From: Pelagomonas calceolata
Taxonomy: Eukaryota; Sar; Pelagophyceae; Pelagomonadales; Pelagomonadaceae
DNA: 64,000 bases
NCBI GenBank assembly: GCA_918797485.1
Contig: CAKKNE010000006.1
Span: 2,418,001-2,482,000, forward strand
Direction of reading: 5' to 3'
The notes below the pieces were generated by a model. The model saw only the letters and a list, made by a program, of their open reading frames with translations. It had not been told where the DNA came from and searched no databases. The stretch's first letter is position 1; each line of letters opens with the position of its first letter. The position numbers and the translations under genes were made by a program. This document shows, one piece after another, positions 1 through 64,000 of the stretch.

Positions 1-390
1 GGTCTGGTTGTAGGTGGTCGCCCGTACCGCATACGCCGTCGATGCGGCAGCCTGGTGCTCTCCGAGAGCCCTGGAAGCCATTGCCAAGTAATTCATGCTA
101 TTCCTCCGTGGCTTGCTGAGCGAAATCGACCAAAAAAGCTTGAAGCGCCGGCGCATGCGGTGTAGGCGCTTGCGCGTGTATAGTACCGACCCTAGGCGAC
201 CCCAGGGACACCTCTTGGACAGGGATTGACAGGATTCCACCGGCGCGGCTGTCATGGCCCTTCGGAGCTCGTCCGGCGCGAATTAAAAAATTTCCTTTTT
301 CGCCCCCCAGTAAGTGTCCCATTGATCTCTTTGGACCAGTAGCGACCCGAACGGTACTCAAACGACTGCATGACGCATCTTGTTTAAAGC
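1..390. other. Left-edge stretch without a recognised gene
   Basis: No family is recognised here. On the minus strand there is an open frame at 98-361 (87 codons), and directly after its stop a second ATG at about 95 opens a frame that runs off the window edge. The second ATG is preceded by GGAGGAATAGC, which resembles a bacterial ribosome-binding site. Codon use looks less GC-biased than in the neighbouring genes. A plus-strand frame is also open over the first ~160 bases. None of these can be called a gene with confidence. It may be a gene end, a transferred bacterial-like fragment, or non-coding DNA. Confidence 0.25.
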
Positions 391-411
391 CTAGTGTGTC
401 TCTCGCCTAGC
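391..411 (+). promoter_or_regulatory. CTAG-type upstream element (weak copy)
   Basis: CTAGTGTGTCTCTCGCCTAG lies about 105 bases before the start of the endonuclease/exonuclease/phosphatase gene, in the same orientation. It matches the recurring CTAGTRTSTTAC...CGCTAGC element with a degenerate middle. Confidence 0.35.
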
Positions 412-515
412 CTCGTTTACAAGCTCGACTTTGTACGGCTGCAAAAACTGGTCGCATTGCTCAGTGCTGCAGACGTGAGCCGTGCGCATTGACGCCATCG
501 ACGCGCTGCACAAAC

Positions 516-1277
516 ATGGCTGCCACAAAAGCGCTGCGCGTCGTCTCCTACAACGTGCAGCGCTGGGGCCGGCTCGACACTATTATAGATACGCTGGCGC
601 GGCTCCGGCCGGACGTGTTGTGTCTCCAGGAGTGCTGCCAGAAGCGCGGCGCGGGGGCTTTGCAGAAGGTCGCGGACGCCTGCGGGCTCAAGCAGGTTCA
701 TTTTTTTGGCCACACGATGGACGAATCCTACGGGAACGCGATCCTCACGCGGGCGCCGAGCTCGCTGGTCATGGAGATCTTCCTCGCGGGCGGTTCTATT
801 ATTGGGGACCACCACATCCAGCGCGGCGCTTTATTCGTAGAAATGGGCGCGATCCGAGTGTGTTGCACGCACTTGGACCACATCTCGGAGAACGAGCGCG
901 CGATCCAGGCCGGCGGGCTGGTCCGGCAGCTCCACGACCTGCGAGGCGATTCGAAAGCGATGCTGGTCGTGGGCGACCTCAACGCACTGAACGACGAGGC
1001 GAAGTGGGATAGGTTAGATCAGATCCACGAGGAGAACGGCTGGGCGCCGCCCGAGGACTCGTCGGTGCCCGGCGGCGCGCTGCACACGTTTTTGGAGAAC
1101 GGCTGGGTCGACGTGAGTCGGGGCGCCGGGCTGAGCTCGCCGGCGAAAGACCCCGTCCGGCGCGTCGACTACGTCCTGGCGCACGGGCCTGTCGTTGTCA
1201 AGCGGGCGCGGACGGACGCGTCGGCGGACGGGTCGGACCACCTGCCGGTCGTTGTCGAGGTCGAGGTGCCGGCTTAA
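516..1277 (+). CDS. Endonuclease/exonuclease/phosphatase (EEP) superfamily protein
   Basis: This is a 253-residue protein of the EEP fold (DNase I, AP endonuclease, TDP2, sphingomyelinase and similar metal-dependent phosphodiesterases). Visible motifs are SYNVQRW (from residue 11), LQECC with the metal-binding Glu (about 39), CCTHLDH in the middle, GDLNALND (about 152) and SDHLPV (about 240). The catalytic set therefore looks intact. The frame is open upstream to an ATG at 489, but the ATG at 516 begins directly before the conserved core and is preferred. There is no signal peptide or membrane segment. Length suits a minimal single-domain enzyme. The substrate cannot be told from the sequence; DNA repair and phosphoester hydrolysis are both possible. 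A core motif of the local introner family (GACGCCATCGACGCG) lies in its leader at about 489-503. Confidence 0.85.
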   Translation: MAATKALRVVSYNVQRWGRLDTIIDTLARLRPDVLCLQECCQKRGAGALQKVADACGLKQVHFFGHTMDESYGNAILTRAPSSLVMEIFLAGGSIIGDHHIQRGALFVEMGAIRVCCTHLDHISENERAIQAGGLVRQLHDLRGDSKAMLVVGDLNALNDEAKWDRLDQIHEENGWAPPEDSSVPGGALHTFLENGWVDVSRGAGLSSPAKDPVRRVDYVLAHGPVVVKRARTDASADGSDHLPVVVEVEVPA

Positions 1278-2295
1278 TTTAGTTTTACTTGTGCTAGCTT
1301 CCCGCGCGCCGCCCCGAGCGAACGCGCGTCCGGGCCACCGTAGACAGGGGTATCTTGCGTCGTTCTCTCGCTCTTTCGCTTTGTGGTCGCCTCGTGCGGT
1401 GTGGGCTGGGGGAAGGACCGCGTGCGCGGCGCCGCCGCGGCGACGCGTCCGCGGAACGAATGTGTGGTTCGGGTGCGAATCCTCTCGTGGTCTGGCGTGC
1501 GTGTTCGTACGTTCCAGCTGCGGTTGTGGGCGGCTATGGGCGTCCTCCGCCGTCGAAACAATGGCGGCGCGGTGCTGGGCAGCTTGTTTTTGGCTAAGAT
1601 ATTGCCGTGCGCTTCGTATCAACGACCGTGGGCAGCCCGTAGCGGCAGCCGTTTGCGCTTGGCAGGTCCAACAAGGCATCAGGGCAGCATTTGGGCGCCC
1701 GTCATAATACGATTTCCTCGGCGGCGGCGGCCAATGAGATGCTGCTGGTAAATGTCTACCTTGAGTTTCGGGGGACCAGACTAGTATGTCAAACGCTAGT
1801 TGGGGGGCCCCGGCGCTGCTTCCAGGGCTCCCGCGCGAGGACTGGGTGGTCCTGTCGACGGCTAAGGAGGGCTCCTCTTGACCTCGCCCGGAGTAATGCT
1901 GACGGCAGGCCGGCTCGTATGATAATACGCGAGGTTGCTGCTTCTAGGATCGCAGAACAAATTCAGGCGCGCGTCCGCCTGCCCACTTGTTTGCCCCAGA
2001 GAAGCCCTGCGCTGCTATCTCGGCGGGGTTTTGCGTGCGCGCAGCGGATACAACTAGAGCGCAGCCGATTCAGGTGCACTGGGCTCACGCAGAGTGCCCC
2101 GCTGCGCGCCTAACTGCCCCAGACATAGACGCCCGGCAGCCACATAGACGCCCGAGCGCGGGCGCGGCCCCAAAAGCAGTTTGTGCAGAACGGCGTTGAG
2201 GCGCCTACAACTGCAAACAAAAAGAAATTCCCACGAAACGGCAGGAGGACCGCCGCCGGCCTCCCAACTGAACTCCCTGCTAATCTGTAACAGCC
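1278..2295. other. Intergenic region of about 1 kb
   Basis: Several overlapping frames are open on both strands, but their predicted products are Arg/Ala-rich without conserved pattern, as expected by chance in GC-rich DNA. The only recurring element I see is a weak CTAG-type copy at 1781-1799. The region probably carries the promoter and leader of the downstream TAZ gene. Confidence 0.5.
1781..1799 (+). promoter_or_regulatory. CTAG-type upstream element (weak copy)
   Basis: CTAGTATGTCAAACGCTAG has both CTAG ends but a shortened middle. It is oriented toward the TAZ zinc-finger gene, roughly 500 bases upstream of its start. Confidence 0.3.
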
Positions 2296-3981
2296 ATGGA
2301 GGTCATGCAACCTCTAGCACCCGCGGCACCGCCGCCGCAAGTCGCGATTCCCGGACCCGCGAATCCGGCGCCCGCGCCACCAAAGGACGCCCCCGCGCCG
2401 GCGACGACGCCGCCCAACGTCCCGGCCGCCACGGTGACGCCCGAGCCCTCGCCGGCGAGCCCGCCCGCGCCGGCGCTCGCGGCGCCGCCGGCCAGGCCCG
2501 CGCTCGCGCCGCCCGCGCTGCCCGGCAAGGCGCCGCCTCCAACGCAGCCGGCCGCCGCGCCCGTCGTTGTACAAGGCGCGGGCAAGCCCCTGGCGCCGCC
2601 TCAAACCGAGCCCATGAGCGATTTGGACGGGGACCTCGACGTCGGCGAACTAGCCGCTTTAGATGGGTATCAAGCCCACGAGGTCAGTCGCACGGACGAC
2701 TCGTTGTCGAGCGACACCGATTCCTACGGCATCATCGCTTGTTCCGAACCGCCGAGAGATAGGAGGCGGCCTGGTCTAAGAGCGGCGCGCGCGCGGCCGC
2801 CGCCGCCGCCCTTCCCCGGCATGGTCCGCGGCGGGCCTAGACGTAGAGCCGCGTCCAAGCCGCCCGCAACCTCGGCCGTGACGCAAGCCGCCGCGCGCAA
2901 GCGCTCCGCGACCAGCAAAAGGCGCCCGCCGACGTACGCCAAGAGCAGCGGCACGAACGGCGCCATCGCCATCATCGGCGCGAAGCGCATGCGTGTGATT
3001 GTCAGAGACGGCAACGGCGTGCCCATCGAGCCGCCGACGTCCACTGGAGGTAGGGGCTTGGACGATTCTTCTTCGTGCGCGTCCGTCGACGAGCGCTGCC
3101 TCGACGGTTTATTGCCGCACGGCGGCGGCGCGCGCGTTGATCCGTACCGCGCCCGCGACGCTCTGCGAAGGAGAGGCGGCTGCGGCGTCCAAGCGTTGCC
3201 GGAGTGTGCTGAATACCGCTGCGCGGCCTGCGGCGACGAGTACCGGAAGCGATGCGGCCTGAACCCCTGGTGGGCGCTGGTGCAGCACGAGTGCCCGCGG
3301 TGCGGGCGCGTGCAGTTTCCGTCGATCAACATCGCGGCGGCGGCGAACGCCATCACTTATCTGGCGGCGGATGATGATGCCGCGGATCATAGAGCCGCGC
3401 GAGCCGCGGCCGACGCGCTAGCATTACAAGATGCGCACGACGACGCGGCGTTGTTACCGGACCTGGGTCTAGATCCGAGGGAAGCACCGCCACCTTTGAA
3501 CGACGACGAAAAACCGATCATGGTCGTGGCCGGCGGCGGCAACTCGCCGCAGCGCGTCGCGACGCCGCCCCCTTCCTTAGCTACGTCTGTGGTCTCGCCG
3601 CCCTCGACGTCAAAGGACGCCGCCAACGCGGCGGCGAACGCGGCTCTCGCGGCGCTTGGCGTGGCCAGCGTCTCGCCGGAGGGCGCGAACGGCCACTTCC
3701 CGCAACCGAAACCGCAGAACCCGCAGAAGCCGGTACAACCGTGCCTGCCGGACGCGGACGCGAAACGCCTCTTCGCCTTGTTCGACCACGCGCGCTACTG
3801 TCCCGGCTGCCACAAGTCGAAGAAGCACGACGACGTCTGCACCGCGGCCAAGTTCGTCATGCTCCACGTGCGGGATTGCGCGGGGCATTTACCGGACGGG
3901 CGGCCGTGCCCGTTCGGATGGTGCTCGGCCGCTCGGTTGGCTATTAGAAAACACCACCTCCCGCCGATCCTGGACAAGTGA
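2296..3981 (+). CDS. TAZ-type zinc-finger protein with zinc ribbon and Pro/Ala-rich N terminus
   Basis: This is a 561-residue protein. The first ~110 residues are a Pro/Ala-rich low-complexity tail, followed by an acidic/serine stretch and basic patches. A zinc-ribbon-like module (YRCAACGDEYRKRCG then HECPRCGRVQ) sits near residues 310-345. The last ~75 residues carry a His/Cys array (HARYCPGCH, VCTAAKFVMLHVRDC, CPFGWCSAARLAIRKHH) with the spacing of TAZ zinc fingers, the protein-binding modules of CBP/p300 acetyltransferases and plant BT proteins. No acetyltransferase domain is present. By family analogy it may be a nuclear scaffold that binds transcription factors; that role is inference. 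The start at 2296 is the first ATG of the frame and lies just before the proline-rich region. Confidence 0.75.
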   Translation: MEVMQPLAPAAPPPQVAIPGPANPAPAPPKDAPAPATTPPNVPAATVTPEPSPASPPAPALAAPPARPALAPPALPGKAPPPTQPAAAPVVVQGAGKPLAPPQTEPMSDLDGDLDVGELAALDGYQAHEVSRTDDSLSSDTDSYGIIACSEPPRDRRRPGLRAARARPPPPPFPGMVRGGPRRRAASKPPATSAVTQAAARKRSATSKRRPPTYAKSSGTNGAIAIIGAKRMRVIVRDGNGVPIEPPTSTGGRGLDDSSSCASVDERCLDGLLPHGGGARVDPYRARDALRRRGGCGVQALPECAEYRCAACGDEYRKRCGLNPWWALVQHECPRCGRVQFPSINIAAAANAITYLAADDDAADHRAARAAADALALQDAHDDAALLPDLGLDPREAPPPLNDDEKPIMVVAGGGNSPQRVATPPPSLATSVVSPPSTSKDAANAAANAALAALGVASVSPEGANGHFPQPKPQNPQKPVQPCLPDADAKRLFALFDHARYCPGCHKSKKHDDVCTAAKFVMLHVRDCAGHLPDGRPCPFGWCSAARLAIRKHHLPPILDK

Positions 3982-4133
3982 GGATCACGGAGGTCCGCGG
4001 GACTGCCTCACGACGGAGGTAGTTTAACCCCGGCGGACCACACGAACTCTGTCGTCGCCCTCTCCCGTCGAACGACCTTGCTTGCTAAAAAAATTCAACC
4101 TTAGTCTCTTGTTCTCGATGTGTCGCGGAGGCC

Positions 4134-4925
4134 CTAGCCCCCGTCCAGCACGCAGCGCGCGCACCGGCAGTCGAAGTTGTACTTCTCGCGGAGGTATGCG
4201 CGCCGCGCCGCGCCGGGGGCGTCGAGCTTGAGGTAGCTGACGGTGATTTCCTCGCCCCGCGGCACCGCGCGCCGCGCCGTGACGTCGACGACCCGGCGGC
4301 CCCCGCGGTCGCTCATGGCCTTGGCGCAATTCGGCGCGCAGGAGTGGTTGGCGCGGCAGAGCGTCTCGAAGACGTAGCCGCTGCCGCCGTCGAAGTACGC
4401 GTTCGTGCGGAAGATGCCCCCCGCGGTCTTGAGGTTCCGCGCCCTCACGCTCTTGCGCCCCCGCGCCGTGGCCACCGCCCACCGCTCGCCGTCCGAACCG
4501 TCGACGCGGCCCCTTAGGCCGTTGAGCGGCCGGCCCCGCTCGGACACGAGGCCCGCGATCTCGACCGCGTCGCCCGCGGCCGGCCGCCGGAAGCAGTCGT
4601 CGAGCGCCCAGAATCTGGTCGCGTCGTCCAGTCCGAGCGAGGCGATCCCATCCTTCGCGTGGAGGTCGAGGACAGCTTGCAGGGCAGCGTCGGCCTCAGG
4701 CGTATAGGTTTCGTCGTCGTAGCCGGCCTCCACGACCGCGAAGAGCCTCGCTACGTCTGGTCTCCGCATGAACGCCGGCGCCGACATCGCCTCAGGATGC
4801 ACGGCGTAGAGCGGCGGCTCCGAAATTATCGTTTCGCCCTCCGCGATGTCCACGAGCGCGCGCAGGCCGCGGCCACAGCCATCGATGGCGACCAGTTGTA
4901 CCTTGTCACGCGCGAAATCAGCCAT
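4134..4925 (-). CDS. SET-domain protein (SMYD-like lysine methyltransferase family)
   Basis: This 263-residue protein has a split SET domain. The N-terminal SET strand (GRGLRALVDIAEGETIISEPP, residues 18-38) is followed by a helical insert, the cofactor-site motif NHSCAPN (193-199), GEEITVSY (224-231) and a post-SET CRCARC (253-258). These are the S-adenosylmethionine and substrate elements of SMYD/SET proteins, which methylate lysines. There is no MYND finger between the SET halves. Instead residues ~122-165 (GLVSERGRPLNGLRGRVDG...GERWAV) look like a small SH3-like beta module of the kind seen in many algal MYND/ankyrin proteins. Its 3' end is about 150 bases from the convergent TAZ gene. 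A CTAG-type element in the same orientation lies upstream at 5071-5092. The substrate is unknown. Confidence 0.85.
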   Translation of the reverse strand: MADFARDKVQLVAIDGCGRGLRALVDIAEGETIISEPPLYAVHPEAMSAPAFMRRPDVARLFAVVEAGYDDETYTPEADAALQAVLDLHAKDGIASLGLDDATRFWALDDCFRRPAAGDAVEIAGLVSERGRPLNGLRGRVDGSDGERWAVATARGRKSVRARNLKTAGGIFRTNAYFDGGSGYVFETLCRANHSCAPNCAKAMSDRGGRRVVDVTARRAVPRGEEITVSYLKLDAPGAARRAYLREKYNFDCRCARCVLDGG

Positions 4926-5070
4926 GGCGGTGCAAAGGGCTGCCTTTACAGCTTTTGTGGGCTGCCACTTGCCAATCTCTCGCGCATCGTCGGTCGTGGG
5001 TTCCCGGAGACGACAAATCTACGGCTGGGCAGCCGCCGCACGCCGGTGCGAAAAAGCGGGAGAGCGCCGA

Positions 5071-5092
5071 GCTAGCGGCTGTAAGATACTAG
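5071..5092 (-). promoter_or_regulatory. CTAG-type upstream element (strong copy)
   Basis: On the minus strand this reads CTAGTATCTTACAGC then CGCTAGC. It lies between two minus-strand genes, 146 bases before the SET gene start and just after the stop of the PUR/RRM gene, so it most likely serves the SET gene. Confidence 0.5.
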
Positions 5093-5101
5093 GGATTAAA
5101 C

Positions 5102-5932
5102 TTAGTTGGAGAAGTACGCCCGCACGCGCAGGTCGCGCCCGTCGAGCTCCGTGCCCTCGAGCGCGTCCACGGCGGCGGCGGCGGCCTCGGCGTAGCGGTA
5201 CTCGACGACGGCCGAGCCCGACGGGCGCTGGGCCCGGCCGCGCGTGAGGAGCTCGACGGAGGCAACCTCGCCGCTCGACGCGCAGTGGTCCGCGAGTTCG
5301 TCCTCCGTCGTGTCGAAGTTGAGGTTCATCACGAAGACGCGGTGCGGGTCCACGACCTTGTCGGCGACGTGGCGCCGGGTCTTCTTCGGCATGGCCTCCT
5401 TCAGTTTGGCCGCGTGGCCCTTCGGCCCCGTCCCCGAGCCCTTGTCCGCGCGGACGCGGATCTCGCGACCGTCCAAGTCGAGGCCGTCGCATTGACTGAT
5501 GGCGTACTCGACCTCGGCGGCGGAGGCGAACTCCACGAGCCCCCAGCCCTGCGAGCGGCTGGAATTCGTGCGCGACATCTGCACCTCGGCCGAGACGACC
5601 TCGCCGTAGCCGCTGAAGAGCTCGTGGAGCGTTTCGTCCGTCGTCTCCCAAGAGAGATTACCGACGTGACATACGCACTGATTGGCCGGCGAGGCGCCGC
5701 CGCCCTCGTCCGCCACACGGTCCGTGTCAAGCGCGCCCAGGGCCTGCACGGCCTCGTCGAGCGCGTCGCGCAGCTCCACGATGGACCCGCTCGGAATGAG
5801 GATGGAGTTCGACTGCGAGTCGCCGCGCTCCTTGATCTTGAGGTACGTGCCGGCGTGGTTTTCCTTCACGTCCACAAAAATCCGCTTGCGTCCCGCGAGG
5901 AAGCTCGTCGTGAATATTTCCTCGTTGTCCAT
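5102..5932 (-). CDS. RNA-binding protein with PUR-like module and two RRMs
   Basis: This is a 276-residue protein. Residues ~5-65 match a single PUR-alpha repeat, with the signature KRIFVDVKENHAGTYLKIKE. Residues 86-163 form RRM1 (RNP2-like CVCHVGNL; the RNP1 region GWGLVEF is degenerate). Residues 197-274 form RRM2 (RVFVMNL; SAVVEYRY), ending two residues before the stop. PUR repeats bind single-stranded nucleic acid, usually as paired repeats, and RRMs bind single-stranded RNA. The combination suggests an mRNP or single-strand-binding factor. Only one PUR repeat is present, so it may dimerise; that is inference. A strong CTAG-type copy lies 191 bases upstream in the same orientation. The start at 5932 is the first ATG of the frame. 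Confidence 0.85.
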   Translation of the reverse strand: MDNEEIFTTSFLAGRKRIFVDVKENHAGTYLKIKERGDSQSNSILIPSGSIVELRDALDEAVQALGALDTDRVADEGGGASPANQCVCHVGNLSWETTDETLHELFSGYGEVVSAEVQMSRTNSSRSQGWGLVEFASAAEVEYAISQCDGLDLDGREIRVRADKGSGTGPKGHAAKLKEAMPKKTRRHVADKVVDPHRVFVMNLNFDTTEDELADHCASSGEVASVELLTRGRAQRPSGSAVVEYRYAEAAAAAVDALEGTELDGRDLRVRAYFSN

Positions 5933-6122
5933 GATCGATTCCTCGACGTGATCGCGTCCTCGCTGAGGCCCCTGAAATCAGAGAGGAGACTCTGAGAGTG
6001 AATTCAGAGATTTGGCCCAAAAATTCACGCGTGGGTGGTTGGCGGCTACTGCTCGCCGTCAACTGAGGCCAACTTTCTCGCTGAGCACGACGAATTGGCG
6101 ATACGCTACGATGCAAACTTGT

Positions 6123-6150
6123 GCTAGCTAGCGTGCTGTAAGACACTAGC
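6123..6150 (-). promoter_or_regulatory. CTAG-type upstream element (strong copy)
   Basis: On the minus strand it reads GCTAGTGTCTTACAGCACGC followed by TAGCTAGC. It sits between divergent genes: 191 bases from the PUR/RRM start and 163 bases from the plus-strand HAD start. Orientation favours the PUR/RRM gene. Confidence 0.5.
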
Positions 6151-6312
6151 AGTGTACGTAGCCGCGATCTACATGACGCGTGCTCGCACTATCAGTCGAT
6201 TGCGCAGCCGCATTGTAGTCCAGTTACTGGCAAATAATTCCTTCTGAGCCTGCGCCGAGCGTCGCTTGCAATCTGCATCGCTGCACACCTCTCCGGCATC
6301 ACACAGCAAACC

Positions 6313-7074
6313 ATGCACCTCGCAACCACCGCAGCAATCATCGCCACAGCCCAAGCCCTCGTCGCGCCGACACCACAAAAAGCAAGCACACGCCTGCACG
6401 GCCGCGCGAACAAACTCGTGATTTGGGACTGCGACGGCGTCCTCGTCGACTCCGAGGCTTTGCTCAAGCGCGCCGAGGTCGACGCTTTGAAAGCGGCGGG
6501 CTTCGACGACGTCGACGAGGACGCCTGCAATCGGTTGTTTAGCGGCTTCGCGCCGGAGGCCGGCGCCGTCAATTTTGAAAAGGAGTACGGGAAACCTTTA
6601 CCGGAGCACTTCTTCAGAGATCAAATAAAAAATTCCGAACAACTCTTCAGAGATAAATTGGAAGCCTTGAACGGCGCCACGGTCCGCACGCTACACGCGG
6701 CTGGAAGACAACAGGTCGTCGCGTCGGGTTCGCCGCGCGCCCGCGTCGACGTCTGCCTCGAGAAGGCTGATATCTCTGAAATCTTCCAGCCGGACCGCGT
6801 CTTCACGCGGGAAGACGTGGAGAGGGGCAAGCCCGAGCCGGACATGTTCCTGAAGGCGGCGGCGTTCTGCGAAACAGATCCAAAAGATTGTGTGGTGGTC
6901 GAGGACTCGACGGCCGGTATAAGAGCGGCAGCAGCGGCGGGCATGGAGTGCGTCGCGTACCTGGGCGGGGGCCACGCGCGGAAGCCGTGGTACGCGGAGG
7001 AGATCTCCGCCATTCATGCGGGGCCGGTGGTCTACTCGAGCGAGGAGCTCCTCGAGTTCCTGTCCGAGGAGTAG
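6313..7074 (+). CDS. HAD-superfamily hydrolase, beta-phosphoglucomutase-like, probably organelle-targeted
   Basis: This 253-residue protein is a class I HAD phosphatase. Motif I is DCDGVLVDSE (39-48), with the nucleophile and acid/base Asp pair. Motif II (VASGSPRARV) lies near 138-147, the conserved Lys is in GKPEPDMF (about 175), and motif III/IV is CVVVEDSTAGIRAA (about 194-207). The cap between motifs I and II is helical (C1 type), as in beta-phosphoglucomutase and related sugar phosphatases. The N terminus is a hydrophobic signal-like segment followed by ALVAPT, resembling the AxAF/AP cleavage context of heterokont plastid leaders, although the usual Phe is a Leu. Plastid import is therefore possible but not proven. 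Substrate unknown. Confidence 0.85.
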   Translation: MHLATTAAIIATAQALVAPTPQKASTRLHGRANKLVIWDCDGVLVDSEALLKRAEVDALKAAGFDDVDEDACNRLFSGFAPEAGAVNFEKEYGKPLPEHFFRDQIKNSEQLFRDKLEALNGATVRTLHAAGRQQVVASGSPRARVDVCLEKADISEIFQPDRVFTREDVERGKPEPDMFLKAAAFCETDPKDCVVVEDSTAGIRAAAAAGMECVAYLGGGHARKPWYAEEISAIHAGPVVYSSEELLEFLSEE

Positions 7075-7242
7075 TATGTTGAGGGCGTTAAGAAGAATAG
7101 CAAGTAGTCCTCGTCGGCGCGCGGCGCGAGCCCGCACGAGCTTTTGACGCCTCGAGGAGCTTCTGGCATCGCGAGCACCTGCCCCCTTTGAAGACAGCGG
7201 GCGGCTCTCAGGGGCTGCCTATTCACTTCCCCCCATTCAAAA

Positions 7243-9292
7243 ATGGTGCGCTCGTCGCTGGGACGTGCGGTCCTCGTCGACAGCGGGCTCGCGGAGGCCC
7301 AGGAGTACCCCTACTATGGCATCTCGGTGCCCGACTTCCTCGCCCTCACGGAGTGGCTGCCCCACGAGGCGCTCAAGGCGAGCGGCAAGGTCCGCGAAAT
7401 GACTGAAAACGAGGAGGTCATCTTCGTCTCGCACCAATGGACCAGCTTCTCGCACCCCGATCCCGCGGGCAACCAGCTGCGGGCGCTCCAGACGCAAATT
7501 CGCACTTTGTCGAAAGGCAAGACGGCCGTCCGGAGCGACGCCGCGCTCGACGGCGGCTACGGGTACTCCATGGTCACGGCGGGCAAGGAGTGGAAAAATA
7601 AGCTCCCGAACATGTACCTCTGGATCGACTACTGCTCGATCCCGCAGCCGGCCGCCGCCGGCGGCGGCGTGCATGCGGCGCAGCACTCGGACCACCGCGA
7701 AGGCCAGGGGGACCTCGTCGCGCAGCTCAAGGCGGCCGTAAACAGCATCCCCTCGTACCTCGCGCGATCGACGATGATGTGGGTGCTCGTGCCGCCCGTG
7801 AACCATGAGAGCATCGACGGAGCCATCTGTGATTACAACTCGTGGCGCCGCCGCGGCTGGTGCCGCCTCGAGTTCGCCGCGAGCAAGCTCTGCGCTGGGG
7901 ATGATATGCCTTGTATGGTAATCACCTCGGCCACGGCGACGCCCGAGTACTGCTGCCCGTGCGACATCTTCAAGCTCTGCGCGGGGAACGGTGATTTTAC
8001 GGTAGATAGCGACCGCGACGCCGTCAACTCGACGCTAACGAAGATGCTGCAGGCCAAGGTCGAAGGGTACGCGAAGAAAGGGGACATCACGCTGTCGCGG
8101 ATGATGCAGGCCATGTCGCCCGTGTTCGTGCCCCGACACGCCTACGGCTCGGCCGCGGTGGGCTCCGAAGGGTCGGCGGTCGATCGCCTCAAAAAGTTCA
8201 TGAAGTGGCGCAGCGACGCCGAGGAGGAAGCGTGGATGGCAGAAACCGGCTGGAACCTCCTCACGTTCGCCGCAGCGATGGACGACAAACCTGCTATCGA
8301 TGAGCTGCTCGCCCAGGATGCGGCGACGATCGAGCGCCTGTTTGCCGCGAAGGGAACCGACATGGTGTGTCCGGGGAACAGCAAGAAGGGAACGCCGCTC
8401 CGGCGCGAGCCGCTGGGGCAAAAGCTGTTGGAGTTCGCCAAAGACATGACTCCCATGATTGCCGCGACGACGTTCGGCTCGCGGGCGGTGTGCGAGAAAC
8501 TGATGGACGCCGGCGGCGCCGCCGCCGCGCGGGACGGCTTAAAGCTGCTGGGCGCGCGGCCGTGCCTCTTCCGGGGCGCCATCGTGCGATGCAGCGTCCT
8601 CCAAGGCGCTTTTAACTCGATGGGGGGCGGCAGACTGGTCGCCCACACAGGTCTCGGGAAAACACGAGAACGTGAAGCTGGTCCTGGAGCGCTATCCGCA
8701 CATCGCGGAAGAATTGGATCCCGAGTTCGGCACCTGCGTGTTGCACATGGCCTGTGGCACGACAGCGTGCCGCGGCCAGTCGAAGGTCATGAAGGAGCTG
8801 CTCGCGTGTCCAGGGGCGGTGGAGAAGCTCAATAGCGTCAATTCCCCAATCTTCGGCTCGGTGCTGGGCACGGCGTGCTCCTTCCAAGACCAGGACCCCG
8901 AGACCGTTCGGCTGCTCCTGGAGGCCGGCGCTGACCCCTCTAAGCCCGAGGTGCTCCATCCAATAGCGGCAAAGATGCGCCGTATGACCGCTGTGGGGAA
9001 GTTCTTGGGCAATGTCCAGGCGCGCGGCTACCACCATTTGTTCTCAACGCTACCGGGGCGCTTCAAGCAGTCGCCGACGCACATCGCGACGCAGCAAGGC
9101 GATCTAGCGAAGATCAAGGTGCTCGCGGAGCACGAAAAGTTTCCGGTGGCACAATATAAAGATACCAAGGGTCGCACGCCCGTCGCCCTCTGCGTCGAAG
9201 ACACGGTCAAGACCGCGGTCGCGGAACTCGTCGGCGGACCGGCAGCGGTGGCGACGCCAATCCCGGGCAACAAGGTCGCCCCGGAGCAATGA
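7243..9292 (+). CDS. SHQW-domain and ankyrin-like protein, upstream copy of a tandem pair (one intron)
   Basis: Coding exons are 7243-8583 and 8651-9292, giving about 660 residues. The N-terminal ~280 residues have a conserved pattern: VSHQW (62-66), HPDP (71-74), LWIDYCSIPQ (126-135), SIPSYLARS (168-176) and RGWCRLEF (204-211). Such SHQW...DYxSIPQ...RxWCRLE proteins are common in algae and dinoflagellates and may be HET/TIR-like; that link is inference. The C-terminal half has degenerate ankyrin-like repeats (for example HMACGTTACRGQ, LLLEAGADPSKPE, TPVALCVEDTVKTA). The frame breaks at a 67-bp intron that the downstream paralogue lacks; splicing GCC ATC|GTC TCG restores alignment with the paralogue. 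The last ~16 bases of leader (GGGGCTGCCTATTCA) are shared with the second copy. Confidence 0.85.
8584..8650 (+). mobile_element. Degenerate introner intron (67 bp) in the first SHQW/ankyrin gene
   Basis: The donor is GTGCGATG after GCC ATC, and the acceptor is GCCCACACAG. The paralogue at 9566-11530 reads straight through this site, which fixes both boundaries. Read on the minus strand, its 3' end is CTGTGTGGGCGACCAGT, matching the left end of the introners in FkbM and HCAR (CTGTG...CGACCAGTG). It therefore looks like a reverse-oriented, shortened introner. No clear 8-bp target duplication remains. Confidence 0.7.
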
Positions 9293-9476
9293 ACTGCCCT
9301 GAACTCAGTGGCAGTGCTTCCCCCCCCCCTCCGAGTGAGTTTCCCTCTCCGCCTATTCTGCGCGCGCGGGCCCCAGGTCCTCCCGTCTCCTGAGCTAACT
9401 CACATCACTTTTTGCAACGAAAGAAGATTGTTACGGTGCGAGAACTACACTTTTTAGAAATCCGCGCTAGCGGCTC

Positions 9477-9502
9477 TAGCTAGCGGCATGTAAGACACTA
9501 GG
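9477..9502 (-). promoter_or_regulatory. CTAG-type upstream element (strong copy, opposite orientation)
   Basis: On the minus strand it reads CTAGTGTCTTACATGC then CGCTAGCTAG. It lies between the two tandem plus-strand SHQW/ankyrin genes, about 64 bases before the second start. This is the only good copy that points away from the adjacent downstream gene. Confidence 0.45.
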
Positions 9503-9565
9503 AAAGGGCTGCCTTCTTTGTCACTGTGACGGTGCTCTGCCTCGCAAGGGGCTGCCTATTCAAAG

Positions 9566-11530
9566 ATGGTGCGCTCGTCGCTCGGCCGCGCGGTCCTCGC
9601 CGACAGCGGGCTCGTCGGCTCCGAGGAGTACCCCTACTATGGCATTTCCGTGCCGGATTTTCTCAATCTGACCGAATGGCTGCCGCATGAGGCGCTGAAG
9701 GCGAGCGGCAAGGTGCGCCAGATGGGCGAGGCGGATGAAGTCATCTTCGTCTCGCACCAATGGACCAGCTTCTCGCATCCCGATCCCGCGGGCAACCAGC
9801 TGCGGGCGCTGCAAACGCAGATCCGGACGCTCATGAAAGGCAAGACGGCGGTCCGGAGCGACTACGGGCTCGACGCCGGCTATCAATATTCGATGCTTAC
9901 GACGGGCAAGGAGTGGGCCAAGCAGCTCCCGAACATGTACCTCTGGGTCGACTACTGCTCGATCCCGCAGCCGGGCGCCGCCGCCGGAGGCGTCCACGCG
10001 GCGCAGCACTCCGATCATAGAGAGGGAGAGGGAGACCTCGTCGCGCAGCTCAAGCAAGCCGTAAACAGCATCCCCTCGTACCTCGCGCGGTCGACGATGA
10101 TGTGGATTCTGGTGCCGCCGGTCAAGCACGAGTCGCTGGAGGGCGCGATCTGTGACTTTAACTCGTGGCGCAAGCGCGGCTGGTGTAGGCTTGAGTTCGC
10201 CGCCTCGAAGCTCTGCGCTGGGGATGATATGCCTTGTATGGTCATCACATCGGCCACGGCGACTCCTGAGTACTGCGCGCCTTGCGACATATTTAAGTTA
10301 TGTGCGGGCCGTGGCGACTTCACCGTCGACAGCGATCGGGACGCGGTTAACGATACGCTGACCAAGATGCTGCGCGCCAAGGTCGAACAATACGCCAAGG
10401 AAGATATTACTCTCTCGCGGATGATGCAGGTCTTTTCGCCCTTGTTCGTGCCGCGACACGCCTACTACGGTGCCGAGGGCCCCGGAGGGTTGGATCAGCT
10501 CAAATCTTTTCTGAGGTGGCGCAGCGATGCCGAGGAGGCGGCGTGGGAGGCCGAGACCGGCTGGAATCTCCTGACGCTCGCCTGCACGATGGATGACGGG
10601 CCGGCGATCGACGAGCTGCTCTCACAGGATGCGGCGACGGTCGAGCGCCTGTTTGCCGCGAAGGGAAATGATATGTGTGGTGCGGGGAAAAAGAATGCTC
10701 CGCTAAGAAGGCGCGAGCCGCTGGGACAAAAGCTGATGGACTATGCGAATGAGATGACACCGCTTGTTGCTGCGGCGACGTTCTGTAGCCGCCCTACGTT
10801 CGAGAAGCTTCTGGACGCCGGTGGGTTGGCCGCCGTTGAGCGTGACGGGCTAGGGTTGCTCGGCGTGCGGCCGTGCCTGTACAAGGGCGCCATAATCTCG
10901 GGGAATCACGAGAACGTGAGCTTGATCCTAGCGCGCTACCCGCAGTACGCGAACGCCGTCAATCCCGATAGTGGCTGCTGCCCATTACACATGGCCTGCG
11001 GTACGGCCGCGTGTCGCGGCCAGAAGCAAGTGATGGAGGCGCTGCTCGCCTCTCCGGCGAAGGAGTCGCTCAACAGCGTCGTCGCACCCTTCTATGGATC
11101 GGTGCTGGGCACGGCGTGCAAATTCAACGATCAAGATCCCGACACGGTCCGAATGCTACTGAAGGCCGGCGCCGACCCGTCGAAGCCCGAGCCTCTGATG
11201 CCGTTGGCTGTGAAGCTACGCCGCGTAACGGCGGTTTTGAAGTTCTTCGGCAACGTCCAGGCGCGCGGCTTCCACACGATGCTCGCCTCGTTACCTGCAC
11301 GCTTCAAGCAGTCTCCGACGCATATCGCCGCGAAGAAGGGCGATATGGCCCTCGTAAAGGTGCTCGCTGAGCACGAGAAGTTTCCGGTGGCCCAGTATGA
11401 AGATACCAAGGGTCGCACGCCCGTGGCGCTCGCCGTCGACGACACGGTGAAGACCGCAATCTCGGAAATCGTGGGACCAGCAGCGGCGGCGACGCCTGTC
11501 CCGGCCAACAAGGTTGCGCCGGAGCCCTGA
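9566..11530 (+). CDS. SHQW-domain and ankyrin-like protein, downstream copy of the tandem pair
   Basis: This 654-residue protein is intronless and collinear with the gene at 7243-9292 over its whole length. Both share VSHQWTSFSHPDPAGNQLRA, LW(I/V)DYCSIPQ, RGWCRLEFAASKLCAGDDMP and the C-terminal TKGRTPVAL. Differences concentrate in the region after the SHQW domain (a loop with GSAAVGSEG in copy one is shortened) and in the repeats. The leader just before the ATG (GGGGCTGCCTATTCA) is also conserved, so the duplication unit included at least part of the 5' UTR. The function is unknown. The SHQW core may be an enzymatic or signalling domain, with the ankyrin-like tail as a binding surface; this is inference. 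Confidence 0.85.
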   Translation: MVRSSLGRAVLADSGLVGSEEYPYYGISVPDFLNLTEWLPHEALKASGKVRQMGEADEVIFVSHQWTSFSHPDPAGNQLRALQTQIRTLMKGKTAVRSDYGLDAGYQYSMLTTGKEWAKQLPNMYLWVDYCSIPQPGAAAGGVHAAQHSDHREGEGDLVAQLKQAVNSIPSYLARSTMMWILVPPVKHESLEGAICDFNSWRKRGWCRLEFAASKLCAGDDMPCMVITSATATPEYCAPCDIFKLCAGRGDFTVDSDRDAVNDTLTKMLRAKVEQYAKEDITLSRMMQVFSPLFVPRHAYYGAEGPGGLDQLKSFLRWRSDAEEAAWEAETGWNLLTLACTMDDGPAIDELLSQDAATVERLFAAKGNDMCGAGKKNAPLRRREPLGQKLMDYANEMTPLVAAATFCSRPTFEKLLDAGGLAAVERDGLGLLGVRPCLYKGAIISGNHENVSLILARYPQYANAVNPDSGCCPLHMACGTAACRGQKQVMEALLASPAKESLNSVVAPFYGSVLGTACKFNDQDPDTVRMLLKAGADPSKPEPLMPLAVKLRRVTAVLKFFGNVQARGFHTMLASLPARFKQSPTHIAAKKGDMALVKVLAEHEKFPVAQYEDTKGRTPVALAVDDTVKTAISEIVGPAAAATPVPANKVAPEP

Positions 11531-11594
11531 ACTCTCCCTTTCCAGTTTTCGCGTCAATTCCATTGCCAGTGCTACACACTAATAATCAACTTAG

Positions 11595-12581
11595 TCACAG
11601 AATCACCGCCCCCAGCGCCGACGCGACGAGCCCCGCCGCGAGGTCGACCGTCGCCTTGGCGCCGACGGGGTCGGCGAGCGCCGAGTTCACCTCCACGACG
11701 TCCAGCGACCCCAGACGCCCCGTCGCCGCGAGCGCCTCGCAGAGGAAGTGGGCTTCTCGGTACGTGAGACCGCCGCGGACCGCCGTGCCCGTCGCCGGCG
11801 CGATGAGCGGGTCGCACGAGTCCACATCAAAGGAGCAGTGCAACGGACCATCATCACCGAGGTGGTCGAGGGCCGTATCTACCACATGACCGATGCCTCT
11901 CCTATCAACATCATGCATCGTGCTCACGAAGGCGCCGCGCTCCCTCAACCTTAGCAGTATTTTGCGTTCCTCGGCGTCGACGTCGCGCAAACCCACAAAG
12001 GCCAGGTTTTGCGGAGCGAGTCTCACATCATCCAGCCACGCAAAAGCTGATGACGCCGTGCCGAGTTCTGACGATTGCACGAGCTTGAGCAGGAACGCCA
12101 AGGGCATGCCGTGCGCGTTGCCTGACGGACTTGTTGAAGGCGAGTTGCAGTCGGCGTGCGCGTCGACCCAGAGCACCTTTGTCGACGGGCGCGCCTTCAG
12201 CGCGGCGCTCACCGTGCCCAGGGCCACGGAGTGGTCGCCGCCTAATGTCAAAACGAAGTTGCCGCGCGCGTGGGCCTTGACGCAGGCCTCCATGAGCTTC
12301 CGGGACCCGTGGCCGATTTGGGCAGCATGCCGCAGCGGGCCCGCCACGTCTTGGGTCGTTTGCATGTCCACATCGCCTTCGTCGTTCACGCGCCAGTCTA
12401 GGTTCGCGACAGTCTCGGCGAGGCCCGCCTGCCTCAGCAGCTTCGGTGCGTTCTCGACGCCGCCGCGCGGCTGGCCGAACTGCTGCGGCGCGCCTATGAT
12501 CGAAACGGTGCGCGGCGCGGCGAGGGGCCAGGATGCGAATGCGCGGGTGGCCTGGCGCAGCAGTGCGGTGCCGCGGATCAT
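11595..12581 (-). CDS. Arginase (ureohydrolase family), probably mitochondrial
   Basis: This 328-residue protein hydrolyses L-arginine to ornithine and urea by family assignment. The manganese-binding motifs are intact: GGDHSVALG (114-122), WVDAHADCN (138-146) and SFDVDSCDP (about 239-247). The run SPSGNAHGMPLAFLL after the second motif is typical of arginases rather than agmatinases. The start is placed at 12581, where a basic, Arg-rich leader (MIRGTALLRQATRAFASWPL) looks like a mitochondrial presequence. The frame is open a further 171 codons upstream, but that stretch has no conserved pattern. The 3' end is 64 bases from the stop of the SHQW/ankyrin gene. An arginase fits an algal urea cycle. 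Confidence 0.9.
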   Translation of the reverse strand: MIRGTALLRQATRAFASWPLAAPRTVSIIGAPQQFGQPRGGVENAPKLLRQAGLAETVANLDWRVNDEGDVDMQTTQDVAGPLRHAAQIGHGSRKLMEACVKAHARGNFVLTLGGDHSVALGTVSAALKARPSTKVLWVDAHADCNSPSTSPSGNAHGMPLAFLLKLVQSSELGTASSAFAWLDDVRLAPQNLAFVGLRDVDAEERKILLRLRERGAFVSTMHDVDRRGIGHVVDTALDHLGDDGPLHCSFDVDSCDPLIAPATGTAVRGGLTYREAHFLCEALAATGRLGSLDVVEVNSALADPVGAKATVDLAAGLVASALGAVIL

Positions 12582-13092
12582 GGTTGCGATGGCGTGCGTG
12601 CAGCGATGTGCTCCGGAGAGCGTCTGCAGCCTTGTTGGGAGAGCTGCCTCTGGAGAGCTATTGGTGCCGAACGGCTGCGCCTGGAGGAGGAGCGCTGCGA
12701 CCTCGAAGCCTACCAGTGATCGATATGCAAGAAACGCAGGCACAGCCAGGGTACGACTCGAGCAAAAGTCCGGAGTGAGCGCGAAACCCGCGAGAAAATC
12801 ACGGCCGCGCTGCGCCGTGTACAGACTCCTTTCAACGAGTAGGGAGCAGCTGCGAGGCGTTCTTGCACGTCTCTCCAACTGGCTCCTGGGCTCGCAAGCC
12901 AAGCTGCAGCGTAACAAATCGACTGCATAGCGCGTTGTGAAAACGTCTACTTGCAAGCAGTAAGCACGATATCGATCGCATTGCTCGTTGCAATCGCTTA
13001 CTAGCTGCAACAACCTGCAACAGGGCAGACGCCGCAGCAGCACAGCATCGCTTGCAGCAGCACGTCGTCGCCGCGGCCCCATCGATAACGCC
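12582..13092. other. Divergent intergenic region between arginase and transporter
   Basis: About 510 bases separate two divergent genes. The half nearer the transporter is rich in GCA/TGC runs (CTGCAACAACCTGCAACAGG and GCAGCAGCAC) typical of leaders in this window. No clear CTAG-type copy, only CTTACTAGC near 12998. A shared promoter is likely. Confidence 0.4.
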
Positions 13093-14505
13093 ATGGGCTA
13101 CTTCAGTAATGATGCGGCACCGGAAGAACCGCAGTACAAGCTCCTCGCTTCGTTATTCCCGGAGAGCTGGCCCGCGCCGCTGTCGAACCTGTTTTGCGGC
13201 CTACTTTTACTACTAACAATACTAGAAGGAATGCGACGCTTAAAGACGGCGACCACACCGACGACGGAGCGAGTTACAAGACAAACGAAGGGCAAAGTCA
13301 GTGAATTCAACGCGTTCCAGCGCGAGTACCTCGCCGTGTACCTCGTCATCATGCTCGCGGACTGGCTGCAAGGTACCAATATGTACACTCTTTACTCCGG
13401 ATACGGCGTGTCCGTCTCGACCTTGTTCCTCACCGGCTTTTCCTCATCACTGGTGTTCGGCACATTTGTGGGTCTACTCGTAGACGCCTACGGAAGGAAA
13501 CGAGCTTGCGTGCTCTTCTGCCTGCTGGAGATCGCGATCAACGCCATGGAGCACGTCCCCAGCATGCCTATACTGTTGCTGGGACGGGTGCTTGGTGGTA
13601 TTTCGACGTCGCTCCTGTTCAGCGCCTTCGAGTCGTGGATGGTCGCAGAACACAGAAGGCGGGGCTTCCCCGAGGCGTGGCTGGCCAAGACGTTCGGGTT
13701 ATCATCAGCTGGTAATGGTGCCGTTGCCGTCGTCGCGGGGTTGTTGGCTCAGGTCGCTGCTGATGTGAAGGGCGACATCGGGCCCTTCCAGCTGGCCATC
13801 GCACTGACGGTGTTGGCTTTGGTACTGATACTAAGGTGGCCGGAGAACTACGGGAAGACGTCAGACGGTGTATTAAACTCCGTGTCGTCCTCGTTATCTA
13901 CGGCCACGAAGGCCGTCAAGACGGATCGGAGGGTAGCTTTATTAGCGGCCGTGTCAGCTCTCTTCGAGGGCGCGACGTACACCTTCGTCTTCATGTGGGT
14001 ACCTAGATTAATCGCCATCTACCCCTTCGAGGGCGGGTTACCCACCGGTCTGATCTTTGCATCATTTATGGTCTGCATCACCATCGGTGGTGTTATATAC
14101 AGCGCCTTGGGCATGGATTCGTCGGTGGAGTCCTACTCGTTCCTTTGTTTATTAGCAGCATTCGGGGCCATGGCCCTCTGCGCGCTCGGGGCTCCTCCCT
14201 CAGTTATGCCTCAAATACTACCGGCGCTGGGCGATTTCGGGCCGACGCTCGCCGCGTTCCTGGTCTTGGAGGGCTGCGTCGGCTGCTTCAACGCCTGCGC
14301 GGGGACGATGCGTTCGCGTTATATTCCGGAGGACGTCCAGGCCGCCGTCATGAACCTGGGACGGGTGCCCCTCAATCTGCTGGTCGTCGGTGGGACGTAC
14401 CTGTCGGACGCGGCGCCGGCGCAGGTGGCGTTCGCGGCGGTAGCCTTGGCTTTCTTGGGCGGCGCGGCGCTGCAGGCGGCGCTGGTGCCCGTGAAGCGCG
14501 ACTAG
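13093..14505 (+). CDS. Major facilitator superfamily transporter, MFSD5/molybdate-type
   Basis: This 470-residue protein is a polytopic membrane protein with about 12 hydrophobic segments. The block ADWLQGTNMYTLYSGYGVSV...FLTGFSSSLVFGTFVGLLVDAYGRKRACVLFCLLE is the signature of the MFSD5 (MOT2) family, for which molybdate uptake was shown in Chlamydomonas. GRVLGGISTSLLFSAFESWMVAEH is a further family block. The start at 13093 places an N-terminal membrane helix (LSNLFCGLLLLLTILEGM) as in relatives; the frame is open 35 codons further upstream but without conserved residues. Molybdate as substrate is inferred from the family, not seen directly. Confidence 0.85.
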   Translation: MGYFSNDAAPEEPQYKLLASLFPESWPAPLSNLFCGLLLLLTILEGMRRLKTATTPTTERVTRQTKGKVSEFNAFQREYLAVYLVIMLADWLQGTNMYTLYSGYGVSVSTLFLTGFSSSLVFGTFVGLLVDAYGRKRACVLFCLLEIAINAMEHVPSMPILLLGRVLGGISTSLLFSAFESWMVAEHRRRGFPEAWLAKTFGLSSAGNGAVAVVAGLLAQVAADVKGDIGPFQLAIALTVLALVLILRWPENYGKTSDGVLNSVSSSLSTATKAVKTDRRVALLAAVSALFEGATYTFVFMWVPRLIAIYPFEGGLPTGLIFASFMVCITIGGVIYSALGMDSSVESYSFLCLLAAFGAMALCALGAPPSVMPQILPALGDFGPTLAAFLVLEGCVGCFNACAGTMRSRYIPEDVQAAVMNLGRVPLNLLVVGGTYLSDAAPAQVAFAAVALAFLGGAALQAALVPVKRD

Positions 14506-14905
14506 TTTCTTATCTCTTAAGTTCGGTTCTCGTCTTCTTTCAAGAGGCATCCATCCGGCCCAGCGCGATGTGACAAGAATCCTGAAATCTAGTGGGTATA
14601 GCTAGCTCAAACGTAGATCCGTTCAACGGTGCAACGTCAACTCGGCGGCGTGCCGTCCACCTCCACGCCATCGACGCGACCTCTCCCCTCGACCCTCCCC
14701 GCGCGCGTCGCCTACTCACGCGAGCGGCACACGAGTCAAACACGCCGCACCACCGCGTCGGCACGACCCCCGAGGACCCCCGAGACGCCCGCAAGACCGT
14801 GATCCGTGCGCCGGCGGAGAAGCTTCTGCGACCCGCACTCACCTGAGCACAGATTTGCCAAGCAAGCTTAAAGGCTCCCAACCAGCACACTCACCGATAG
14901 ACACG
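14506..14905. other. Intergenic region with a CTAG-type copy and an introner core
   Basis: This 400-base stretch between two plus-strand genes holds a CTAG-type copy at 14590-14606 and, at about 14657-14675, the sequence CACGCCATCGACGCGACCTC. That sequence is the reverse complement of the introner core. No matching CTGTG/CACAG ends flank the core, so it looks like a remnant or part of a leader intron that I cannot delimit. Confidence 0.45.
14590..14606 (+). promoter_or_regulatory. CTAG-type upstream element (weak copy)
   Basis: CTAGTGGGTATAGCTAGC keeps both CTAG ends with a shorter, altered middle. It is oriented toward the cupin gene, 300 bases upstream of its start. Confidence 0.3.
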
Positions 14906-15715
14906 ATGGCGCGGCCGCTCCTTGGAGCCCTGCTGCTCGCGCGCCTTGCGACGGCGCAGGACATCGACATCAAGCGAATAGAGAACCCCGGTGTGGTCCT
15001 CTACAAGACCAGCGGCCCCCTGCCCGAGGCGCGGCTCGGCGACGACTTCCCGGGCAGCTTCCCCGCGCGGTTCCTGCGCCAGGCCTGGGGTTTGGAGGGG
15101 CCGCATTCACCGGAAGGCGCCGCCCTGGTCAACGCGACGGGCGTTTGTACTTCCAGTGAAATCACGGACGAGTTCTTCGGCCAGGCGATGTTGGAGAGGG
15201 CCAAGGCCATGTTCGACGACCGAGGGTTGAGACACGAGCTCGACGCATTTCTACAGTCGGGAGTGAGCAACACCCATTCACCGACACCGCGTCGGATGTA
15301 CTGGGTCGGGATCGACATCCTGCCGAACCAGAGCCTGGCGCTCCACTCGCACCCGAACGTCGAGTTCGTCTACGTGGCGGCGGGCGTCATGCACGAGTGG
15401 CGCTGCCCGAAGTGTCCTGTGAAACGTAAATATATACCTGAAGAAATCAAAACAAATGGGAAGACCATCGAAAAGTACTGGGGCCCGGACCTGCACAAGG
15501 TCAATGCGAAAGCCAGAGGCATGTTCCGCCACGACGCGTATAATGCCGGAGACATGTTCATCAACGCGATTGGCGACGTGCACCAGTCCTATACGGAGGA
15601 AGAGGGCGTCAAATTATTAGTGATGTGGGGCGATGGCAACGCCGACGTGCCCCTGGAGCAGCTGCCGCGTCATTCCGATTTTTTAAATGTGGGCGCCGCG
15701 AAGGCGTGGGACTAG
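14906..15715 (+). CDS. Secreted or ER-routed cupin-fold protein
   Basis: This 269-residue protein begins with a clear signal peptide (MARPLLGALLLARLATAQ), which is why the ATG at 14906 is chosen over the in-frame ATG 17 codons earlier. The centre has a cupin-like metal site: LALHSHPNVEFVYVAAGVMHEW supplies two His and a Glu in motif-1 spacing (HxHxxxEFxxxxxG), and GDMFINAIGDVHQSY supplies motif 2. Two Cys (CPKCP) follow motif 1. The pattern resembles small cupin proteins of unknown function found in algae and bacteria. A metal-dependent enzymatic or binding role is likely but the substrate is unknown. Confidence 0.75.
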   Translation: MARPLLGALLLARLATAQDIDIKRIENPGVVLYKTSGPLPEARLGDDFPGSFPARFLRQAWGLEGPHSPEGAALVNATGVCTSSEITDEFFGQAMLERAKAMFDDRGLRHELDAFLQSGVSNTHSPTPRRMYWVGIDILPNQSLALHSHPNVEFVYVAAGVMHEWRCPKCPVKRKYIPEEIKTNGKTIEKYWGPDLHKVNAKARGMFRHDAYNAGDMFINAIGDVHQSYTEEEGVKLLVMWGDGNADVPLEQLPRHSDFLNVGAAKAWD

Positions 15716-16212
15716 ACTCATTCAAATCGTTTTATTCGATCTTGCGAGGCGCGCATCCGCCGCTTCGAAACGCGCTATTTGCGCAAGTAACATTCATACT
15801 TTATTCAGAGGAGTAGGAGACACGCGGCAGCGGTGCGCGAGTCACCGGTCGGCGTTTGGGCGCGTTTTTTTCGCCCATGCTTGCTCGAACGGTGTGCCTT
15901 TGGGGAGGGATCGCGTCGAAAGCGTGGGGTTGGGACGCGTCCGTGGTCCAGTCAGCTTTGGGCCGAGAACACTCGAAGCGCAGTGCACGGTAAAAGTGCC
16001 GACGTGCGAGCCACGTACAACTTTGCGACACACGCAGACGCCACATAGCGTCCAAAGACTTTTCCCCGCAGCGTTTACGAGCGATTCCGACAGCTCTTCT
16101 GCCCTCGCGACGCGAGAGCACACGCGAAACTACAACAAAGTGCTCGGCACAAAAAATCACTTCGCACGCACGCGAAACGACAACAGCGCTCAACGCAAGA
16201 AATCACAGCACC
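15716..16212. other. Intergenic region of about 500 bases
   Basis: No supported gene and no CTAG-type copy. Close to the next start, CACGCGAAAC occurs twice (about 16119 and 16171), each followed by ACAACA-like sequence, a short leader repeat. Otherwise I see nothing. Confidence 0.4.
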
Positions 16213-17877
16213 ATGAGTTTCATGGACTCACCCACAGCCTTCATCCGCAAAGAAATAGTCGACGCGCTCGACGAAGCGCAAGACAGCGGGGACACCGTCG
16301 AGGTCCACCCGCGTGCGGCGTCGCCGCGGCGGCCCCTGCTCACCTCGAAGAGCTTCGAGGACCCGAGGAAGCTGCCGGCGCCGCCGGCGCAGCCCGAGGA
16401 CGACGCCAGCACGGTCGCCTCGCTCCGGCCGCCGCCGATCGGGCCGGGCCTCAGCAACATCAGCTCGCTCACGTCGGCCGAGATCGACGACCCCGAGCTG
16501 CTCATCCTGGCGTCGAAGACGGCGCCGCCGCCATTCCTCGAGAAACAGGCCGCGCGGCGCGCGTCGGCGCCGGCCGAGTCGTTGACGGACCTCGCCGCGG
16601 CCGCCAAGCAGATCGCGGCCGCGAAACAACAGCGCCCGGTCGCCAAGCGCCGCTTCGTGCCGCTCCTCACGTTCGCCCTCGGAGCGCTCCTCGCGACGGC
16701 GGCCTTCTTCTGGTCTCCAGCTGTCGACTTGGTCCTGCCGCGCGTCGCGCTTAGTGACGCGAATGTCCAAGCTCCTAAACCGACATGCGTCGACGAGGCC
16801 TGCGCGGTGTGGGCGCACCCGCTCCGCATCGGCGCCTTCTCACCGCTCGTGATCCGGCCGGCACCAGGAGCTGATACCTCACCCGGAGCCTTAGTGGCGT
16901 TCCTCGACGGCCACAAGCGCTGGGCCCGCGACCGATTGGAAAGTGAAGGTGCTCTCCTCTTCCGGGGCTTCCAGGTCACGAACGCGTCGGACTTTGAGAG
17001 TGTGGCCGTGTCCTTGGAACCGGGCCAGCTCGCGACGACCTACGAAGGGACGAGCCCGCGCACTTCATTATCACCTCATGTCAAGACGGCGGCCGACCTG
17101 CCACCTACTTCGGTGGTCCCGGCCCACGCCGAGATGTCCTTCGCGCCGCGGCCGCCGGCGCGGCTCTACTTCTACTCGCACGTCTCAAACACGGGTATTG
17201 GAGGCGAGACGCCCGTGTCCGATTTGCGAGCAGTAGCTCAAGCATTGACGCCCGCGGCGCGGCGCCGTTTATCTAGACCTTTACGCTTCGAGCGCGTCTA
17301 CTACGATGAGAGGAGCTGGTTCGGCTCGTGGGATCCCACGAAGACCAAGTCGTGGCAAAGCATGTTCCCCGGCCTTTCCCGCAAAGAGGCTGAGGTGGCT
17401 GCTCGGGAAAAGGGCTACGAGCCCTCGTGGCTGCGCGACGGTTCGCTGAAGCTGTCGCACGTCGTCGGGAGCCCGTTCCGGGCCCATCCTTCTGATAACG
17501 TGGAGGCCTGGCACTCGCACCTGACGAACCTGCACGTGACGACGGCCTGGGCCGCGGAGTTAGGGAAGGCGGCGCGGCACTTACGGTCGCCGTCGTACGT
17601 TCTCCGGTCATTGTTCTTCTCGGCTTTATATGGCTCGGGCCTCGCGGAGACGCTTCTCCACGTCATGGGGTCCGAGGTCGGAGCGAAAGTGGTCGAGGCC
17701 GAGACCGGCGCCGAAGTCGTCGACGTCGAGTACGTGCGCGCGCTCATGGACAAGTACACGTCGACGCATCAGCACGAGGACGGCGACGTCATTGTGTTGG
17801 ACAACTTCCGCGTCGGCCACGCGCGCAACCCGTGGGACGGCTCGCGGCGCGAGCTGTACGCGGCCTGGACGGCCTAA
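16213..17877 (+). CDS. Membrane-anchored TauD/TfdA-type Fe(II)/2-oxoglutarate dioxygenase
   Basis: This is a 554-residue protein. Residues 1-147 are a charged, Pro/Ala/Ser-rich cytosolic-type tail. Residues ~148-176 are a single hydrophobic segment (FVPLLTFALGALLATAAFFW). The rest is a TauD-like catalytic domain: GALLFRGFQV, the iron-binding HxE in VPAHAEMSF (about 304), a GETPVSDLRAV block, and the distal His plus cofactor-binding Arg in DNFRVGHARNPWDGSRRELYAAW near the C terminus. Such enzymes hydroxylate small molecules using 2-oxoglutarate. The topology (short tail, one helix, large C-terminal catalytic part) suggests a type II membrane protein of the endomembrane system; that is inference. 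Substrate unknown. Confidence 0.85.
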   Translation: MSFMDSPTAFIRKEIVDALDEAQDSGDTVEVHPRAASPRRPLLTSKSFEDPRKLPAPPAQPEDDASTVASLRPPPIGPGLSNISSLTSAEIDDPELLILASKTAPPPFLEKQAARRASAPAESLTDLAAAAKQIAAAKQQRPVAKRRFVPLLTFALGALLATAAFFWSPAVDLVLPRVALSDANVQAPKPTCVDEACAVWAHPLRIGAFSPLVIRPAPGADTSPGALVAFLDGHKRWARDRLESEGALLFRGFQVTNASDFESVAVSLEPGQLATTYEGTSPRTSLSPHVKTAADLPPTSVVPAHAEMSFAPRPPARLYFYSHVSNTGIGGETPVSDLRAVAQALTPAARRRLSRPLRFERVYYDERSWFGSWDPTKTKSWQSMFPGLSRKEAEVAAREKGYEPSWLRDGSLKLSHVVGSPFRAHPSDNVEAWHSHLTNLHVTTAWAAELGKAARHLRSPSYVLRSLFFSALYGSGLAETLLHVMGSEVGAKVVEAETGAEVVDVEYVRALMDKYTSTHQHEDGDVIVLDNFRVGHARNPWDGSRRELYAAWTA

Positions 17878-18052
17878 TCATCGTGCGCGCGCCACCGTTT
17901 GATACTGTGTCGTTTGTGTCGGCGCGCCACGCTTGTGTAAATATACCCCTCAATCGACTGACTCGGAAATAGTCCTCGTGTTCTAGGCTCGCGTCGACGG
18001 CTTGATCGCCGCTGCACCGCCTAGTATTTTTAGCAGAATGGCCGTTGGGTTC

Positions 18053-19186
18053 TTACGCGCTCCCCGGCGACGGCGTCTCGCGGGCGCGGAGGGCGGCTCG
18101 AGCCTTTATCAGATCGCGCCCGAGCCCTCCTGTGATCGGGTGCGCGCCACCGAACACGCGCCGCGCGATCCGTCTCGCGTCCTCAAGCGTCGTCACGGCC
18201 TCGTTGAGATCGTCGAGCGTGGCGTCAGGGTCCTCGCAGAGCGACGACGCGTAAGTCCACCTCGTCTTGAGCGTGACTCTATGCCCTTCTCCGAGAACGC
18301 GTCGCGCCACGGGCATTGTTTTGAGCAACAGCGGCTTGGCTTCTGCGTAGCGCTTGAGACTACCAAGGGACGACGCGTAGTTGAGGGCTGCTCGGAGTGT
18401 CGCTGGATGCTGTTCGCCATGGAACTTCAAACGCCCAGAGTATACGTCTCGCTCCACGCTTAGGGCCTTCTCCATCTGTCCAAGCTCTCCATACGTGCTC
18501 GCAAGATTGCTCTGCGCGACGAGAATGCCCTCTTCACCTGCGCCTATGCGCCGCAACAGAGACAACTGGGCCTCTTTCACGGACAACGCTTCTTCGTGAT
18601 GATTCGCCTCGTCTAACCCGTTCCCAAGCTGGTTAATTGCAAAGCCCCGAGTGGCATCCGTCTCCGGCCGCCCCACGTACGTCTTCCAGCAGGCCCATCC
18701 GATCGCGCACCGCACGACGCCGTGGTACTCTTGCTTGCACAGACTACACGTGTGCCACCGCCTCCACCTCTCAACCAACACCTTGTCCCCCAAATTGTTC
18801 TCCTCGGCCTCCGCGACCAAAATCTTCGCCTGCTCCGCCAGACACGACACATGCGCAAAACCCGCCGTCCCGCGGCACGAGCACCCGCGCACGAGGCCCT
18901 CCTTCGTCTTCCAGTGGAGCGCCTGCGTGCAGATGAAGCACGTCTGGTCCTTCGTGTCGTCCGCGCACGCCTCGACCGCGACCGCGACGGCCTCCTTGTA
19001 TTTTTTGTCGGCATTGTACTGCTCTGCGTTGCCGCCGCGGTGTATTTTCTTACACATCTGCTTGTGGCCGCGGCGCCAGTGGTCATGCTGGCATGTCGAG
19101 TCACAATAGCGGGTCCAACATCTAACACAACGCGGCGCGGTGTGGGCCAGTGGGGCGGCGCAGGCGGCGCAATTTGTGAGGATCAT
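18053..19186 (-). CDS. MYND / RING-CH / TPR protein, copy 1 (left arm of inverted pair)
   Basis: This is a 377-residue protein. An N-terminal MYND finger (CAACAAPL...CVRCWTRYCDSTCQHDHWRRGHKQMC) is followed by a RING-CH-like zinc module (CFICTQ...GLVRGCSCRGTAGFAHVSCLAEQ...CSLCKQEY), the type found in MARCH ubiquitin ligases. The C-terminal half has TPR-like helices (LSVKEAQLSLLRRIGAGEEGILVAQSNLASTYGELGQ...HPATLRAALNYASSL...GEGHRVTLKTRWTYASSL), resembling kinesin-light-chain TPRs. It may be an adaptor or E3-type protein; activity is not proven. It is transcribed divergently from copy 2 at 19312, with 125 bases between start codons. Confidence 0.85.
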   Translation of the reverse strand: MILTNCAACAAPLAHTAPRCVRCWTRYCDSTCQHDHWRRGHKQMCKKIHRGGNAEQYNADKKYKEAVAVAVEACADDTKDQTCFICTQALHWKTKEGLVRGCSCRGTAGFAHVSCLAEQAKILVAEAEENNLGDKVLVERWRRWHTCSLCKQEYHGVVRCAIGWACWKTYVGRPETDATRGFAINQLGNGLDEANHHEEALSVKEAQLSLLRRIGAGEEGILVAQSNLASTYGELGQMEKALSVERDVYSGRLKFHGEQHPATLRAALNYASSLGSLKRYAEAKPLLLKTMPVARRVLGEGHRVTLKTRWTYASSLCEDPDATLDDLNEAVTTLEDARRIARRVFGGAHPITGGLGRDLIKARAALRARETPSPGSA

Positions 19187-19311
19187 TTTGCGTTGGCGGG
19201 CCGTCTATAGAGCGTTCGCGTCGCGCGGCGGCGTTTTTGTGAATGAAAAAATCGGGTTTTCCAAGCCGAGCCAAGCCGCCGCAACCCCATAACTCACCGC
19301 AAAAACGCAAG
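19187..19311. promoter_or_regulatory. Bidirectional promoter between MYND copies 1 and 2
   Basis: Only 125 bases separate the two divergent ATGs, so initiation for both genes must lie here or overlap the genes. The inverted repeat formed by the paralogues extends slightly into it: AACGCAAAATGATCCTCAC on one side matches AACGCAAGATGATCCTCAC on the other. No CTAG-type element is present. Confidence 0.6.
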
Positions 19312-20442
19312 ATGATCCTCACAACATGCGCCGCCTGCGCCGCCCCACTGGCCCACACCGCGCCGCGATGTATTAGATGCCAGACCAGATACTGCAATCA
19401 GACTTGCCAGCATGACCACTGGCGCCGCGGCCACAAGCAGATGTGTAAGAAAATACACCGCGGCGGCAACGCGGAACAATATAATGCAGACAAAAAATAC
19501 AAGGAGGCCGTCGCGAAGGCGGTCGAGAAGTGCGCCGACGACACGAAGGGCCAGACGTGCTACATCTGCACGCAGGCCCTCCATTGGAAGACGAAGGAGG
19601 GCCTCGTGCGTGGGTGTGCGTGCCGTGGCACGGCGGGCTTCGCGCACGTGTCGTGTTTGGCGGAGCAGGCGAAGATTTTGTTCGCGGAGGCCGAGGAGAA
19701 TAATTTGGACCATAAGGCGAAGGATGATAGGTGGGCGCGGTGGTTCTCGTGTAGTCTGTGCAAGCAAGAGTACCACAGTGTCGTGGCGTGCGCGCTGGGG
19801 TGGGCATGCTGGAAGACGTACGTCGGGCGGCCGGAGGCGGATGCGGTTCGCATGGCGATGGGCGTACTTGGGAGCGGTTTACACGTAGCAAGATACTACG
19901 CGGACTCGTTGTCCGTGAAGGAAGCCGAGTTGTCTATGCTGCGGCGCCTTGGCGAACAAGAAGAGCATATCCTCGTCACTCAGACCAATCTTGCGGGCAC
20001 GTATCATGAGATCGGACGGTTTGAAGAGGCCAACCGCTTGCTGCGAGACGTATACTCCGGATGGCTAAAGTTACAAGGCGAAGAAGATGAACGAACCATC
20101 CAAACAGCCAACAACTACGCGAATGCCCTTGTTCGTCTAGAGCGTTTCGAAGAAGCCAAGCCACTGATACGCAAACAGATTCGCGTGGCAAGACGCGTTC
20201 TCGGAGAAGGGCATAGAGTCACGCTCAAACTGCGGTGGCTTTACGGGCGGGCGCTCTACGGAGATGTCGGCGCCACGCTCGACGATCTCCGCGAGGCCGT
20301 GACGACGCTCCAGGACACGGAACGGATCGCGCGGCGCGTGTTCGGCGGCGCGCATTCGACCACAGGAGGGCTCGGGCGCGATCTGTCCAAAGCTCGATTT
20401 AACCTCAGTGTCCGCGAGACGCCGTCGCCGGGGAATGCGTAA
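19312..20442 (+). CDS. MYND / RING-CH / TPR protein, copy 2 (right arm of inverted pair)
   Basis: This 376-residue protein is collinear with copy 1. The MYND finger (CAACAAPL...CIRCQTRYCNQTCQHDHWRRGH) and RING-CH module (CYICTQALHWKTKEGLVRGCACRGTAGFAHVSCLAEQAK) are nearly identical to it. The TPR half is more divergent (LSVKEAELSMLRRLGEQEEHILVTQTNLAGTYHEIGRFEEANRLL). The start is set at 19312 because MILTTCAACAAPL aligns with copy 1 and copy 3; the frame opens 23 codons earlier but without conservation. The last codons (RETPSPGNA) are repeated as DNA immediately downstream. The zinc half is conserved and the TPR half is drifting, which suggests shared machinery with different partners. Confidence 0.85.
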   Translation: MILTTCAACAAPLAHTAPRCIRCQTRYCNQTCQHDHWRRGHKQMCKKIHRGGNAEQYNADKKYKEAVAKAVEKCADDTKGQTCYICTQALHWKTKEGLVRGCACRGTAGFAHVSCLAEQAKILFAEAEENNLDHKAKDDRWARWFSCSLCKQEYHSVVACALGWACWKTYVGRPEADAVRMAMGVLGSGLHVARYYADSLSVKEAELSMLRRLGEQEEHILVTQTNLAGTYHEIGRFEEANRLLRDVYSGWLKLQGEEDERTIQTANNYANALVRLERFEEAKPLIRKQIRVARRVLGEGHRVTLKLRWLYGRALYGDVGATLDDLREAVTTLQDTERIARRVFGGAHSTTGGLGRDLSKARFNLSVRETPSPGNA

Positions 20443-20496
20443 GAAATTGAAAAGCTCCGCGCCCGCGAGACGCCGTCGCCGGGGAGCGCGTAAGAA
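20413..20496 (+). repeat. Short duplication of the 3' end of MYND copy 2
   Basis: A ~33-base unit starting CGCGAGACGCCGTCGCCGGG and ending GCGTAAGAA occurs at 20413-20445, covering the stop codon. It recurs at 20464-20496 with two changes. The second unit would encode the same RETPSPGSA tail and stop, and it matches the tail of copy 1 (PSPGSA) more closely than copy 2 itself (PSPGNA). Confidence 0.75.
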
Positions 20497-20520
20497 CGCA
20501 AAGGCTCACTAAAACTAAAC

Positions 20521-22143
20521 TTACATGACGCTGCACGCCGTCGTGCCGTACTCGCGCCACAGCATCGGGATCGCGTAGCACGTCGGGCAGCACGTGATGT
20601 CGAGCGAACCGATGATGTGGTGCCCAAAACACTTCTGGAACAAGGACCTGGCCTTGACCGGCTCGCCGAAGAAGAAGACGTCGTACGTGTACGGCGCGTG
20701 CTTGTATTTGGAGCCGACCTCGCCCAAATCCTCCCGCCGTCGCGGACCGGGGTCGTCCCCGAGCACGCGGTGGTCCAAACCCATCTGCGCGTCGCGCCGC
20801 TCGTGCCACGCCTCCAAAGTTTCGCCTTCCCGCCGCGGATTCGACGGCGCGTCATGAGCATACTTGATCTCCTCTTCGGTCCACCCATCTCGCTCCGCTA
20901 AAGCTTGCCACTTATCCTTTTGAGGGGCTCTGGAAAATTTGTCGCCCAGCCTCAGCTGGATCTCCCGGAATCTTTTTTTCCGCCTTTTGAGCGCGTTGCC
21001 CATGGCCCAGATACCTTCCAATGCGAGTACCGTACCTCTAAAGTCCAACGCCGTCAGCGTCTCGTTGTCCCGGAAGCCGTTAGCTAATTCCGCGGCCCCG
21101 CGCGCCGTAAAAAAATTCTCGCGGATGTCGAGGAACTCCAATCGCCCAAAGCTCACCTTGCCGAAACACTTGATTCCAGCGTCGAAGTGGTTGTTGCGCC
21201 GCGTTTGTAGCATGTTCACCGTGCAGCCCGCCTCGGATGAAATTAGTCTCGCCAAAGCCCTCGCGCCCTCGATGTGCGAGTGATTGCCACTTAAATCTAA
21301 TCGCTCCAACCCGATGTACCTCAGTCGTATGAGACCGTCGCATAAGCGCGCGACGCCGACGCCTCCTAATGAATTCTCGGCCAGATCCAATTCCTTGAGC
21401 ATGCCGACTTGCACGCCTCTCGTCCTATACACAGGATGCAACCCCTCCAGGATCAAGGGTATGCCTTCTCGCGTGATCAAGTTCGTTCGAAGTCGAGCGG
21501 CCCGCATGTGCGAGAACCCGGCCTCGTCCTCCTCAAATAAATGAATAGCTTTGAGCAGCGTCCCTAGCTGCCGGCCCGCGTCCCGGTTCAAGCCCCGCAA
21601 CTCCTTCCGGATTTCTCTGGATTTGGTTGATTTAGCACCAAAAAACTTCAACGCGTCGACCATGGCCTCCATGACGGGGCCCTTCTCGTCCTCTCGTCTT
21701 TTTTGACCGGCCTCCGTGTGCGCGGGAGCTTCTGATTCCAATTCCCAGCCGAAATCTTCTCCGATCAACGCGTTCTCCTCCGGCAGGATGCCCGCCTCCT
21801 TCCACAATTCTCGAACCTCCTCCTTGATATAGGAAGGCCAGTTCACCTTGATCTCGGGCTCGCTCGGTTCCTTCTCCTCTTCCGGCTCAGGCGCGACCTT
21901 CACGACGCCCCGCGCGGCCCACTCTTTATCACTTGCGGCGGCCTTCTCGCGCTGTTCGGCGTCGGCGGCGGCGAACATGGCCCCGTAGGGGTCGTCGTCG
22001 TTGGAGAAGCCCATGGCTGTCGAGTGCCCCTGCCTTGGGGCCGGTCTCACGCTGCCCCGCCGGGTGCGGCTCGCGACGGCGGCGTGCACGAGGGCTTGCC
22101 GCGATGCGAGGGCAGCCCTCGGGGCCCTCGACGACGCGGACAA
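20521..22143 (-). CDS. Leucine-rich-repeat protein (ribonuclease-inhibitor type)
   Basis: The protein is 540 residues from the first ATG, or 497 from the ATG at 22014 (MGFSNDDDPYGAMF), which may be the true start because the region before it is Arg/Ala-rich. The middle holds LRRs of the RI type (MLKELDLAENSLGGVGVARL, YIGLERLDLSGNHSHIEGARAL, RLEFLDIRENFFTARGAAEL, TLTALDFRGTVLALEGI). The N-terminal part is acidic and helical. The C-terminal ~120 residues contain a cysteine-bearing segment (FQKCFGHHIIGSLDITCCPTCYAIP). A protein-binding scaffold role is likely. No catalytic domain is seen. Confidence 0.75.
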   Translation of the reverse strand: MSASSRAPRAALASRQALVHAAVASRTRRGSVRPAPRQGHSTAMGFSNDDDPYGAMFAAADAEQREKAAASDKEWAARGVVKVAPEPEEEKEPSEPEIKVNWPSYIKEEVRELWKEAGILPEENALIGEDFGWELESEAPAHTEAGQKRREDEKGPVMEAMVDALKFFGAKSTKSREIRKELRGLNRDAGRQLGTLLKAIHLFEEDEAGFSHMRAARLRTNLITREGIPLILEGLHPVYRTRGVQVGMLKELDLAENSLGGVGVARLCDGLIRLRYIGLERLDLSGNHSHIEGARALARLISSEAGCTVNMLQTRRNNHFDAGIKCFGKVSFGRLEFLDIRENFFTARGAAELANGFRDNETLTALDFRGTVLALEGIWAMGNALKRRKKRFREIQLRLGDKFSRAPQKDKWQALAERDGWTEEEIKYAHDAPSNPRREGETLEAWHERRDAQMGLDHRVLGDDPGPRRREDLGEVGSKYKHAPYTYDVFFFGEPVKARSLFQKCFGHHIIGSLDITCCPTCYAIPMLWREYGTTACSVM

Positions 22144-22172
22144 GCTCGTTACAGGCTTTACAGCGGCCGGCG

Positions 22173-22195
22173 CTAGTATCTTACCTGCCGCTAGC
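22173..22195 (+). promoter_or_regulatory. CTAG-type upstream element (strong copy)
   Basis: CTAGTATCTTACCTGC followed by CGCTAGC lies between divergent genes: 30 bases upstream of the LRR protein's first ATG and 190 bases before the M23 peptidase start. It is oriented toward the M23 gene. Confidence 0.5.
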
Positions 22196-22384
22196 TAATT
22201 ATCAGCGTGAAGAACGACGAGCCGCACGTAGCGATATAGAGTACCTAGCGGTCCTCTAAAGGGGGCGACAGACCCAGACACATAGCATCTCTGAACGGCT
22301 AGAGCGAGAGCCGCTGGAAGCACTCGTGCATAAAACTGCACGCTGCACTCGAGGCAGCAGTGCAGCAGTGCAGCGGCGGGCGAG

Positions 22385-23329
22385 ATGGCAGCGCAGCACC
22401 TCGCCGCGCTGTCGTTAGATGATAGACCAAAAGTATCGGACGGCGTCGTCGCGGACGCGGCGCCGGGCGTCGCCTGGTTGGATGCAAGGACGCCGGGCGC
22501 GGGCTGGGCTTTATCTGTAGAGCCGTTCGACGAGTCTGATTTCGGGCTAGAGGAAGGCGACGCGGTGCCGGACCTAAACATAGATCAAGAGGATGGCATC
22601 CTGTCCCTGCTCAATTCATCTCAAAGAGCTAGGGCATACCACGTCTCGATATATGACAGGACGCTCACGGCATCACATGGCACCTTAACATCATGCCCAT
22701 GTCGAGGACGGCGCTGCACGACGTTATCAGTAGCGGTGCCACCTAGAACATCAGTAGACGTCTGCGAAGTCGAGGGCGACGCGTTGACTGTGGACCTCGC
22801 GTCGGACGTGGTCGACATCGTGGAACCTACAGAACTGGAGGCGAGGACGTACGACGTCTTCCCCCTACCTAGTGAAGGGGGCCCGTGGCTCTGCACGCAG
22901 GCTTCCGGTGGTTTGTTGTCGCACTATGCTCATGCTTCGACATATCATGCTGTAGATTTTAGATGTCCGGAAGGTACACCATGTCTAGCAATTGCGGATG
23001 GCGTCATCCACGCCGTCGACGTCGCCAACGAAGATGGCGGCATCCACGTCTCGGAGCTATTTCGGTGGAATGCCGTGACGGTGCAATTGGACGACGGCTT
23101 CTTCGCGGAGTACGTTCATATACGGTCGTCGGCATGTAAGGTCGGCGACCGCGTGAGGAAGGGAGATATCATAGGAGCGACGGGGGCCGTCGGCTTCTGC
23201 CCCGAGCCCCACCTTCACTTGGAGGTCCACGCGTCGGCGGCGAAGGACGCTCCTTCTGTGCCGTTGCGCTTTGGCGATCGGGTGCCCCGGGCCGGGGAGT
23301 GGTGGGACGGGTACGCGGCGTCCTCGTAG
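22385..23329 (+). CDS. M23 (lysostaphin/LytM-type) metallopeptidase-domain protein
   Basis: This is a 314-residue protein. Residues ~175-305 form a LytM-like domain. The zinc ligands are visible as YHAVDF (HxxxD, about 185) and PHLHLEVH (HxH, about 274), with the usual GTPCLAIADGVI strand and GDRVRKGDIIGATGAVG loop between them. In bacteria M23 enzymes cleave peptidoglycan cross-links. The N-terminal ~170 residues are unrecognised and lack a signal peptide or membrane helix, so the enzyme may act inside the cell. M23 domains are uncommon in eukaryotes; a bacterial origin by transfer is likely, but GC content matches the neighbours, so it is not a recent insertion. Confidence 0.85.
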   Translation: MAAQHLAALSLDDRPKVSDGVVADAAPGVAWLDARTPGAGWALSVEPFDESDFGLEEGDAVPDLNIDQEDGILSLLNSSQRARAYHVSIYDRTLTASHGTLTSCPCRGRRCTTLSVAVPPRTSVDVCEVEGDALTVDLASDVVDIVEPTELEARTYDVFPLPSEGGPWLCTQASGGLLSHYAHASTYHAVDFRCPEGTPCLAIADGVIHAVDVANEDGGIHVSELFRWNAVTVQLDDGFFAEYVHIRSSACKVGDRVRKGDIIGATGAVGFCPEPHLHLEVHASAAKDAPSVPLRFGDRVPRAGEWWDGYAASS

Positions 23330-23728
23330 TTTTGTAAGTTGTATGTCTGGTGTTGAGGGACGCAGCGACGGCGTATTGACTGATGCAGTGATGCCGACTG
23401 CCAGTGAACCCGCACAAAATTTCTGAATTTGCCCGAGGCCGCCAGAGCCCGTCCTAGCACGCCTCTAAGCCTCGCATCAGGGGTTGATTGCTCCCGTTTG
23501 CGCGGCTCGGTCGGCCTGCTTGCGAACAAGTCGTTGCTAACAAAAGCACGCCGCAGGCCACCATTTTTGGGCCGGTGCTCGCTTGAGCACTGCTGCGGGC
23601 TCACATTTATCACTGACGCTCGAGCGCACCACCAGGCGCAAACCAGTTTGGCGGTTTACACGCTGCGCACACAGTTGCGCAATCGCAGCGCGCCGACGCC
23701 AGCGCCCCCGCGCAAGACCACCACAGCC
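23330..23728. other. Intergenic region before kinesin-5
   Basis: About 400 bases with an open plus-strand frame that continues into the kinesin gene but has no conserved pattern. It probably holds promoter and leader. No CTAG-type copy is seen. Confidence 0.4.
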
Positions 23729-26700
23729 ATGGCCGAGGACCAGACCAGCCAAAATTTAACAGTCGCCGTCCGCGTCCGGCCCCTGTCGGCGACCGAGCAG
23801 AAGCGCAAGGTCGCGAAGGTCGTCCAGTCCTCTGGGAACCGTGTTATTGTCACCCATGGCCCCGGCGGGCGAGGGCCCGACCGCACGTACAATTATGATA
23901 GAGTCTTCTCGCCCTACGCGGCCCAAGAACACGTCTTCGAGAGTTTAGTATCACCCGTGGTCGATGAAGTGCTCCGAGGTTTTAATTGCACGGTCTTCGC
24001 GTATGGGCCCACCGGTACGGGGAAGACCCACACCATGGAAGGCACTTCTGAGGATGCCGGCCTGGCACCGCGCTGCGCCAAAGCACTGTTCGCGAGGCTC
24101 GAAAAACAGAAGACAAAAGCTGGGGAAGCGGACTTTCAGATCAAGGCGAGCTGCCTCGAGATCTACAACGAGGAGCTGAGCGATTTGTTCGCTATTGATG
24201 ATGAGCCTTCACAAAGAACGACGTCCGCCGCGATGGCGTTACATACAAAACCCAACCCCCAGAAAAGGCCTCTGAGGTTGGTGGAAGCGGCCAATAAATC
24301 AGGAGTGACCTGCGCCAACCTCGAGGAGGTCGTGTGTGGTGACGTCGACGCTTGTCTGAAGGCCTTGCAGAAAGGGGCGTCCAATCGACGAATCGCGTCG
24401 ACAAAATGCAACGACAAGTCGTCTCGGTCCCACGCCTTGTATACGCTGAAGGTCTGCGTGCGGTCGCTGACGGAAGACGGGCGCGACTTGATCGTGAACG
24501 GTCAGTTGAATCTCGTTGATCTCGCAGGGTCCGAGTGCGTCGGCCGATCGGGCGCGACGGACAAGCGCGCGCGAGAGGCCGGTTCGATCAACCAGTCGCT
24601 CTTGACGCTCGGTAGAGTCATCACTGCATTAGTGTCGGCAGGAGAGTCGAAATATGTACCATACAGAGACAGCAAACTCACAAGGTTGCTCCAAGATAGC
24701 TTAGGCGGCAAGGCGAAGACGACGTTAATAGCCACGGTCGCCCCCGGCAAGGACTGCGTCGAGGAGACGCTGTCGACGTTACAGTACGCGCTTCGGGCTC
24801 GATCCATCCAAAATAGACCCGAGCAGCACGCTAGGTACCACGGGAAAGCGATAGTAAGGGCCCACGCGCGGGAGGTCGACGAGCTCCAACGGTTACTGGC
24901 TTGTCAGCGGGAGAAGAACGGCGGCATCTATGTGGACGGGGACCAGTGGGAGAGCATGCAGGGGGAATTGGCGTCTCGCAAGGCCGAGCTTGAGGAGTTG
25001 GGCGAGGAGCTTGCCAATGCTCGTATCCAGGCCCTGGAGGCGGAGAAGAAGTTGGACGACGCGCGCGAGGAGGCCGACGCACAGCGGGAGCTGCGTGTTT
25101 CTGCGGAGAAGGCGCGCGACGAGGCGCTCGAGGGGAAGCGACTGGCCGAGGAGGCGCATCGGGCGGAGGTACGAGCGCATTCTGATACTAAAAAAGTGCT
25201 CGAGGCTCATCAGAGGAATGAGCGCGTCTTGTTACAGCATGGAGCGTTGCTCAAGGGTCATGTCAGGGAGGCGGCTCAAGACTTGGACGCGTCCGCCGAG
25301 GAGTTGCAGCAGTGGCGCCAGGCTCTAGATGACACGGTGACGAAATGTAAAGCGACGGCGTCGTCGCTGAGTGACGAGCGGAAGCCGGCCTTGACCGAGG
25401 CCGTCGCGGCCCTCGAAGCGGCTCTAGAAAGACAATCCAAGGACGCGGAACGCGCTCGTGCATCGCTAGAAAAGGGCGCGTCGACGGCGCTGCAAGAGTG
25501 CGTCGACGCGCTGCGCGAGGGACCCGTGGCTTCGTTGTGCCGCGCCGTAAAAGCCGCGGCGGCCGAGGATTTGGACCTCGCGTCGCAGCGGCGAGACCGC
25601 GTCGCGACGATGATGCGCGACGCCGTCGACGGCATCGGGAACGTTCAAAAGGCGTCGGAGACGATGGCCGATAACGCGAAGGGACGAGCCCAGCGCATCT
25701 CTCACATCTTGAATGAAGCGCGACAGGCGCTCGACCGGGCGAAGGCTCACATGGAGGAGAGTGGAGCGTCTGTGATGGAGAAGGCCGCCGAGGGTGCTGA
25801 GAAAGTTATCGAGGCGGCGAGGCCCTGCGTGGCACGGGTCGACGAGGCTGCGGCCGCGAGACAGGCCTTCGCGGAAGCGCGCGAGATCGCGTTGCAGGCC
25901 TTCCGGGCCCAGGAGGCGGAGGCACGAGAACAGCGAAGGGCGGAGCTCGAGAAGACCCTCGCCGCGTGGGAGGCTTCCAGTGAAGAACGGGCCGCGGACT
26001 TCGCGGACGCTCTTGCAAAGACGGAGGCCGACGCCTCTGCGAAGCTCGCCGCGGCGGACGACGTGCAGAGGACGGCGCTTTCTACATTAACGGACGAGAC
26101 CGTGCCCGCGTTCGTCGCCGAGGTGCAGGGCGACGTCACAAGACTCGTCGAGCGCTGCGGCGACGACTTGGACGCCGTGTCCGGCGATCTGCCGCTGGAC
26201 CAGGTCGCCTCGTTCCAGAGCGACCTCGATGGGGCGGCCGTCTCTAGTATTGCGGCGGCGGCGTCCAAGGCCGGTGAGGCGGCTTCAGTCGAGGCGGGCG
26301 ACCTCGACGCGTGCGAGACGGAGGCGTGTGGAGCGGCGCGTATCACAAAAGCGGACGCTTTGATGGCGACGGCGGCCGAGGCCGCGCGCGCGGCGAACGA
26401 GAACCTCGCCGGGGCCTGCGAGGCGTCGGCGGCGGCCTTGCATGACGCGGCCGCGAGCGCGGCGCGCGCGTCGAAGGAGGCGGCGCAGCGCCACGCCGTG
26501 GTTGTTTCTGGTGCCGTCGACGCGGCCGCGACCTTGGGTGAGGAGGCGGCGGCGACGGCCGCGGCGCGGGCCGAGGCCTCCGTTCCAAGGGAGGGCGCGC
26601 CGCACGTGGCGCGAAGTGATAGCGTGGCCCTCGACCCGACGCCGCCGGCGGCGCAGATCTTGGCGGCGGACGCCCCGCCGCCGGCGCCTCCCGTAGTACG

Positions 26701-26830
26701 GGCGCCGGCCGCCGAGAACGTGCCGCCCGCCGCGCCGCCCGTAAAGGCGCCGCCCGCGCCGCCGGCGAAGGGCATCCTCTCGCGGCGGCCCGAGGGCCTG
26801 CCGCCGCTGCGTTCGCGGTCGAACAACTAG
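23729..26830 (+). CDS. Kinesin-5 (BimC/Eg5 family) mitotic motor
   Basis: This is a 1033-residue protein with an N-terminal motor (residues ~10-365): VAVRVRPLS, a P-loop FAYGPTGTGKTHTMEG, switch I NDKSSRSH and switch II LVDLAGSE. The neck (RARSIQNRPE) and the following EVDELQRLLACQREKNGGIYV block are diagnostic of kinesin-5, the tetrameric plus-end motor that slides spindle microtubules apart. A coiled coil (~370-650) and an Ala-rich helical tail follow, ending in a Pro-rich basic segment. The P-loop has Pro where kinesins normally have Gln (YGQTGTGKT). The start at 23729 is set just before the motor; the frame is open 100 codons upstream without conservation. Confidence 0.92.
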   Translation: MAEDQTSQNLTVAVRVRPLSATEQKRKVAKVVQSSGNRVIVTHGPGGRGPDRTYNYDRVFSPYAAQEHVFESLVSPVVDEVLRGFNCTVFAYGPTGTGKTHTMEGTSEDAGLAPRCAKALFARLEKQKTKAGEADFQIKASCLEIYNEELSDLFAIDDEPSQRTTSAAMALHTKPNPQKRPLRLVEAANKSGVTCANLEEVVCGDVDACLKALQKGASNRRIASTKCNDKSSRSHALYTLKVCVRSLTEDGRDLIVNGQLNLVDLAGSECVGRSGATDKRAREAGSINQSLLTLGRVITALVSAGESKYVPYRDSKLTRLLQDSLGGKAKTTLIATVAPGKDCVEETLSTLQYALRARSIQNRPEQHARYHGKAIVRAHAREVDELQRLLACQREKNGGIYVDGDQWESMQGELASRKAELEELGEELANARIQALEAEKKLDDAREEADAQRELRVSAEKARDEALEGKRLAEEAHRAEVRAHSDTKKVLEAHQRNERVLLQHGALLKGHVREAAQDLDASAEELQQWRQALDDTVTKCKATASSLSDERKPALTEAVAALEAALERQSKDAERARASLEKGASTALQECVDALREGPVASLCRAVKAAAAEDLDLASQRRDRVATMMRDAVDGIGNVQKASETMADNAKGRAQRISHILNEARQALDRAKAHMEESGASVMEKAAEGAEKVIEAARPCVARVDEAAAARQAFAEAREIALQAFRAQEAEAREQRRAELEKTLAAWEASSEERAADFADALAKTEADASAKLAAADDVQRTALSTLTDETVPAFVAEVQGDVTRLVERCGDDLDAVSGDLPLDQVASFQSDLDGAAVSSIAAAASKAGEAASVEAGDLDACETEACGAARITKADALMATAAEAARAANENLAGACEASAAALHDAAASAARASKEAAQRHAVVVSGAVDAAATLGEEAAATAAARAEASVPREGAPHVARSDSVALDPTPPAAQILAADAPPPAPPVVRAPAAENVPPAAPPVKAPPAPPAKGILSRRPEGLPPLRSRSNN

Positions 26831-27272
26831 CTGACAAGACCAACGACTCTTTCGCGCGCGCTCTTCCCCTCCCCTCCGATTTAACACTGGGTGTGCGCTG
26901 ATTCACTTTAGAGCGAGTCGCTTATTGAGCTAGCCCTCTTAGCACGGCCGATCCGTTAGCAAACCTCGGGGGGACTATTGTTACGCAAACCTCGGCTAAA
27001 AAAATGCTAGTGCCTTACAGGCCGCTAGCTAACTCGATTTTTGGGGCCGCAGCAGCACGCCTCCTGTGCAAGCCTCGGCCCAATAGCCAGCGTTTCGCAT
27101 CACCTTAGAAGCGCTGAGTTGCAGGGGTACGGAGAAATAGCGCGCCAGAGGGCTGCTGCAGGCCGGAGCGCATTTCTCCCTTGCACCACTCGCAGGGCCG
27201 ACAGCTGTAGGCGTCGACGCGACAGCTGACGCGTCGACGCGACGTCCCCGACGCCATCGGCGCGACAGAACG
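26831..27272. other. Intergenic region between kinesin-5 and ArfGAP genes
   Basis: It holds a strong CTAG-type copy (27007-27030). Near its end is a cluster of GCGTCGACGCGAC-like repeats (27209-27262: CGTCGACGCGACAG, CGTCGACGCGACGT, CGCCATCGGCGCGACAG) related to the introner core, directly before the ATG. The cluster may be a decayed element in the 5' UTR. Confidence 0.45.
27007..27030 (+). promoter_or_regulatory. CTAG-type upstream element (strong copy)
   Basis: CTAGTGCCTTACAGGC followed by CGCTAGCT lies between two plus-strand genes, 243 bases before the ArfGAP start and oriented toward it. Confidence 0.5.
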
Positions 27273-29648
27273 ATGGCCACCGCCACCTTCTCGACGCCCG
27301 TCCGGGAAGCCCTGGCGAAGTACGGCGCCTAGCTGTGTGGAATCAAACAGTGAGTTAGTTTCCTCGCGTCGATGGCGTGCAATCTACACGCCATCGAGCA
27401 GATGCTGTTACGGGGACGACGTCGCGTCGATGGCGTGGGGCATCCAAAATTTGATTTCCACACAGACATACAGGATTTAGCGTTTAGCAACGAGTCGCCG
27501 AGGTTTCGGGCCGGCTACGATTGGCACCGGCAAGAGTTACAAATTGCAGATGAACATTTAGAGCGACTCACGAGTGGAAGTCAAGCGGTCGTAAGGGCCT
27601 TACAAGTGCTCGGAAGTGCCTCGGGTCGACTCGCAGCTGATCTAGAAAGGACGCCGGCCGTGTTTCAAGCATTACCAGTCACAGCCCGACTAGCCGGTGT
27701 TTTGCAAGATCTGGCGTCGGCCGGTGATGTCTTAGCTGAATCGTTAGATCTCTCATTACGGACACCCTTGGACGCCCTGCGGTCTGATGTCAGTAGAATC
27801 GACGACAAAAAACGCGCGTGCGACCGCGCCGACGACCAAGCTTCGTCTACGGAGGCCGATTTATTAAGGGGCGACTGGCGGCGAGTGGAGAGAGATGTGT
27901 TGAGAGGCGAGAAGCTGCGGAGTCGGGGCGAGGAGTCGGACCTGCCTCGAAGCATCGCGGCCGTGGTCGATCAACGCGCTAGGAACTGCGCGGAATCTCG
28001 GAGGTTGGCGGAACTGCGACGGTTTGAACTCGCGAGGTTCACGTCATCGTTACGACGACGGACGGGGCTCGTCCTGGCGGAAGCCGCGTTAGCTGCTCTC
28101 TGTTCCTTGCGGGCGTTCCACGCCCAGGCCGCGCACGCCGTCTCCGATGCGACCACAGCGGCGCATGCGGCACACACCACAATCGCGAACGCGTGCGACG
28201 CGGAACGGGCGCCCTGGGATTACCGCATGCTCAAGTTGCAGGAGACGTTGAATGCGATGCCCCACCTCTCGTCCCAAAATTCGAGCTTCGTCAAGGCCCA
28301 CGAGGGTCAACCAGTAGATGATTTGTTGAGGGCCGCGGAGAGCGCTTACGGCACTTATGATGTTGAGTCGAGGTTGTCTTCTCTCTATGCTCCTTCTCAA
28401 ACATCTTCCTCGTTGGAGGGCTACCTCTGGTGTCAAACAGTAGGTATTCGGAGCGGCCCCTGGCAGCGGCGCTACTTTTTACTTGGAAGTGCGGAGCTAC
28501 GCGTCTCCAAGAGCGAACCTTCGACGATCGGTGGTTTGTTGTCGGCAGCTCTCGCTAGAGAGTTATCCGAGGACGAGATGCGTCAGAACAACGACGACGA
28601 GACGGAGTTAGTTGCTACCCTTTTACTCTCTTCGGTGAAAACGTGTACGACCGCGAGGTGTGCCTTCGAGGTCCGATCCGCCCACGGCTCACCGTTACGC
28701 TTGCAAGCTAGAGGTGATGCGGACCTCACGAGGTGGACGCAAGCCATCACCAAGGCCATCGCCGACCAATTGACCAGAACACCAAAAGCTTCGAAGAAGG
28801 TCGCGACGCCCGCACCAGTGATGACGAAGACGCCCTCGTCCAAGAGCCCTTTCCTGCGGCGGACCGTGTCTACGTCACCCGCACCATTACCGAAGCAAGG
28901 TGAACTGCTCCGTTCATTTTCGTCGCCCGAGATGAATGATAGACCCTACACGCCGCCGCCGCCGCCGCCCGCCGCGTCGCCCACCGGAATAAGGGAGGCC
29001 GCGCGGTTGCGGCGCGTCGCCGCCGTCGAAGCCTTATCGACGACTTGTTGTGACTGCGGTGCTAAACGCCCTGAGTGGGCGGTCATCAATCGCGGGTGTT
29101 TGGTCTGTTTGAGGTGTTCCGGCGTTCACAGAAGCTTGGGCACGCACGTCTCCAAAGTCCGTTCGTTGCGCTTGGATCGGCTATCGGACGCGACGCTACG
29201 CTTTTTAGAAGCTGTGGGCAACGACCGATGCAACGAGGTCTTCGAGGCGGCTTTGGCGCCAGACATGAAGCCCCGCCAGAACACGGACTCGAAACGGCTG
29301 CAAGCGTTCATTCGCGCGAAGTGGGCGCAGCGGGCCTACGTTTCCAGCGACGGTGTGGATCCGGATGGCGCGTTGCGCGATGCCGTCAGTTCATCAGACG
29401 TCTTGAGCGCTCTTGCGGCGCTGGCCGCGGCGCCGGACCCCTCGGCGTTGCTGGCGCGGCGGGACGGCGGCGAGGCGCCCCTGCACCTCGCGGCGCAGAA
29501 AGGCGACCTCGTCGTCGCGGCGCTGCTCGTGCTGAACGGCGACAGCGGCGAGTTGCTGAACGCGGTCGACGCCGAGGGGCGGCGGCCGCACGACCTGCTG
29601 TCGGGCGACGCGGCGGAGGCGCTCGCGGAGCTGCTGCGGCCGCGGTAG
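27273..29648 (+). CDS. ArfGAP with BAR-like, PH and ankyrin regions (ACAP/ASAP type), one introner intron
   Basis: Exons 27273-27324 and 27466-29648 give about 744 residues. Exon 1 encodes MATATFSTPVREALAKY. After splicing comes a helical BAR-like region (~20-290), a PH domain (EGYLWCQTVGIRSGPWQRRYFLLGSAELRV..., ~335-455), an ArfGAP zinc finger CCDCGAKRPEWAVINRGCLVCLRCSGVHR (CxxC-x16-CxxC with the catalytic Arg, ~560-590), and C-terminal ankyrin repeats (GGEAPLHLAAQKGDLVVAAL). Such proteins sense membrane curvature, bind phosphoinositides and stimulate GTP hydrolysis by Arf. Without the intron, exon 1 meets a TAG stop after only 19 codons, which supports splicing. The stop is 11 bases from the convergent MYND copy 3. 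Confidence 0.88.
27325..27465 (+). mobile_element. Introner intron in the ArfGAP gene (141 bp; element 27333-27465)
   Basis: The element starts CTGTGTGGAATCAAACAGTG and ends AAATTTGATTTCCACACAG, so it has inverted CTGTGTGGAA(A)TCAAA ends. Inside are two copies of the core GCGTCGATGGCGTG and one inverted ACGCCATCGAGCAG, able to form a hairpin. The in-frame splice uses a GC donor (TAC G|GCGCCTAG) and the element's own CACAG acceptor. Unlike the other full copies, the two flanks (GCGCCTAG and ACATACAG) do not match, so the target duplication has been lost or the copy rearranged. Confidence 0.8.
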
Positions 29649-29659
29649 TAGGGGGTATC

Positions 29660-30784
29660 TTAACTTATGGTTTTTCTTACAAGGATGGTTCGCGCGTCTC
29701 GTATTTCAGCCTCAATGTCCACTGTGAGCGGGTGCGCGCCACCTAACACGCGCCGCGCGGTCCGTTCCACGTCCTCGAGCGTCGTCACGGCCTTGCGGAG
29801 ATCGTCAAGCGTGGCGGCGGGGTCCGCGTAGATCGTCTGCGCGTAAAGCCACCTCATCTTGAGCGTGAGTCTATGCCCTTCTCCGAGAACGCGTCGCACC
29901 AAGGGCATCGTTCTGCGCACCAGCGACCTGGCTTCTCCGAAGCGCTGTAGCCGGGCAAGGGACGACGCGTAGTTGTTGGCCGCTCGGAGGGTCTCTTCAT
30001 GTTCTTCGCCGCCGAGCCTCAAACGTCCAAAGTACACGTCTCGCTTAATTAGAACGGCCTCGTCATACCGTCCCAGTACCTCATACGTGCTCGAAATATT
30101 GCTCTGCGCGACGAGAATGGCGACTTCTGACTTACCATTGCGCCGCACCAAAGACAACCGGGACTCATACACGGACAACGCATCCTCGAGGTGGCCCGCC
30201 TTGAATAAACCGTTCCCAAGTATCGACATCGTCATGTTTCGAACCTGATTTGTCTCCGGCCGGCCCAGGTACGTTTTCCAGCACGCCCACGCGAGCGCGC
30301 CCCGCACGACGCCGTGGTAGTCTTGCTCGCACAAACTGCACGTGTCCCACCGGCGCCACCTCTCATCCAACACCTTGTTGTCCAAATTATTCTCCTCGGC
30401 CTCCGCGAACAAAATCTTCGCCTGCTCCGCCAGGCACGAAACATGCGCAAATCCTGCCGTCCCGCGGCACGAGCACCCGCGCACGAGACCCTCCTTCGTT
30501 TTCCAGTGGAGGGCTTGGGTGCAGATGTAGCAGGTCTGGCCCTTCGTGTCGTCGGCGCACTTCTCGACCGCGACCGCGACAGCCTCCGCGTACTTGGTAT
30601 TTGCGTTGTATTGTTCCGCGCCGCCCGCTTTTTTTATCTTCTTGCAGAGCTTGTCGTGGCCGCCTTCTTTCCAGTGCTGCACCTGGCATTCGGCTCCGCA
30701 GTAGCGCGTGCTGCAGCGGCCGCATTTCTTGCCCAAGGTTAGCCCAAGCTCGGTGGCGCAGACGGCGCACTGCGTGAGGATCAT
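29660..30784 (-). CDS. MYND / RING-CH / TPR protein, copy 3
   Basis: This 374-residue protein is collinear with copies 1 and 2. It has a MYND finger (CAVCATELGLTLGKKCGRCSTRYCGAECQVQHWKEGGHDKLC), a RING-CH module (CYICTQALHWKTKEGLVRGCSCRG...CSLCEQDY) and TPR-like repeats (LSVYESRLSLVRRNGKSEVAILVAQSNISSTYEVLGRYDEAV). The MYND half is the most diverged of the three copies, while the RING-CH core is almost unchanged. The start is set at the MILTQC methionine, aligned with the other copies; an ATG 17 codons upstream is in frame. It lies about 9 kb from the inverted pair. Confidence 0.85.
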   Translation of the reverse strand: MILTQCAVCATELGLTLGKKCGRCSTRYCGAECQVQHWKEGGHDKLCKKIKKAGGAEQYNANTKYAEAVAVAVEKCADDTKGQTCYICTQALHWKTKEGLVRGCSCRGTAGFAHVSCLAEQAKILFAEAEENNLDNKVLDERWRRWDTCSLCEQDYHGVVRGALAWACWKTYLGRPETNQVRNMTMSILGNGLFKAGHLEDALSVYESRLSLVRRNGKSEVAILVAQSNISSTYEVLGRYDEAVLIKRDVYFGRLRLGGEEHEETLRAANNYASSLARLQRFGEARSLVRRTMPLVRRVLGEGHRLTLKMRWLYAQTIYADPAATLDDLRKAVTTLEDVERTARRVLGGAHPLTVDIEAEIRDARTILVRKTIS

Positions 30785-30860
30785 CTTGTATATGGTTAAA
30801 TCGCTTGGGGGCAGCCGTACGATGCAAAAGCACACTCGATACGCTTTTTTGTTTTTGTTG

Positions 30861-30888
30861 CTAGTGTGTCTTACGGCCGCTAGCTAGC
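30861..30888 (+). promoter_or_regulatory. CTAG-type upstream element (strong copy, long variant)
   Basis: CTAGTGTGTCTTACGGC followed by CGCTAGCTAGC lies between divergent genes: 77 bases from MYND copy 3 and 143 bases before the TMEM53-like gene, toward which it is oriented. This copy belongs to a variant with an extra GT (CTAGTGTGTCTTAC). Confidence 0.5.
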
Positions 30889-31030
30889 TTTTCACCAAAG
30901 GCTTGCAGCCGCCACTGCTGCTGACTATATTGCTAGATAAATTAGCCCAAGACAATCGCCTCAACGCCCTATCGACGAATTCGTGCAAAGCCTGCACCGC
31001 TAACTGCAGTGCAGCTTTGCAGCCTGCACA

Positions 31031-31864
31031 ATGCTGCTGCAGCGAGTGGCACGCGCGCAAATCCGTCGAGCACAGCGCTCAGCTGCTCTCAGCACGACTG
31101 CACCGACGCTGCCGCCGAGCTGCGTCTGGCGTCCCTGCCCCCACGACGACCGCAGTCCCAATGCACCGGTCGTCGTCGTCTTCGGCTTTACGTCGTCAAC
31201 ACAAAAACAGCTCGCGAAGTACGCAAAGGTCTACCATGCGCTGGGGCTGGACGCCATCACCTGGGCCTGCCCGCCGCGCGAGGTGCTGCGGCCCGAGCGG
31301 TCGCGGGAGACCGCCGCGCGGCTCCTGGACGCGCTCCACGAAGATACTTTAATGAATCGGAATATAGTGCTCAACGGCCTGTCCGCGGGCGCCTACTCCG
31401 TCGGGAACACGTTGCTAGAACTCGATGCGCGGGGCGGGCGCGACGCGTTCTACGATAGAATAAAAACAGCAGTGTACGACTGCCCCGTGGACTTCGACGG
31501 CGTGCCCAAGGGCGTGTCGTCGGCGATGCTCGGTGAAGGCACGCCTCTCCAAAAGCTGGGTGAAAGCGCCATCCGACTTTACCTGTCGGCGGTCGATACC
31601 GAGAAGTGGGAGAGCTCGTCGGCCATGTTCCACGCGATGCCGCCCGCGCCGCCGTCGCTCTGGATCTACTCGCTGAACGACGAGATTTTAGATATTCCCT
31701 CGATCGAGAAGATGATCGCCAAGTGGCGGGCAAGAGGAGACGACGTGGAGACGTTGGTGCTGGACGAGTCGCCGCACGTGAAGAACCTGCTGACGGCGCC
31801 GGACGCCTACTACGACGCGGTGAGGACGCGCGTCGGCGACTTTCGGAGTAACAGTAATTCTTAG
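31031..31864 (+). CDS. TMEM53/DUF829-family alpha/beta-hydrolase-like protein
   Basis: This is a 277-residue protein. The core VVVVFGFTSSTQKQLAKYAKVYHALGLDAITW, the nucleophile-elbow-like NGLSAGAYSVGN (about 116-127) and the C-terminal SLNDEILDIPSIEKMIAKWRARGDDVETLVLDESPHVKNL, with the Asp and His positions of an alpha/beta hydrolase, match the TMEM53 (DUF829) family. The usual GxSxG elbow reads GLSAG, so it is intact. An Arg/Ser-rich leader (MLLQRVARAQIRRAQRSAALST) may direct it to a mitochondrion. Family function is poorly known. Its stop is 19 bases from the convergent neighbour's stop. Confidence 0.82.
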   Translation: MLLQRVARAQIRRAQRSAALSTTAPTLPPSCVWRPCPHDDRSPNAPVVVVFGFTSSTQKQLAKYAKVYHALGLDAITWACPPREVLRPERSRETAARLLDALHEDTLMNRNIVLNGLSAGAYSVGNTLLELDARGGRDAFYDRIKTAVYDCPVDFDGVPKGVSSAMLGEGTPLQKLGESAIRLYLSAVDTEKWESSSAMFHAMPPAPPSLWIYSLNDEILDIPSIEKMIAKWRARGDDVETLVLDESPHVKNLLTAPDAYYDAVRTRVGDFRSNSNS

Positions 31865-31883
31865 TAAAAACATGCGTACATCA

Positions 31884-32585
31884 TCAGCCGTAGGCGAGGT
31901 CGTCGTCGTCCGTGCCGCCGAGGTCCCTCCCGTTGCGTCTTAACCATCTCCGTTTGTGCGCGACGACGGCGCCAGCGCCCTCCACAGCACTCTCGGCCGA
32001 CCGCGCGTCGAGCGGCTCGTTCGGTAATGCATCCAGGGACGGGTCCGCGACGAATGTGATGGGCGCGGTCTCGAGGAACGCGGCGCCGCGCCGCGCGCGG
32101 GCGTTCTCCTGCCAGCGCCAGAACGCGTAGACGATGGGCCATTTAGTTATGGGCGTGGCGACGAGCGGCGCGAGCACCGGCGCCGTCGCGAGCCAGGCTC
32201 TGCTTCTCCACAAATGCTCGTTTTTGCGTGCCGCCGCGAGTTTCGCGAGCCGCCGCCGCACCAGCCGCTCGTCGAGCCTCGCGGGAAACCTAACCTCGAT
32301 CCTCGCCGGGTGGGGCCCTCCACCTAGCTCCACGAGGAACTGCTCGTCGGGGTCGCGCGAGGCGTCCAGGATCGTCTGTATCGTTCGCCGCGCGTAGTCT
32401 TTCGGCGAGTGGCGCGGCGCGTCCTGGAGCCGCGCCCACTGCTTCGCGGCCGTCTCGACGAAGGCGTCGTATGTTCTTTCCAGCGCGTTGCGCTTCTCGG
32501 GCGCGGCGCCGGGGCACCGCTTCGCGTGCAGCGCCCAGTGGCGGCGCAGCACGGGAAGCACCACTACTCTCGTGAGGCGTGGCAT
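31884..32585 (-). CDS. Possible mitochondrial K+/H+ exchange-related protein
   Basis: This is a 233-residue protein. The block LWRSRAWLATAPVLAPLVATPITKWPIVYAFWRWQENARARRGAAFL, preceded by a basic charged region, resembles the Mit_KHE1-type family (yeast Ydl183c relatives), linked to mitochondrial potassium/proton exchange. Hydrophobicity in the block fits one or two short membrane segments. The assignment rests on this one block and is tentative. The N terminus (MPRLTRVVVLPVLRRHWALHAKRC) is basic, which suits mitochondrial import. No catalytic motif is visible. Confidence 0.55.
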   Translation of the reverse strand: MPRLTRVVVLPVLRRHWALHAKRCPGAAPEKRNALERTYDAFVETAAKQWARLQDAPRHSPKDYARRTIQTILDASRDPDEQFLVELGGGPHPARIEVRFPARLDERLVRRRLAKLAAARKNEHLWRSRAWLATAPVLAPLVATPITKWPIVYAFWRWQENARARRGAAFLETAPITFVADPSLDALPNEPLDARSAESAVEGAGAVVAHKRRWLRRNGRDLGGTDDDDLAYG

Positions 32586-32905
32586 TGCTGCTCGGCGTTC
32601 CCAGACCTGAGCTAGGCTCCCAGAGGCGAGTGCGCCGGAGATGCTCTCCCGACTTGGAGATGCTCTCCCAGCTTTTGAGGCAGGGAGATGAGTTTAGAGC
32701 TCGCGTTTGCTCGCGATTTCGTGGCTTGGGGAAATGATCATCCACGAGGTGCCATTTTATGGCCCGGATGCGCGCCTGGCGAGGAGCACTGCGTTGAATG
32801 GAGCTGGGTGGCCTGCACTCGTAAATCGCGGGTTTTCTGGGATTTCGCGAACGCGTCGATGGCGCAAAGGCGACGCTCTTCAATCACAGAACAATTACAG
32901 CAGAC
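32586..32905. other. Intergenic region with a short tandem repeat and an introner core
   Basis: GGAGATGCTCTCCC occurs twice in tandem at 32637-32669, separated by GACTT. GCGTCGATGGCGC at about 32856 resembles the introner core but has no CTGTG or CACAG ends nearby. No gene is supported here. Confidence 0.45.
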
Positions 32906-34457
32906 CTATCGCTGGAACCGCCCCCCGAACACGAGGTACCAGAGCGGCGAGGGCTCGGGCGGCGGCGGGTTCTTCAGCGCTTCGACGTCTTCGGCGTAGG
33001 GCTCGCAGATGGCGCGTGCGTACGAAGGAACATGCCGCGTTGCGCGCGTCCCCATCCTATCGTCGCAGAAGAGCTGATTGCGGATGTAGTGGTAGTCGAT
33101 CGAATAACGTGCGAATTCGAGACCCGTCGGCAGCGTTCTCGCAATGACGTCCGCGAGAATGTTCGCGACGAACGGCGGCGCGCCCTGGTTGCCGGCGACG
33201 AAGTCGGGTTCCAGCAAAGTCTTGACCATGGAGTCGCCTTGAACAGTCTTCACTGTTATTGATCGCCGGTCGCCCGTCGACGGCAGCTCGCGCCCGCCGA
33301 CGCCGCCTCGCTGCAGGATCTCGACCCGGCCGCTCGCGACCGCGGTGTCGAGCATCCTCCGCCCCCGCTCGTTCCGTACAGTAACCATGAGTGGTGCGGT
33401 CGTCATCTCGTCCCGCTTGGCATCGAAGGGCGCCCCCATGTACCCTACCACAACGTCCGCAAGACCATTGGTATAATCGAAGCAAGAGAAGCAGCTCGGC
33501 GCGATCGACGGCACACCAATGCTAGGAGGCAAGGTCATGTACGCAGGCTTCACCGTCTCCTCTTCATCAGAGCCTCGGAGGCGCGCGTGGACGCGGAAGT
33601 CGGCCATAAATTCGTAGGCCAGCACGTCGTCGGCGCGCTCCTCTCCGACCCCTGGGAGAGTGGAGACGAATTTTTTCGCGGCCTCGGGAGTGGGGGAGTT
33701 GTCGACGCAGTGCCTGTGCGCAAATCGACCAGTGAGTCAGGTGGCTCGCGTCGATGGCGTAGGAGAGCCGCAAAGTTGATTTGGGCACTGCGCAGTGCGT
33801 TCCTAGGACATACAGCTCGTCGAGGTTCAGCGCCTTCACAGGATCGCCTTTATTGATGCCTCTCAAAGCTTGCACCGAGCACCCGACGCCGCAGAACAGC
33901 AGCCTTTTTATGGACGCGTCGTCCCGCACCTGGTCCAAGATGGCCAACGAGGGACACAGCGACGGCTTGACCCTCCTACCGCGTAACACGTCCTCCTTTG
34001 TACGACACAACACGGGCTCGGGCGAGCCAAAACCATCTTCGGAAGAACCAGCAACAACAACCGCGTCGACCTCGCCCGCTTCCAACCAGGCGAGGGCTAT
34101 TCCAGTGGCAACCCCCGTCCACTGCGCCCCACCGACGTTGCCGCGCGCCAGCAGGATCTCGTCGTGGACCCCAAAATACGCTTCGTCCAAGTTACTGGCA
34201 TCGTAGGCGCGGCTCCGGCCGTGGACCCGCTCCTCGAGCCCTTCGGCCCTTGCCATGCCGTCGCCGATAAACGCGCAACTATCGGTCACGGACGCGATGC
34301 CGACGTCGGTCTTGCACAAACCACAATTGCTGCAGAGGTCCTTGGCCGGGAAGGCCTGGGGCCAGGCGCCGGTTATGGCCCGCGGGGTTGTTGTGGTCGA
34401 GAGGGCCTCGGCTGCGGCGAGCAGGAGGACCGCGGCGGCGGCGTGAAGCTGCGGCAT
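32906..34457 (-). CDS. HCAR: 7-hydroxymethyl chlorophyll a reductase (FrhB family), one introner intron
   Basis: Exons 34457-33799 and 33713-32906 give 488 residues. This iron-sulfur flavoprotein reduces 7-hydroxymethyl chlorophyll a to chlorophyll a in the chlorophyll cycle. Visible are a hydrophobic leader (AAAAVLLLAAAEAL), the Cys set CSNCGLC (near residue 42), FCGVGCSVQAL, then across the junction LGTH|CVDNS, YEFMADFRVH, IAPSCFSCFDYTNGLADVVVGYMG, TVRNERGRRML and GLEFARYSIDYHYIRNQLF. These match plant and algal HCAR closely. The intron falls inside the conserved LGT(N/H)CVDN block; only exact removal at the target duplication restores it. Plastid location is inferred from function and leader. 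Confidence 0.92.
33714..33798 (-). mobile_element. Introner intron in HCAR (85 bp; element 33714-33790, reverse orientation)
   Basis: On the coding strand the intron runs GCACTGCG|CAGTGCCCAAATCAAC ... GATTTGCGCACAG|GCACTGCG. GCACTGCG is a perfect 8-bp target duplication (33791-33798 and 33706-33713). The first copy supplies a GC donor and the element end supplies the AG acceptor, so the mature message reads GGA ACG CAC TGC GTC GAC. The element's plus strand (CTGTGCGCAAATCGACCAGT...) aligns with the left ends of the FkbM and ArfGAP copies. It therefore sits backwards relative to the gene. It holds one core (GCGTCGATGGCG). Confidence 0.93.
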
Positions 34458-34621
34458 TGCTCTGTGAGAGCTCTGCTGCAGTACAAGTTGTCACGCCGTA
34501 CGCGTCTCGAACGTCGATGCAATGCGTGCTGTGTACAACAGCAGCCCTGGGAGCACTAGTTCAGTACGACGGACGGCGCTAAGGTACGCAAATCTCACAC
34601 GCCAAGTTCACGCCAAGTGAG

Positions 34622-34642
34622 CTAGTGCCTTACATTCGCTAG
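34622..34642 (+). promoter_or_regulatory. CTAG-type upstream element (strong copy)
   Basis: CTAGTGCCTTACATTCGCTAG lies 106 bases before the plus-strand gene at 34748, pointing toward it. The divergent HCAR start is 165 bases away. Confidence 0.5.
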
Positions 34643-34747
34643 CCCGAAAATTCTCGAGGCTGCCCCGCGGGGGATTGCGTGGATTATCCAGCGCGGCAGC
34701 CGGCTGCAGCAGCCCAGACGGTAGCCAGGGCGCCCTGACTCACACAC

Positions 34748-35590
34748 ATGGGGTGTAGCGCTTCGAGAAAAGAAGTAGGGGATATTGAACTCATTGTGAC
34801 GGGCGCGGGCAACCTGAGCGGGCGCTACGTGCAGCTTTCCGGCAAATCGTCGTACCAAGGCAAGCCATGGTGGCACAAGGATGGCCGGTTCAACGAAGAC
34901 CACGGCCGACAGGTCTGGTGGAACAAGGGCGAGTGGCGCGTCGGCTCGACGTCGGACCACTGGTGGGCGAATAAGAACCCAGCTCAGCCGCCCGCCTCAG
35001 GCGAGTGGCCGGGCTGGCACCAGAAGAACGCGCTGGGCGGGCCCTACCCGCACTTTGCCATCGCGGTACGCGAGCGGATAGGCGCTGGCGTTATGTCGAC
35101 GGAGGATACAGAGTCGCCACCGGACCAACCCAAGTTTACACGGGGTCGGTCGGGGTTGGGTTGGGTTTACACGGAGTCGGGGACGCAGAAGAGGTGCAAG
35201 CACTGCGGCCAGGCCCGGTCGCGGAGCATGTTCGTCGGGAAGCAATGGAAGAAGCCCCGGCCGACGTGCGTAGACTGCGCTTCGAGGCTGTCGGCGCAGA
35301 ACGCGACCGCCGAGCAGCCACCACCACCTCCGCCGGCGCGGCGCTGGTTCTCGCGCGCGGAGCCTGAGCCCTCGGCACCGAAATTTGAGGAAATGTACAA
35401 CCAGATAGCCGCCTGGTACAACGGGCTGGAAAACGCCGCGTTGCGCGCAAGATGGGGCCCGTTTCCGGACCCCGACGAATTCCAGACGTGGCCCGGCTTC
35501 GTCCGGGTCACTAACGCGTTCCTCGACGCCAGAATTAAAAAAAATAAACAAATAATTAATCAAGGAAGGAATATCCTAAAGAATTATTGA
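34748..35590 (+). CDS. Unrecognised protein with N-myristoylation motif and zinc-ribbon-like Cys pairs
   Basis: This is a 280-residue protein of unknown function. The N terminus MGCSASRKE is a strong myristoylation (Gly2) and palmitoylation (Cys3) signal, so membrane attachment is likely. Residues ~20-75 (LSGRYVQLSGKSSYQGKPWWHKDG...QVWWNKGEWRVGSTSDHWWA) form a Trp/Gly-rich module that resembles short algal surface or scaffold repeats of the G.Y...G...Y.G.P pattern. Residues ~147-180 have two Cys pairs (KRCKHCGQ and PTCVDCAS) suited to one zinc ion. A proline run and a helical tail ending in a Lys/Asn-rich stretch follow. The 3' end is noticeably A-rich. A CTAG-type copy lies upstream. Confidence 0.7.
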   Translation: MGCSASRKEVGDIELIVTGAGNLSGRYVQLSGKSSYQGKPWWHKDGRFNEDHGRQVWWNKGEWRVGSTSDHWWANKNPAQPPASGEWPGWHQKNALGGPYPHFAIAVRERIGAGVMSTEDTESPPDQPKFTRGRSGLGWVYTESGTQKRCKHCGQARSRSMFVGKQWKKPRPTCVDCASRLSAQNATAEQPPPPPPARRWFSRAEPEPSAPKFEEMYNQIAAWYNGLENAALRARWGPFPDPDEFQTWPGFVRVTNAFLDARIKKNKQIINQGRNILKNY

Positions 35591-36058
35591 ACCATGACAA
35601 CTTAATAACCTAAGTAAACATCACTCCTCCACGGGAGCCGGAGCAGGGACCACCTCCCCCACGTCCTCGAGCACGGCCTCGACGTCGCGCGCCGACGACA
35701 CGTAGCGCACCGCGTCGTCGCCGTTGCTTGTTGTGTCGTGTGCTCCTCGTCGCTTGTTGCGTAAACTTGCTAGCGGTCGTAAAGATACTACCCTGCGCCG
35801 GCGCCTCGAGGAACATCGCAGGCAGGTGCGGAAGACTGAGGCGCGACTCGAGGCGGATCGCGCGCGCGTGCGAGAGACCGAAGCGCAGCTCGCGGCGCTG
35901 GCTTCGCAGGCTGAACAGGAGATGAAGGAGGTGGCGTCCGAACCCGAGGCGAGCCTCAGCCTGAGGCTTGGTACGGCGAGCAGGAGCCGATCGTGGAGGG
36001 CGTCGTCGTCGCACCTGAAGCGGAGAGAGGTAGATTAAGAAACAACAGATAGCATTAC
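35591..36058. other. Unresolved stretch with possible small coding exons
   Basis: A plus-strand frame at 35724-36038 (104 codons) encodes a heptad-like charged segment (RRRLEEHRRQVRKTEARLEADR...RETEAQLAALASQAEQEMKEV) typical of a coiled coil. On the minus strand, a frame ending at about 35622 encodes YVSSARDVEAVLEDVGEVVPAPAPVEE, also protein-like. Either could be a small gene or the last exon of one. I cannot decide between them. Confidence 0.35.
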
Positions 36059-38173
36059 TCACTCGACGGCGACCCGCAAATCAGCCACCGCCTTCGCCGC
36101 CCGCGGCTTCACCTCCTCGAGCTTCCAGCGCACCGTGCGATGCCACAATTCATCGTCGAGCACGAGCTCGCCGGACGCGCGCCGCTCCGTCGCGTAGACG
36201 GCGCCCTGCACGGACAGCATGAGCTTCGAGCACTCGCGGCCGGAATAGCCCTCCGTCTTCTTCGCCAGGGCGCGGATGGCCTCCTTCCGATCCAATGCAA
36301 TGCACACGTCCGGCGCCCGGAACCGCTTTAGTATTCGATCTAACAAACGGCCCAGTCTCGTGGAAGGCGCCGGGCGATCGAACGCCATCGCGAAGTATAA
36401 GTGCAGTAACTTTTCGCGCGCGCCCTCGTCCGGCAGCGGGATCTCCACGGCCTCGTCGACGCGATCCAGCACCGCCGCGTCCAGGTCACCGGGTCGATTC
36501 GTCGCGAGCACGAGCATGAAGGTGTACGAGGGATCCGACGTGTGGAAGAGAAACGCGTTCAATGCAGAAATGGCCTCCTCACTTAAATCAGGCCGCCCGC
36601 GATCGCATAAAGCCGCCTCGGCCTCGTCCACGAACAGCAGTAACCCTTTGGGGCTTCGTCGCGCCCAGTTCAGGATGGCATGAATTTCGGTCGACGCAGC
36701 AGCTCCGAGCGGCCCGACGTCGCCGCCGGACATAATAGCCCAATCTAAACCCGAAATCTGGGACAAGCGCCGCGCGACCATCGTCTTGCCCGTTCCTGGG
36801 GGACCGAACAACAGTAAGTGTCGTAGAGGTGCTCGCAGCTTGCGGGCGCCCCTAATAGATTTCGCGAGCTGGTCTAACCTTTTTCCGAGGTCTTCTGGCA
36901 GTATAATGCCGTCGGTGATTTTGGTCGTCTTCTCGACGCCACCTTGCCCGACCGTGACGTCGCCGTCGTGGCCGGGACCTCTCCTGAAGAGTAGGAGCGT
37001 CATGAGGAGCTTCCAGACCAAGCCTAAAGACCAGACCAGCAGCCCGGACATGGAGAACGAACTCTCTCTCACTAAAGCGGGCCGCATCAAATACTGCGTC
37101 AGGAGACGCCTCGCCAACAAAGCAGCTTCCCGCGTCGTAAAGTACCCAGCAGCTAGACCGATCAGCCCGAACACGAACCGTCGTAACCTTTCAGGATGGG
37201 TCTTGAGCGACTCCGCGGCTCTTTGCACCTCCGCGGCGACGGCCGTGATCGCCTCCAGGAGCTTCTGCCGCGTCTCCGCGCCGCGCGCCCGGATCATCCT
37301 GAGAGAAACGTCTTCATTTAATCGCTCCGCCTCTGCTTTTTGTCTTTCCTGTTCTCGCGCCACTTCAACAGCCGTTTCTTCTCTGAGTTTTTCTCTCGCT
37401 TCAGCTACGGTGAACTCGTCGAGGAGCTTCGCGAGCTGCGTCGACCTTCTAAGAGCTTCCAGGATCTTCTCCGCTTCCCTGGTGGCGTTCGCCGCGTCAT
37501 CTAGAGCAATCAAACCTAGTCTATGGTCCATCTCGCTGCGATCGATGGCTAAAGCATCGGCGATGGCGGCCGTCGCATTTCTAGTAGCAAATTCGTAGTC
37601 CGTCACATCGGCGTTCCGCCGCATCCTATGTTCAATATTCGTCAGTCGCGTCCTTAAAGCGGCGGTCTCCTCCTCGGCCAGTTCGCGGATCGGTCGTAAT
37701 CGAGCCGCCGTCGACCAGTTCGCCTGCAACACGTAGTCCTCGACCTCACTTAGCAGGGAAGTCGTCGAGAAGTGCGACTCATTGAGAGGCGCCGAGAGGT
37801 TCACGGCGTCCGGTACTGCACTAGCCAGGTACTGTAAGGTAGCTAAGGCATGCGTAAACACGACAGTCGTATCGACGACGCGCCGCGTCAAGCCGCCTTT
37901 CGCGCCCGGTACCGCTTCTTCTCTCGTTACTACCTCACCATACGGAGCAGCCAGTATCGCTTCCGCGTCTTTGGCTAATACACCATAGTGCACTCGACCC
38001 TGGATGGTATCATGGCTCATCTCGTACTTCTTTATCGGTATTTCCTTGATGAGCGAGACGGATTTTTTCAGATCAATATCATCATTCGTAGAACGGTAGG
38101 CCCACCAGGCGCCGCGCTCGTCGGCTGCCTTTGCTAGGGTGAGGAGCACCAGCCATGCGTGGGGGCAGCCCAT
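36059..38173 (-). CDS. ATAD3: ATAD3-type mitochondrial AAA+ ATPase
   Basis: This is a 704-residue protein. The N-terminal half is a helical/coiled region (ATAD3_N type, e.g. EFTVAEAREKLREETAVEVAREQERQKAEAERLNEDVSLRMI), followed by two hydrophobic segments (RFVFGLIGLAAGYF and LLVWSLGLVWKLLMTLLLF). The AAA domain follows with Walker A GPPGTGKT (~440), MSGGDVGPLGAAASTEIHAILNWA, Walker B LLLFVDEAEA, ALNAFLFHTSDPSYTFMLVLATNRP and DRVDEAVEIPLPDEGAREKLL. These blocks are diagnostic of ATAD3, an inner-membrane ATPase that organises mitochondrial nucleoids and cristae. A hydrophobic start (MGCPHAWLVLLTLAKAADERGAWW) looks like a signal peptide rather than a mitochondrial leader, which is odd for the family. 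Confidence 0.92.
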   Translation of the reverse strand: MGCPHAWLVLLTLAKAADERGAWWAYRSTNDDIDLKKSVSLIKEIPIKKYEMSHDTIQGRVHYGVLAKDAEAILAAPYGEVVTREEAVPGAKGGLTRRVVDTTVVFTHALATLQYLASAVPDAVNLSAPLNESHFSTTSLLSEVEDYVLQANWSTAARLRPIRELAEEETAALRTRLTNIEHRMRRNADVTDYEFATRNATAAIADALAIDRSEMDHRLGLIALDDAANATREAEKILEALRRSTQLAKLLDEFTVAEAREKLREETAVEVAREQERQKAEAERLNEDVSLRMIRARGAETRQKLLEAITAVAAEVQRAAESLKTHPERLRRFVFGLIGLAAGYFTTREAALLARRLLTQYLMRPALVRESSFSMSGLLVWSLGLVWKLLMTLLLFRRGPGHDGDVTVGQGGVEKTTKITDGIILPEDLGKRLDQLAKSIRGARKLRAPLRHLLLFGPPGTGKTMVARRLSQISGLDWAIMSGGDVGPLGAAASTEIHAILNWARRSPKGLLLFVDEAEAALCDRGRPDLSEEAISALNAFLFHTSDPSYTFMLVLATNRPGDLDAAVLDRVDEAVEIPLPDEGAREKLLHLYFAMAFDRPAPSTRLGRLLDRILKRFRAPDVCIALDRKEAIRALAKKTEGYSGRECSKLMLSVQGAVYATERRASGELVLDDELWHRTVRWKLEEVKPRAAKAVADLRVAVE

Positions 38174-38630
38174 GATGGCTCAGGCTGGCGCGGCGCTGCG
38201 GAACGGTCGATCCGCTCGCCTGCAATGCGTCTGCGTGCCCGCGGCGACGGCGTTTCGCGTCGAGCGTCGAGCTCGAGCGTCGAGCGGAATTAAGGTGCGG
38301 GCTGCACCTAGTACCGGTCGGTCGGCGACGCGTGCCATCCCGTGCGCCGCCGAGCGGTGGCTCCCGGTGAGCGGGCCGGGCGAAGCGAGACCACGATTGA
38401 AACATACTAGCCGGCGTTGTGAGAGGCTCGGCGCTGTCGTCTCGCGGCAATTGGCCCGTGTTGGCACCGTCTGCGCGCCGTCTCCGGCGCGCGGACACCC
38501 ACGGGCAGCCTCCGGACGCCGCCGGGCAGCACAGTCTCACCGCGCGGCAGCAAGGCGAGGCAAAGCGCTCGTCTCTGATCTAGCGCCAAAGCCAAAGCGC
38601 TCAGCTGGCCTAGCGCCACAAGCGTAGACC
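38174..38630. other. Divergent intergenic region
   Basis: About 460 bases between divergent genes. Open frames on both strands give Arg/Ala-rich products without pattern. A half-copy of the CTAG element (CATACTAGC at 38403-38411) is the only recurring sequence seen. Confidence 0.4.
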
Positions 38631-39341
38631 ATGGCCCTCGTCATCCGCGACGCCTGGAGCGGCCAGCCGACGCACGCCATCTACGTAAGGCACGCGCACA
38701 TCCTGAAGCCGCTCTTCCACAGCGACCTCAAGCAAGCCTTGTTACATTCCACCTTTAGAAGGGTCATCCTCCGCAATAAACTGGGCATCAAGTTGGATGG
38801 GAGGACCTTCTCGTCATTAATAAGGGAGCTGGACCCGCGCTTCACGGGGTATGTGAAGTATGACTCCTTCGCGAGACACCTGCAGAAGGACTACAAGCTC
38901 GCGAAAGCTCTCGAGTTGCGCTTCGTCTCGGCAGAACAAGCGGGCAAGCCGACCTTCAAGAACGAGATGCGCACGTGGCGCAAGAAGGGCACTGTCAGGA
39001 GAGAAACGGTGGTCTCGAACAACAACCCCAGCTCGTTGGGTGTGGGTGTCACGCAAAGGCGACTAAGGAGAGAGCTCGTGCGGCAGATGTCTGCGCAAGT
39101 CCGGAGGGAGGAGGAGGAGTTCCGGATGATGAGCAAGCAGGAGAAGCGGGACTATCGCGCGAGGCAGCGCGGCGAGCCGATCAAGAAGAAGCGCGAGATG
39201 CTGAGACATGAAAAGACGGAGATCTTTGGCGCGGGCATTTTGATGATACTCCCTACCACTACTCGTCTCCCATCTACCGAAGCGAAGGACGCGTGGTCGA
39301 ACCCCAAGACGAAGCTCACGCTGCGCGGGCGCTTCGACTGA
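38631..39341 (+). CDS. EF-hand-like protein of unknown function
   Basis: This is a 236-residue protein. Residues ~45-95 (GIKLDGRTFSSLIRELDPRFTGYVKYDSFARHLQKDY) have the helix-loop-helix shape of an EF-hand, but the loop DPRFTGYVKYDS lacks the usual acidic residues, so calcium binding is doubtful. The rest is basic and helical (RRLRRELVRQMSAQVRREEEEFRMMSKQEKRDYRARQRGEPIKKKREML) and may bind RNA, a microtubule or a protein partner. The start at 38631 fits the first conserved-looking residues (MALVIRDAWSGQP). No close family is recognised. Confidence 0.7.
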   Translation: MALVIRDAWSGQPTHAIYVRHAHILKPLFHSDLKQALLHSTFRRVILRNKLGIKLDGRTFSSLIRELDPRFTGYVKYDSFARHLQKDYKLAKALELRFVSAEQAGKPTFKNEMRTWRKKGTVRRETVVSNNNPSSLGVGVTQRRLRRELVRQMSAQVRREEEEFRMMSKQEKRDYRARQRGEPIKKKREMLRHEKTEIFGAGILMILPTTTRLPSTEAKDAWSNPKTKLTLRGRFD

Positions 39342-39395
39342 GTTCTAGTCCTCCCTCCTTCCCGGCCGTAAGGGCTCTTTGAAGATAGTTCTCTT

Positions 39396-39415
39396 TTTTC
39401 GCCTAGTATGTAGCA
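39396..39415 (+). promoter_or_regulatory. CTAG-type upstream element (weak copy)
   Basis: CTAGTATGTAGCACGGTAGC matches the left half of the long variant with a worn right half. It lies between two plus-strand genes, 209 bases before the glutamate dehydrogenase start, and points toward it. Confidence 0.3.
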
Positions 39416-39623
39416 CGGTAGCATGGTCCGAGAACAAACAAAGCTTCGCGTGCTTTACAGCAACCGCATTGATTTGCGTTTTGTCACCGTTTAGGTGCTG
39501 ACGCGAGTAGTCAGTTACGTCACTCGCCGCCGAAACGAACACGCCTCGACGCGCACACACAGCGGACGAACAAGTCAGAGCCTCAGTGCCATTTTTAAAA
39601 CCGTGCGAAGCAACCTGCGCAAA

Positions 39624-42600
39624 ATGCTGTTGCAGACGGCGCGCGCGGCCCCGCGCGTGCTGCGGACAGCGCACCGCCACAAAGCGTCCTCGGTTGCCGC
39701 TCTACTGCACCGCGACGACGCCCAGCCACTTGCGAGCTCGGCCCGCCGCGCTGCGTCCTCGGTCGCCGCTCTCCATGACGACGACGAGGCCCAGAAGACG
39801 ATCGCCAAGGTCGTCTCGCGCTACGCGCGCACGCAAGAGCAGCTCGTGCCCTGGTTTCTCGAGCAGATGCCGCGGAGCTACTTCGCGTTGGTCCCGGAGA
39901 GTTCGCAGCTCGCCCACCTCCAGGCGGCCGCGGGGCTGTTTGATCCGGCTCGAGGCTTCGACGTTCTCGATGAGGTCCGCGCGGCGTCGGCGGACGACGG
40001 CACCGTCACTTATTTGACCTCGGGCAACGCGCCGGGCACGCTCGCGCGGCAAGTCCGCACGCTCGCCGGACAAGGAGAACTCACGGGCCTCAAGGTCTTC
40101 ACTTCTCGCGACGAGACGTTGTGTTTGAATGTTTTTAATTTCGACACGGCGGCGCCGGACTCGTGCTTCGAGGCCGAGGATGCGCTCGCGCCGCACTTAC
40201 AATACGCGCGGGCGAAGGGCGGCGAGGGCTTCTGGAGCGAGGCCGCGGTGCGCGCGCACGCCGACAAGTGCTCCTTAGATTATCAACTCGGCACGCGGCC
40301 CGCGCACTGGGCGCGCCAAAGAGCTCTGTTCGAACGCGTGGCAGGGTCGGACGCCGTGGCGGCGCGCGTCGACGCGAGCAACGGCAGCGCTTGGCTGACG
40401 GTGGTGGCGCCGAACACTCTCCCCGCCTCATTCTTGCACAAGGTGCTGAGACTCGTCGCGGCCCACTCCCTGGACGTCAAGCTCGCGGAAATGGACACGG
40501 TCGAGGACTGCCTGATCCTGCGCGTGTTGGTGACCGGCTCGGCGAACTGGACCGACGTCGCCGCGGTTAGTGAACGCCTCAAGTGGCTCGGCGAGACGGC
40601 GCTCGTGCCCCTCTTCGCGAAGGGCGCGCCGACGGCGCGGGACGCGACGTTGCTAGAGGTGCGATACGCGCTTGAGACGCTGGCGCAGCGCACGCTCGGG
40701 TGCTCGCGCGACCGCGTTGCGAAAACTTTGAGAAGCCACGGCGACCTCGCGGACGCCGCCGCCAAGCTTTTGCTGAAGCGGCCCGTCGGTCGCGGCGACG
40801 GCGGCGATGTGAAGGAGCTGCTCGCGAGCGTCGACGCGGTCACTGATGAAGCGGAGAAGGAGGTTCTCGCCGAGGTCGTGCGCCACGCCACGACGTGTCT
40901 ACAAACGAACGTGGGCCGCGCGGACCGGCAGGCGTTAGCTCTCGTCCTCGACCCGAGCACGCTCTCGGACGGGGCCGAGCCCCCGGCGCGCGTCGTCTTC
41001 GTGGCGGGCCGGCGCTTCGACGCCTTCCACGTCAGCATGCGTCCGGTCGCGAGGGGCGGAGTTCGGCTTGTCACCCCCAAAACGCCGGAGGCGCTCGCTC
41101 ATGCCGCTTCTAGACATTATGACGAGTGCCGCGACCTCGCGCAAGCGCAGCAGCTCAAGAACAAGGACATCCCGGAGGGCGGCGCCAAGGCCGTCGTTCT
41201 GGTCGACGCCACGGGCCACGGCGACGACGCATGGGCGGGCCGCGGGCGGGGTGCGTTCCGCGAGTACCTGAACCGCAAGGCCGTGTCCGCCTTCGCCGAC
41301 GCTTTGTTAGATGTGAGCCTCGAGAGCGAAACGCTGCCGTATTTGGGCCCGGACGAGCAGGTCGTCCCGCAAGACATCACGCGCATCGTCGCGAACGCGG
41401 CGCGCCGCGGCCACCCGCGGCCGGAGGCGCTGATGTCCTCGAAGCCCGGCGCGGGCATCAACCACAAGGAGTTCGGCGTCACGAGCGAGGGCGTCGCGGT
41501 GTTTGTGGAGCGGGCGCTGCGCGAGGTCGGGATCGACGCGCGGAAGGACGCCTTTCGGGTCTCGCTCGTCGGTGGGCCCGACGGCGACGTCGCGGGCAAC
41601 TTACTGAAGATCATGCAACGCGACTGGCCGTCGGCGCGCGTCGTCGGCGTGGCGGACGGCAGCGGGTACGCTGAGGATCCCGAAGGTTTAGATGGGAACG
41701 AGCTCCGGCGCTTGGTGGAGGCCTCGGCGCCGATCGCGGCGTTTGATAGCAAGCTGCTAGGGAATCGCGGCACGCTCCGGACGGCGGACGACGGTGACGG
41801 AGCCGCGCTGCGCGATACGATGCACTTCCGCGTGGACGCCGACGTGCTCGTGCCGTGCGGCGGGCGGCCTGGAACCATACACGCGGGCAACGCGCGGGAA
41901 TTTCTCAAACCGGGTGATGATGCCGCGCCGGGTGCGCCGCGGGCCCCGATCTGTGTGGAAATTCGAGCAGGGTCGCGTCGATGGCGTGGAGGTCGACGCG
42001 ACGATTCAGCACGAACGCGCCGTAAATTTGATTTCCGCACAGGCCCCGATCATCGTCGAGGGTGCCAACCTGTTCCTGACGCCCGAGGCGCGCCAGATCC
42101 TCCACAAAGAGGCCGGTGTGCTCGTGGTCAAGGACTCGTCCGCCAACAAGTGCGGCGTCGTGTGCTCTTCCTATGAAATCTTAGCTGCGCACTTATTGTC
42201 CCGGAGCGCGTTCGAGGCGCAGAAGGGGGTCATCGTCGCGGAGGTCCTCGACCGGCTCCGCGCGTTGGCGTCGTTGGAAGCCGACCTGCTGTTCAAGGAG
42301 TACTCGCGCTTCCCGGGCGCGCTGCCCGACTTCTCGCGGCGCATCTCGGAGGCGATCAACCTCGTGGCCGACGCGGTCGGCGCGACGGCGAGCGACGACC
42401 AGGTGGCCGCACTCTTCGCAGAGCTCGCGCCGGAGCACCTGCCGCCGACGCTCGCTCAACTCGCCGTCGCGGCGCCGGAAGCACTGCCGGCCGGCTACGC
42501 GCGCGCCTGCGCGGGGTCTTTCGTGGCGACGAGACTCGTCTACGGCGAGGGCATCACGCACGTCGAGGCGCTCGGCAGTGACCCCGCACGCCTCGCGGCT

Positions 42601-42726
42601 GCCGCGACGACATACGTCGGGGCGCAGCGCGACGTGTCGCAACTCCAAGAGAAGGTGCTCGCTTCCTCCCTCGACGAGGCCGTGAAGACGGACGTCCTCA
42701 AGCTCCTCCGCCCCTCCCTCTCCTGA
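39624..42726 (+). CDS. Large NAD-type glutamate dehydrogenase, mitochondrial, one introner intron
   Basis: Exons 39624-41942 and 42043-42726 give 1000 residues. It interconverts glutamate and 2-oxoglutarate plus ammonium. The long N-terminal region marks the large GDH2-like class rather than the 50-kDa hexameric enzymes. Visible blocks are LKNKDIPEGGAKAVVL (catalytic Lys), LGPDEQVVPQDI, SSKPGAGINHKEFGVTSEGV, the Rossmann VSLVGGPDGDVAGNLLKIM, and across the junction AP|IIVEGANLFLTPEARQIL. The Arg-rich start (MLLQTARAAPRVLRTAHRH) suits mitochondrial import; the frame is open 43 codons further upstream. The intron interrupts the conserved IIVEGANLF block, and exact removal restores it. Stop is 52 bases from the convergent lipase stop. 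Confidence 0.9.
41943..42042 (+). mobile_element. Introner intron in glutamate dehydrogenase (100 bp; element 41951-42042)
   Basis: The target duplication GCCCCGAT is perfect (41943-41950 and 42043-42050). The element begins CTGTGTGGAAATTCGAG and ends AAATTTGATTTCCGCACAG. It has one core (GCGTCGATGGCGTGGAGG) and a GTCGACGCGAC arm. The donor is the GC of the first duplication copy and the acceptor the element's CACAG. Splicing gives CGG|GCC CCG ATC ATC GTC GAG. A GT donor four bases into the element would also keep frame but would add four codons inside a conserved block, so the GC donor is preferred. Confidence 0.93.
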
Positions 42727-42778
42727 TTCGTGTTGTCGTGGAAGCCTGTACGACTGTCAATATATTTACAACAAAAAA

Positions 42779-43918
42779 CTAGAACTCCATCTTGGCCTCG
42801 GCGGGCGATCCCTCGAGCGATGCGCGCCGCTTGGCCATATATGTGCGGAGGTGCGCCTCGTAGGTGTCGACGCTGTGGACCTCGAGCGTCTTCGACGCGA
42901 TGCGCGTCGCGGCGTTCGAGACCGAATTGCTAAGCACCGACCAAAGGGCCTGGGCCGTGCTCGGCTCGGCGGCCGGTCGCGGCTCCGTCGCCGCCGGCGC
43001 CGGCGCCGTTGCCAGCGCCGCGCCCGCCTGCCGCCCCGCGACGGCCTCGACGGCGTGGCGCCACGTCTCGCTCCAGGGCTCCAATTCCACGTGCGTGCCG
43101 ACGTGGACGTATTCCCGCACCATCGGCAAATCCAGGACCCCGCCGAGCCCGCCGTGGTCCGCGCCGCCCAGCGACCGGGGCACGGGATCGCACCTGTTCG
43201 CGAAGCGCAAGCACGGCACGCCGTCCAGCAACCGCGCGTACTGCGCGTCGCCCGGCGGCGGCGCGCCGAACGTGCAGATTTGCACGGAGTGGCCCCGGCC
43301 CTTCAGCGCGCCGCCGACCAGAATCGCCAGGGCGCCGCCCAATGAATGGCCCGACAGCACGACGGTCCGCCGCGGCCACTTCTCGAGCCGCTCCGCGAGG
43401 CGGTCCGCGACGTTCGACGCCATTTTGGCGAAGCCGCCGTGCACGCGCGCGGCCCATTCGTCTTCTCCGACGCGCAGTGCTGGAAAGTCGGAGAGCGGCA
43501 GCAGCAGGAAGGCGACGTCGTGCGCGGCGTTGAGCGGCGTCGCCGTGCCGCGGAAGGCCACGTGTACATGACGTCCCGAGATGTCGATGATGGCGCGCGT
43601 GTCGTCTATCTCCAGGCCTTCGAACTCGGGGTCGTCGTAGGCGGCGCGCGTCAGCCGCCAGGCGCGCTCGACGTCGTCGTCGGCGATGCCGGCGTCCTCG
43701 ATCATCTTTCGCGTCGTGCGATTTCCGGACTTTCCGAACTCCAAGTCGCGTCGATGGCGTCGACGCGATGCCGCGCGACGCCTCGACGCCCTCGAATAGC
43801 TCGGGAGTGATGTGACAGGGCTGAGTAGCAGTGCTGCTACTGCCCGGCACCAATCAGCGGAGGGGTTGAACGCCGCAATCACTGGCTGAAAAAAACGTGA
43901 AACCGAGCGACTCCACAC
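42779..43918 (-). CDS. Class 3 lipase-like alpha/beta hydrolase
   Basis: This is a 379-residue protein. The lipase-3 core has VHVAFRGTATPLN (oxyanion strand), HGGF, the nucleophile elbow VVLSGHSLGGALA (Ser near 201), CTFGAPPPGD and RCDPVPRSLG (catalytic Asp), with a downstream His in YVHVGTHVEL. Such enzymes hydrolyse acylglycerols or galactolipids. The N-terminal ~70 residues are Arg/Ser-rich and contain, at DNA level (43744-43768), the introner core GACGCCATCGACGCGAC. The start and the first part of the frame are therefore uncertain; a small decayed intron or a domesticated element is possible. A CTAG-type copy lies 58 bases upstream in the same orientation. Confidence 0.82.
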   Translation of the reverse strand: MWSRSVSRFFQPVIAAFNPSADWCRAVAALLLSPVTSLPSYSRASRRRAASRRRHRRDLEFGKSGNRTTRKMIEDAGIADDDVERAWRLTRAAYDDPEFEGLEIDDTRAIIDISGRHVHVAFRGTATPLNAAHDVAFLLLPLSDFPALRVGEDEWAARVHGGFAKMASNVADRLAERLEKWPRRTVVLSGHSLGGALAILVGGALKGRGHSVQICTFGAPPPGDAQYARLLDGVPCLRFANRCDPVPRSLGGADHGGLGGVLDLPMVREYVHVGTHVELEPWSETWRHAVEAVAGRQAGAALATAPAPAATEPRPAAEPSTAQALWSVLSNSVSNAATRIASKTLEVHSVDTYEAHLRTYMAKRRASLEGSPAEAKMEF

Positions 43919-43975
43919 TCAGGCACGCTAGGCAACAGCGCGACGCAAAAGAGAGCGCATTAAAAAGTTTTAGGT

Positions 43976-44000
43976 GCTAGCGGCCTGAAGACATACTAGC
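43976..44000 (-). promoter_or_regulatory. CTAG-type upstream element (strong copy, long variant)
   Basis: On the minus strand it reads GCTAGTATGTCTTCAGGC then CGCTAGC. It lies 58 bases before the lipase start in the same orientation, and 195 bases from the divergent FkbM gene. Confidence 0.5.
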
Positions 44001-44194
44001 AAGTCCAGCCGAGATTGACAAGTTTTGGCCCTGGCAGCGCCGTGCCGCCCGTAGAAGGCTTCCGGAAGAACCGTTTGATCCATTATCGACCAAACGCATC
44101 GAGCCCGGCAGCCCTTTGCATAGCAGGGCACCAGCCCACTCACCTTGGATTTGGGCAGCCTCGACACCACTAGATACACAAAACAAACGGAACC

Positions 44195-45152
44195 ATGTGG
44201 CGCTGGCTCGCCGCCCTCCCCTGGATACTTAGAGGAGAGGCGAAGTTCGGCTCCCATCGACGGGCCTGCGCCCTCGACGAGCAGGAATTAATCAGAAACA
44301 CGCAACACAACGAATTCCACCAGATCATAAATAGCATGCACGGGCCGCGGTGCGGCGGTTTTTTTGTGGAGGCGGGAGCGAACACGGGCGTCAATTCCGT
44401 CACGAGGGCCTTTGAGCGGATCGGCTGGCACGGGTTGTGCGTCGAGGCGAGCCCGTATTTGTACCACAACTTCCTCGTGAAGAATAGAAAAGATTGTGAG
44501 AATATTCATGCTGCGTTAGTAGATGGTCCGGACCAGGTTGTTTTTAGAGCATACACGGAGAGGTTAGGAGACCTCTCGGGCATCGAGAGCTTCCGAACAC
44601 AAAAACAGTGGGCGAAGATGGAGCGGGAACATGCCAACGACAAGCGGAAATGGCGGTTAGAAAGGACGAACGTCACCGCGCTGTCTCCAGCAAAGCTGGT
44701 CTTCGGGAGGGGACATGTAGATTTATTCTCACTCGACGTCGAGGGCGCGGAGCTGTGTGGAAATCAACCAGTGCGTCGGGTGCACCCGACAATTCTTCAC
44801 TAAGTCATTTCTCGGCGATGACGCAGCCGTCCTGGCTCGGTCGAGCGGCGAGGAACCGGCATCGCCACGCCATCGAGCAGGCGTCGCGTCGATGGCGTGG
44901 AGGTCGACGCGACGATTCAACACGAACGCGCCGTAAAATTTTGATTTCCACACAGGCGCGGAAATGAACGTCCTGAAGAGCTTCCCCTTCGACGAGGTGC
45001 GCGTGGACTTCTGGTTCGTCGAGACGAATAAATTGGACCGGGAGGCGTTCATGACGTTCATGAGTGGCAAGCACTACCACTGCCACCACGTCGACCACGT
45101 CAACACGCTATGTCGACATAAAGATGTCAGGGCGAACCGGCGGCGGCGGTAA
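44195..45152 (+). CDS. FkbM-family methyltransferase, one introner intron
   Basis: Exons 44195-44744 and 44956-45152 give 248 residues. Motifs are FFVEAGANTGVNSV (SAM-binding loop, ~52-65), GLCVEASPYLYHNF (~78-91) and, across the junction, LFSLDVEGAE|MNVLKSFPFDEVRVDFWFVETN, the second conserved FkbM block. These enzymes O-methylate small molecules or sugars using S-adenosylmethionine. A short hydrophobic start (MWRWLAALPWIL) might be a signal anchor. The intron splits VEGAE, and exact removal restores VEGAEMNVLKSF, matching the family's VEGAE.EVLKS pattern. Without splicing the frame stops 18 codons after the junction. The substrate is unknown. Confidence 0.88.
44745..44955 (+). mobile_element. 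Introner intron in the FkbM gene (211 bp; element 44753-44955)
   Basis: The flanking target copies are GCGCGGAG (44745-44752) and GCGCGGAA (44956-44963), matching at 7 of 8 bases. The element starts CTGTGTGGAAATCAACCAGTG and ends AAATTTTGATTTCCACACAG. It is the longest copy in the window. It holds the palindrome GTCGGGTGCACCCGAC (44775-44790) and a hairpin CACGCCATCGA...TCGATGGCGTG around 44868-44901, followed by GTCGACGCGAC. The donor is the host GC and the acceptor the element's AG, phase 1. Confidence 0.92.
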
Positions 45153-45482
45153 GTTTGAGTTTGTTGTGAGGTAACTAGTGCGCCACCGCGCGCGGGGAAA
45201 TCGTACTCCCCCCGCGCCGCCGAGGAAACGCCGCGTCGACGGCGTGGGGGAGCCCTCGAGACGCGTCCCGCAGGCCGTCGACGCATGCCGCTCTAGCATG
45301 CGAGGCTAGTAGCACCATCGATGGCCGCCGGCGCTGCTCATTTTGGGGCAGCGTTGGCCGCCGAACACAAGGAGCACTGCTCGACAAAACACAACACCAT
45401 GGTCGCAGCGGCGCCAGGACGACGACGAAGCGCTGCGGCGTGACAGACATAACGACGAGGCAGTAGCCCCCAGGACACAACC
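45153..45482. other. Intergenic region before the RCC1 gene
   Basis: It includes CGCGTCGACGGCGTGGGGGA at about 45230, an introner-core variant without transposon ends, and a poor CTAG-like pair (CTAGCATGCGAGGCTAG, 45293-45309). It probably holds the promoter and leader of the RCC1-type gene. Confidence 0.4.
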
Positions 45483-47237
45483 ATGTCGGGCCTCGGGCTC
45501 CTGGGCAAGCTCAAGCAGCGGCGGGGCGACGCCAAGCTCGAGTACGAATGGGGCTCGTCGAAAGTTTTGCAGACGCTGGATTTGGACAAGTTGCCGCGGG
45601 CGGCGTTACGAAGTCACTTGGACGCGCGAGACCTCGAGACCGGTGGGACCAAAAGGGCCATGGTCAAGCGCCTCCAAGCCGATCTGGAGGGCGAGCGACT
45701 GCAGGCCACGGCCTACACGGAGCAATTGGAGTCGGAATTTCACATCAACAAAGATATAGAAGAGCGAGGTTCAGTGTATGCGTGCGGCACGAATTATGCA
45801 GGGCAATTAGGACAGGGCGACACGGAGCCTCGCAGTGTCTTCACGGCGGTCCAGAAGACGCGAGGCATTGGCGTGGTCCGCGTCGCGACGAACGCGGACA
45901 TGGTGTACGCGGTGACAGCCGACCACGAGGTCCTGGTCTGGGGCGGCTCCGGTGCGGGCTCCACGGGAATCCACGTCGACGCCGACGACGAGTGGGCCAA
46001 GGAGATGTACATGGAGCCGCAATTTGTTACTGAGTTACAGGGTGAGGAGGCGACGTCGTGCTCCGTCGGTGCGAGTCATGCTGCTGTGTGCACTTCTGGT
46101 GGCGATGTGTTTGTCTGGGGCCACAACCTGGCAGGCCAACTCGGTTTAACAGATTTTCAAAAAAGACCACTCCCGACCATACTGACCTATTTCGAAACCG
46201 ATGATGACATAAGGGTGAGGCAGATGGAGTGCGGCGAGAACCACTGCTGCTGTTTGACGACGGCGGGGGCCGTGTATAGTTGGGGTCACGTCGATAGTGG
46301 GCGGTTAGGATTGGGTGTGAAGGAGCGGTTCGGCGCTCGAGCGGAAGAGAAATTGTATTTCCCCGCTCCTACCGTTGTGAGTGGTCTATCCGCCGAGCCG
46401 ATCATTGAAGTAAGCTGTGGAGCAGCACATACATTAGCATTGTCGGAGGAGGGCAAGGTCTTCTCGTGGGGGTTGGGCGCGGGCGGGCGGTTGGGCCTCG
46501 GTGATTTCCACTCGCGGATCGAACCGTACGAGGTCACAGCCTTGTCGAACAAGTGCGTCATGCAAGTTGCTGCCGCTACTTGGCATAGCGCCGCTGTTGT
46601 GTGCGTGCCGCCCATGCAGGGTTCGGGCTGGGTCTACACCTGGGGGAGCGGCTACCACGGCCAATTAGCACATGGGCGGACCCAGGTCCAGACCACACCT
46701 ACGGTAGTAGAAGCTTTGAGAAGTAGAAACTTGTCAGCGGTCTCGATCAGACTCGGCAGTCACCACAGCGCGATGATCGCGATGGACGGCGAGCTCTACA
46801 CGTGGGGCTCGAATCTCCATGGTTGTCTGGGCCACGCTATTAGGGATCAATTCGTCGAGCACACGGCGGACCCGGGCCACGCTTCGGGGTTTGGGGCCAT
46901 CGTGGAAAGGGTGGGTCGAGGCATGGTGCGCGACTACGCGCTCGGGCGGGAGTTTACGATCGTCGCGACGTACCCGTATGAAGGGCCCACGGAGGACGTC
47001 GCGAGGAAGCTCATGGAGGAGGAGGCTATTAGGTTAGATATGTTGGCATTGGAGGACGAGCAGGACGCCGCGACGCTGCGCGGATCGCAAGCGGGGACCC
47101 AGGACGACGGCACGCTCGCGACGGGCGAGGACGACATGACCATGGACGACGAGTCCATCATGAGCGGCGGCGGCGGCCGCGGCGGGCCGGCGGGCATTTT
47201 GGACAAGGGCATGGCCGCCCAGAAGAGTAGAAAATAA
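45483..47237 (+). CDS. SAP-domain and RCC1-repeat protein
   Basis: This is a 584-residue protein. Residues ~35-70 (LDLDKLPRAALRSHLDARDLETGGTKRAMVKRLQADL) match a SAP motif, a DNA-binding helix-extended loop-helix. From ~95 to ~490 there are about seven RCC1 blades with the typical YACGTNYAGQLGQGD, VFVWGHNLAGQLGL, VYSWGHVDSGRLGLG, VFSWGLGAGGRLGLGD, VYTWGSGYHGQLAHG and LYTWGSNLHGCLGHA. RCC1 propellers bind chromatin, GTPases or ubiquitin-pathway partners. Whether this one has exchange-factor activity for Ran cannot be told. The C terminus is acidic with a Gly-rich loop. Its stop is only 4 bases from the stop of the convergent gene. Confidence 0.88.
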   Translation: MSGLGLLGKLKQRRGDAKLEYEWGSSKVLQTLDLDKLPRAALRSHLDARDLETGGTKRAMVKRLQADLEGERLQATAYTEQLESEFHINKDIEERGSVYACGTNYAGQLGQGDTEPRSVFTAVQKTRGIGVVRVATNADMVYAVTADHEVLVWGGSGAGSTGIHVDADDEWAKEMYMEPQFVTELQGEEATSCSVGASHAAVCTSGGDVFVWGHNLAGQLGLTDFQKRPLPTILTYFETDDDIRVRQMECGENHCCCLTTAGAVYSWGHVDSGRLGLGVKERFGARAEEKLYFPAPTVVSGLSAEPIIEVSCGAAHTLALSEEGKVFSWGLGAGGRLGLGDFHSRIEPYEVTALSNKCVMQVAAATWHSAAVVCVPPMQGSGWVYTWGSGYHGQLAHGRTQVQTTPTVVEALRSRNLSAVSIRLGSHHSAMIAMDGELYTWGSNLHGCLGHAIRDQFVEHTADPGHASGFGAIVERVGRGMVRDYALGREFTIVATYPYEGPTEDVARKLMEEEAIRLDMLALEDEQDAATLRGSQAGTQDDGTLATGEDDMTMDDESIMSGGGGRGGPAGILDKGMAAQKSRK

Positions 47238-47241
47238 CAAC

Positions 47242-50200
47242 TTAGACAATATCCGCGTTGCGCTTGGCCATGAGTTCCAGTAAGCGCGGGTCCGGCGCCG
47301 TCGGGGTCCAGCCGTCTTCTCTTGAAGTCTGGGGACGCGCCCGCTCCGGCCGCCGGGGACGTCGTGCGCGCTCCGTCTGCGAGACGCGCGCCGTTTGCAG
47401 GGCGAAGCGGGGATCGGCCCAGGCCAGCGAGCTAGGAACAGCACCTCCCCTAGCGACAGCAGCGGCCTGTCGAATCTCGCGCGGCGTCGCCTGCGCGAAC
47501 GCTTCGAGGGCCTCCTCCCGTCTCGCGTCGCGGCCCCGCCTCCTCAGTAATTCGTGGCCTTCTCCATCGGAAGAATCGGAGGACGACTCGCTGCCCGACT
47601 CGTCCGTGTCGTAATCCACACCCGGCGTCCTGTATAAATAGTAGACGTAGTAGACCGTGGTCCCCGCACAGACGAGGGCCCCGTAGACGTCGACGACCGT
47701 CAAACCCGTCAGGCACAGACCCAGGAAGGCGTCCACAATACGTCGCGTGTTCCGCCTTCGGTTGAACGACGCGACGCAGCCCCAAAACAACAAGTAGCCC
47801 GCGAGGGCATCTAATAATTTGGCGAAGAGGAACTGCTTGAGCAGGCGCGACGTGAGGGCCCGGAACGGCTGGGGCCGCGCGCCGCCGGCAGGTTTTGGGG
47901 GCACCGGAGCACATCCTAACGCAGCCAAACAGGGCGGGATCCGCGTCTTGCGGAACAGGATGGCGAACACTACTAAACACGTGCCGGCCTTGATGAGAGC
48001 CAAGGTCGGGAGCGGGAAGGGCGGCCCCAGGGCGCCGCCGAACTCCGGCGTCCACCCTAATCTAATGGTCATCGCGCCGACGCCCACGCATAACTGGATC
48101 GCGGCGCCCAGGCCGTGGATCCACAACAACAACGCCAATCGTGCTTGCAAGGACCGGTCTAAGCGCCGCGCGAAGGGCACGTCGCAGATGTTGGGAGGTT
48201 CCAGATATTTCAGTTTCGCGGCTCTGATTTTGGCGGCCCGGAGCGCCGCGTTTCGCTGCGCGTCATCTAACATCCACTCGAACGCGCCACCTGGGCTAAC
48301 GCGGGCGCCGCCTCGACACAAACAGCAGTTGAGGCACCGCCGCCAATTCCGCGCGCCGCAGCGCGGCCGTCGTTTTCGTCTCTTCCGTTTCCGTTCCTCC
48401 CGTTGCAGGGGCGCCTCCTCGTCGTTATCATCATGATCGTCGTCGACGCGGCGCTGCCTCATCTCCGTAGGAGGAGGAACGGCGGCCGCGGCGCGCTCGG
48501 CCCGCGCCTCGGCCTGTTCGCGCCGCGTTTCCGCCTCGTCGAGCGCTTTCTGCGCCGCCGCGGCGAGCTTCAGGGCCTCCGCGACCTTGGCTTCGAGCTC
48601 GTCGATGCGCTTCTGCTGCAGCGCCGCGGACACGCGCACCTCCTTGCCCCGCCGCCGGCGCACGCGGTGGGACGCGACGACGACCGGCTTCTTCTCGCTG
48701 GCTGCCGCGTCGACCACGGCGCCGACGGCCTGGCCCACGGCGCCGCCGACAGCACCTCCAACCGCTGAACCGGCCGGGCCGCCGACCGCGCCCGCCGCGG
48801 CGCCCGCGAGCTGGCCGACGGCCGCGCCGGCAACCTCCGCGACCGGCGCGCGCGCGGTCTCAGCCGCGCTATTCTGGGCCGCCGGCGCCGTCGCGGCGTA
48901 CTCGCTCTGGGGGAGCGCCGTTGAAGATCGGGCGGCCTCCTCGCTTGTCGCGGTGGAGGCCTGAGCGGCCGGCACCTCCTCGCTTGTCGCAGCGTACTCG
49001 GATGGCGGGAGCGCCGTTGAAGATCGGACCTCTGCGGCAGGTGTCGCAGCGTTCGCCGCGGCCGCAGCTGCCTCCGCCTCCGCCGCGACGGCGGCGGTGC
49101 GTCGTTCGGCGGCGATGCGCTCGCGCTCGGCCTCGGCTCGTCTCAACTCGCTCTCACGCGCGGCCTCTGCCTCAGCCGCCGCCCGCGCGCGCGCCGCGGC
49201 CGCGGCGACCTCCGCCGCGCGCGCTTTGGCCTCCGCCCGCGCCTTTTCACCGGCTTCTGCGGCGGCCGCGAGGGCGGCGGCGGCCGCCGCCTCTGCGGCA
49301 CGCGCATCAGCCGCGGCGCGCGCGGCGCGGGCCTGTTCCTCGGCCGCGGCCGCTTGCGCCGCCCGTGCCGCTTCGGCGTCTGCCGCCGCTTGCCGATCCG
49401 CCTCCGCTTTCGTCGCGGCCTCGGCGAAGGCGTCCATCACCGCGCCGAAGGCGGCGTCGTCGTCGGCGTAGGTGGGCTCCTCTGTCGGCGCCGGCCGCGC
49501 CTCGTCGTCCGACGAGTAGGTCGCCGCGTGGTCGACGTCGCCGAGGGCCAGCGGCGCGCCGGCGACCGACGAACGCGGCGCGCGGGCCGGCGAGCGCTGT
49601 GGCGAGCGCTGCGCCGGCGCCTCCAGGGCCGCCGACTCGGCGTCGGCCAGCGCGAGAGCCGCGCCCTCAACGGAGCGGCGCGGTTCCATCGGCTCGACGG
49701 GCGTCTCGACGGCCGTGCGCTCGGAGGCCGCGAAGTCGTCGAGCGCGAGGCCCGGTGGAGGCCCGGTCGGAGGTGCAGGCCGCGGCAACGCCTCGACGGG
49801 CGTGTGCGTCGGGGGTTCCGCGACGCTTTCCTCGGGCACGGGTGGCTGCTCGGTTTCCTCCGCGGGCGCCGGGATTGCCTCGACGGCCGTGAGCGTCGGC
49901 TCAGGCGACAATGACCGGCGCTTCTTCGGCGGCGGCGGCGCCTCCTCCTCGTCGTCGTCGTCGGACGCACCGCTGAGGACCATGTCCGAGTCCGAATCGG
50001 AGCCAAACAGCGAGGACACGTCGTAGCGCGTCTGGCGCAGCTCCGCGGCCGCCTTCGCCGCGGCGTTCGTTGCGGACTCGAGGGCCTCGCGCTGCCGCTC
50101 GACCTCCACCTCGGCCTCGCGTTTCTGGGCAGCGGCGCGACGCGCCGCCTCGAGCTTGGCCTCGTGGGCGTCCCAGCCGTCGTCGTCGTCTCCGCCTTCG

Positions 50201-50742
50201 TCTTCGGCCGCGGCGGCGCCCGTCACGCGGCTCCAGAGGTTCGCGGCCCAATCGACGACGACGTCGGTGGCGGCGAGGGCATCATCCAAACTCCAGCCGC
50301 GGTCCTCCTCCTCGGCGTCCTCCTCCTCTAGTCTGGCTTCGACGGCCGCCCGCGTCCGCGGCGTCGCGTCCTCAGCAAAGCCGCGCGTCGGGTTCAGGAC
50401 CTCGCCGGAGCGGCCGACGCGGGGAGTAAAGGACGTCGGCGCGTGCTCTTCCCGATAATGGCCCTCGGGTCGCGCTCCCGTGCCGAAGAACTCGTCGTGC
50501 CGCCCGAGCCCGCGCAGTCTGTGATTCGAGTTCACGTCGCCCGGCGCCGATCCGGGCCGCAGATCGCGCGCGCCGACCGCCTGCGTCTGCGTCCCACTAA
50601 TCACCTCGCCCGCGCGGCCGCCGATCCGATGCTCGTAGGTGCGGTCGTCGGCCTCATAGACCGGTGCTGCCCCGCCGGTGGTGTCGGTCGGGGCTAGGAT
50701 TTCGCCCGTGCGTCTAGCGGACGACGGGCGCCGCGGTGCCAT
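47242..50742 (-). CDS. Large Ala/Glu-rich protein with C-terminal membrane segments, unrecognised
   Basis: This is a 1166-residue protein. Residues ~1-170 are polar with repeated G(E)V(I/L)xxT-like motifs (GEILAPT, GEVISGT, GEVLNPT). An acidic Pro-rich region follows, then an Ala/Glu/Arg-rich coiled coil (~430-560). Next come a near-direct repeat of RSSTALPxSEYAAT, a Gly-zipper-like stretch (GQLAGAAAGAVGGPAGSAVGGAVG), a second short coil, and a basic Cys-rich patch (CGARNWRRCLNCCLCRGG). The last ~330 residues hold about four hydrophobic segments (ALLLWIHGLGAAIQLCVGVG; LIKAGTCLVVFAILF; FLFAKLLDALAGYLLFWGCV; LGLCLTGLTVVDVYGALVCAG) and a C-terminal Ser/Asp-rich tail. The function is unknown. Long antisense frames over this gene are compositional. 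Confidence 0.7.
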   Translation of the reverse strand: MAPRRPSSARRTGEILAPTDTTGGAAPVYEADDRTYEHRIGGRAGEVISGTQTQAVGARDLRPGSAPGDVNSNHRLRGLGRHDEFFGTGARPEGHYREEHAPTSFTPRVGRSGEVLNPTRGFAEDATPRTRAAVEARLEEEDAEEEDRGWSLDDALAATDVVVDWAANLWSRVTGAAAAEDEGGDDDDGWDAHEAKLEAARRAAAQKREAEVEVERQREALESATNAAAKAAAELRQTRYDVSSLFGSDSDSDMVLSGASDDDDEEEAPPPPKKRRSLSPEPTLTAVEAIPAPAEETEQPPVPEESVAEPPTHTPVEALPRPAPPTGPPPGLALDDFAASERTAVETPVEPMEPRRSVEGAALALADAESAALEAPAQRSPQRSPARAPRSSVAGAPLALGDVDHAATYSSDDEARPAPTEEPTYADDDAAFGAVMDAFAEAATKAEADRQAAADAEAARAAQAAAAEEQARAARAAADARAAEAAAAAALAAAAEAGEKARAEAKARAAEVAAAAARARAAAEAEAARESELRRAEAERERIAAERRTAAVAAEAEAAAAAANAATPAAEVRSSTALPPSEYAATSEEVPAAQASTATSEEAARSSTALPQSEYAATAPAAQNSAAETARAPVAEVAGAAVGQLAGAAAGAVGGPAGSAVGGAVGGAVGQAVGAVVDAAASEKKPVVVASHRVRRRRGKEVRVSAALQQKRIDELEAKVAEALKLAAAAQKALDEAETRREQAEARAERAAAAVPPPTEMRQRRVDDDHDDNDEEAPLQREERKRKRRKRRPRCGARNWRRCLNCCLCRGGARVSPGGAFEWMLDDAQRNAALRAAKIRAAKLKYLEPPNICDVPFARRLDRSLQARLALLLWIHGLGAAIQLCVGVGAMTIRLGWTPEFGGALGPPFPLPTLALIKAGTCLVVFAILFRKTRIPPCLAALGCAPVPPKPAGGARPQPFRALTSRLLKQFLFAKLLDALAGYLLFWGCVASFNRRRNTRRIVDAFLGLCLTGLTVVDVYGALVCAGTTVYYVYYLYRTPGVDYDTDESGSESSSDSSDGEGHELLRRRGRDARREEALEAFAQATPREIRQAAAVARGGAVPSSLAWADPRFALQTARVSQTERARRPRRPERARPQTSREDGWTPTAPDPRLLELMAKRNADIV

Positions 50743-50964
50743 CTCGGCCCAGTGCCTACCCTGTATGGTTTTGGCTGCCTATTGTGGTCGCATCGCTCCG
50801 GCAAGGCTGCCCCGGCGGCCTAGGAGCACGTTGTTGTATGTGGCACAACGCAGCCGGTGATTGCTCTGCGCATAAACCGCGTACGAGGTGCGCCACCGGA
50901 AATCTGCTCGGGTTCGGGTTTTGCCGCCGCCCCGACGCCATCGACGCGAAAAACACAGGGCATT

Positions 50965-52089
50965 TTACCCCGGCGGCGGCGTCAGCGGCCTCACGCTTGC
51001 GAGGATGTCGGCGAACGGGTTCTTTGGCGGCGAGTTCTCGTCGCCAACGAGCGGCACGGGCGACCGGTACGCCTCGCCGAAGGCGCTCAGGTACGCGGCA
51101 TCGGCGACGGCCGCGTCGGGCGCATCCGCGGGCGGCGCCGGCGACGGCCCGGGGCACGCGACGACGGCCTTGCCGCCGGACCGCGGCAGGAACGGCGACA
51201 GCACGGGGAACGGGTTCAGCGCGCGCCGCGCGCGCCCGGGCGACGGCGGCGGCGTCGCGGGCGCGGGCGGCGGCGCCTCCGCGGGCGCCGGGGCCGCCCA
51301 CGCGCGCGCGAACGGCGCGGCAGGCACGGGCTTCGGCGCCGGTTTCCGCGGCGGCTTCGCGGCGGCCGGTTTCGGCGCGCGGGCCGGCGCGGCGGGCCGC
51401 TTCGGCGCCGGCTTCGGCGCCGGTCTCGCTGTCGCGGCCAGGGGCTTCGTCGACCGCGCAGGCGGCGCCGCGGGCTTCGGCGCGGCCGGCTTTGGAATGG
51501 CGACCGGCCGCGCCGCGGGCTTCGGCGGAGCCGGCTTCGGCGTGGCGACGGGCCGCGGCTTCGGCTTCGGCCGCGGCTTGGGGCGCGCGGGCGCGGGCGC
51601 CGGCGCGGGAACCGGCCGCGCCGCCGCGGCCTGGCGCTCGACGAGCGAGCCGCCGTTGCGCCGCGCCGCCTCGACGGACGCGCGGTACTCGTCGGGCACC
51701 GGCGGGAGCGGCGGCGGCGGCGCGACGTCCTCGCGCCGCCGCTGGACGCGGGGCCGCGGCGGCGGCGCGGTCGAGCGCGTGTCGAACGCGGGCCGCGCGT
51801 CCGTCGGCGACGGCGGCGGCCGCCGCGCGGACTTCGGGCGCGCGGGCTTCGGCCGCGGCGGCGCCGCGCGGACGGGCGCTGTCCGCGCGAGAGGTGCGGC
51901 GCGCACCACGGGCGCCGTCCGCGCGGGCGCTGCGTCCACCGCCGGGCGTTTTGGCGCGGCGGCCTTCGCCGGCGCGGCCGTCACGGCGTCGTACGCGCCC
52001 ACGAGGTTTCGCAGCTGTTCCTCGAGTTCTTCGAGCGTTGGCGCGGGCCCGCGCAGCGCGTAGTTCGTTTCTACGACGGCGGAAGCCAT
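50965..52089 (-). CDS. Pro/Ala/Lys-rich low-complexity protein, unrecognised
   Basis: This is a 374-residue protein. A short ordered-looking N terminus (MASAVVETNYALRGPAPTLEELEEQLRNLVGAYDAV) precedes ~280 residues of Pro/Ala/Arg/Lys repeats (units such as RPVATPKPAPPKPA, ARPAPKPAPKRPAAP), and a C-terminal GDENSPPKNPFADILASV segment closes it. The start at 52089 is chosen because the ordered segment begins there; 31 upstream in-frame codons lack pattern. The other five frames are also open here, an effect of the GCC/GGC repeat, but only this frame has non-repetitive, protein-like ends. The disordered, basic character suggests an RNA, microtubule or wall-matrix binder. A strong CTAG-type copy lies 171 bases upstream. 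Confidence 0.65.
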   Translation of the reverse strand: MASAVVETNYALRGPAPTLEELEEQLRNLVGAYDAVTAAPAKAAAPKRPAVDAAPARTAPVVRAAPLARTAPVRAAPPRPKPARPKSARRPPPSPTDARPAFDTRSTAPPPRPRVQRRREDVAPPPPLPPVPDEYRASVEAARRNGGSLVERQAAAARPVPAPAPAPARPKPRPKPKPRPVATPKPAPPKPAARPVAIPKPAAPKPAAPPARSTKPLAATARPAPKPAPKRPAAPARAPKPAAAKPPRKPAPKPVPAAPFARAWAAPAPAEAPPPAPATPPPSPGRARRALNPFPVLSPFLPRSGGKAVVACPGPSPAPPADAPDAAVADAAYLSAFGEAYRSPVPLVGDENSPPKNPFADILASVRPLTPPPG

Positions 52090-52259
52090 CCGTTCGCAAT
52101 TCAGTTGGCCCCCAGCAGCAGTGATTTCAAAATGTGTGCGGCCACGCCGTGCGAGCGGCTGGTACGGGGCGTCTATTAGCAATTTGTGGCCACGTAAACG
52201 AAACCAATCTCGCTGGTAGCCAGTAGGTAGCGCAAAATCTCGTGCGCTTTCATATTTTT

Positions 52260-52282
52260 GCTAGCGTCCTGTAAGACACTAG
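52260..52282 (-). promoter_or_regulatory. CTAG-type upstream element (strong copy)
   Basis: On the minus strand it reads CTAGTGTCTTACAGGAC then GCTAGC. It is 171 bases before the minus-strand Pro-rich gene and in its orientation; the divergent mS35 gene starts 82 bases to the right. Confidence 0.5.
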
Positions 52283-52363
52283 AAAAGCCGACAAGCGCAG
52301 CTGCATGCCTAGCTGAGCAGCGTGGGCTGTACGCGCAGGACCGGTACTGGCAGCACTCGTACA

Positions 52364-52798
52364 ATGCTCCTCGCACGCCTCGCAAGAAGCACAAGGCCCG
52401 CGGTCCGGCGCTTCGCCGCCGACGTGCCCGCCGCGCAAGCAGCACTGCCGCGCACCATCCCTGATGAAGCGCTGGACTTCGAGATGCGCATGTATGTCCA
52501 CGCCGGGCGCAAATTACCCGTCCCGGAAGCACACATGATTTCGGAGTATAAGGTGAAGCTGCGCGTCAAAATAGAGGACCTCGGCCTCGACGACATCGGC
52601 GCGGCGCGCCTCGCGTATTTGACGGGCCCGCGCTTCGACGCGGCGCGGGGCGTGCTGACGCTGACGGCGGAGCGCTTTCCGTCGAGGACGGAGAATCGGC
52701 GCTATCTCATCCACCAGCTCGAGCTCTTGAAGCGGGCGGCGTCTGAGGCCGACGACGAGTTCGACGCGGCGTGGCGGCGGCGGGAAGAAGATGAGTAA
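52364..52798 (+). CDS. Mitochondrial small ribosomal subunit protein mS35-like
   Basis: This is a 144-residue protein. Residues ~50-130 (YKVKLRVKIEDLGLDDIGAARLAYLTGPRFDAARGVLTLTAERFPSRTENRRYLIHQLELLKRAA) match the core of mS35 (MRPS35 / yeast Mrps28 group): beta strand, LGL helix, G.R(Y/F) turn, ERFP, and eN..Y...L helix. The start at 52364 gives a typical mitochondrial presequence (MLLARLARSTRPAVRRFAA). Fourteen upstream codons are also open but lack sense. It is shorter than animal mS35, as in many protists. Confidence 0.8.
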   Translation: MLLARLARSTRPAVRRFAADVPAAQAALPRTIPDEALDFEMRMYVHAGRKLPVPEAHMISEYKVKLRVKIEDLGLDDIGAARLAYLTGPRFDAARGVLTLTAERFPSRTENRRYLIHQLELLKRAASEADDEFDAAWRRREEDE

Positions 52799-52845
52799 GT
52801 TCTGTTGTTGCGTATCCAACGAGACGTCGGCGCTATCGATATTCG

Positions 52846-52868
52846 CTAGTATGTCTCGAGCACGCTAG
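52846..52868 (+). promoter_or_regulatory. CTAG-type upstream element (long variant, diverged)
   Basis: CTAGTATGTCTCGAGCACGC then TAGG lies between two plus-strand genes, 70 bases before the PPR gene start and oriented toward it. Confidence 0.4.
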
Positions 52869-52937
52869 GTTTCATCGAGTCCTGGCTCTCGCCTGCGAGC
52901 GCAGCTGTGGCGAGCGAAGTGTTGAGGCTGTGCAACA

Positions 52938-54602
52938 ATGCGCCGCGCCCTCGCACACCTGCAGCGATGCAGCATCTCCAGCAGCACACGACACGCGTCG
53001 TCCACGGCCGAGACAGCCCTGCGCGCCGCCGCCGCACAACAGCAGCAGCAACGGCGCGCCGACGCGAAACGACGGGAGGCCTCGAAGCGCTGGCGCGCGG
53101 GCGGCCGCCTCCTCGACGAGTTCCGACGGCTCGAGCGGGACAAGGCCGCGACGCGCGAGGAGACGCGGCTGGCCGTGATGGTCGCGTTGAAGCGCAACGC
53201 GCTCCAGCGGCCGGCGCACGTCGCGGCGGCGGCGCGCGCGCTCGCGGCGCGCGGCGACGCCGCGGGCGCGGCCTGGCTCGTGGGCAGCAGCCCGGCTCGT
53301 GGATTGGTCAACAACGCGGCCTACGCCGCGGCTTTGAAGGCCTGCGGTAAAGCCGGGGACAGGGAGCGCGCCGAGAAGCTGCTGCACGAGATGCGCGAGA
53401 AAGGCGTCGAGCCCGACGGCCTCGCGTACGCGGGCGCTATACGGGCGGGCGTCGACGGCCTCCTGGACGCCGCGCTTGATTTAAAGGAGGATCCGACGAA
53501 AGTCCTCGCGCTGCGCGCCGCGCTGCGGCGCATGAATTACGAGGAGGCGGCGGAGGTCGTCCGAAACAGCCCGCTGGCCGAGGAGGCCGACGGCGTCTAC
53601 GTCGCGCGGCGCTGCGCTTCAGCTGGAGACGTCGCGCGGACGGATGCGGTGGCATCGTCCTGGCCGTCATCGCAACGGTGCCTCGCGGCGCGCGTAGAGG
53701 CGCGCGGCAACAGCGGCGATGTGCGCGGGGCGGTGGAGCTCGCCGAGGCGGGCGAGCCGATCTATCCAGTCGTCGCGAACGCGGCCATGCGGGCCCTCTC
53801 ATTAATTGGAGACGGCGCCGGATCGATGGCGTTCCTAAGACGATTACCGGAGACGGCAATTGACAGAGGCACCTACCTCCTGGCCATGCGCGCGCACAAG
53901 TGTGATGCCGACGGGTGCCTGGCCTTGTTCCGGGCTTGCGAGCCGGCGACGGGCGAACCGGTGGACGAGAAGCTTGTCGCCGCGGCGCTCGAGGCGCTCG
54001 CGGAGGCGCGGCGCCACGACGACGCCGCCGAGCTCGCGCGCGACGCGGCCCGGCGCGGGATTGGCCTGGACGACCGCGGCGCCGCGGCGCTCGTGCGCGC
54101 GTCCCGGCGGAGTGGCGACTGGCAGGGCGCGCTCGACTTGCCGGTAGTAGGTCCGCTGTCGGCGCACGCCGCGGTCGAGGCTTGTAGAGCCGGAGCGGAC
54201 GCCGACCGAGCCGTGCAAATCGTCGAGGGCCTGGAGGCGCCGTCGCCGGCCCTGCTCGCCGACGCGGCGGCGGCGTGCGACGATGCTCACGTAGAGGCCG
54301 CTGCGAGGATCTGGCGCGCGGGCGTGCAGGCCGGACTCTATCCGACCCCGGCGCGCGGCGACGACGTCTTGACCGTGGACGCTCACGCCATGACGGCGCC
54401 ACTCGCCGTCGGTGCGGTCGTCGGCGCGTTGCAGGAGTGCGGCGACGCGCAGGCCGTCGTGGTCTTGACGGGCGACGAGGACCTCAAGCCCCAGCTGCGG
54501 TCGCGGTTGGAGGCGCTCGGGATTGAGTTGGGGGCGACGGCGAACGCGGGGGCGCTGGTCGTGCCTGGGGCGGAGGCGCGGGGGTTTTGTACTAGTGGGT
54601 AA
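52938..54602 (+). CDS. Pentatricopeptide-repeat protein with SMR-like C terminus
   Basis: This is a 554-residue protein. A Ser/Arg-rich N-terminal leader (MRRALAHLQRCSISSSTRHASS) suggests organelle import. The clearest PPR unit is NNAAYAAALKACGKAGDRERAEKLLHEMREKGVEPDGLAYAGAI (~118-160); weaker helical-pair repeats continue to ~430. The last ~80 residues (VLTVDAHAMTAPLAVGAVVGALQE...AVVVLTGDEDLKPQLRSRLEALGIELGATANAGALVV) resemble an SMR domain (DLHGM-like start, then a Gly-rich turn), although the His-Gly and TGxG motifs are degraded. PPR-SMR proteins act in organelle RNA processing or translation. The stop is 40 bases from the stop of the convergent giant gene. Confidence 0.78.
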   Translation: MRRALAHLQRCSISSSTRHASSTAETALRAAAAQQQQQRRADAKRREASKRWRAGGRLLDEFRRLERDKAATREETRLAVMVALKRNALQRPAHVAAAARALAARGDAAGAAWLVGSSPARGLVNNAAYAAALKACGKAGDRERAEKLLHEMREKGVEPDGLAYAGAIRAGVDGLLDAALDLKEDPTKVLALRAALRRMNYEEAAEVVRNSPLAEEADGVYVARRCASAGDVARTDAVASSWPSSQRCLAARVEARGNSGDVRGAVELAEAGEPIYPVVANAAMRALSLIGDGAGSMAFLRRLPETAIDRGTYLLAMRAHKCDADGCLALFRACEPATGEPVDEKLVAAALEALAEARRHDDAAELARDAARRGIGLDDRGAAALVRASRRSGDWQGALDLPVVGPLSAHAAVEACRAGADADRAVQIVEGLEAPSPALLADAAAACDDAHVEAAARIWRAGVQAGLYPTPARGDDVLTVDAHAMTAPLAVGAVVGALQECGDAQAVVVLTGDEDLKPQLRSRLEALGIELGATANAGALVVPGAEARGFCTSG

Positions 54603-54642
54603 TTGTTGTATTATCAGATTCACAGATAAGAAAGTTACGACC

Positions 54643-57600
54643 CTACGTAACCTTGAACGCGTCCGCCTGCTGCGAGTTCCGCGCGGACTCCTCGGACGAG
54701 CGGCGCGACCGTCGCCGCTCGATCTTCGCGAGGAGGTATTTTCGTTTCATCTTTCGCCGGATGTAGAAGTAGGTCACCGTCACCATCCCGATGAACATGC
54801 TGATAACGATGAGCCACGTCAGCGTCCAGGCTTCGAAGCTCGAGGGGATTTTGATGAGCATGTGACAGCTCATATACCTATCATACCTGTGGGAATCGAT
54901 CGGTGAGCCTCCACGCCATCGACGTAACGAGACGCGGGCAAAATCGCGTTTCGTTGACGGTCCCTTCGAACCCGCGCCGGCAGCTCCTCGTCCCGAACAT
55001 TTCATCAGGATCCAACAGATTGCGGTAGTTGACCATGTCCATCACGGCAAAGGCCGGGCCCTTGCCCAAGAGGTCCTGGAACGGGCCCCGGCACTCGCGA
55101 TGCGCCGTCCACGGCCCGAATATGCCAATGCCGCCCTTCCTCATGCAGATATTCTCGATGTACTTGGCTTTGCACCAGCACGTGCACTCGTTGGGCGCGG
55201 TACAATTCCCGCGCGAGGCGTAGTAGCCGCCCGGTTCGCCCGGCGCGCCCCGGAACTCGTCGGGCACCGGCCGCAGCGGCCAGATGCCGATCAGGCCGCA
55301 CGGGCTCTTCTCGAAGGCGTCGACCTTGTTCTCGTCGAAGGTCATGAGCTGGCGCCGCTCGAGAGGGGTAGCGACGCGCTCGCAGACGGGCGTGCGGCAG
55401 TCGTAGCCCGTCCAGCCTTCGGTGCAGGTACAGGTGTCCGGCGCCGTGCAGTAGCCCCCATTGGGACAACGGTAGCAGCCCTCGCCGCCCGGCGCTTGCG
55501 GTATTCCCTTGATGGGACCGCTACAGAAGGGGTCGAAATAGCCCTGCACGCATATCGGCATCGTGCAGTCCGTGCCCTGCCAACCCGTCGCTCCGCCCGG
55601 CGCATTGGGGAATTTCTCGTGCAAGACACTGAGTGCGGTGACGCACTCACATGTGTCCTTCTCCTTGCAAACACCACCGTTCTCGCACGCCGCGACCTGT
55701 TCGTCGGGATACTGGAGGTGGCGGCAGAGCGGCGTCCGGCAGTCGAAGCCACCGTAACCGTCCTTGCACGTGCAGACGTCCGGGGCTATACATGTGCCGC
55801 CGCCGAAGCACTCATACATGCCTTCCCCACGAATCGGCTCGCCGTAGTACCACTGGTCCTCCTCGCCCTCGCCGCCCTCGATCTTCGTGATGTTCGGCGT
55901 ATTAATTCTAATGTGCCGCCCGATCTCGAAGCGCTGCATCGGCGCGTCTTCGATGCCCTTCGCATCACTCGGCCCGATGCCGTACTCGATGCCCACACCA
56001 TCCGCTCGCTCGCAGGCCCCTCCATCATCACAGAGCCCCGCGTCGTCGACGTAGTCCCCTTGCCACCACTCCGTCATGCCACACAAAAACTGGTGCGACG
56101 TCGAATTGGTTTTTGGGTCATCCCTTCTACCAGAATCGTACTGGGGCCGCTTCTTGTAGACCTCCTGCCAGTCCATCTGCATCTGCGTCGGGCCGCAGAT
56201 GCGGATTTGTTGGGAGCCCAATCGTCCCGTATAGAACTCGTCGGGGACTTGGTTGTAGGTGTAGCGCGGGATGCCGGTAAAGCAGGTCTGCTTATGCCGG
56301 TCCTCGCAGGTCGCTTCGGTGTACAAGCAGCCGGCGGCCACATCACACCTAGCTTCTCCGGTAAAGCCCGCCGCGGCCTGCTCGTGGAACATCTCGTCGC
56401 ACGTGCCCGGTCCTGTTGTGGTATAAACACAGGGCGCGGGGCACCTCGACGCCCCGCCCTTCGCGTGGTCGTCGAAATTCGCGGCGCAGTCCCCCGGACC
56501 GCCCGTCGCCGGCTCCGTGCAGGTCCCCGGCTCGGCGCAGATACTTTCGTAGGTCTGGGCCTGGTATTGTTCGGCGGCCGACACGTAGCCGACTCTTTTT
56601 AAAAGCCATTCGTCTTTACAGGGGGAGTCGCTTTGCTCACAATTCTTCGCTTTGGACACGACGATGCCGTTCTCCACAATTTCCCCGCAGGCCGGGCTCT
56701 GGCATTCGCCCCAGAAGACCTCTCTAGCACCTTGCAACATAGAAGCAGCAGCACACGTGAAATTGACCAAAACGCCGCGCTCGTCGTACTCATATAACTT
56801 ACGACCATCTTGTTTCAGTTTACCGTAGGACGGCGAAGCCGGATCCGTGTCAAACACTCGATCCGCTCTCCTCAACTCCCCGGACCACGACGACCCGGGA
56901 CAACTGATACAATCATACGCACCGACGTCTTTGAAGTCCGGGTCATTGGGATCCTTGAGGATGCCTTCTTCCGCGAAGCGGTTCGCGAAGTAGTCCTCGA
57001 AGACTGACCGAGTCTGCCAGTAGCGCGTGCAGCAGCCCGTATCTAATACATCATACCCACAACCCTTCGGGAACGACTCGCCCACGTTGCTGACGACCAT
57101 GCGGTCGTAGGACGGGCACCGCGGCATGGCGACCGGCAGTCCAGTTTCAGGATCATTGGCACCGCACTTCTTCACGCGGTATTCGTTACCCTGGTTGTCG
57201 AACCGGATAATGTCCTCCCTACCGTCGTAACCGCGCCCGCCCAGCTCCGTGTATAAGACGGATCTTAACTCTAGACATAACTTCGTCTGGGCCTGCCAGG
57301 AGCACGTCGCGTTCTTCTCGCAGGGGTCCTGCTTCTTGCCGGCGCAGCCGATCGGGTCCCGGCCGCCTCCTGCCAATGTTATCGTCTGGTCCTTCAGCGC
57401 GCCGGGATCCGTGACGACCGCCTCGCTCAACAACTTCTCGCGGATGTCCGCGGCAGGCCCCGCATTGAGCGTGAACTTTTCCGCTTGGGTGCAGATGGGA
57501 GTGGCACAATCAAAACCCGTCCAGCCCGTCTTCTGCGGGTCGCCGTTCGGTTTTCGGAAGAGCGGTCTCTTCACCGTATGGCCGGAAGGCCACGTCGAGT

Positions 57601-60600
57601 CCCAGAGCTTGCACTTGCACGTGTCGGGCGCGACGCACTCGCCGTTGTGGTAGCATTCTTGCGCGCAGACGGGCCGGTCGCAGTACTGGCCCTCCCAGCC
57701 GGACTCGCAGGTGCACTCGCCTGCGTGGCACGGACGCCGTCGCGACACTGCCTCCGTTCACTCACGAGACTGTGTGTAAGTCCACCGCGACGCCATCGAG
57801 CCGACGTCACGTCGATGGCGTACAGGGGAAGCGGTAGGCTCTCATGCGACCACGCCGAGGGCGTCGAGGCGAAAAGAACGGACGCCGCGTCCGCACCGGG
57901 CATCGTGCAGTTCCCGTTGTGCTGGCACGGCTCGTCGCAGACCGGCACGGAACAGTCGTGGCCGCTCCAGCCGTCCGCGCATCTACAGGTGTCTGGGGCC
58001 ACGCACGTGCCGTTGTTGTAGCAGCCCCGCAGGACCTCATCCACACATTCGCCGCCGATGGACGTCCAGGCGGACTCAAACCCATACGCCCTAGCATCAT
58101 CATACGTAATCCGAGGGCGGTAGGCGAAATCAGTATCTTGCACCGCCACATCACTCATAGTTGGTGGCGTGATGCCACCTATTCGCTGTTGCTGAGAACC
58201 ATCAACAAACGCGCGAGCCTTGCTACGCGTGTCGGGGACGTGGAACTCGGGCACACCTAGATCATCATCGAGGACCCCAATGTCGGGATGATCCGGGTTG
58301 GGACAGACCCTCTTAAACTCCATGAGGCAGGTCCCGTACTCCCACGTATTATTGGTCGTGATCCAGACGCCGTCGCGGCGATGGCCCTCGTTCGTGTAGA
58401 CGTACGTGACCTCTTGTTCGGCCCTTGTACCTTCATACAACGTATGCGTGATATCGAGCTTGGCCGTGGCGGCGTGCGTCGGCGGCCACTCCATGCCGTC
58501 GTCCCAATAGGTATAAGTGATACCATTGAGCTGCTTCTCGGAGTTCATGTAGCGACTGTAGAAGTTAAAGTGGTCGTAGACGGTGCCCGGCTTCTCCCAG
58601 AGCGTGAACGCCCGAATAGAACACCTGTAGCCGCCCTGCGGGCCGTGCTCGTACAAGTATCTGACACCCGGATGGGTCACTTCCGTCCTCACTAAAGTTT
58701 TATGATCGGCAAACACTTCTTCATCTAACACGAAATCAGGATTGCTATAAGGCCAGTCCCGCCGATGGGCCGACATGTTCTGGTCGAGCGCCCAGTCGAA
58801 ATTCGATAATTCCGTCGTCTTCTCGGTGCCGGAGACAAATTTCTCTTGCTCCGGAAAGTAGTAGCCCTGCGTGCAGATCGGCGTTCGACAATCGAAGCCG
58901 CCCCAGCCCTCCTCGCACCGACAGACGTCCGGAGCGGTGCAGTTGCCGTGGTTCGCACAGACATAAACGCCCTGCGTGACGTTGTGCAATTCGAAGAACG
59001 CCACCTGCCTGTCACTCGCGTGGTTCCAGGGCCGCGTGCGGTCCTTCCCCCCAATCATCGGCCCGATCGGCGCTTTCCACGGCCAGCCCGTCGCGTTCCA
59101 GTTGTAGGGGCCGCCCGTGTAGTAGCGCATGAACGCCGTCGTCTTGTTCGTCGCTGTTGAATATTGGAACTGCGTCCAGGCGTCCTCTCGCACCTCGAAA
59201 CTGTCGCATCTCTTGGGTCGGTTCCGGAAACCGGTCACATGCAAGTAGTTCGGACCGGACTTGGCCTCCATGATCGTATAGGTCCGTTCCGGTTGCGCAC
59301 AATCAAAGCCTTTCGTCGCGTTGCACCACTCCTTGAAAAAACAAGGTCTATACATGGCCCACGTTCGCGGTCGCACGTCCAAACCAATCGATTGGTCTTC
59401 GGACACGCGAGGCCCGGCCTGCGTCGTCCCATAAGCTTTAAATTCGCCCTGATGACACACGGGCAACCCGCAGTCGTGGCCGTGCCACTGCGGGGGACAT
59501 TGACAGGTATTTGGCGCGACGCACCGCCCGCCGTTCTTGCATTCCTGGTCACAGACCGGTGCGCGGCAGTCCTCGCCACTCCACTGCGACGGGCACGTGC
59601 ACGTGTCCGGCCCCGTGCAGTTGCCGCCGTTGCCGCACGTCGTCGCGCAGACGGGCGTCGTGCAATTCGCGTCGAACCACCCGTACTTGCACGCGCACGT
59701 GTCCGGCGCGACGCATTCTCCGCGATTCGCGCACTCCTGGACGCAGAGCGGCGTCTGGCAGTCGGCTCCCGACCATCCTGGTGAGCAAGCACAGGCGTCG
59801 GGGCCGACGCAGACCGACCGTTTTACGGACGAACAGAGGACACCAGCCGCCGGTACGGGAGGTTTCGTATCTATGCGCGTCGGATATGGGGATGCCGAGG
59901 GATACGACGTCGGTACTGCTGAAGGTGCTTCGGTAGCCATCAGCAATCGACGCCGCGAAAAGCCGGCAAATTCAACAATCGACGCGCCAAAATTCAGCAA
60001 CTTCGCAGCAGCGGTACAGATCGGCGCGGCGCAGTCACTCCCGCCCCAGCCCTCCTGGCACTGACACTTCTCCGGTCCAATACAAACCCCGCCGTTCTCG
60101 CACGGTTGGCTACAGACCGCCGTGATCTTGCGGATGACGTTGTTGCCCGCGTCGGCGACATATATGGACTCGTTGGCCAGTTGGAGGGACGGTTTGCCTT
60201 GATATAAAGCGATAGCGGCGGGCCGATCAAAAGCTGCGGCTAGCGGGGGATAGCCGTCCGCAAAACCGCAAGCCCGTTCGAGGGGCGCTCGCGCGACGCC
60301 GGCGATGGTCTGCACCTCCCAGGGCCCGTAGTCGTGATACGGTTCGAACATGAGCAACCTTTCCACTTTATAAGGACCGCCTTCGTCCCAGGAACCATAG
60401 AGCGTGGCCATGACTCCGGTGCTATTCCCAGTTCGATCTCTCGTAAAGACCGTCGGTGCTATTGTGGGCCTTGCCGTTCTTTTGGGCGTCGGTTCGGCCG
60501 ACGGCAGGACCGTGGGTTCGGCGGACGGTGGTGTGGTGGGCACCATGGACGGCTGCGGACTGCCGCCGAAGAACGTCGGTTTCAATGTTACTGTTGGCAG

Positions 60601-63444
60601 TGCGGAGGGAGCCGGTGACGGCGGCGCCGTCGGCACGCGCGAGGGTTGGGACGACGGCTCGGAGGTTGGAACCGAAGAAGGTGTTGACGAGGGTAGTGGT
60701 GAGGGCGGCGTTGTCGGCGTCCTCGAGGGCTGCGCGGTTGGTACTCGCGACGGTTCGGGCGCCGGGACTTGGGTCGGCGGCTGCGTCCGCCAAGTTGTGG
60801 GCTCTGAAGTAGGTAGCGACGTCGGCGCTGATGTGGGTTGCCAGGTCACGTAGGTCGGTTCGTGGGACGGCGGCGACGTCGGGACCGATGAGGGCGGCGT
60901 CGTCGGTATTGATGTTGGCACCGGTGAGGGTTGTGATGACGGCGGGATGAAGGGCATGGCTGTTGGTGCTACCAATGTATTGGGCGCCGGCGTCGGTAAT
61001 GCCGTAGGTAGCCTCGTAGGAGCTGAGGTAGGATCATGCGACGAATAATTGGTAGGAGCAGACGAAGTAGGCGATCGCGACGGCGCGAAACTGTTGGCGT
61101 CGAAGCCGTTGGCCCACGTGTCGTTCGTGAAGGCGTGCGGCGCGATGCCGCCGTGTTTGACATGGACCACGAAATAGCCGCCTTCCGCATCCCTGATGAC
61201 ACCGCTATGCGCCGCCGCCGCGCATAAGGGCACGGTGTCCGCGTAGTAGCCGGGCATGGCGCCGACGATGTCCAACATGTTGAACGACTCACTGTAAAGG
61301 CACCCGGCGGGGCACTTGAATTTGTAGGTCGTCCCCTCGTGCGTGTCCTCATTCAAATCCCAGCGCTCGTCGTCCACGGCCAGATTCAGTCCCGACTCCC
61401 AGGCCCTTTTTTCAGACCGGTCGGGCGGCGGACTCCCGACGCAGTTCCTCATGGCCCGCCCGAAGGGCTCGGGGCCGTCGTCTTCAGAGCGCTTAGGATA
61501 GATCTGGTCCCAGCGCTGCTCGAAGTTGTAGTGGACGTGGCCCATCCTGGGGGTCGCCTTCAGGTCGCGCGCACCGACGGGCGCGTCGTACGACTGGCAG
61601 CCGTCCGGCCTCAAAACATCGACTAACCGGACATCGCAGACCGACGGCACCGGCTTGATTTCATCTAAATCAGCTACTGCTCGCTTCGGTGGGGAGGTCC
61701 TTCTAATACGACAACCCCCACCATCCGACACGTAGACGTGGCCGTCGTGCGAGACGACGACGCCGCTCGGTTCGTCGAACGTCGCTTCATCCGCCGCACC
61801 GTCGCGAGGGCCCCGCAAGCCACTTCCAGCCACGGTCACCACTTGACCGTTCGTGGAAATCACGCCGCCGTCGAACTCATATACATCTGAAGCCGGTCCG
61901 CCACTACCAGGAATAACTCTCCTCACTCGTCGAGAATCGGCGACAATGACCGTGTACGCCGTCACTTTCGTTTTACCGGATGTCACATAGTCGGTGGTCG
62001 AAGCATGTCTTGATGAGGGTTCGTCGATGGCCACACTTTTCGGGTACTCGAAGCGAGCTATGGAAGAGTTCCCGTCCCGATACCCCGGGACACCACGAAC
62101 ACAAGGAGGGGGACAGCCCTCTTCCACATTCTTCCTCACAATTTGTCCCGCAATGGTAAACACAAACCGCGTCGCGTTGATCTTGCGGATCGCGTGGTTG
62201 TTCGTGTCTGCTACTATGAGGTCCCCGCTCTCGTGGTGCACGGCCAAGCCGCGCGGCGCGTCGAAGCGCGCGAAGGTCCCAAAGCCGTCGGCGTAGCCCG
62301 GCTCCGGCGCCGCGTCCTGCAACGAATCTCGATAGTCATTGGTACCCTTGCCGCACCTTCCGGCGAAACACGTCACTTGGACGTTCGTAGGCGAAGCGAT
62401 GCCGCCCCCCGTGACCTTGCGGATCCTGTGGTTGTCCGTGTCCGCCAAATATATGACGAGTGCGTCGGGGTCGCCCCAGGTACCGTCGTAGGTTATCGCG
62501 ACGGCCCTCGGTGACGAGAGTCTTGCTGTACTGCCAGCTCCGTTTTTGTCTCCCTTCTGCCGATGAGGTGGCACTGACCCAACGAGCGTGATCACGCATC
62601 CCGACGCGTCGATCCTTCGCAGCGCGTGATTCCCACTATCGGCAACATACACATATCGGTCAGCGTCGACGGCCACGCCAGACGGGTCTTTGAACTTCGC
62701 ATTAGTTCCACATCCATCCGCATAACCCTCCTCTGATGAGTGACCGGCCAGAGTGGTCACTTGGCCCTGGGCTTCCGCTCTTCTAGCATATTCCCACTTG
62801 TCGGTCGCGACCCACTCCTCGCCGTCGACTAATCTGATTGCATCGGTATTAATACCGGAGCCGGGCTGGTCCTCCAAGTGCGTCCCTGGTGTCGCGCGCC
62901 CGCCGCCCCAGCCCCAACATCTGGTAGCGCACTTCGACATGTCCCTTGCTAACGGATCGGTGCAGTTGAAGCCCGACGTGATGACGCACACATGACTGGT
63001 GTGGGGGTTCCCAAAATCATAGCGATGCGTGCCGTTCACACTCCAAGGTGAATCGGACGCCGTGGGGATGTTCTTCGACATTTCCGACGACGGGGCGCCC
63101 TGGATCTGGTAGTCGCACTCGTACCGGTTCTTGGACCCGCAGGCGATCTTTTCGCACCTATGGCATTTGGAAGAACATCCCCTAATATTACACTCGTGGC
63201 GCATGTCCTGGAGATCCTGGTTCGTGCGGCCCTTCCGCTCCCACAAACTCCCCTCCCACTTCTGGTAGGCGAAGGGCCAGGCCGGCTCCTTCACCACGTC
63301 GCACCAGTTCTTCGTGAGCGTCCAGGGCCGCGAGAGGCGGAAGGCCTCCGTGAGCGGCACGGCTATGAGCCGCGTCGGCGTCCAGCCGTCCGCCAGCTGC
63401 GGGAGCAGCACTCCGAGGAGCAGCATAGCTATCCGCGTGATCAT
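54643..63444 (-). CDS. Giant NHL/EGF-repeat type I membrane protein with PT-rich stalk, two introner-like introns
   Basis: Exons 63444-57897, 57720-54972 and 54971-excluded to 54886-54643 give about 2846 residues. Order: signal peptide (MITRIAMLLLGVLLPQLADG); Cys-rich segment; NHL-type propeller (~230-585, units like GYADGCGTNAKFKDPSGVAV and YVADSGNHALRRI); Thr/Pro/Ser stalk of PTxxPS units (~790-1000); another NHL unit; many EGF-like repeats from ~1105 on (pattern C.NGG.C.APD.C.C..GW.G.DC..P.C); one transmembrane helix (AWTLTWLIVISMFIGMVTVTYFYI) and a basic tail of ~45 residues. It is probably a surface adhesion or mating receptor. The start at 63444 is set by the signal peptide; the frame opens 83 codons earlier. 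The exon 2/3 donor is uncertain (GT at 54971, or GC at 54947, both in frame). Confidence 0.85.
54887..54971 (-). mobile_element. Degenerate introner intron near the 3' end of the giant EGF gene
   Basis: The acceptor (GATTCCCACAG, ending at 54887) joins to the exon encoding the transmembrane helix. On the plus strand the element starts CTGTGGGAATCGATCGGTGA, close to the ArfGAP introner's left end (CTGTGTGGAATCAAACAGTG), and carries the core CACGCCATCGACG. It is therefore in reverse orientation. With the GT donor at 54971 the intron is 85 bp, the same size as the HCAR intron. The flanks GTTCGAAG and GTATGATA match at only 4 of 8 bases. Confidence 0.65.
57721..57896 (-). mobile_element. Introner-like intron inside an EGF repeat of the giant gene (176 bp)
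   Basis: The donor G|GTGCGGAC and the acceptor CACGCAG|GC are fixed by the EGF pattern: splicing gives NGNCTMPG|ECTCESGWEG, which has the standard five residues between the two cysteines. Inside lie an introner-like left end on the plus strand (CTGTGTGTAAGTCCACC at 57770) and two facing cores (GACGCCATCGAG and GTCGATGGCGT) that can pair. The intron edges have inverted GGACGC/GCGTCC segments. No clean 8-bp duplication is seen. Confidence 0.7.
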
Positions 63445-63642
63445 GGCGGCCCGCCGCGGCCCTCCGCCCCACCCTGGGGTGGCTGGGCTGCCCAGCGGGC
63501 CCTGTCGCTCCGAACGGCTGCCCGTGCGATCGAAGCGCGTCGATCGCAGTGCTCCGGGCGCCCGATGAAGCCTTCGGCTGCCTCGAGTGGCCAGCGGCCT
63601 GCGGCCAACGCGAGTCCCAGCGGCTATCCCTTCGCGTCGAAG

Positions 63643-63656
63643 CCTAGTATGTGCTA
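63643..63656 (+). promoter_or_regulatory. CTAG-type element, very short copy
   Basis: CTAGTATGTGCTAG has both CTAG ends and the GTATGT start of the long variant, but almost no middle. It lies about 200 bases upstream of the giant gene's start. Confidence 0.2.
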
Positions 63657-63892
63657 GTACGTCGCTGCCGCTCGCGACGCCTGTTGGTACCATTCAGGCG
63701 CCAGAGAGTCCGTGGAGAGATGGGTGTACGCTCCATGCAAAAAGAAAAAATGTTGGCTGCTCTTTGCCGGGTCTCAGCACCTGGCACTGCTAGTAGACAG
63801 CAAGTTGTGCGTCGTGCGTAGTCGTGTACGTTCAGGCACGCCGCCGACGACGCGTCGTCGTGTCTGAGAAGGGACAAAAAGTACAACTTACA

Positions 63893-64000
63893 ATCAACGC
63901 GTGTCGACGGTATAGTACCGCTCCACCGACGACACGTAGCTCCGGCCGAGGTCGCGGCCCTGGGCCTCGATCCACTCGAAGAGGGACCTCCGAGCCTTGA
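63893..64000 (-). CDS. C-terminal end of an unidentified gene (partial)
   Basis: The last 35 codons of a minus-strand frame enter from the right edge: KARRSLFEWIEAQGRDLGRS then YVSSVERYYTVDTR and stop. The amphipathic helix and lack of low complexity make it look genuinely coding. The family cannot be told from this fragment. Confidence 0.5.

Follow-up and report, generated by a model that had tools for sequence, protein, structure and literature searches.

Described introners and the copy in HCAR

In their 2016 abstract, Huff, Zilberman and Roy reportedly describe introners in which one splice site is carried by the element and the other is co-opted. Several known systems come close to the one considered here. 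The introners of Aureococcus anophagefferens and Micromonas pusilla, to which we liken our copy by description, are small, non-autonomous DNA transposons that have inverted ends and make target duplications. They likewise reportedly have one carried and one co-opted splice site, and they insert in both orientations, a finding that PMC10228655 ascribes to Huff et al. 2016. According to PMC7789003, the splicing motifs of the Aureococcus elements are canonical, in contrast to the GC proposed below. In Micromonas, GC donors occur in 46% of complete D-IE1 copies and 34 intronic introners lie on the opposite strand (PMC4815162), so that M. pusilla D-IE1, although known from a green alga and likened by description, is similar in both respects. 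Among introner families, GC 5' splice sites make up 0-50% of a family's copies (PMC9860276). The same paper (Fig. 2B) describes introners with a duplication and inverted ends in which the 3' site is carried and the 5' site is derived from the duplication. Those of Symbiodinium microadriaticum share all of this with our copy as read here, but their duplication is 4 bp and not 8 bp. An Aureococcus sp. family (MAG family 4, Fig. 2F; example at 3289-3365, 77 bp), from a perhaps related host, matches ours in its 8-bp duplication and in the length of the example; however, it carries both splice sites and adds 12 bp (4 from the introner and 8 from the duplication), whereas exact restoration is favoured for our copy. 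For Pelagomonas calceolata itself, PMC9481584 reports intron lengths that peak around 210 bp, called characteristic of introner elements, tabulates a G+C content of 63.6% against 67.4% in A. anophagefferens, and mentions RNA reads from strain RCC100.

We analysed a window of 64,000 nucleotides of P. calceolata DNA, whose G+C content is 63.6%. Our main reading, to which we give a probability of roughly 0.8, is that a short non-autonomous DNA transposon inserted in an exon of the HCAR gene and now acts as an 85-nt GC-AG intron with a co-opted donor. If so, it would be a clean case of a new intron arising by transposition, in a conserved gene of the chlorophyll pathway, with its ends, duplication and restored motif still intact. 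Its 85 nt are far shorter than the introns of about 210 bp mentioned above, which a 211-nt intron predicted in a nearby FkbM gene does fit. The parts of the mechanism, namely GC donors, duplication-derived donors and insertion in both orientations, are already in print; the HCAR copy is an added example and leaves the known picture of introners unchanged. The sequence-only reading, which presented orientation-independent use together with a GC 5' splice site as what this copy shows directly, was mostly right but in this respect oversold, as GC donors and insertion in both orientations have been published. The features of the locus are as follows.

32906..34457, minus strand: HCAR (7-hydroxymethyl chlorophyll a reductase) gene; match to 5dqr, E 6.1e-101; coordinates checked
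33714..33790, gene on the minus strand, element's own direction plus: introner copy, 77 bp; inverted ends 10/12, alignment to other copies
33706..33713, minus strand: duplication copy that would stay in the exon, gene sense GCACTGCG; 8/8 identical to 33791-33798
33791..33798, minus strand: duplication copy opening the predicted intron; proposed GC donor at 33798, 33797
33714..33798, minus strand: predicted GC-AG intron, 85 nt, junction 33799/33713; top of 141 pairs, and homologues

The element and the HCAR reading frame

On the plus strand the 77-bp element reads CTGTGCGCAAATC...GATTTGGGCACTG and is bounded by CGCAGTGC at 33706-33713 and 33791-33798, identical at 8/8 positions. In gene sense its ends are CAGTGCCCAAATC and GATTTGCGCACAG, which form imperfect terminal inverted repeats. 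The coordinates, the ends and the perfect duplication proposed earlier were all confirmed.

With the predicted intron taken out (34457 to 32906), the HCAR product has 488 aa, of which residues 35-462 match the Arabidopsis HCAR chain 5dqr, amounting to near full-length homology after excision. Outside the element the frame is intact across the 488 aa and near to Arabidopsis HCAR. If the segment is retained, the frame is shifted and the read-through ORF stops at 33567 after 296 residues. Deletion of the element and one duplication copy brings back the LGTHCVDN motif of HCAR, gap-free against the Arabidopsis protein. We scored 141 GT/GC..AG pairs of 30-220 nt at this site against Arabidopsis HCAR. 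At least 400 residues stay open in 38 of them, and the top score, 839 against 825 for the runner-up, belongs to 33798..33714 (85 nt, GC-AG). Among the nine registers (0-8) across the duplication, GC-AG is found in register 0 only and GT-AG in none. Thus, the GC donor that the sequence-only reading took from the first duplication copy is the best-scoring choice and the sole GC-AG register, although it is deduced from register and frame and not seen directly. Taken together, the 85-nt segment is probably spliced out by the host spliceosome as a GC-AG intron, to judge from the genomic sequence.

Homologous HCAR loci, 60 in total, were fetched via an alignment that included the Arabidopsis sequence. 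Nearly all are titled cyanobacteria, that is, they are bacterial records, in which the absence of an intron is expected. One of them (L060) matches residues 43-91 only and stops short of the junction, and was left out of the junction count. The junction is gap-free in all 59 loci that span it, which are mostly close kin of one another and represent far fewer than 59 independent witnesses. All 59 read (L/I)G..C(V/T)DN, with alignment gaps starting only past N, and GTHCVDN itself is present in two. Restoration of LGTHCVDN by removal of the segment, as claimed before, is therefore borne out by the 141 pairs, by Arabidopsis HCAR and by the spanning loci. The HCAR protein used alone found no confirmed relative among the genome contigs. 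As a side observation, HCAR-like matches in L025 (1501-2625, titled Bifidobacterium breve) and L060 (1501-1638, titled Candidatus Phytoplasma tritici) suggest mislabelled or contaminated assemblies.

Related copies in the window and their orientation

The family has four copies in the 64 kb, and ends, duplication and intron register come together in three of the four. The other three copies, with the introns predicted for two of them, are listed below.

41951..42042, plus strand: forward copy in the GDH gene; duplication GCCCCGAT, 8/8, at 41943-41950 and 42043-42050
41943-42042, plus strand: predicted intron in GDH, 100 nt
44753..44955, plus strand: forward copy in the FkbM methyltransferase gene; duplication, 7/8, at 44745-44752 and 44956-44963
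44745-44955, plus strand: predicted intron in FkbM, 211 nt
27333..27465, plus strand: forward copy where the ArfGAP gene begins; duplication not recognisable, uncertain as an intron

In geometry the copies in GDH and FkbM, whose duplications are 8/8 and 7/8, match the one in HCAR. Terminal inverted repeats agree at 10/12 positions in HCAR, 11/12 in GDH and 12/12 in FkbM, where the ends are CTGTGTGG...CCACACAG. Removal of 41943-42042 restores APIIVEGANLF in GDH and that of 44745-44955 restores DVEGAEMNVLK in FkbM. A profile built from the four copies returns HCAR (E 1.9e-16), GDH (9.8e-14, from 41962), FkbM (1.8e-29) and ArfGAP (3.6e-31), all of which it recovers by construction.

Orientation was assessed by aligning the interior of the HCAR element, with the terminal 13 bases left off, to the other copies, using 300 shuffles per comparison. 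Scores in the element direction, in reverse and for the best shuffle are 44.3, 22.1 and 41.6 against GDH, 33.7, 16.3 and 25.2 against FkbM, and 50.8, 31.0 and 42.0 against ArfGAP. Since the alignments in the element direction exceed both the reversed ones and the shuffle maxima, the HCAR copy is inverted in its gene and the GDH and FkbM copies are forward, and the inversion proposed relative to the three sister copies holds in 3/3 comparisons. The ArfGAP copy stands as a sister in so far as its element aligns and is forward, but the duplication is absent: its flanks, GCGCCTAG and ACATACAG, agree at 3/8 positions. In addition, an ATG within this copy starts an open frame that runs into the gene (27372-29648). 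It is because of these flanks and this frame that its intron status is uncertain.

Chance was considered in two ways. The first test counted, in the whole window and in 15 Markov-1 simulations, pairs of exact 8-bp duplications that enclose 40-700 bp and have inverted ends of at least 9/12; the window has 15 such pairs and the simulations have a mean of 1.07. With ends of at least 10/12 the count is five against 0.07, the five being GDH, HCAR, 19075-19423 and two at 49-52 kb, a very GC-rich part with a base composition that the Markov-1 simulations do not reproduce. In the second test, C[TA]G ends were required and a 7/8 duplication was allowed. It gave 6 pairs, of which 4 have at least 9/12 against a mean of 0.05 in 20 simulations, and 10/12 is reached by 3 (FkbM, GDH and HCAR) against 0.0. 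The second test is partly circular, its ends having been chosen post hoc from known copies; this does not apply to the first. We did not accept 19075-19423 as an introner, because this exact duplication, with its palindromic 8-mer, forms the middle of a large inverted repeat.

More distant traces of the family were sought at the 17 places with the 12-bp core CGTCGATGGCGT. Two segments, at 54890-54965 and at 57770-57825, probably represent degraded relatives of the element and were left out of the copy count. The first is element-like, ends in GATTCCCACAG (minus strand) and lies where the frame of a minus-strand gene changes; an in-phase GC donor is on offer there and the duplication is not recognisable. 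The second lies, reversed with respect to the gene, in an apparent GT-AG intron of a minus-strand gene that is EGF-repeat-like from reading its translation, and no duplication was seen there. Profile matches at 45173-45255, 14646-14684 and 50925-50951 (E 0.0002-0.006) were also not counted, no ends with a duplication being seen at them. No copies beyond the window were found when viral contigs were scanned for exact matches to four patterns of the family, and Rfam and tRNA scans across the window gave no matches.

Donor choice and competing readings

The scheme that we favour for HCAR would run as follows. An introner enters the exon and makes an 8-bp target duplication. The GC donor would then be the dinucleotide that opens the upstream copy of the duplication, and the element's own end (...GATTTGCGCACAG) would provide the AG acceptor. 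One duplication copy would leave with the intron and the other would remain in the exon, and because of this the HCAR mRNA would be restored exactly. The inverted orientation would be possible because the inverted ends, as in FkbM (CTGTGTGG...CCACACAG), give CACAG at the 3' side on either strand. In the HCAR copy itself, a terminal AG is found at one end and the opposite end reads CACTG instead of CACAG. With AG at one end only and CTG at the other, this copy does not by itself demonstrate use in either direction, contrary to what had been claimed for it; we infer such use at the level of the family.

In gene sense, the duplication starts with GC in all three copies that have one (GCACTGCG in HCAR, GCCCCGAT in GDH and GCGCGGAG in FkbM) and ends with GC in none. 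From the genes' own dinucleotide frequencies, three GC starts have P = 0.0011 (post hoc, n=3). On the other hand, if a donor may be either GC or GT, finding GC in 3/3 has an unremarkable P = 0.27. Therefore, the data favour a requirement for GC or GT that is tied to gene direction, with no special preference for GC. A target preference of the transposase as the source of the GC start is disfavoured, as GC tracks the gene and not the element in the inverted HCAR copy, an argument that is weak with three copies.

It might be argued that the donor is borne by the element, with splicing starting past its first four bases (CAGT/GCCC at 33786 in HCAR; CTGT/GTGG in GDH, FkbM and ArfGAP) and the mRNA gaining 12 nt, or four residues. 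This mode has been described for the Aureococcus sp. MAG family (PMC9860276, Fig. 2F). In HCAR such a donor leaves the frame open and ranks second among the 141 pairs (825), and in GDH and FkbM it is GT, again with open frames. Nonetheless, we consider it unlikely. It would insert four residues into LGTHCVDN at a junction that is gap-free in the 59 spanning loci, in every one of which exact restoration scores better by 4-6 bits. Moving the donor 12 nt later lowers the Pfam score of FkbM from 42.7 to 33.5 bits and that of GDH only from 67.8 to 63.6 bits. The GDH drop says little, because PDB relatives (searched with the longer version) have a gap or differ in length at that site; with the FkbM product, a PDB search gave no match up to E 0.1. 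Moreover, an element-borne donor does not explain why the duplication starts with GC in 3/3 copies, and its match to the consensus CAG/GTAAGT is 1-2/9 in each copy, as compared with 3/9 for each of the four co-opted donors (ArfGAP included). It is tempting to combine the two donors in a bidirectional, two-donor introner family, in which one insertion could yield two protein forms, but we would not expect this to hold; if it did, the co-opted donor would restore the protein and the element-borne donor would add four residues.

Another view is that the insertion is recent or rare and inefficiently spliced, so that the gene or allele is damaged and the motif is simply the pre-insertion exon. Indeed, taking out an insertion along with one duplication copy will on paper always restore the frame, and the donor, at 3/9, is weak. 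What makes this quite improbable is that the sole AG-ending register also starts with GC, that copies of equal register occur in two more conserved genes and that the remaining HCAR frame has stayed intact and close to Arabidopsis HCAR over its 488 aa. It is harder still to credit a non-standard route like that proposed for the introners of Amoebophrya (PMC7789003), in which a hairpin would assist removal of the segment, as an intron flanked by repeats, and the cut could fall at any point within the duplication. The direct repeats at the borders and the inverted ends do resemble those elements, and any cut inside the repeat would give an identical mRNA. However, the predicted fold of the HCAR intron is no better than that of shuffled sequences (z -1.08; GDH -1.82), and each of the three copies that have a duplication offers a GC-AG register.

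For spliceosomal removal of the HCAR segment, CTGAC with its A at -24 would be a plausible branch point by the general branch-point and U1 rules, and in the three forward copies TTGAT at -12 stands alone in the range examined. A branch-like motif is also seen on the opposite strand of the left end, as CTGACTCAC in HCAR and CTAACTCAC in ArfGAP, and is absent from FkbM and GDH. Set beside the forward copies, the HCAR copy offers a ready test of how far the spliceosome tolerates poor-consensus GC donors, and of which donors it uses, co-opted or element-borne.

A few further repeats were noted. In two of the four family copies the left subterminal region (33714-33745 and 27333-27365) contains the donor-like GTGAGT(C/T)AG, whose reverse, CTRACTCAC, is branch-like. 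At 7232-11355, two adjoining ORFs contain duplicated stretches separated by about 2.2-2.3 kb, whose longest blocks are 72-83% alike. The large inverted repeat mentioned above spans 18041-20505, with arms of 541 and 579 nt that are 88% and 76% complementary and two divergent ORFs; with another related copy, the third, some 11 kb off at 29660-30835, this makes a small dispersed gene family.
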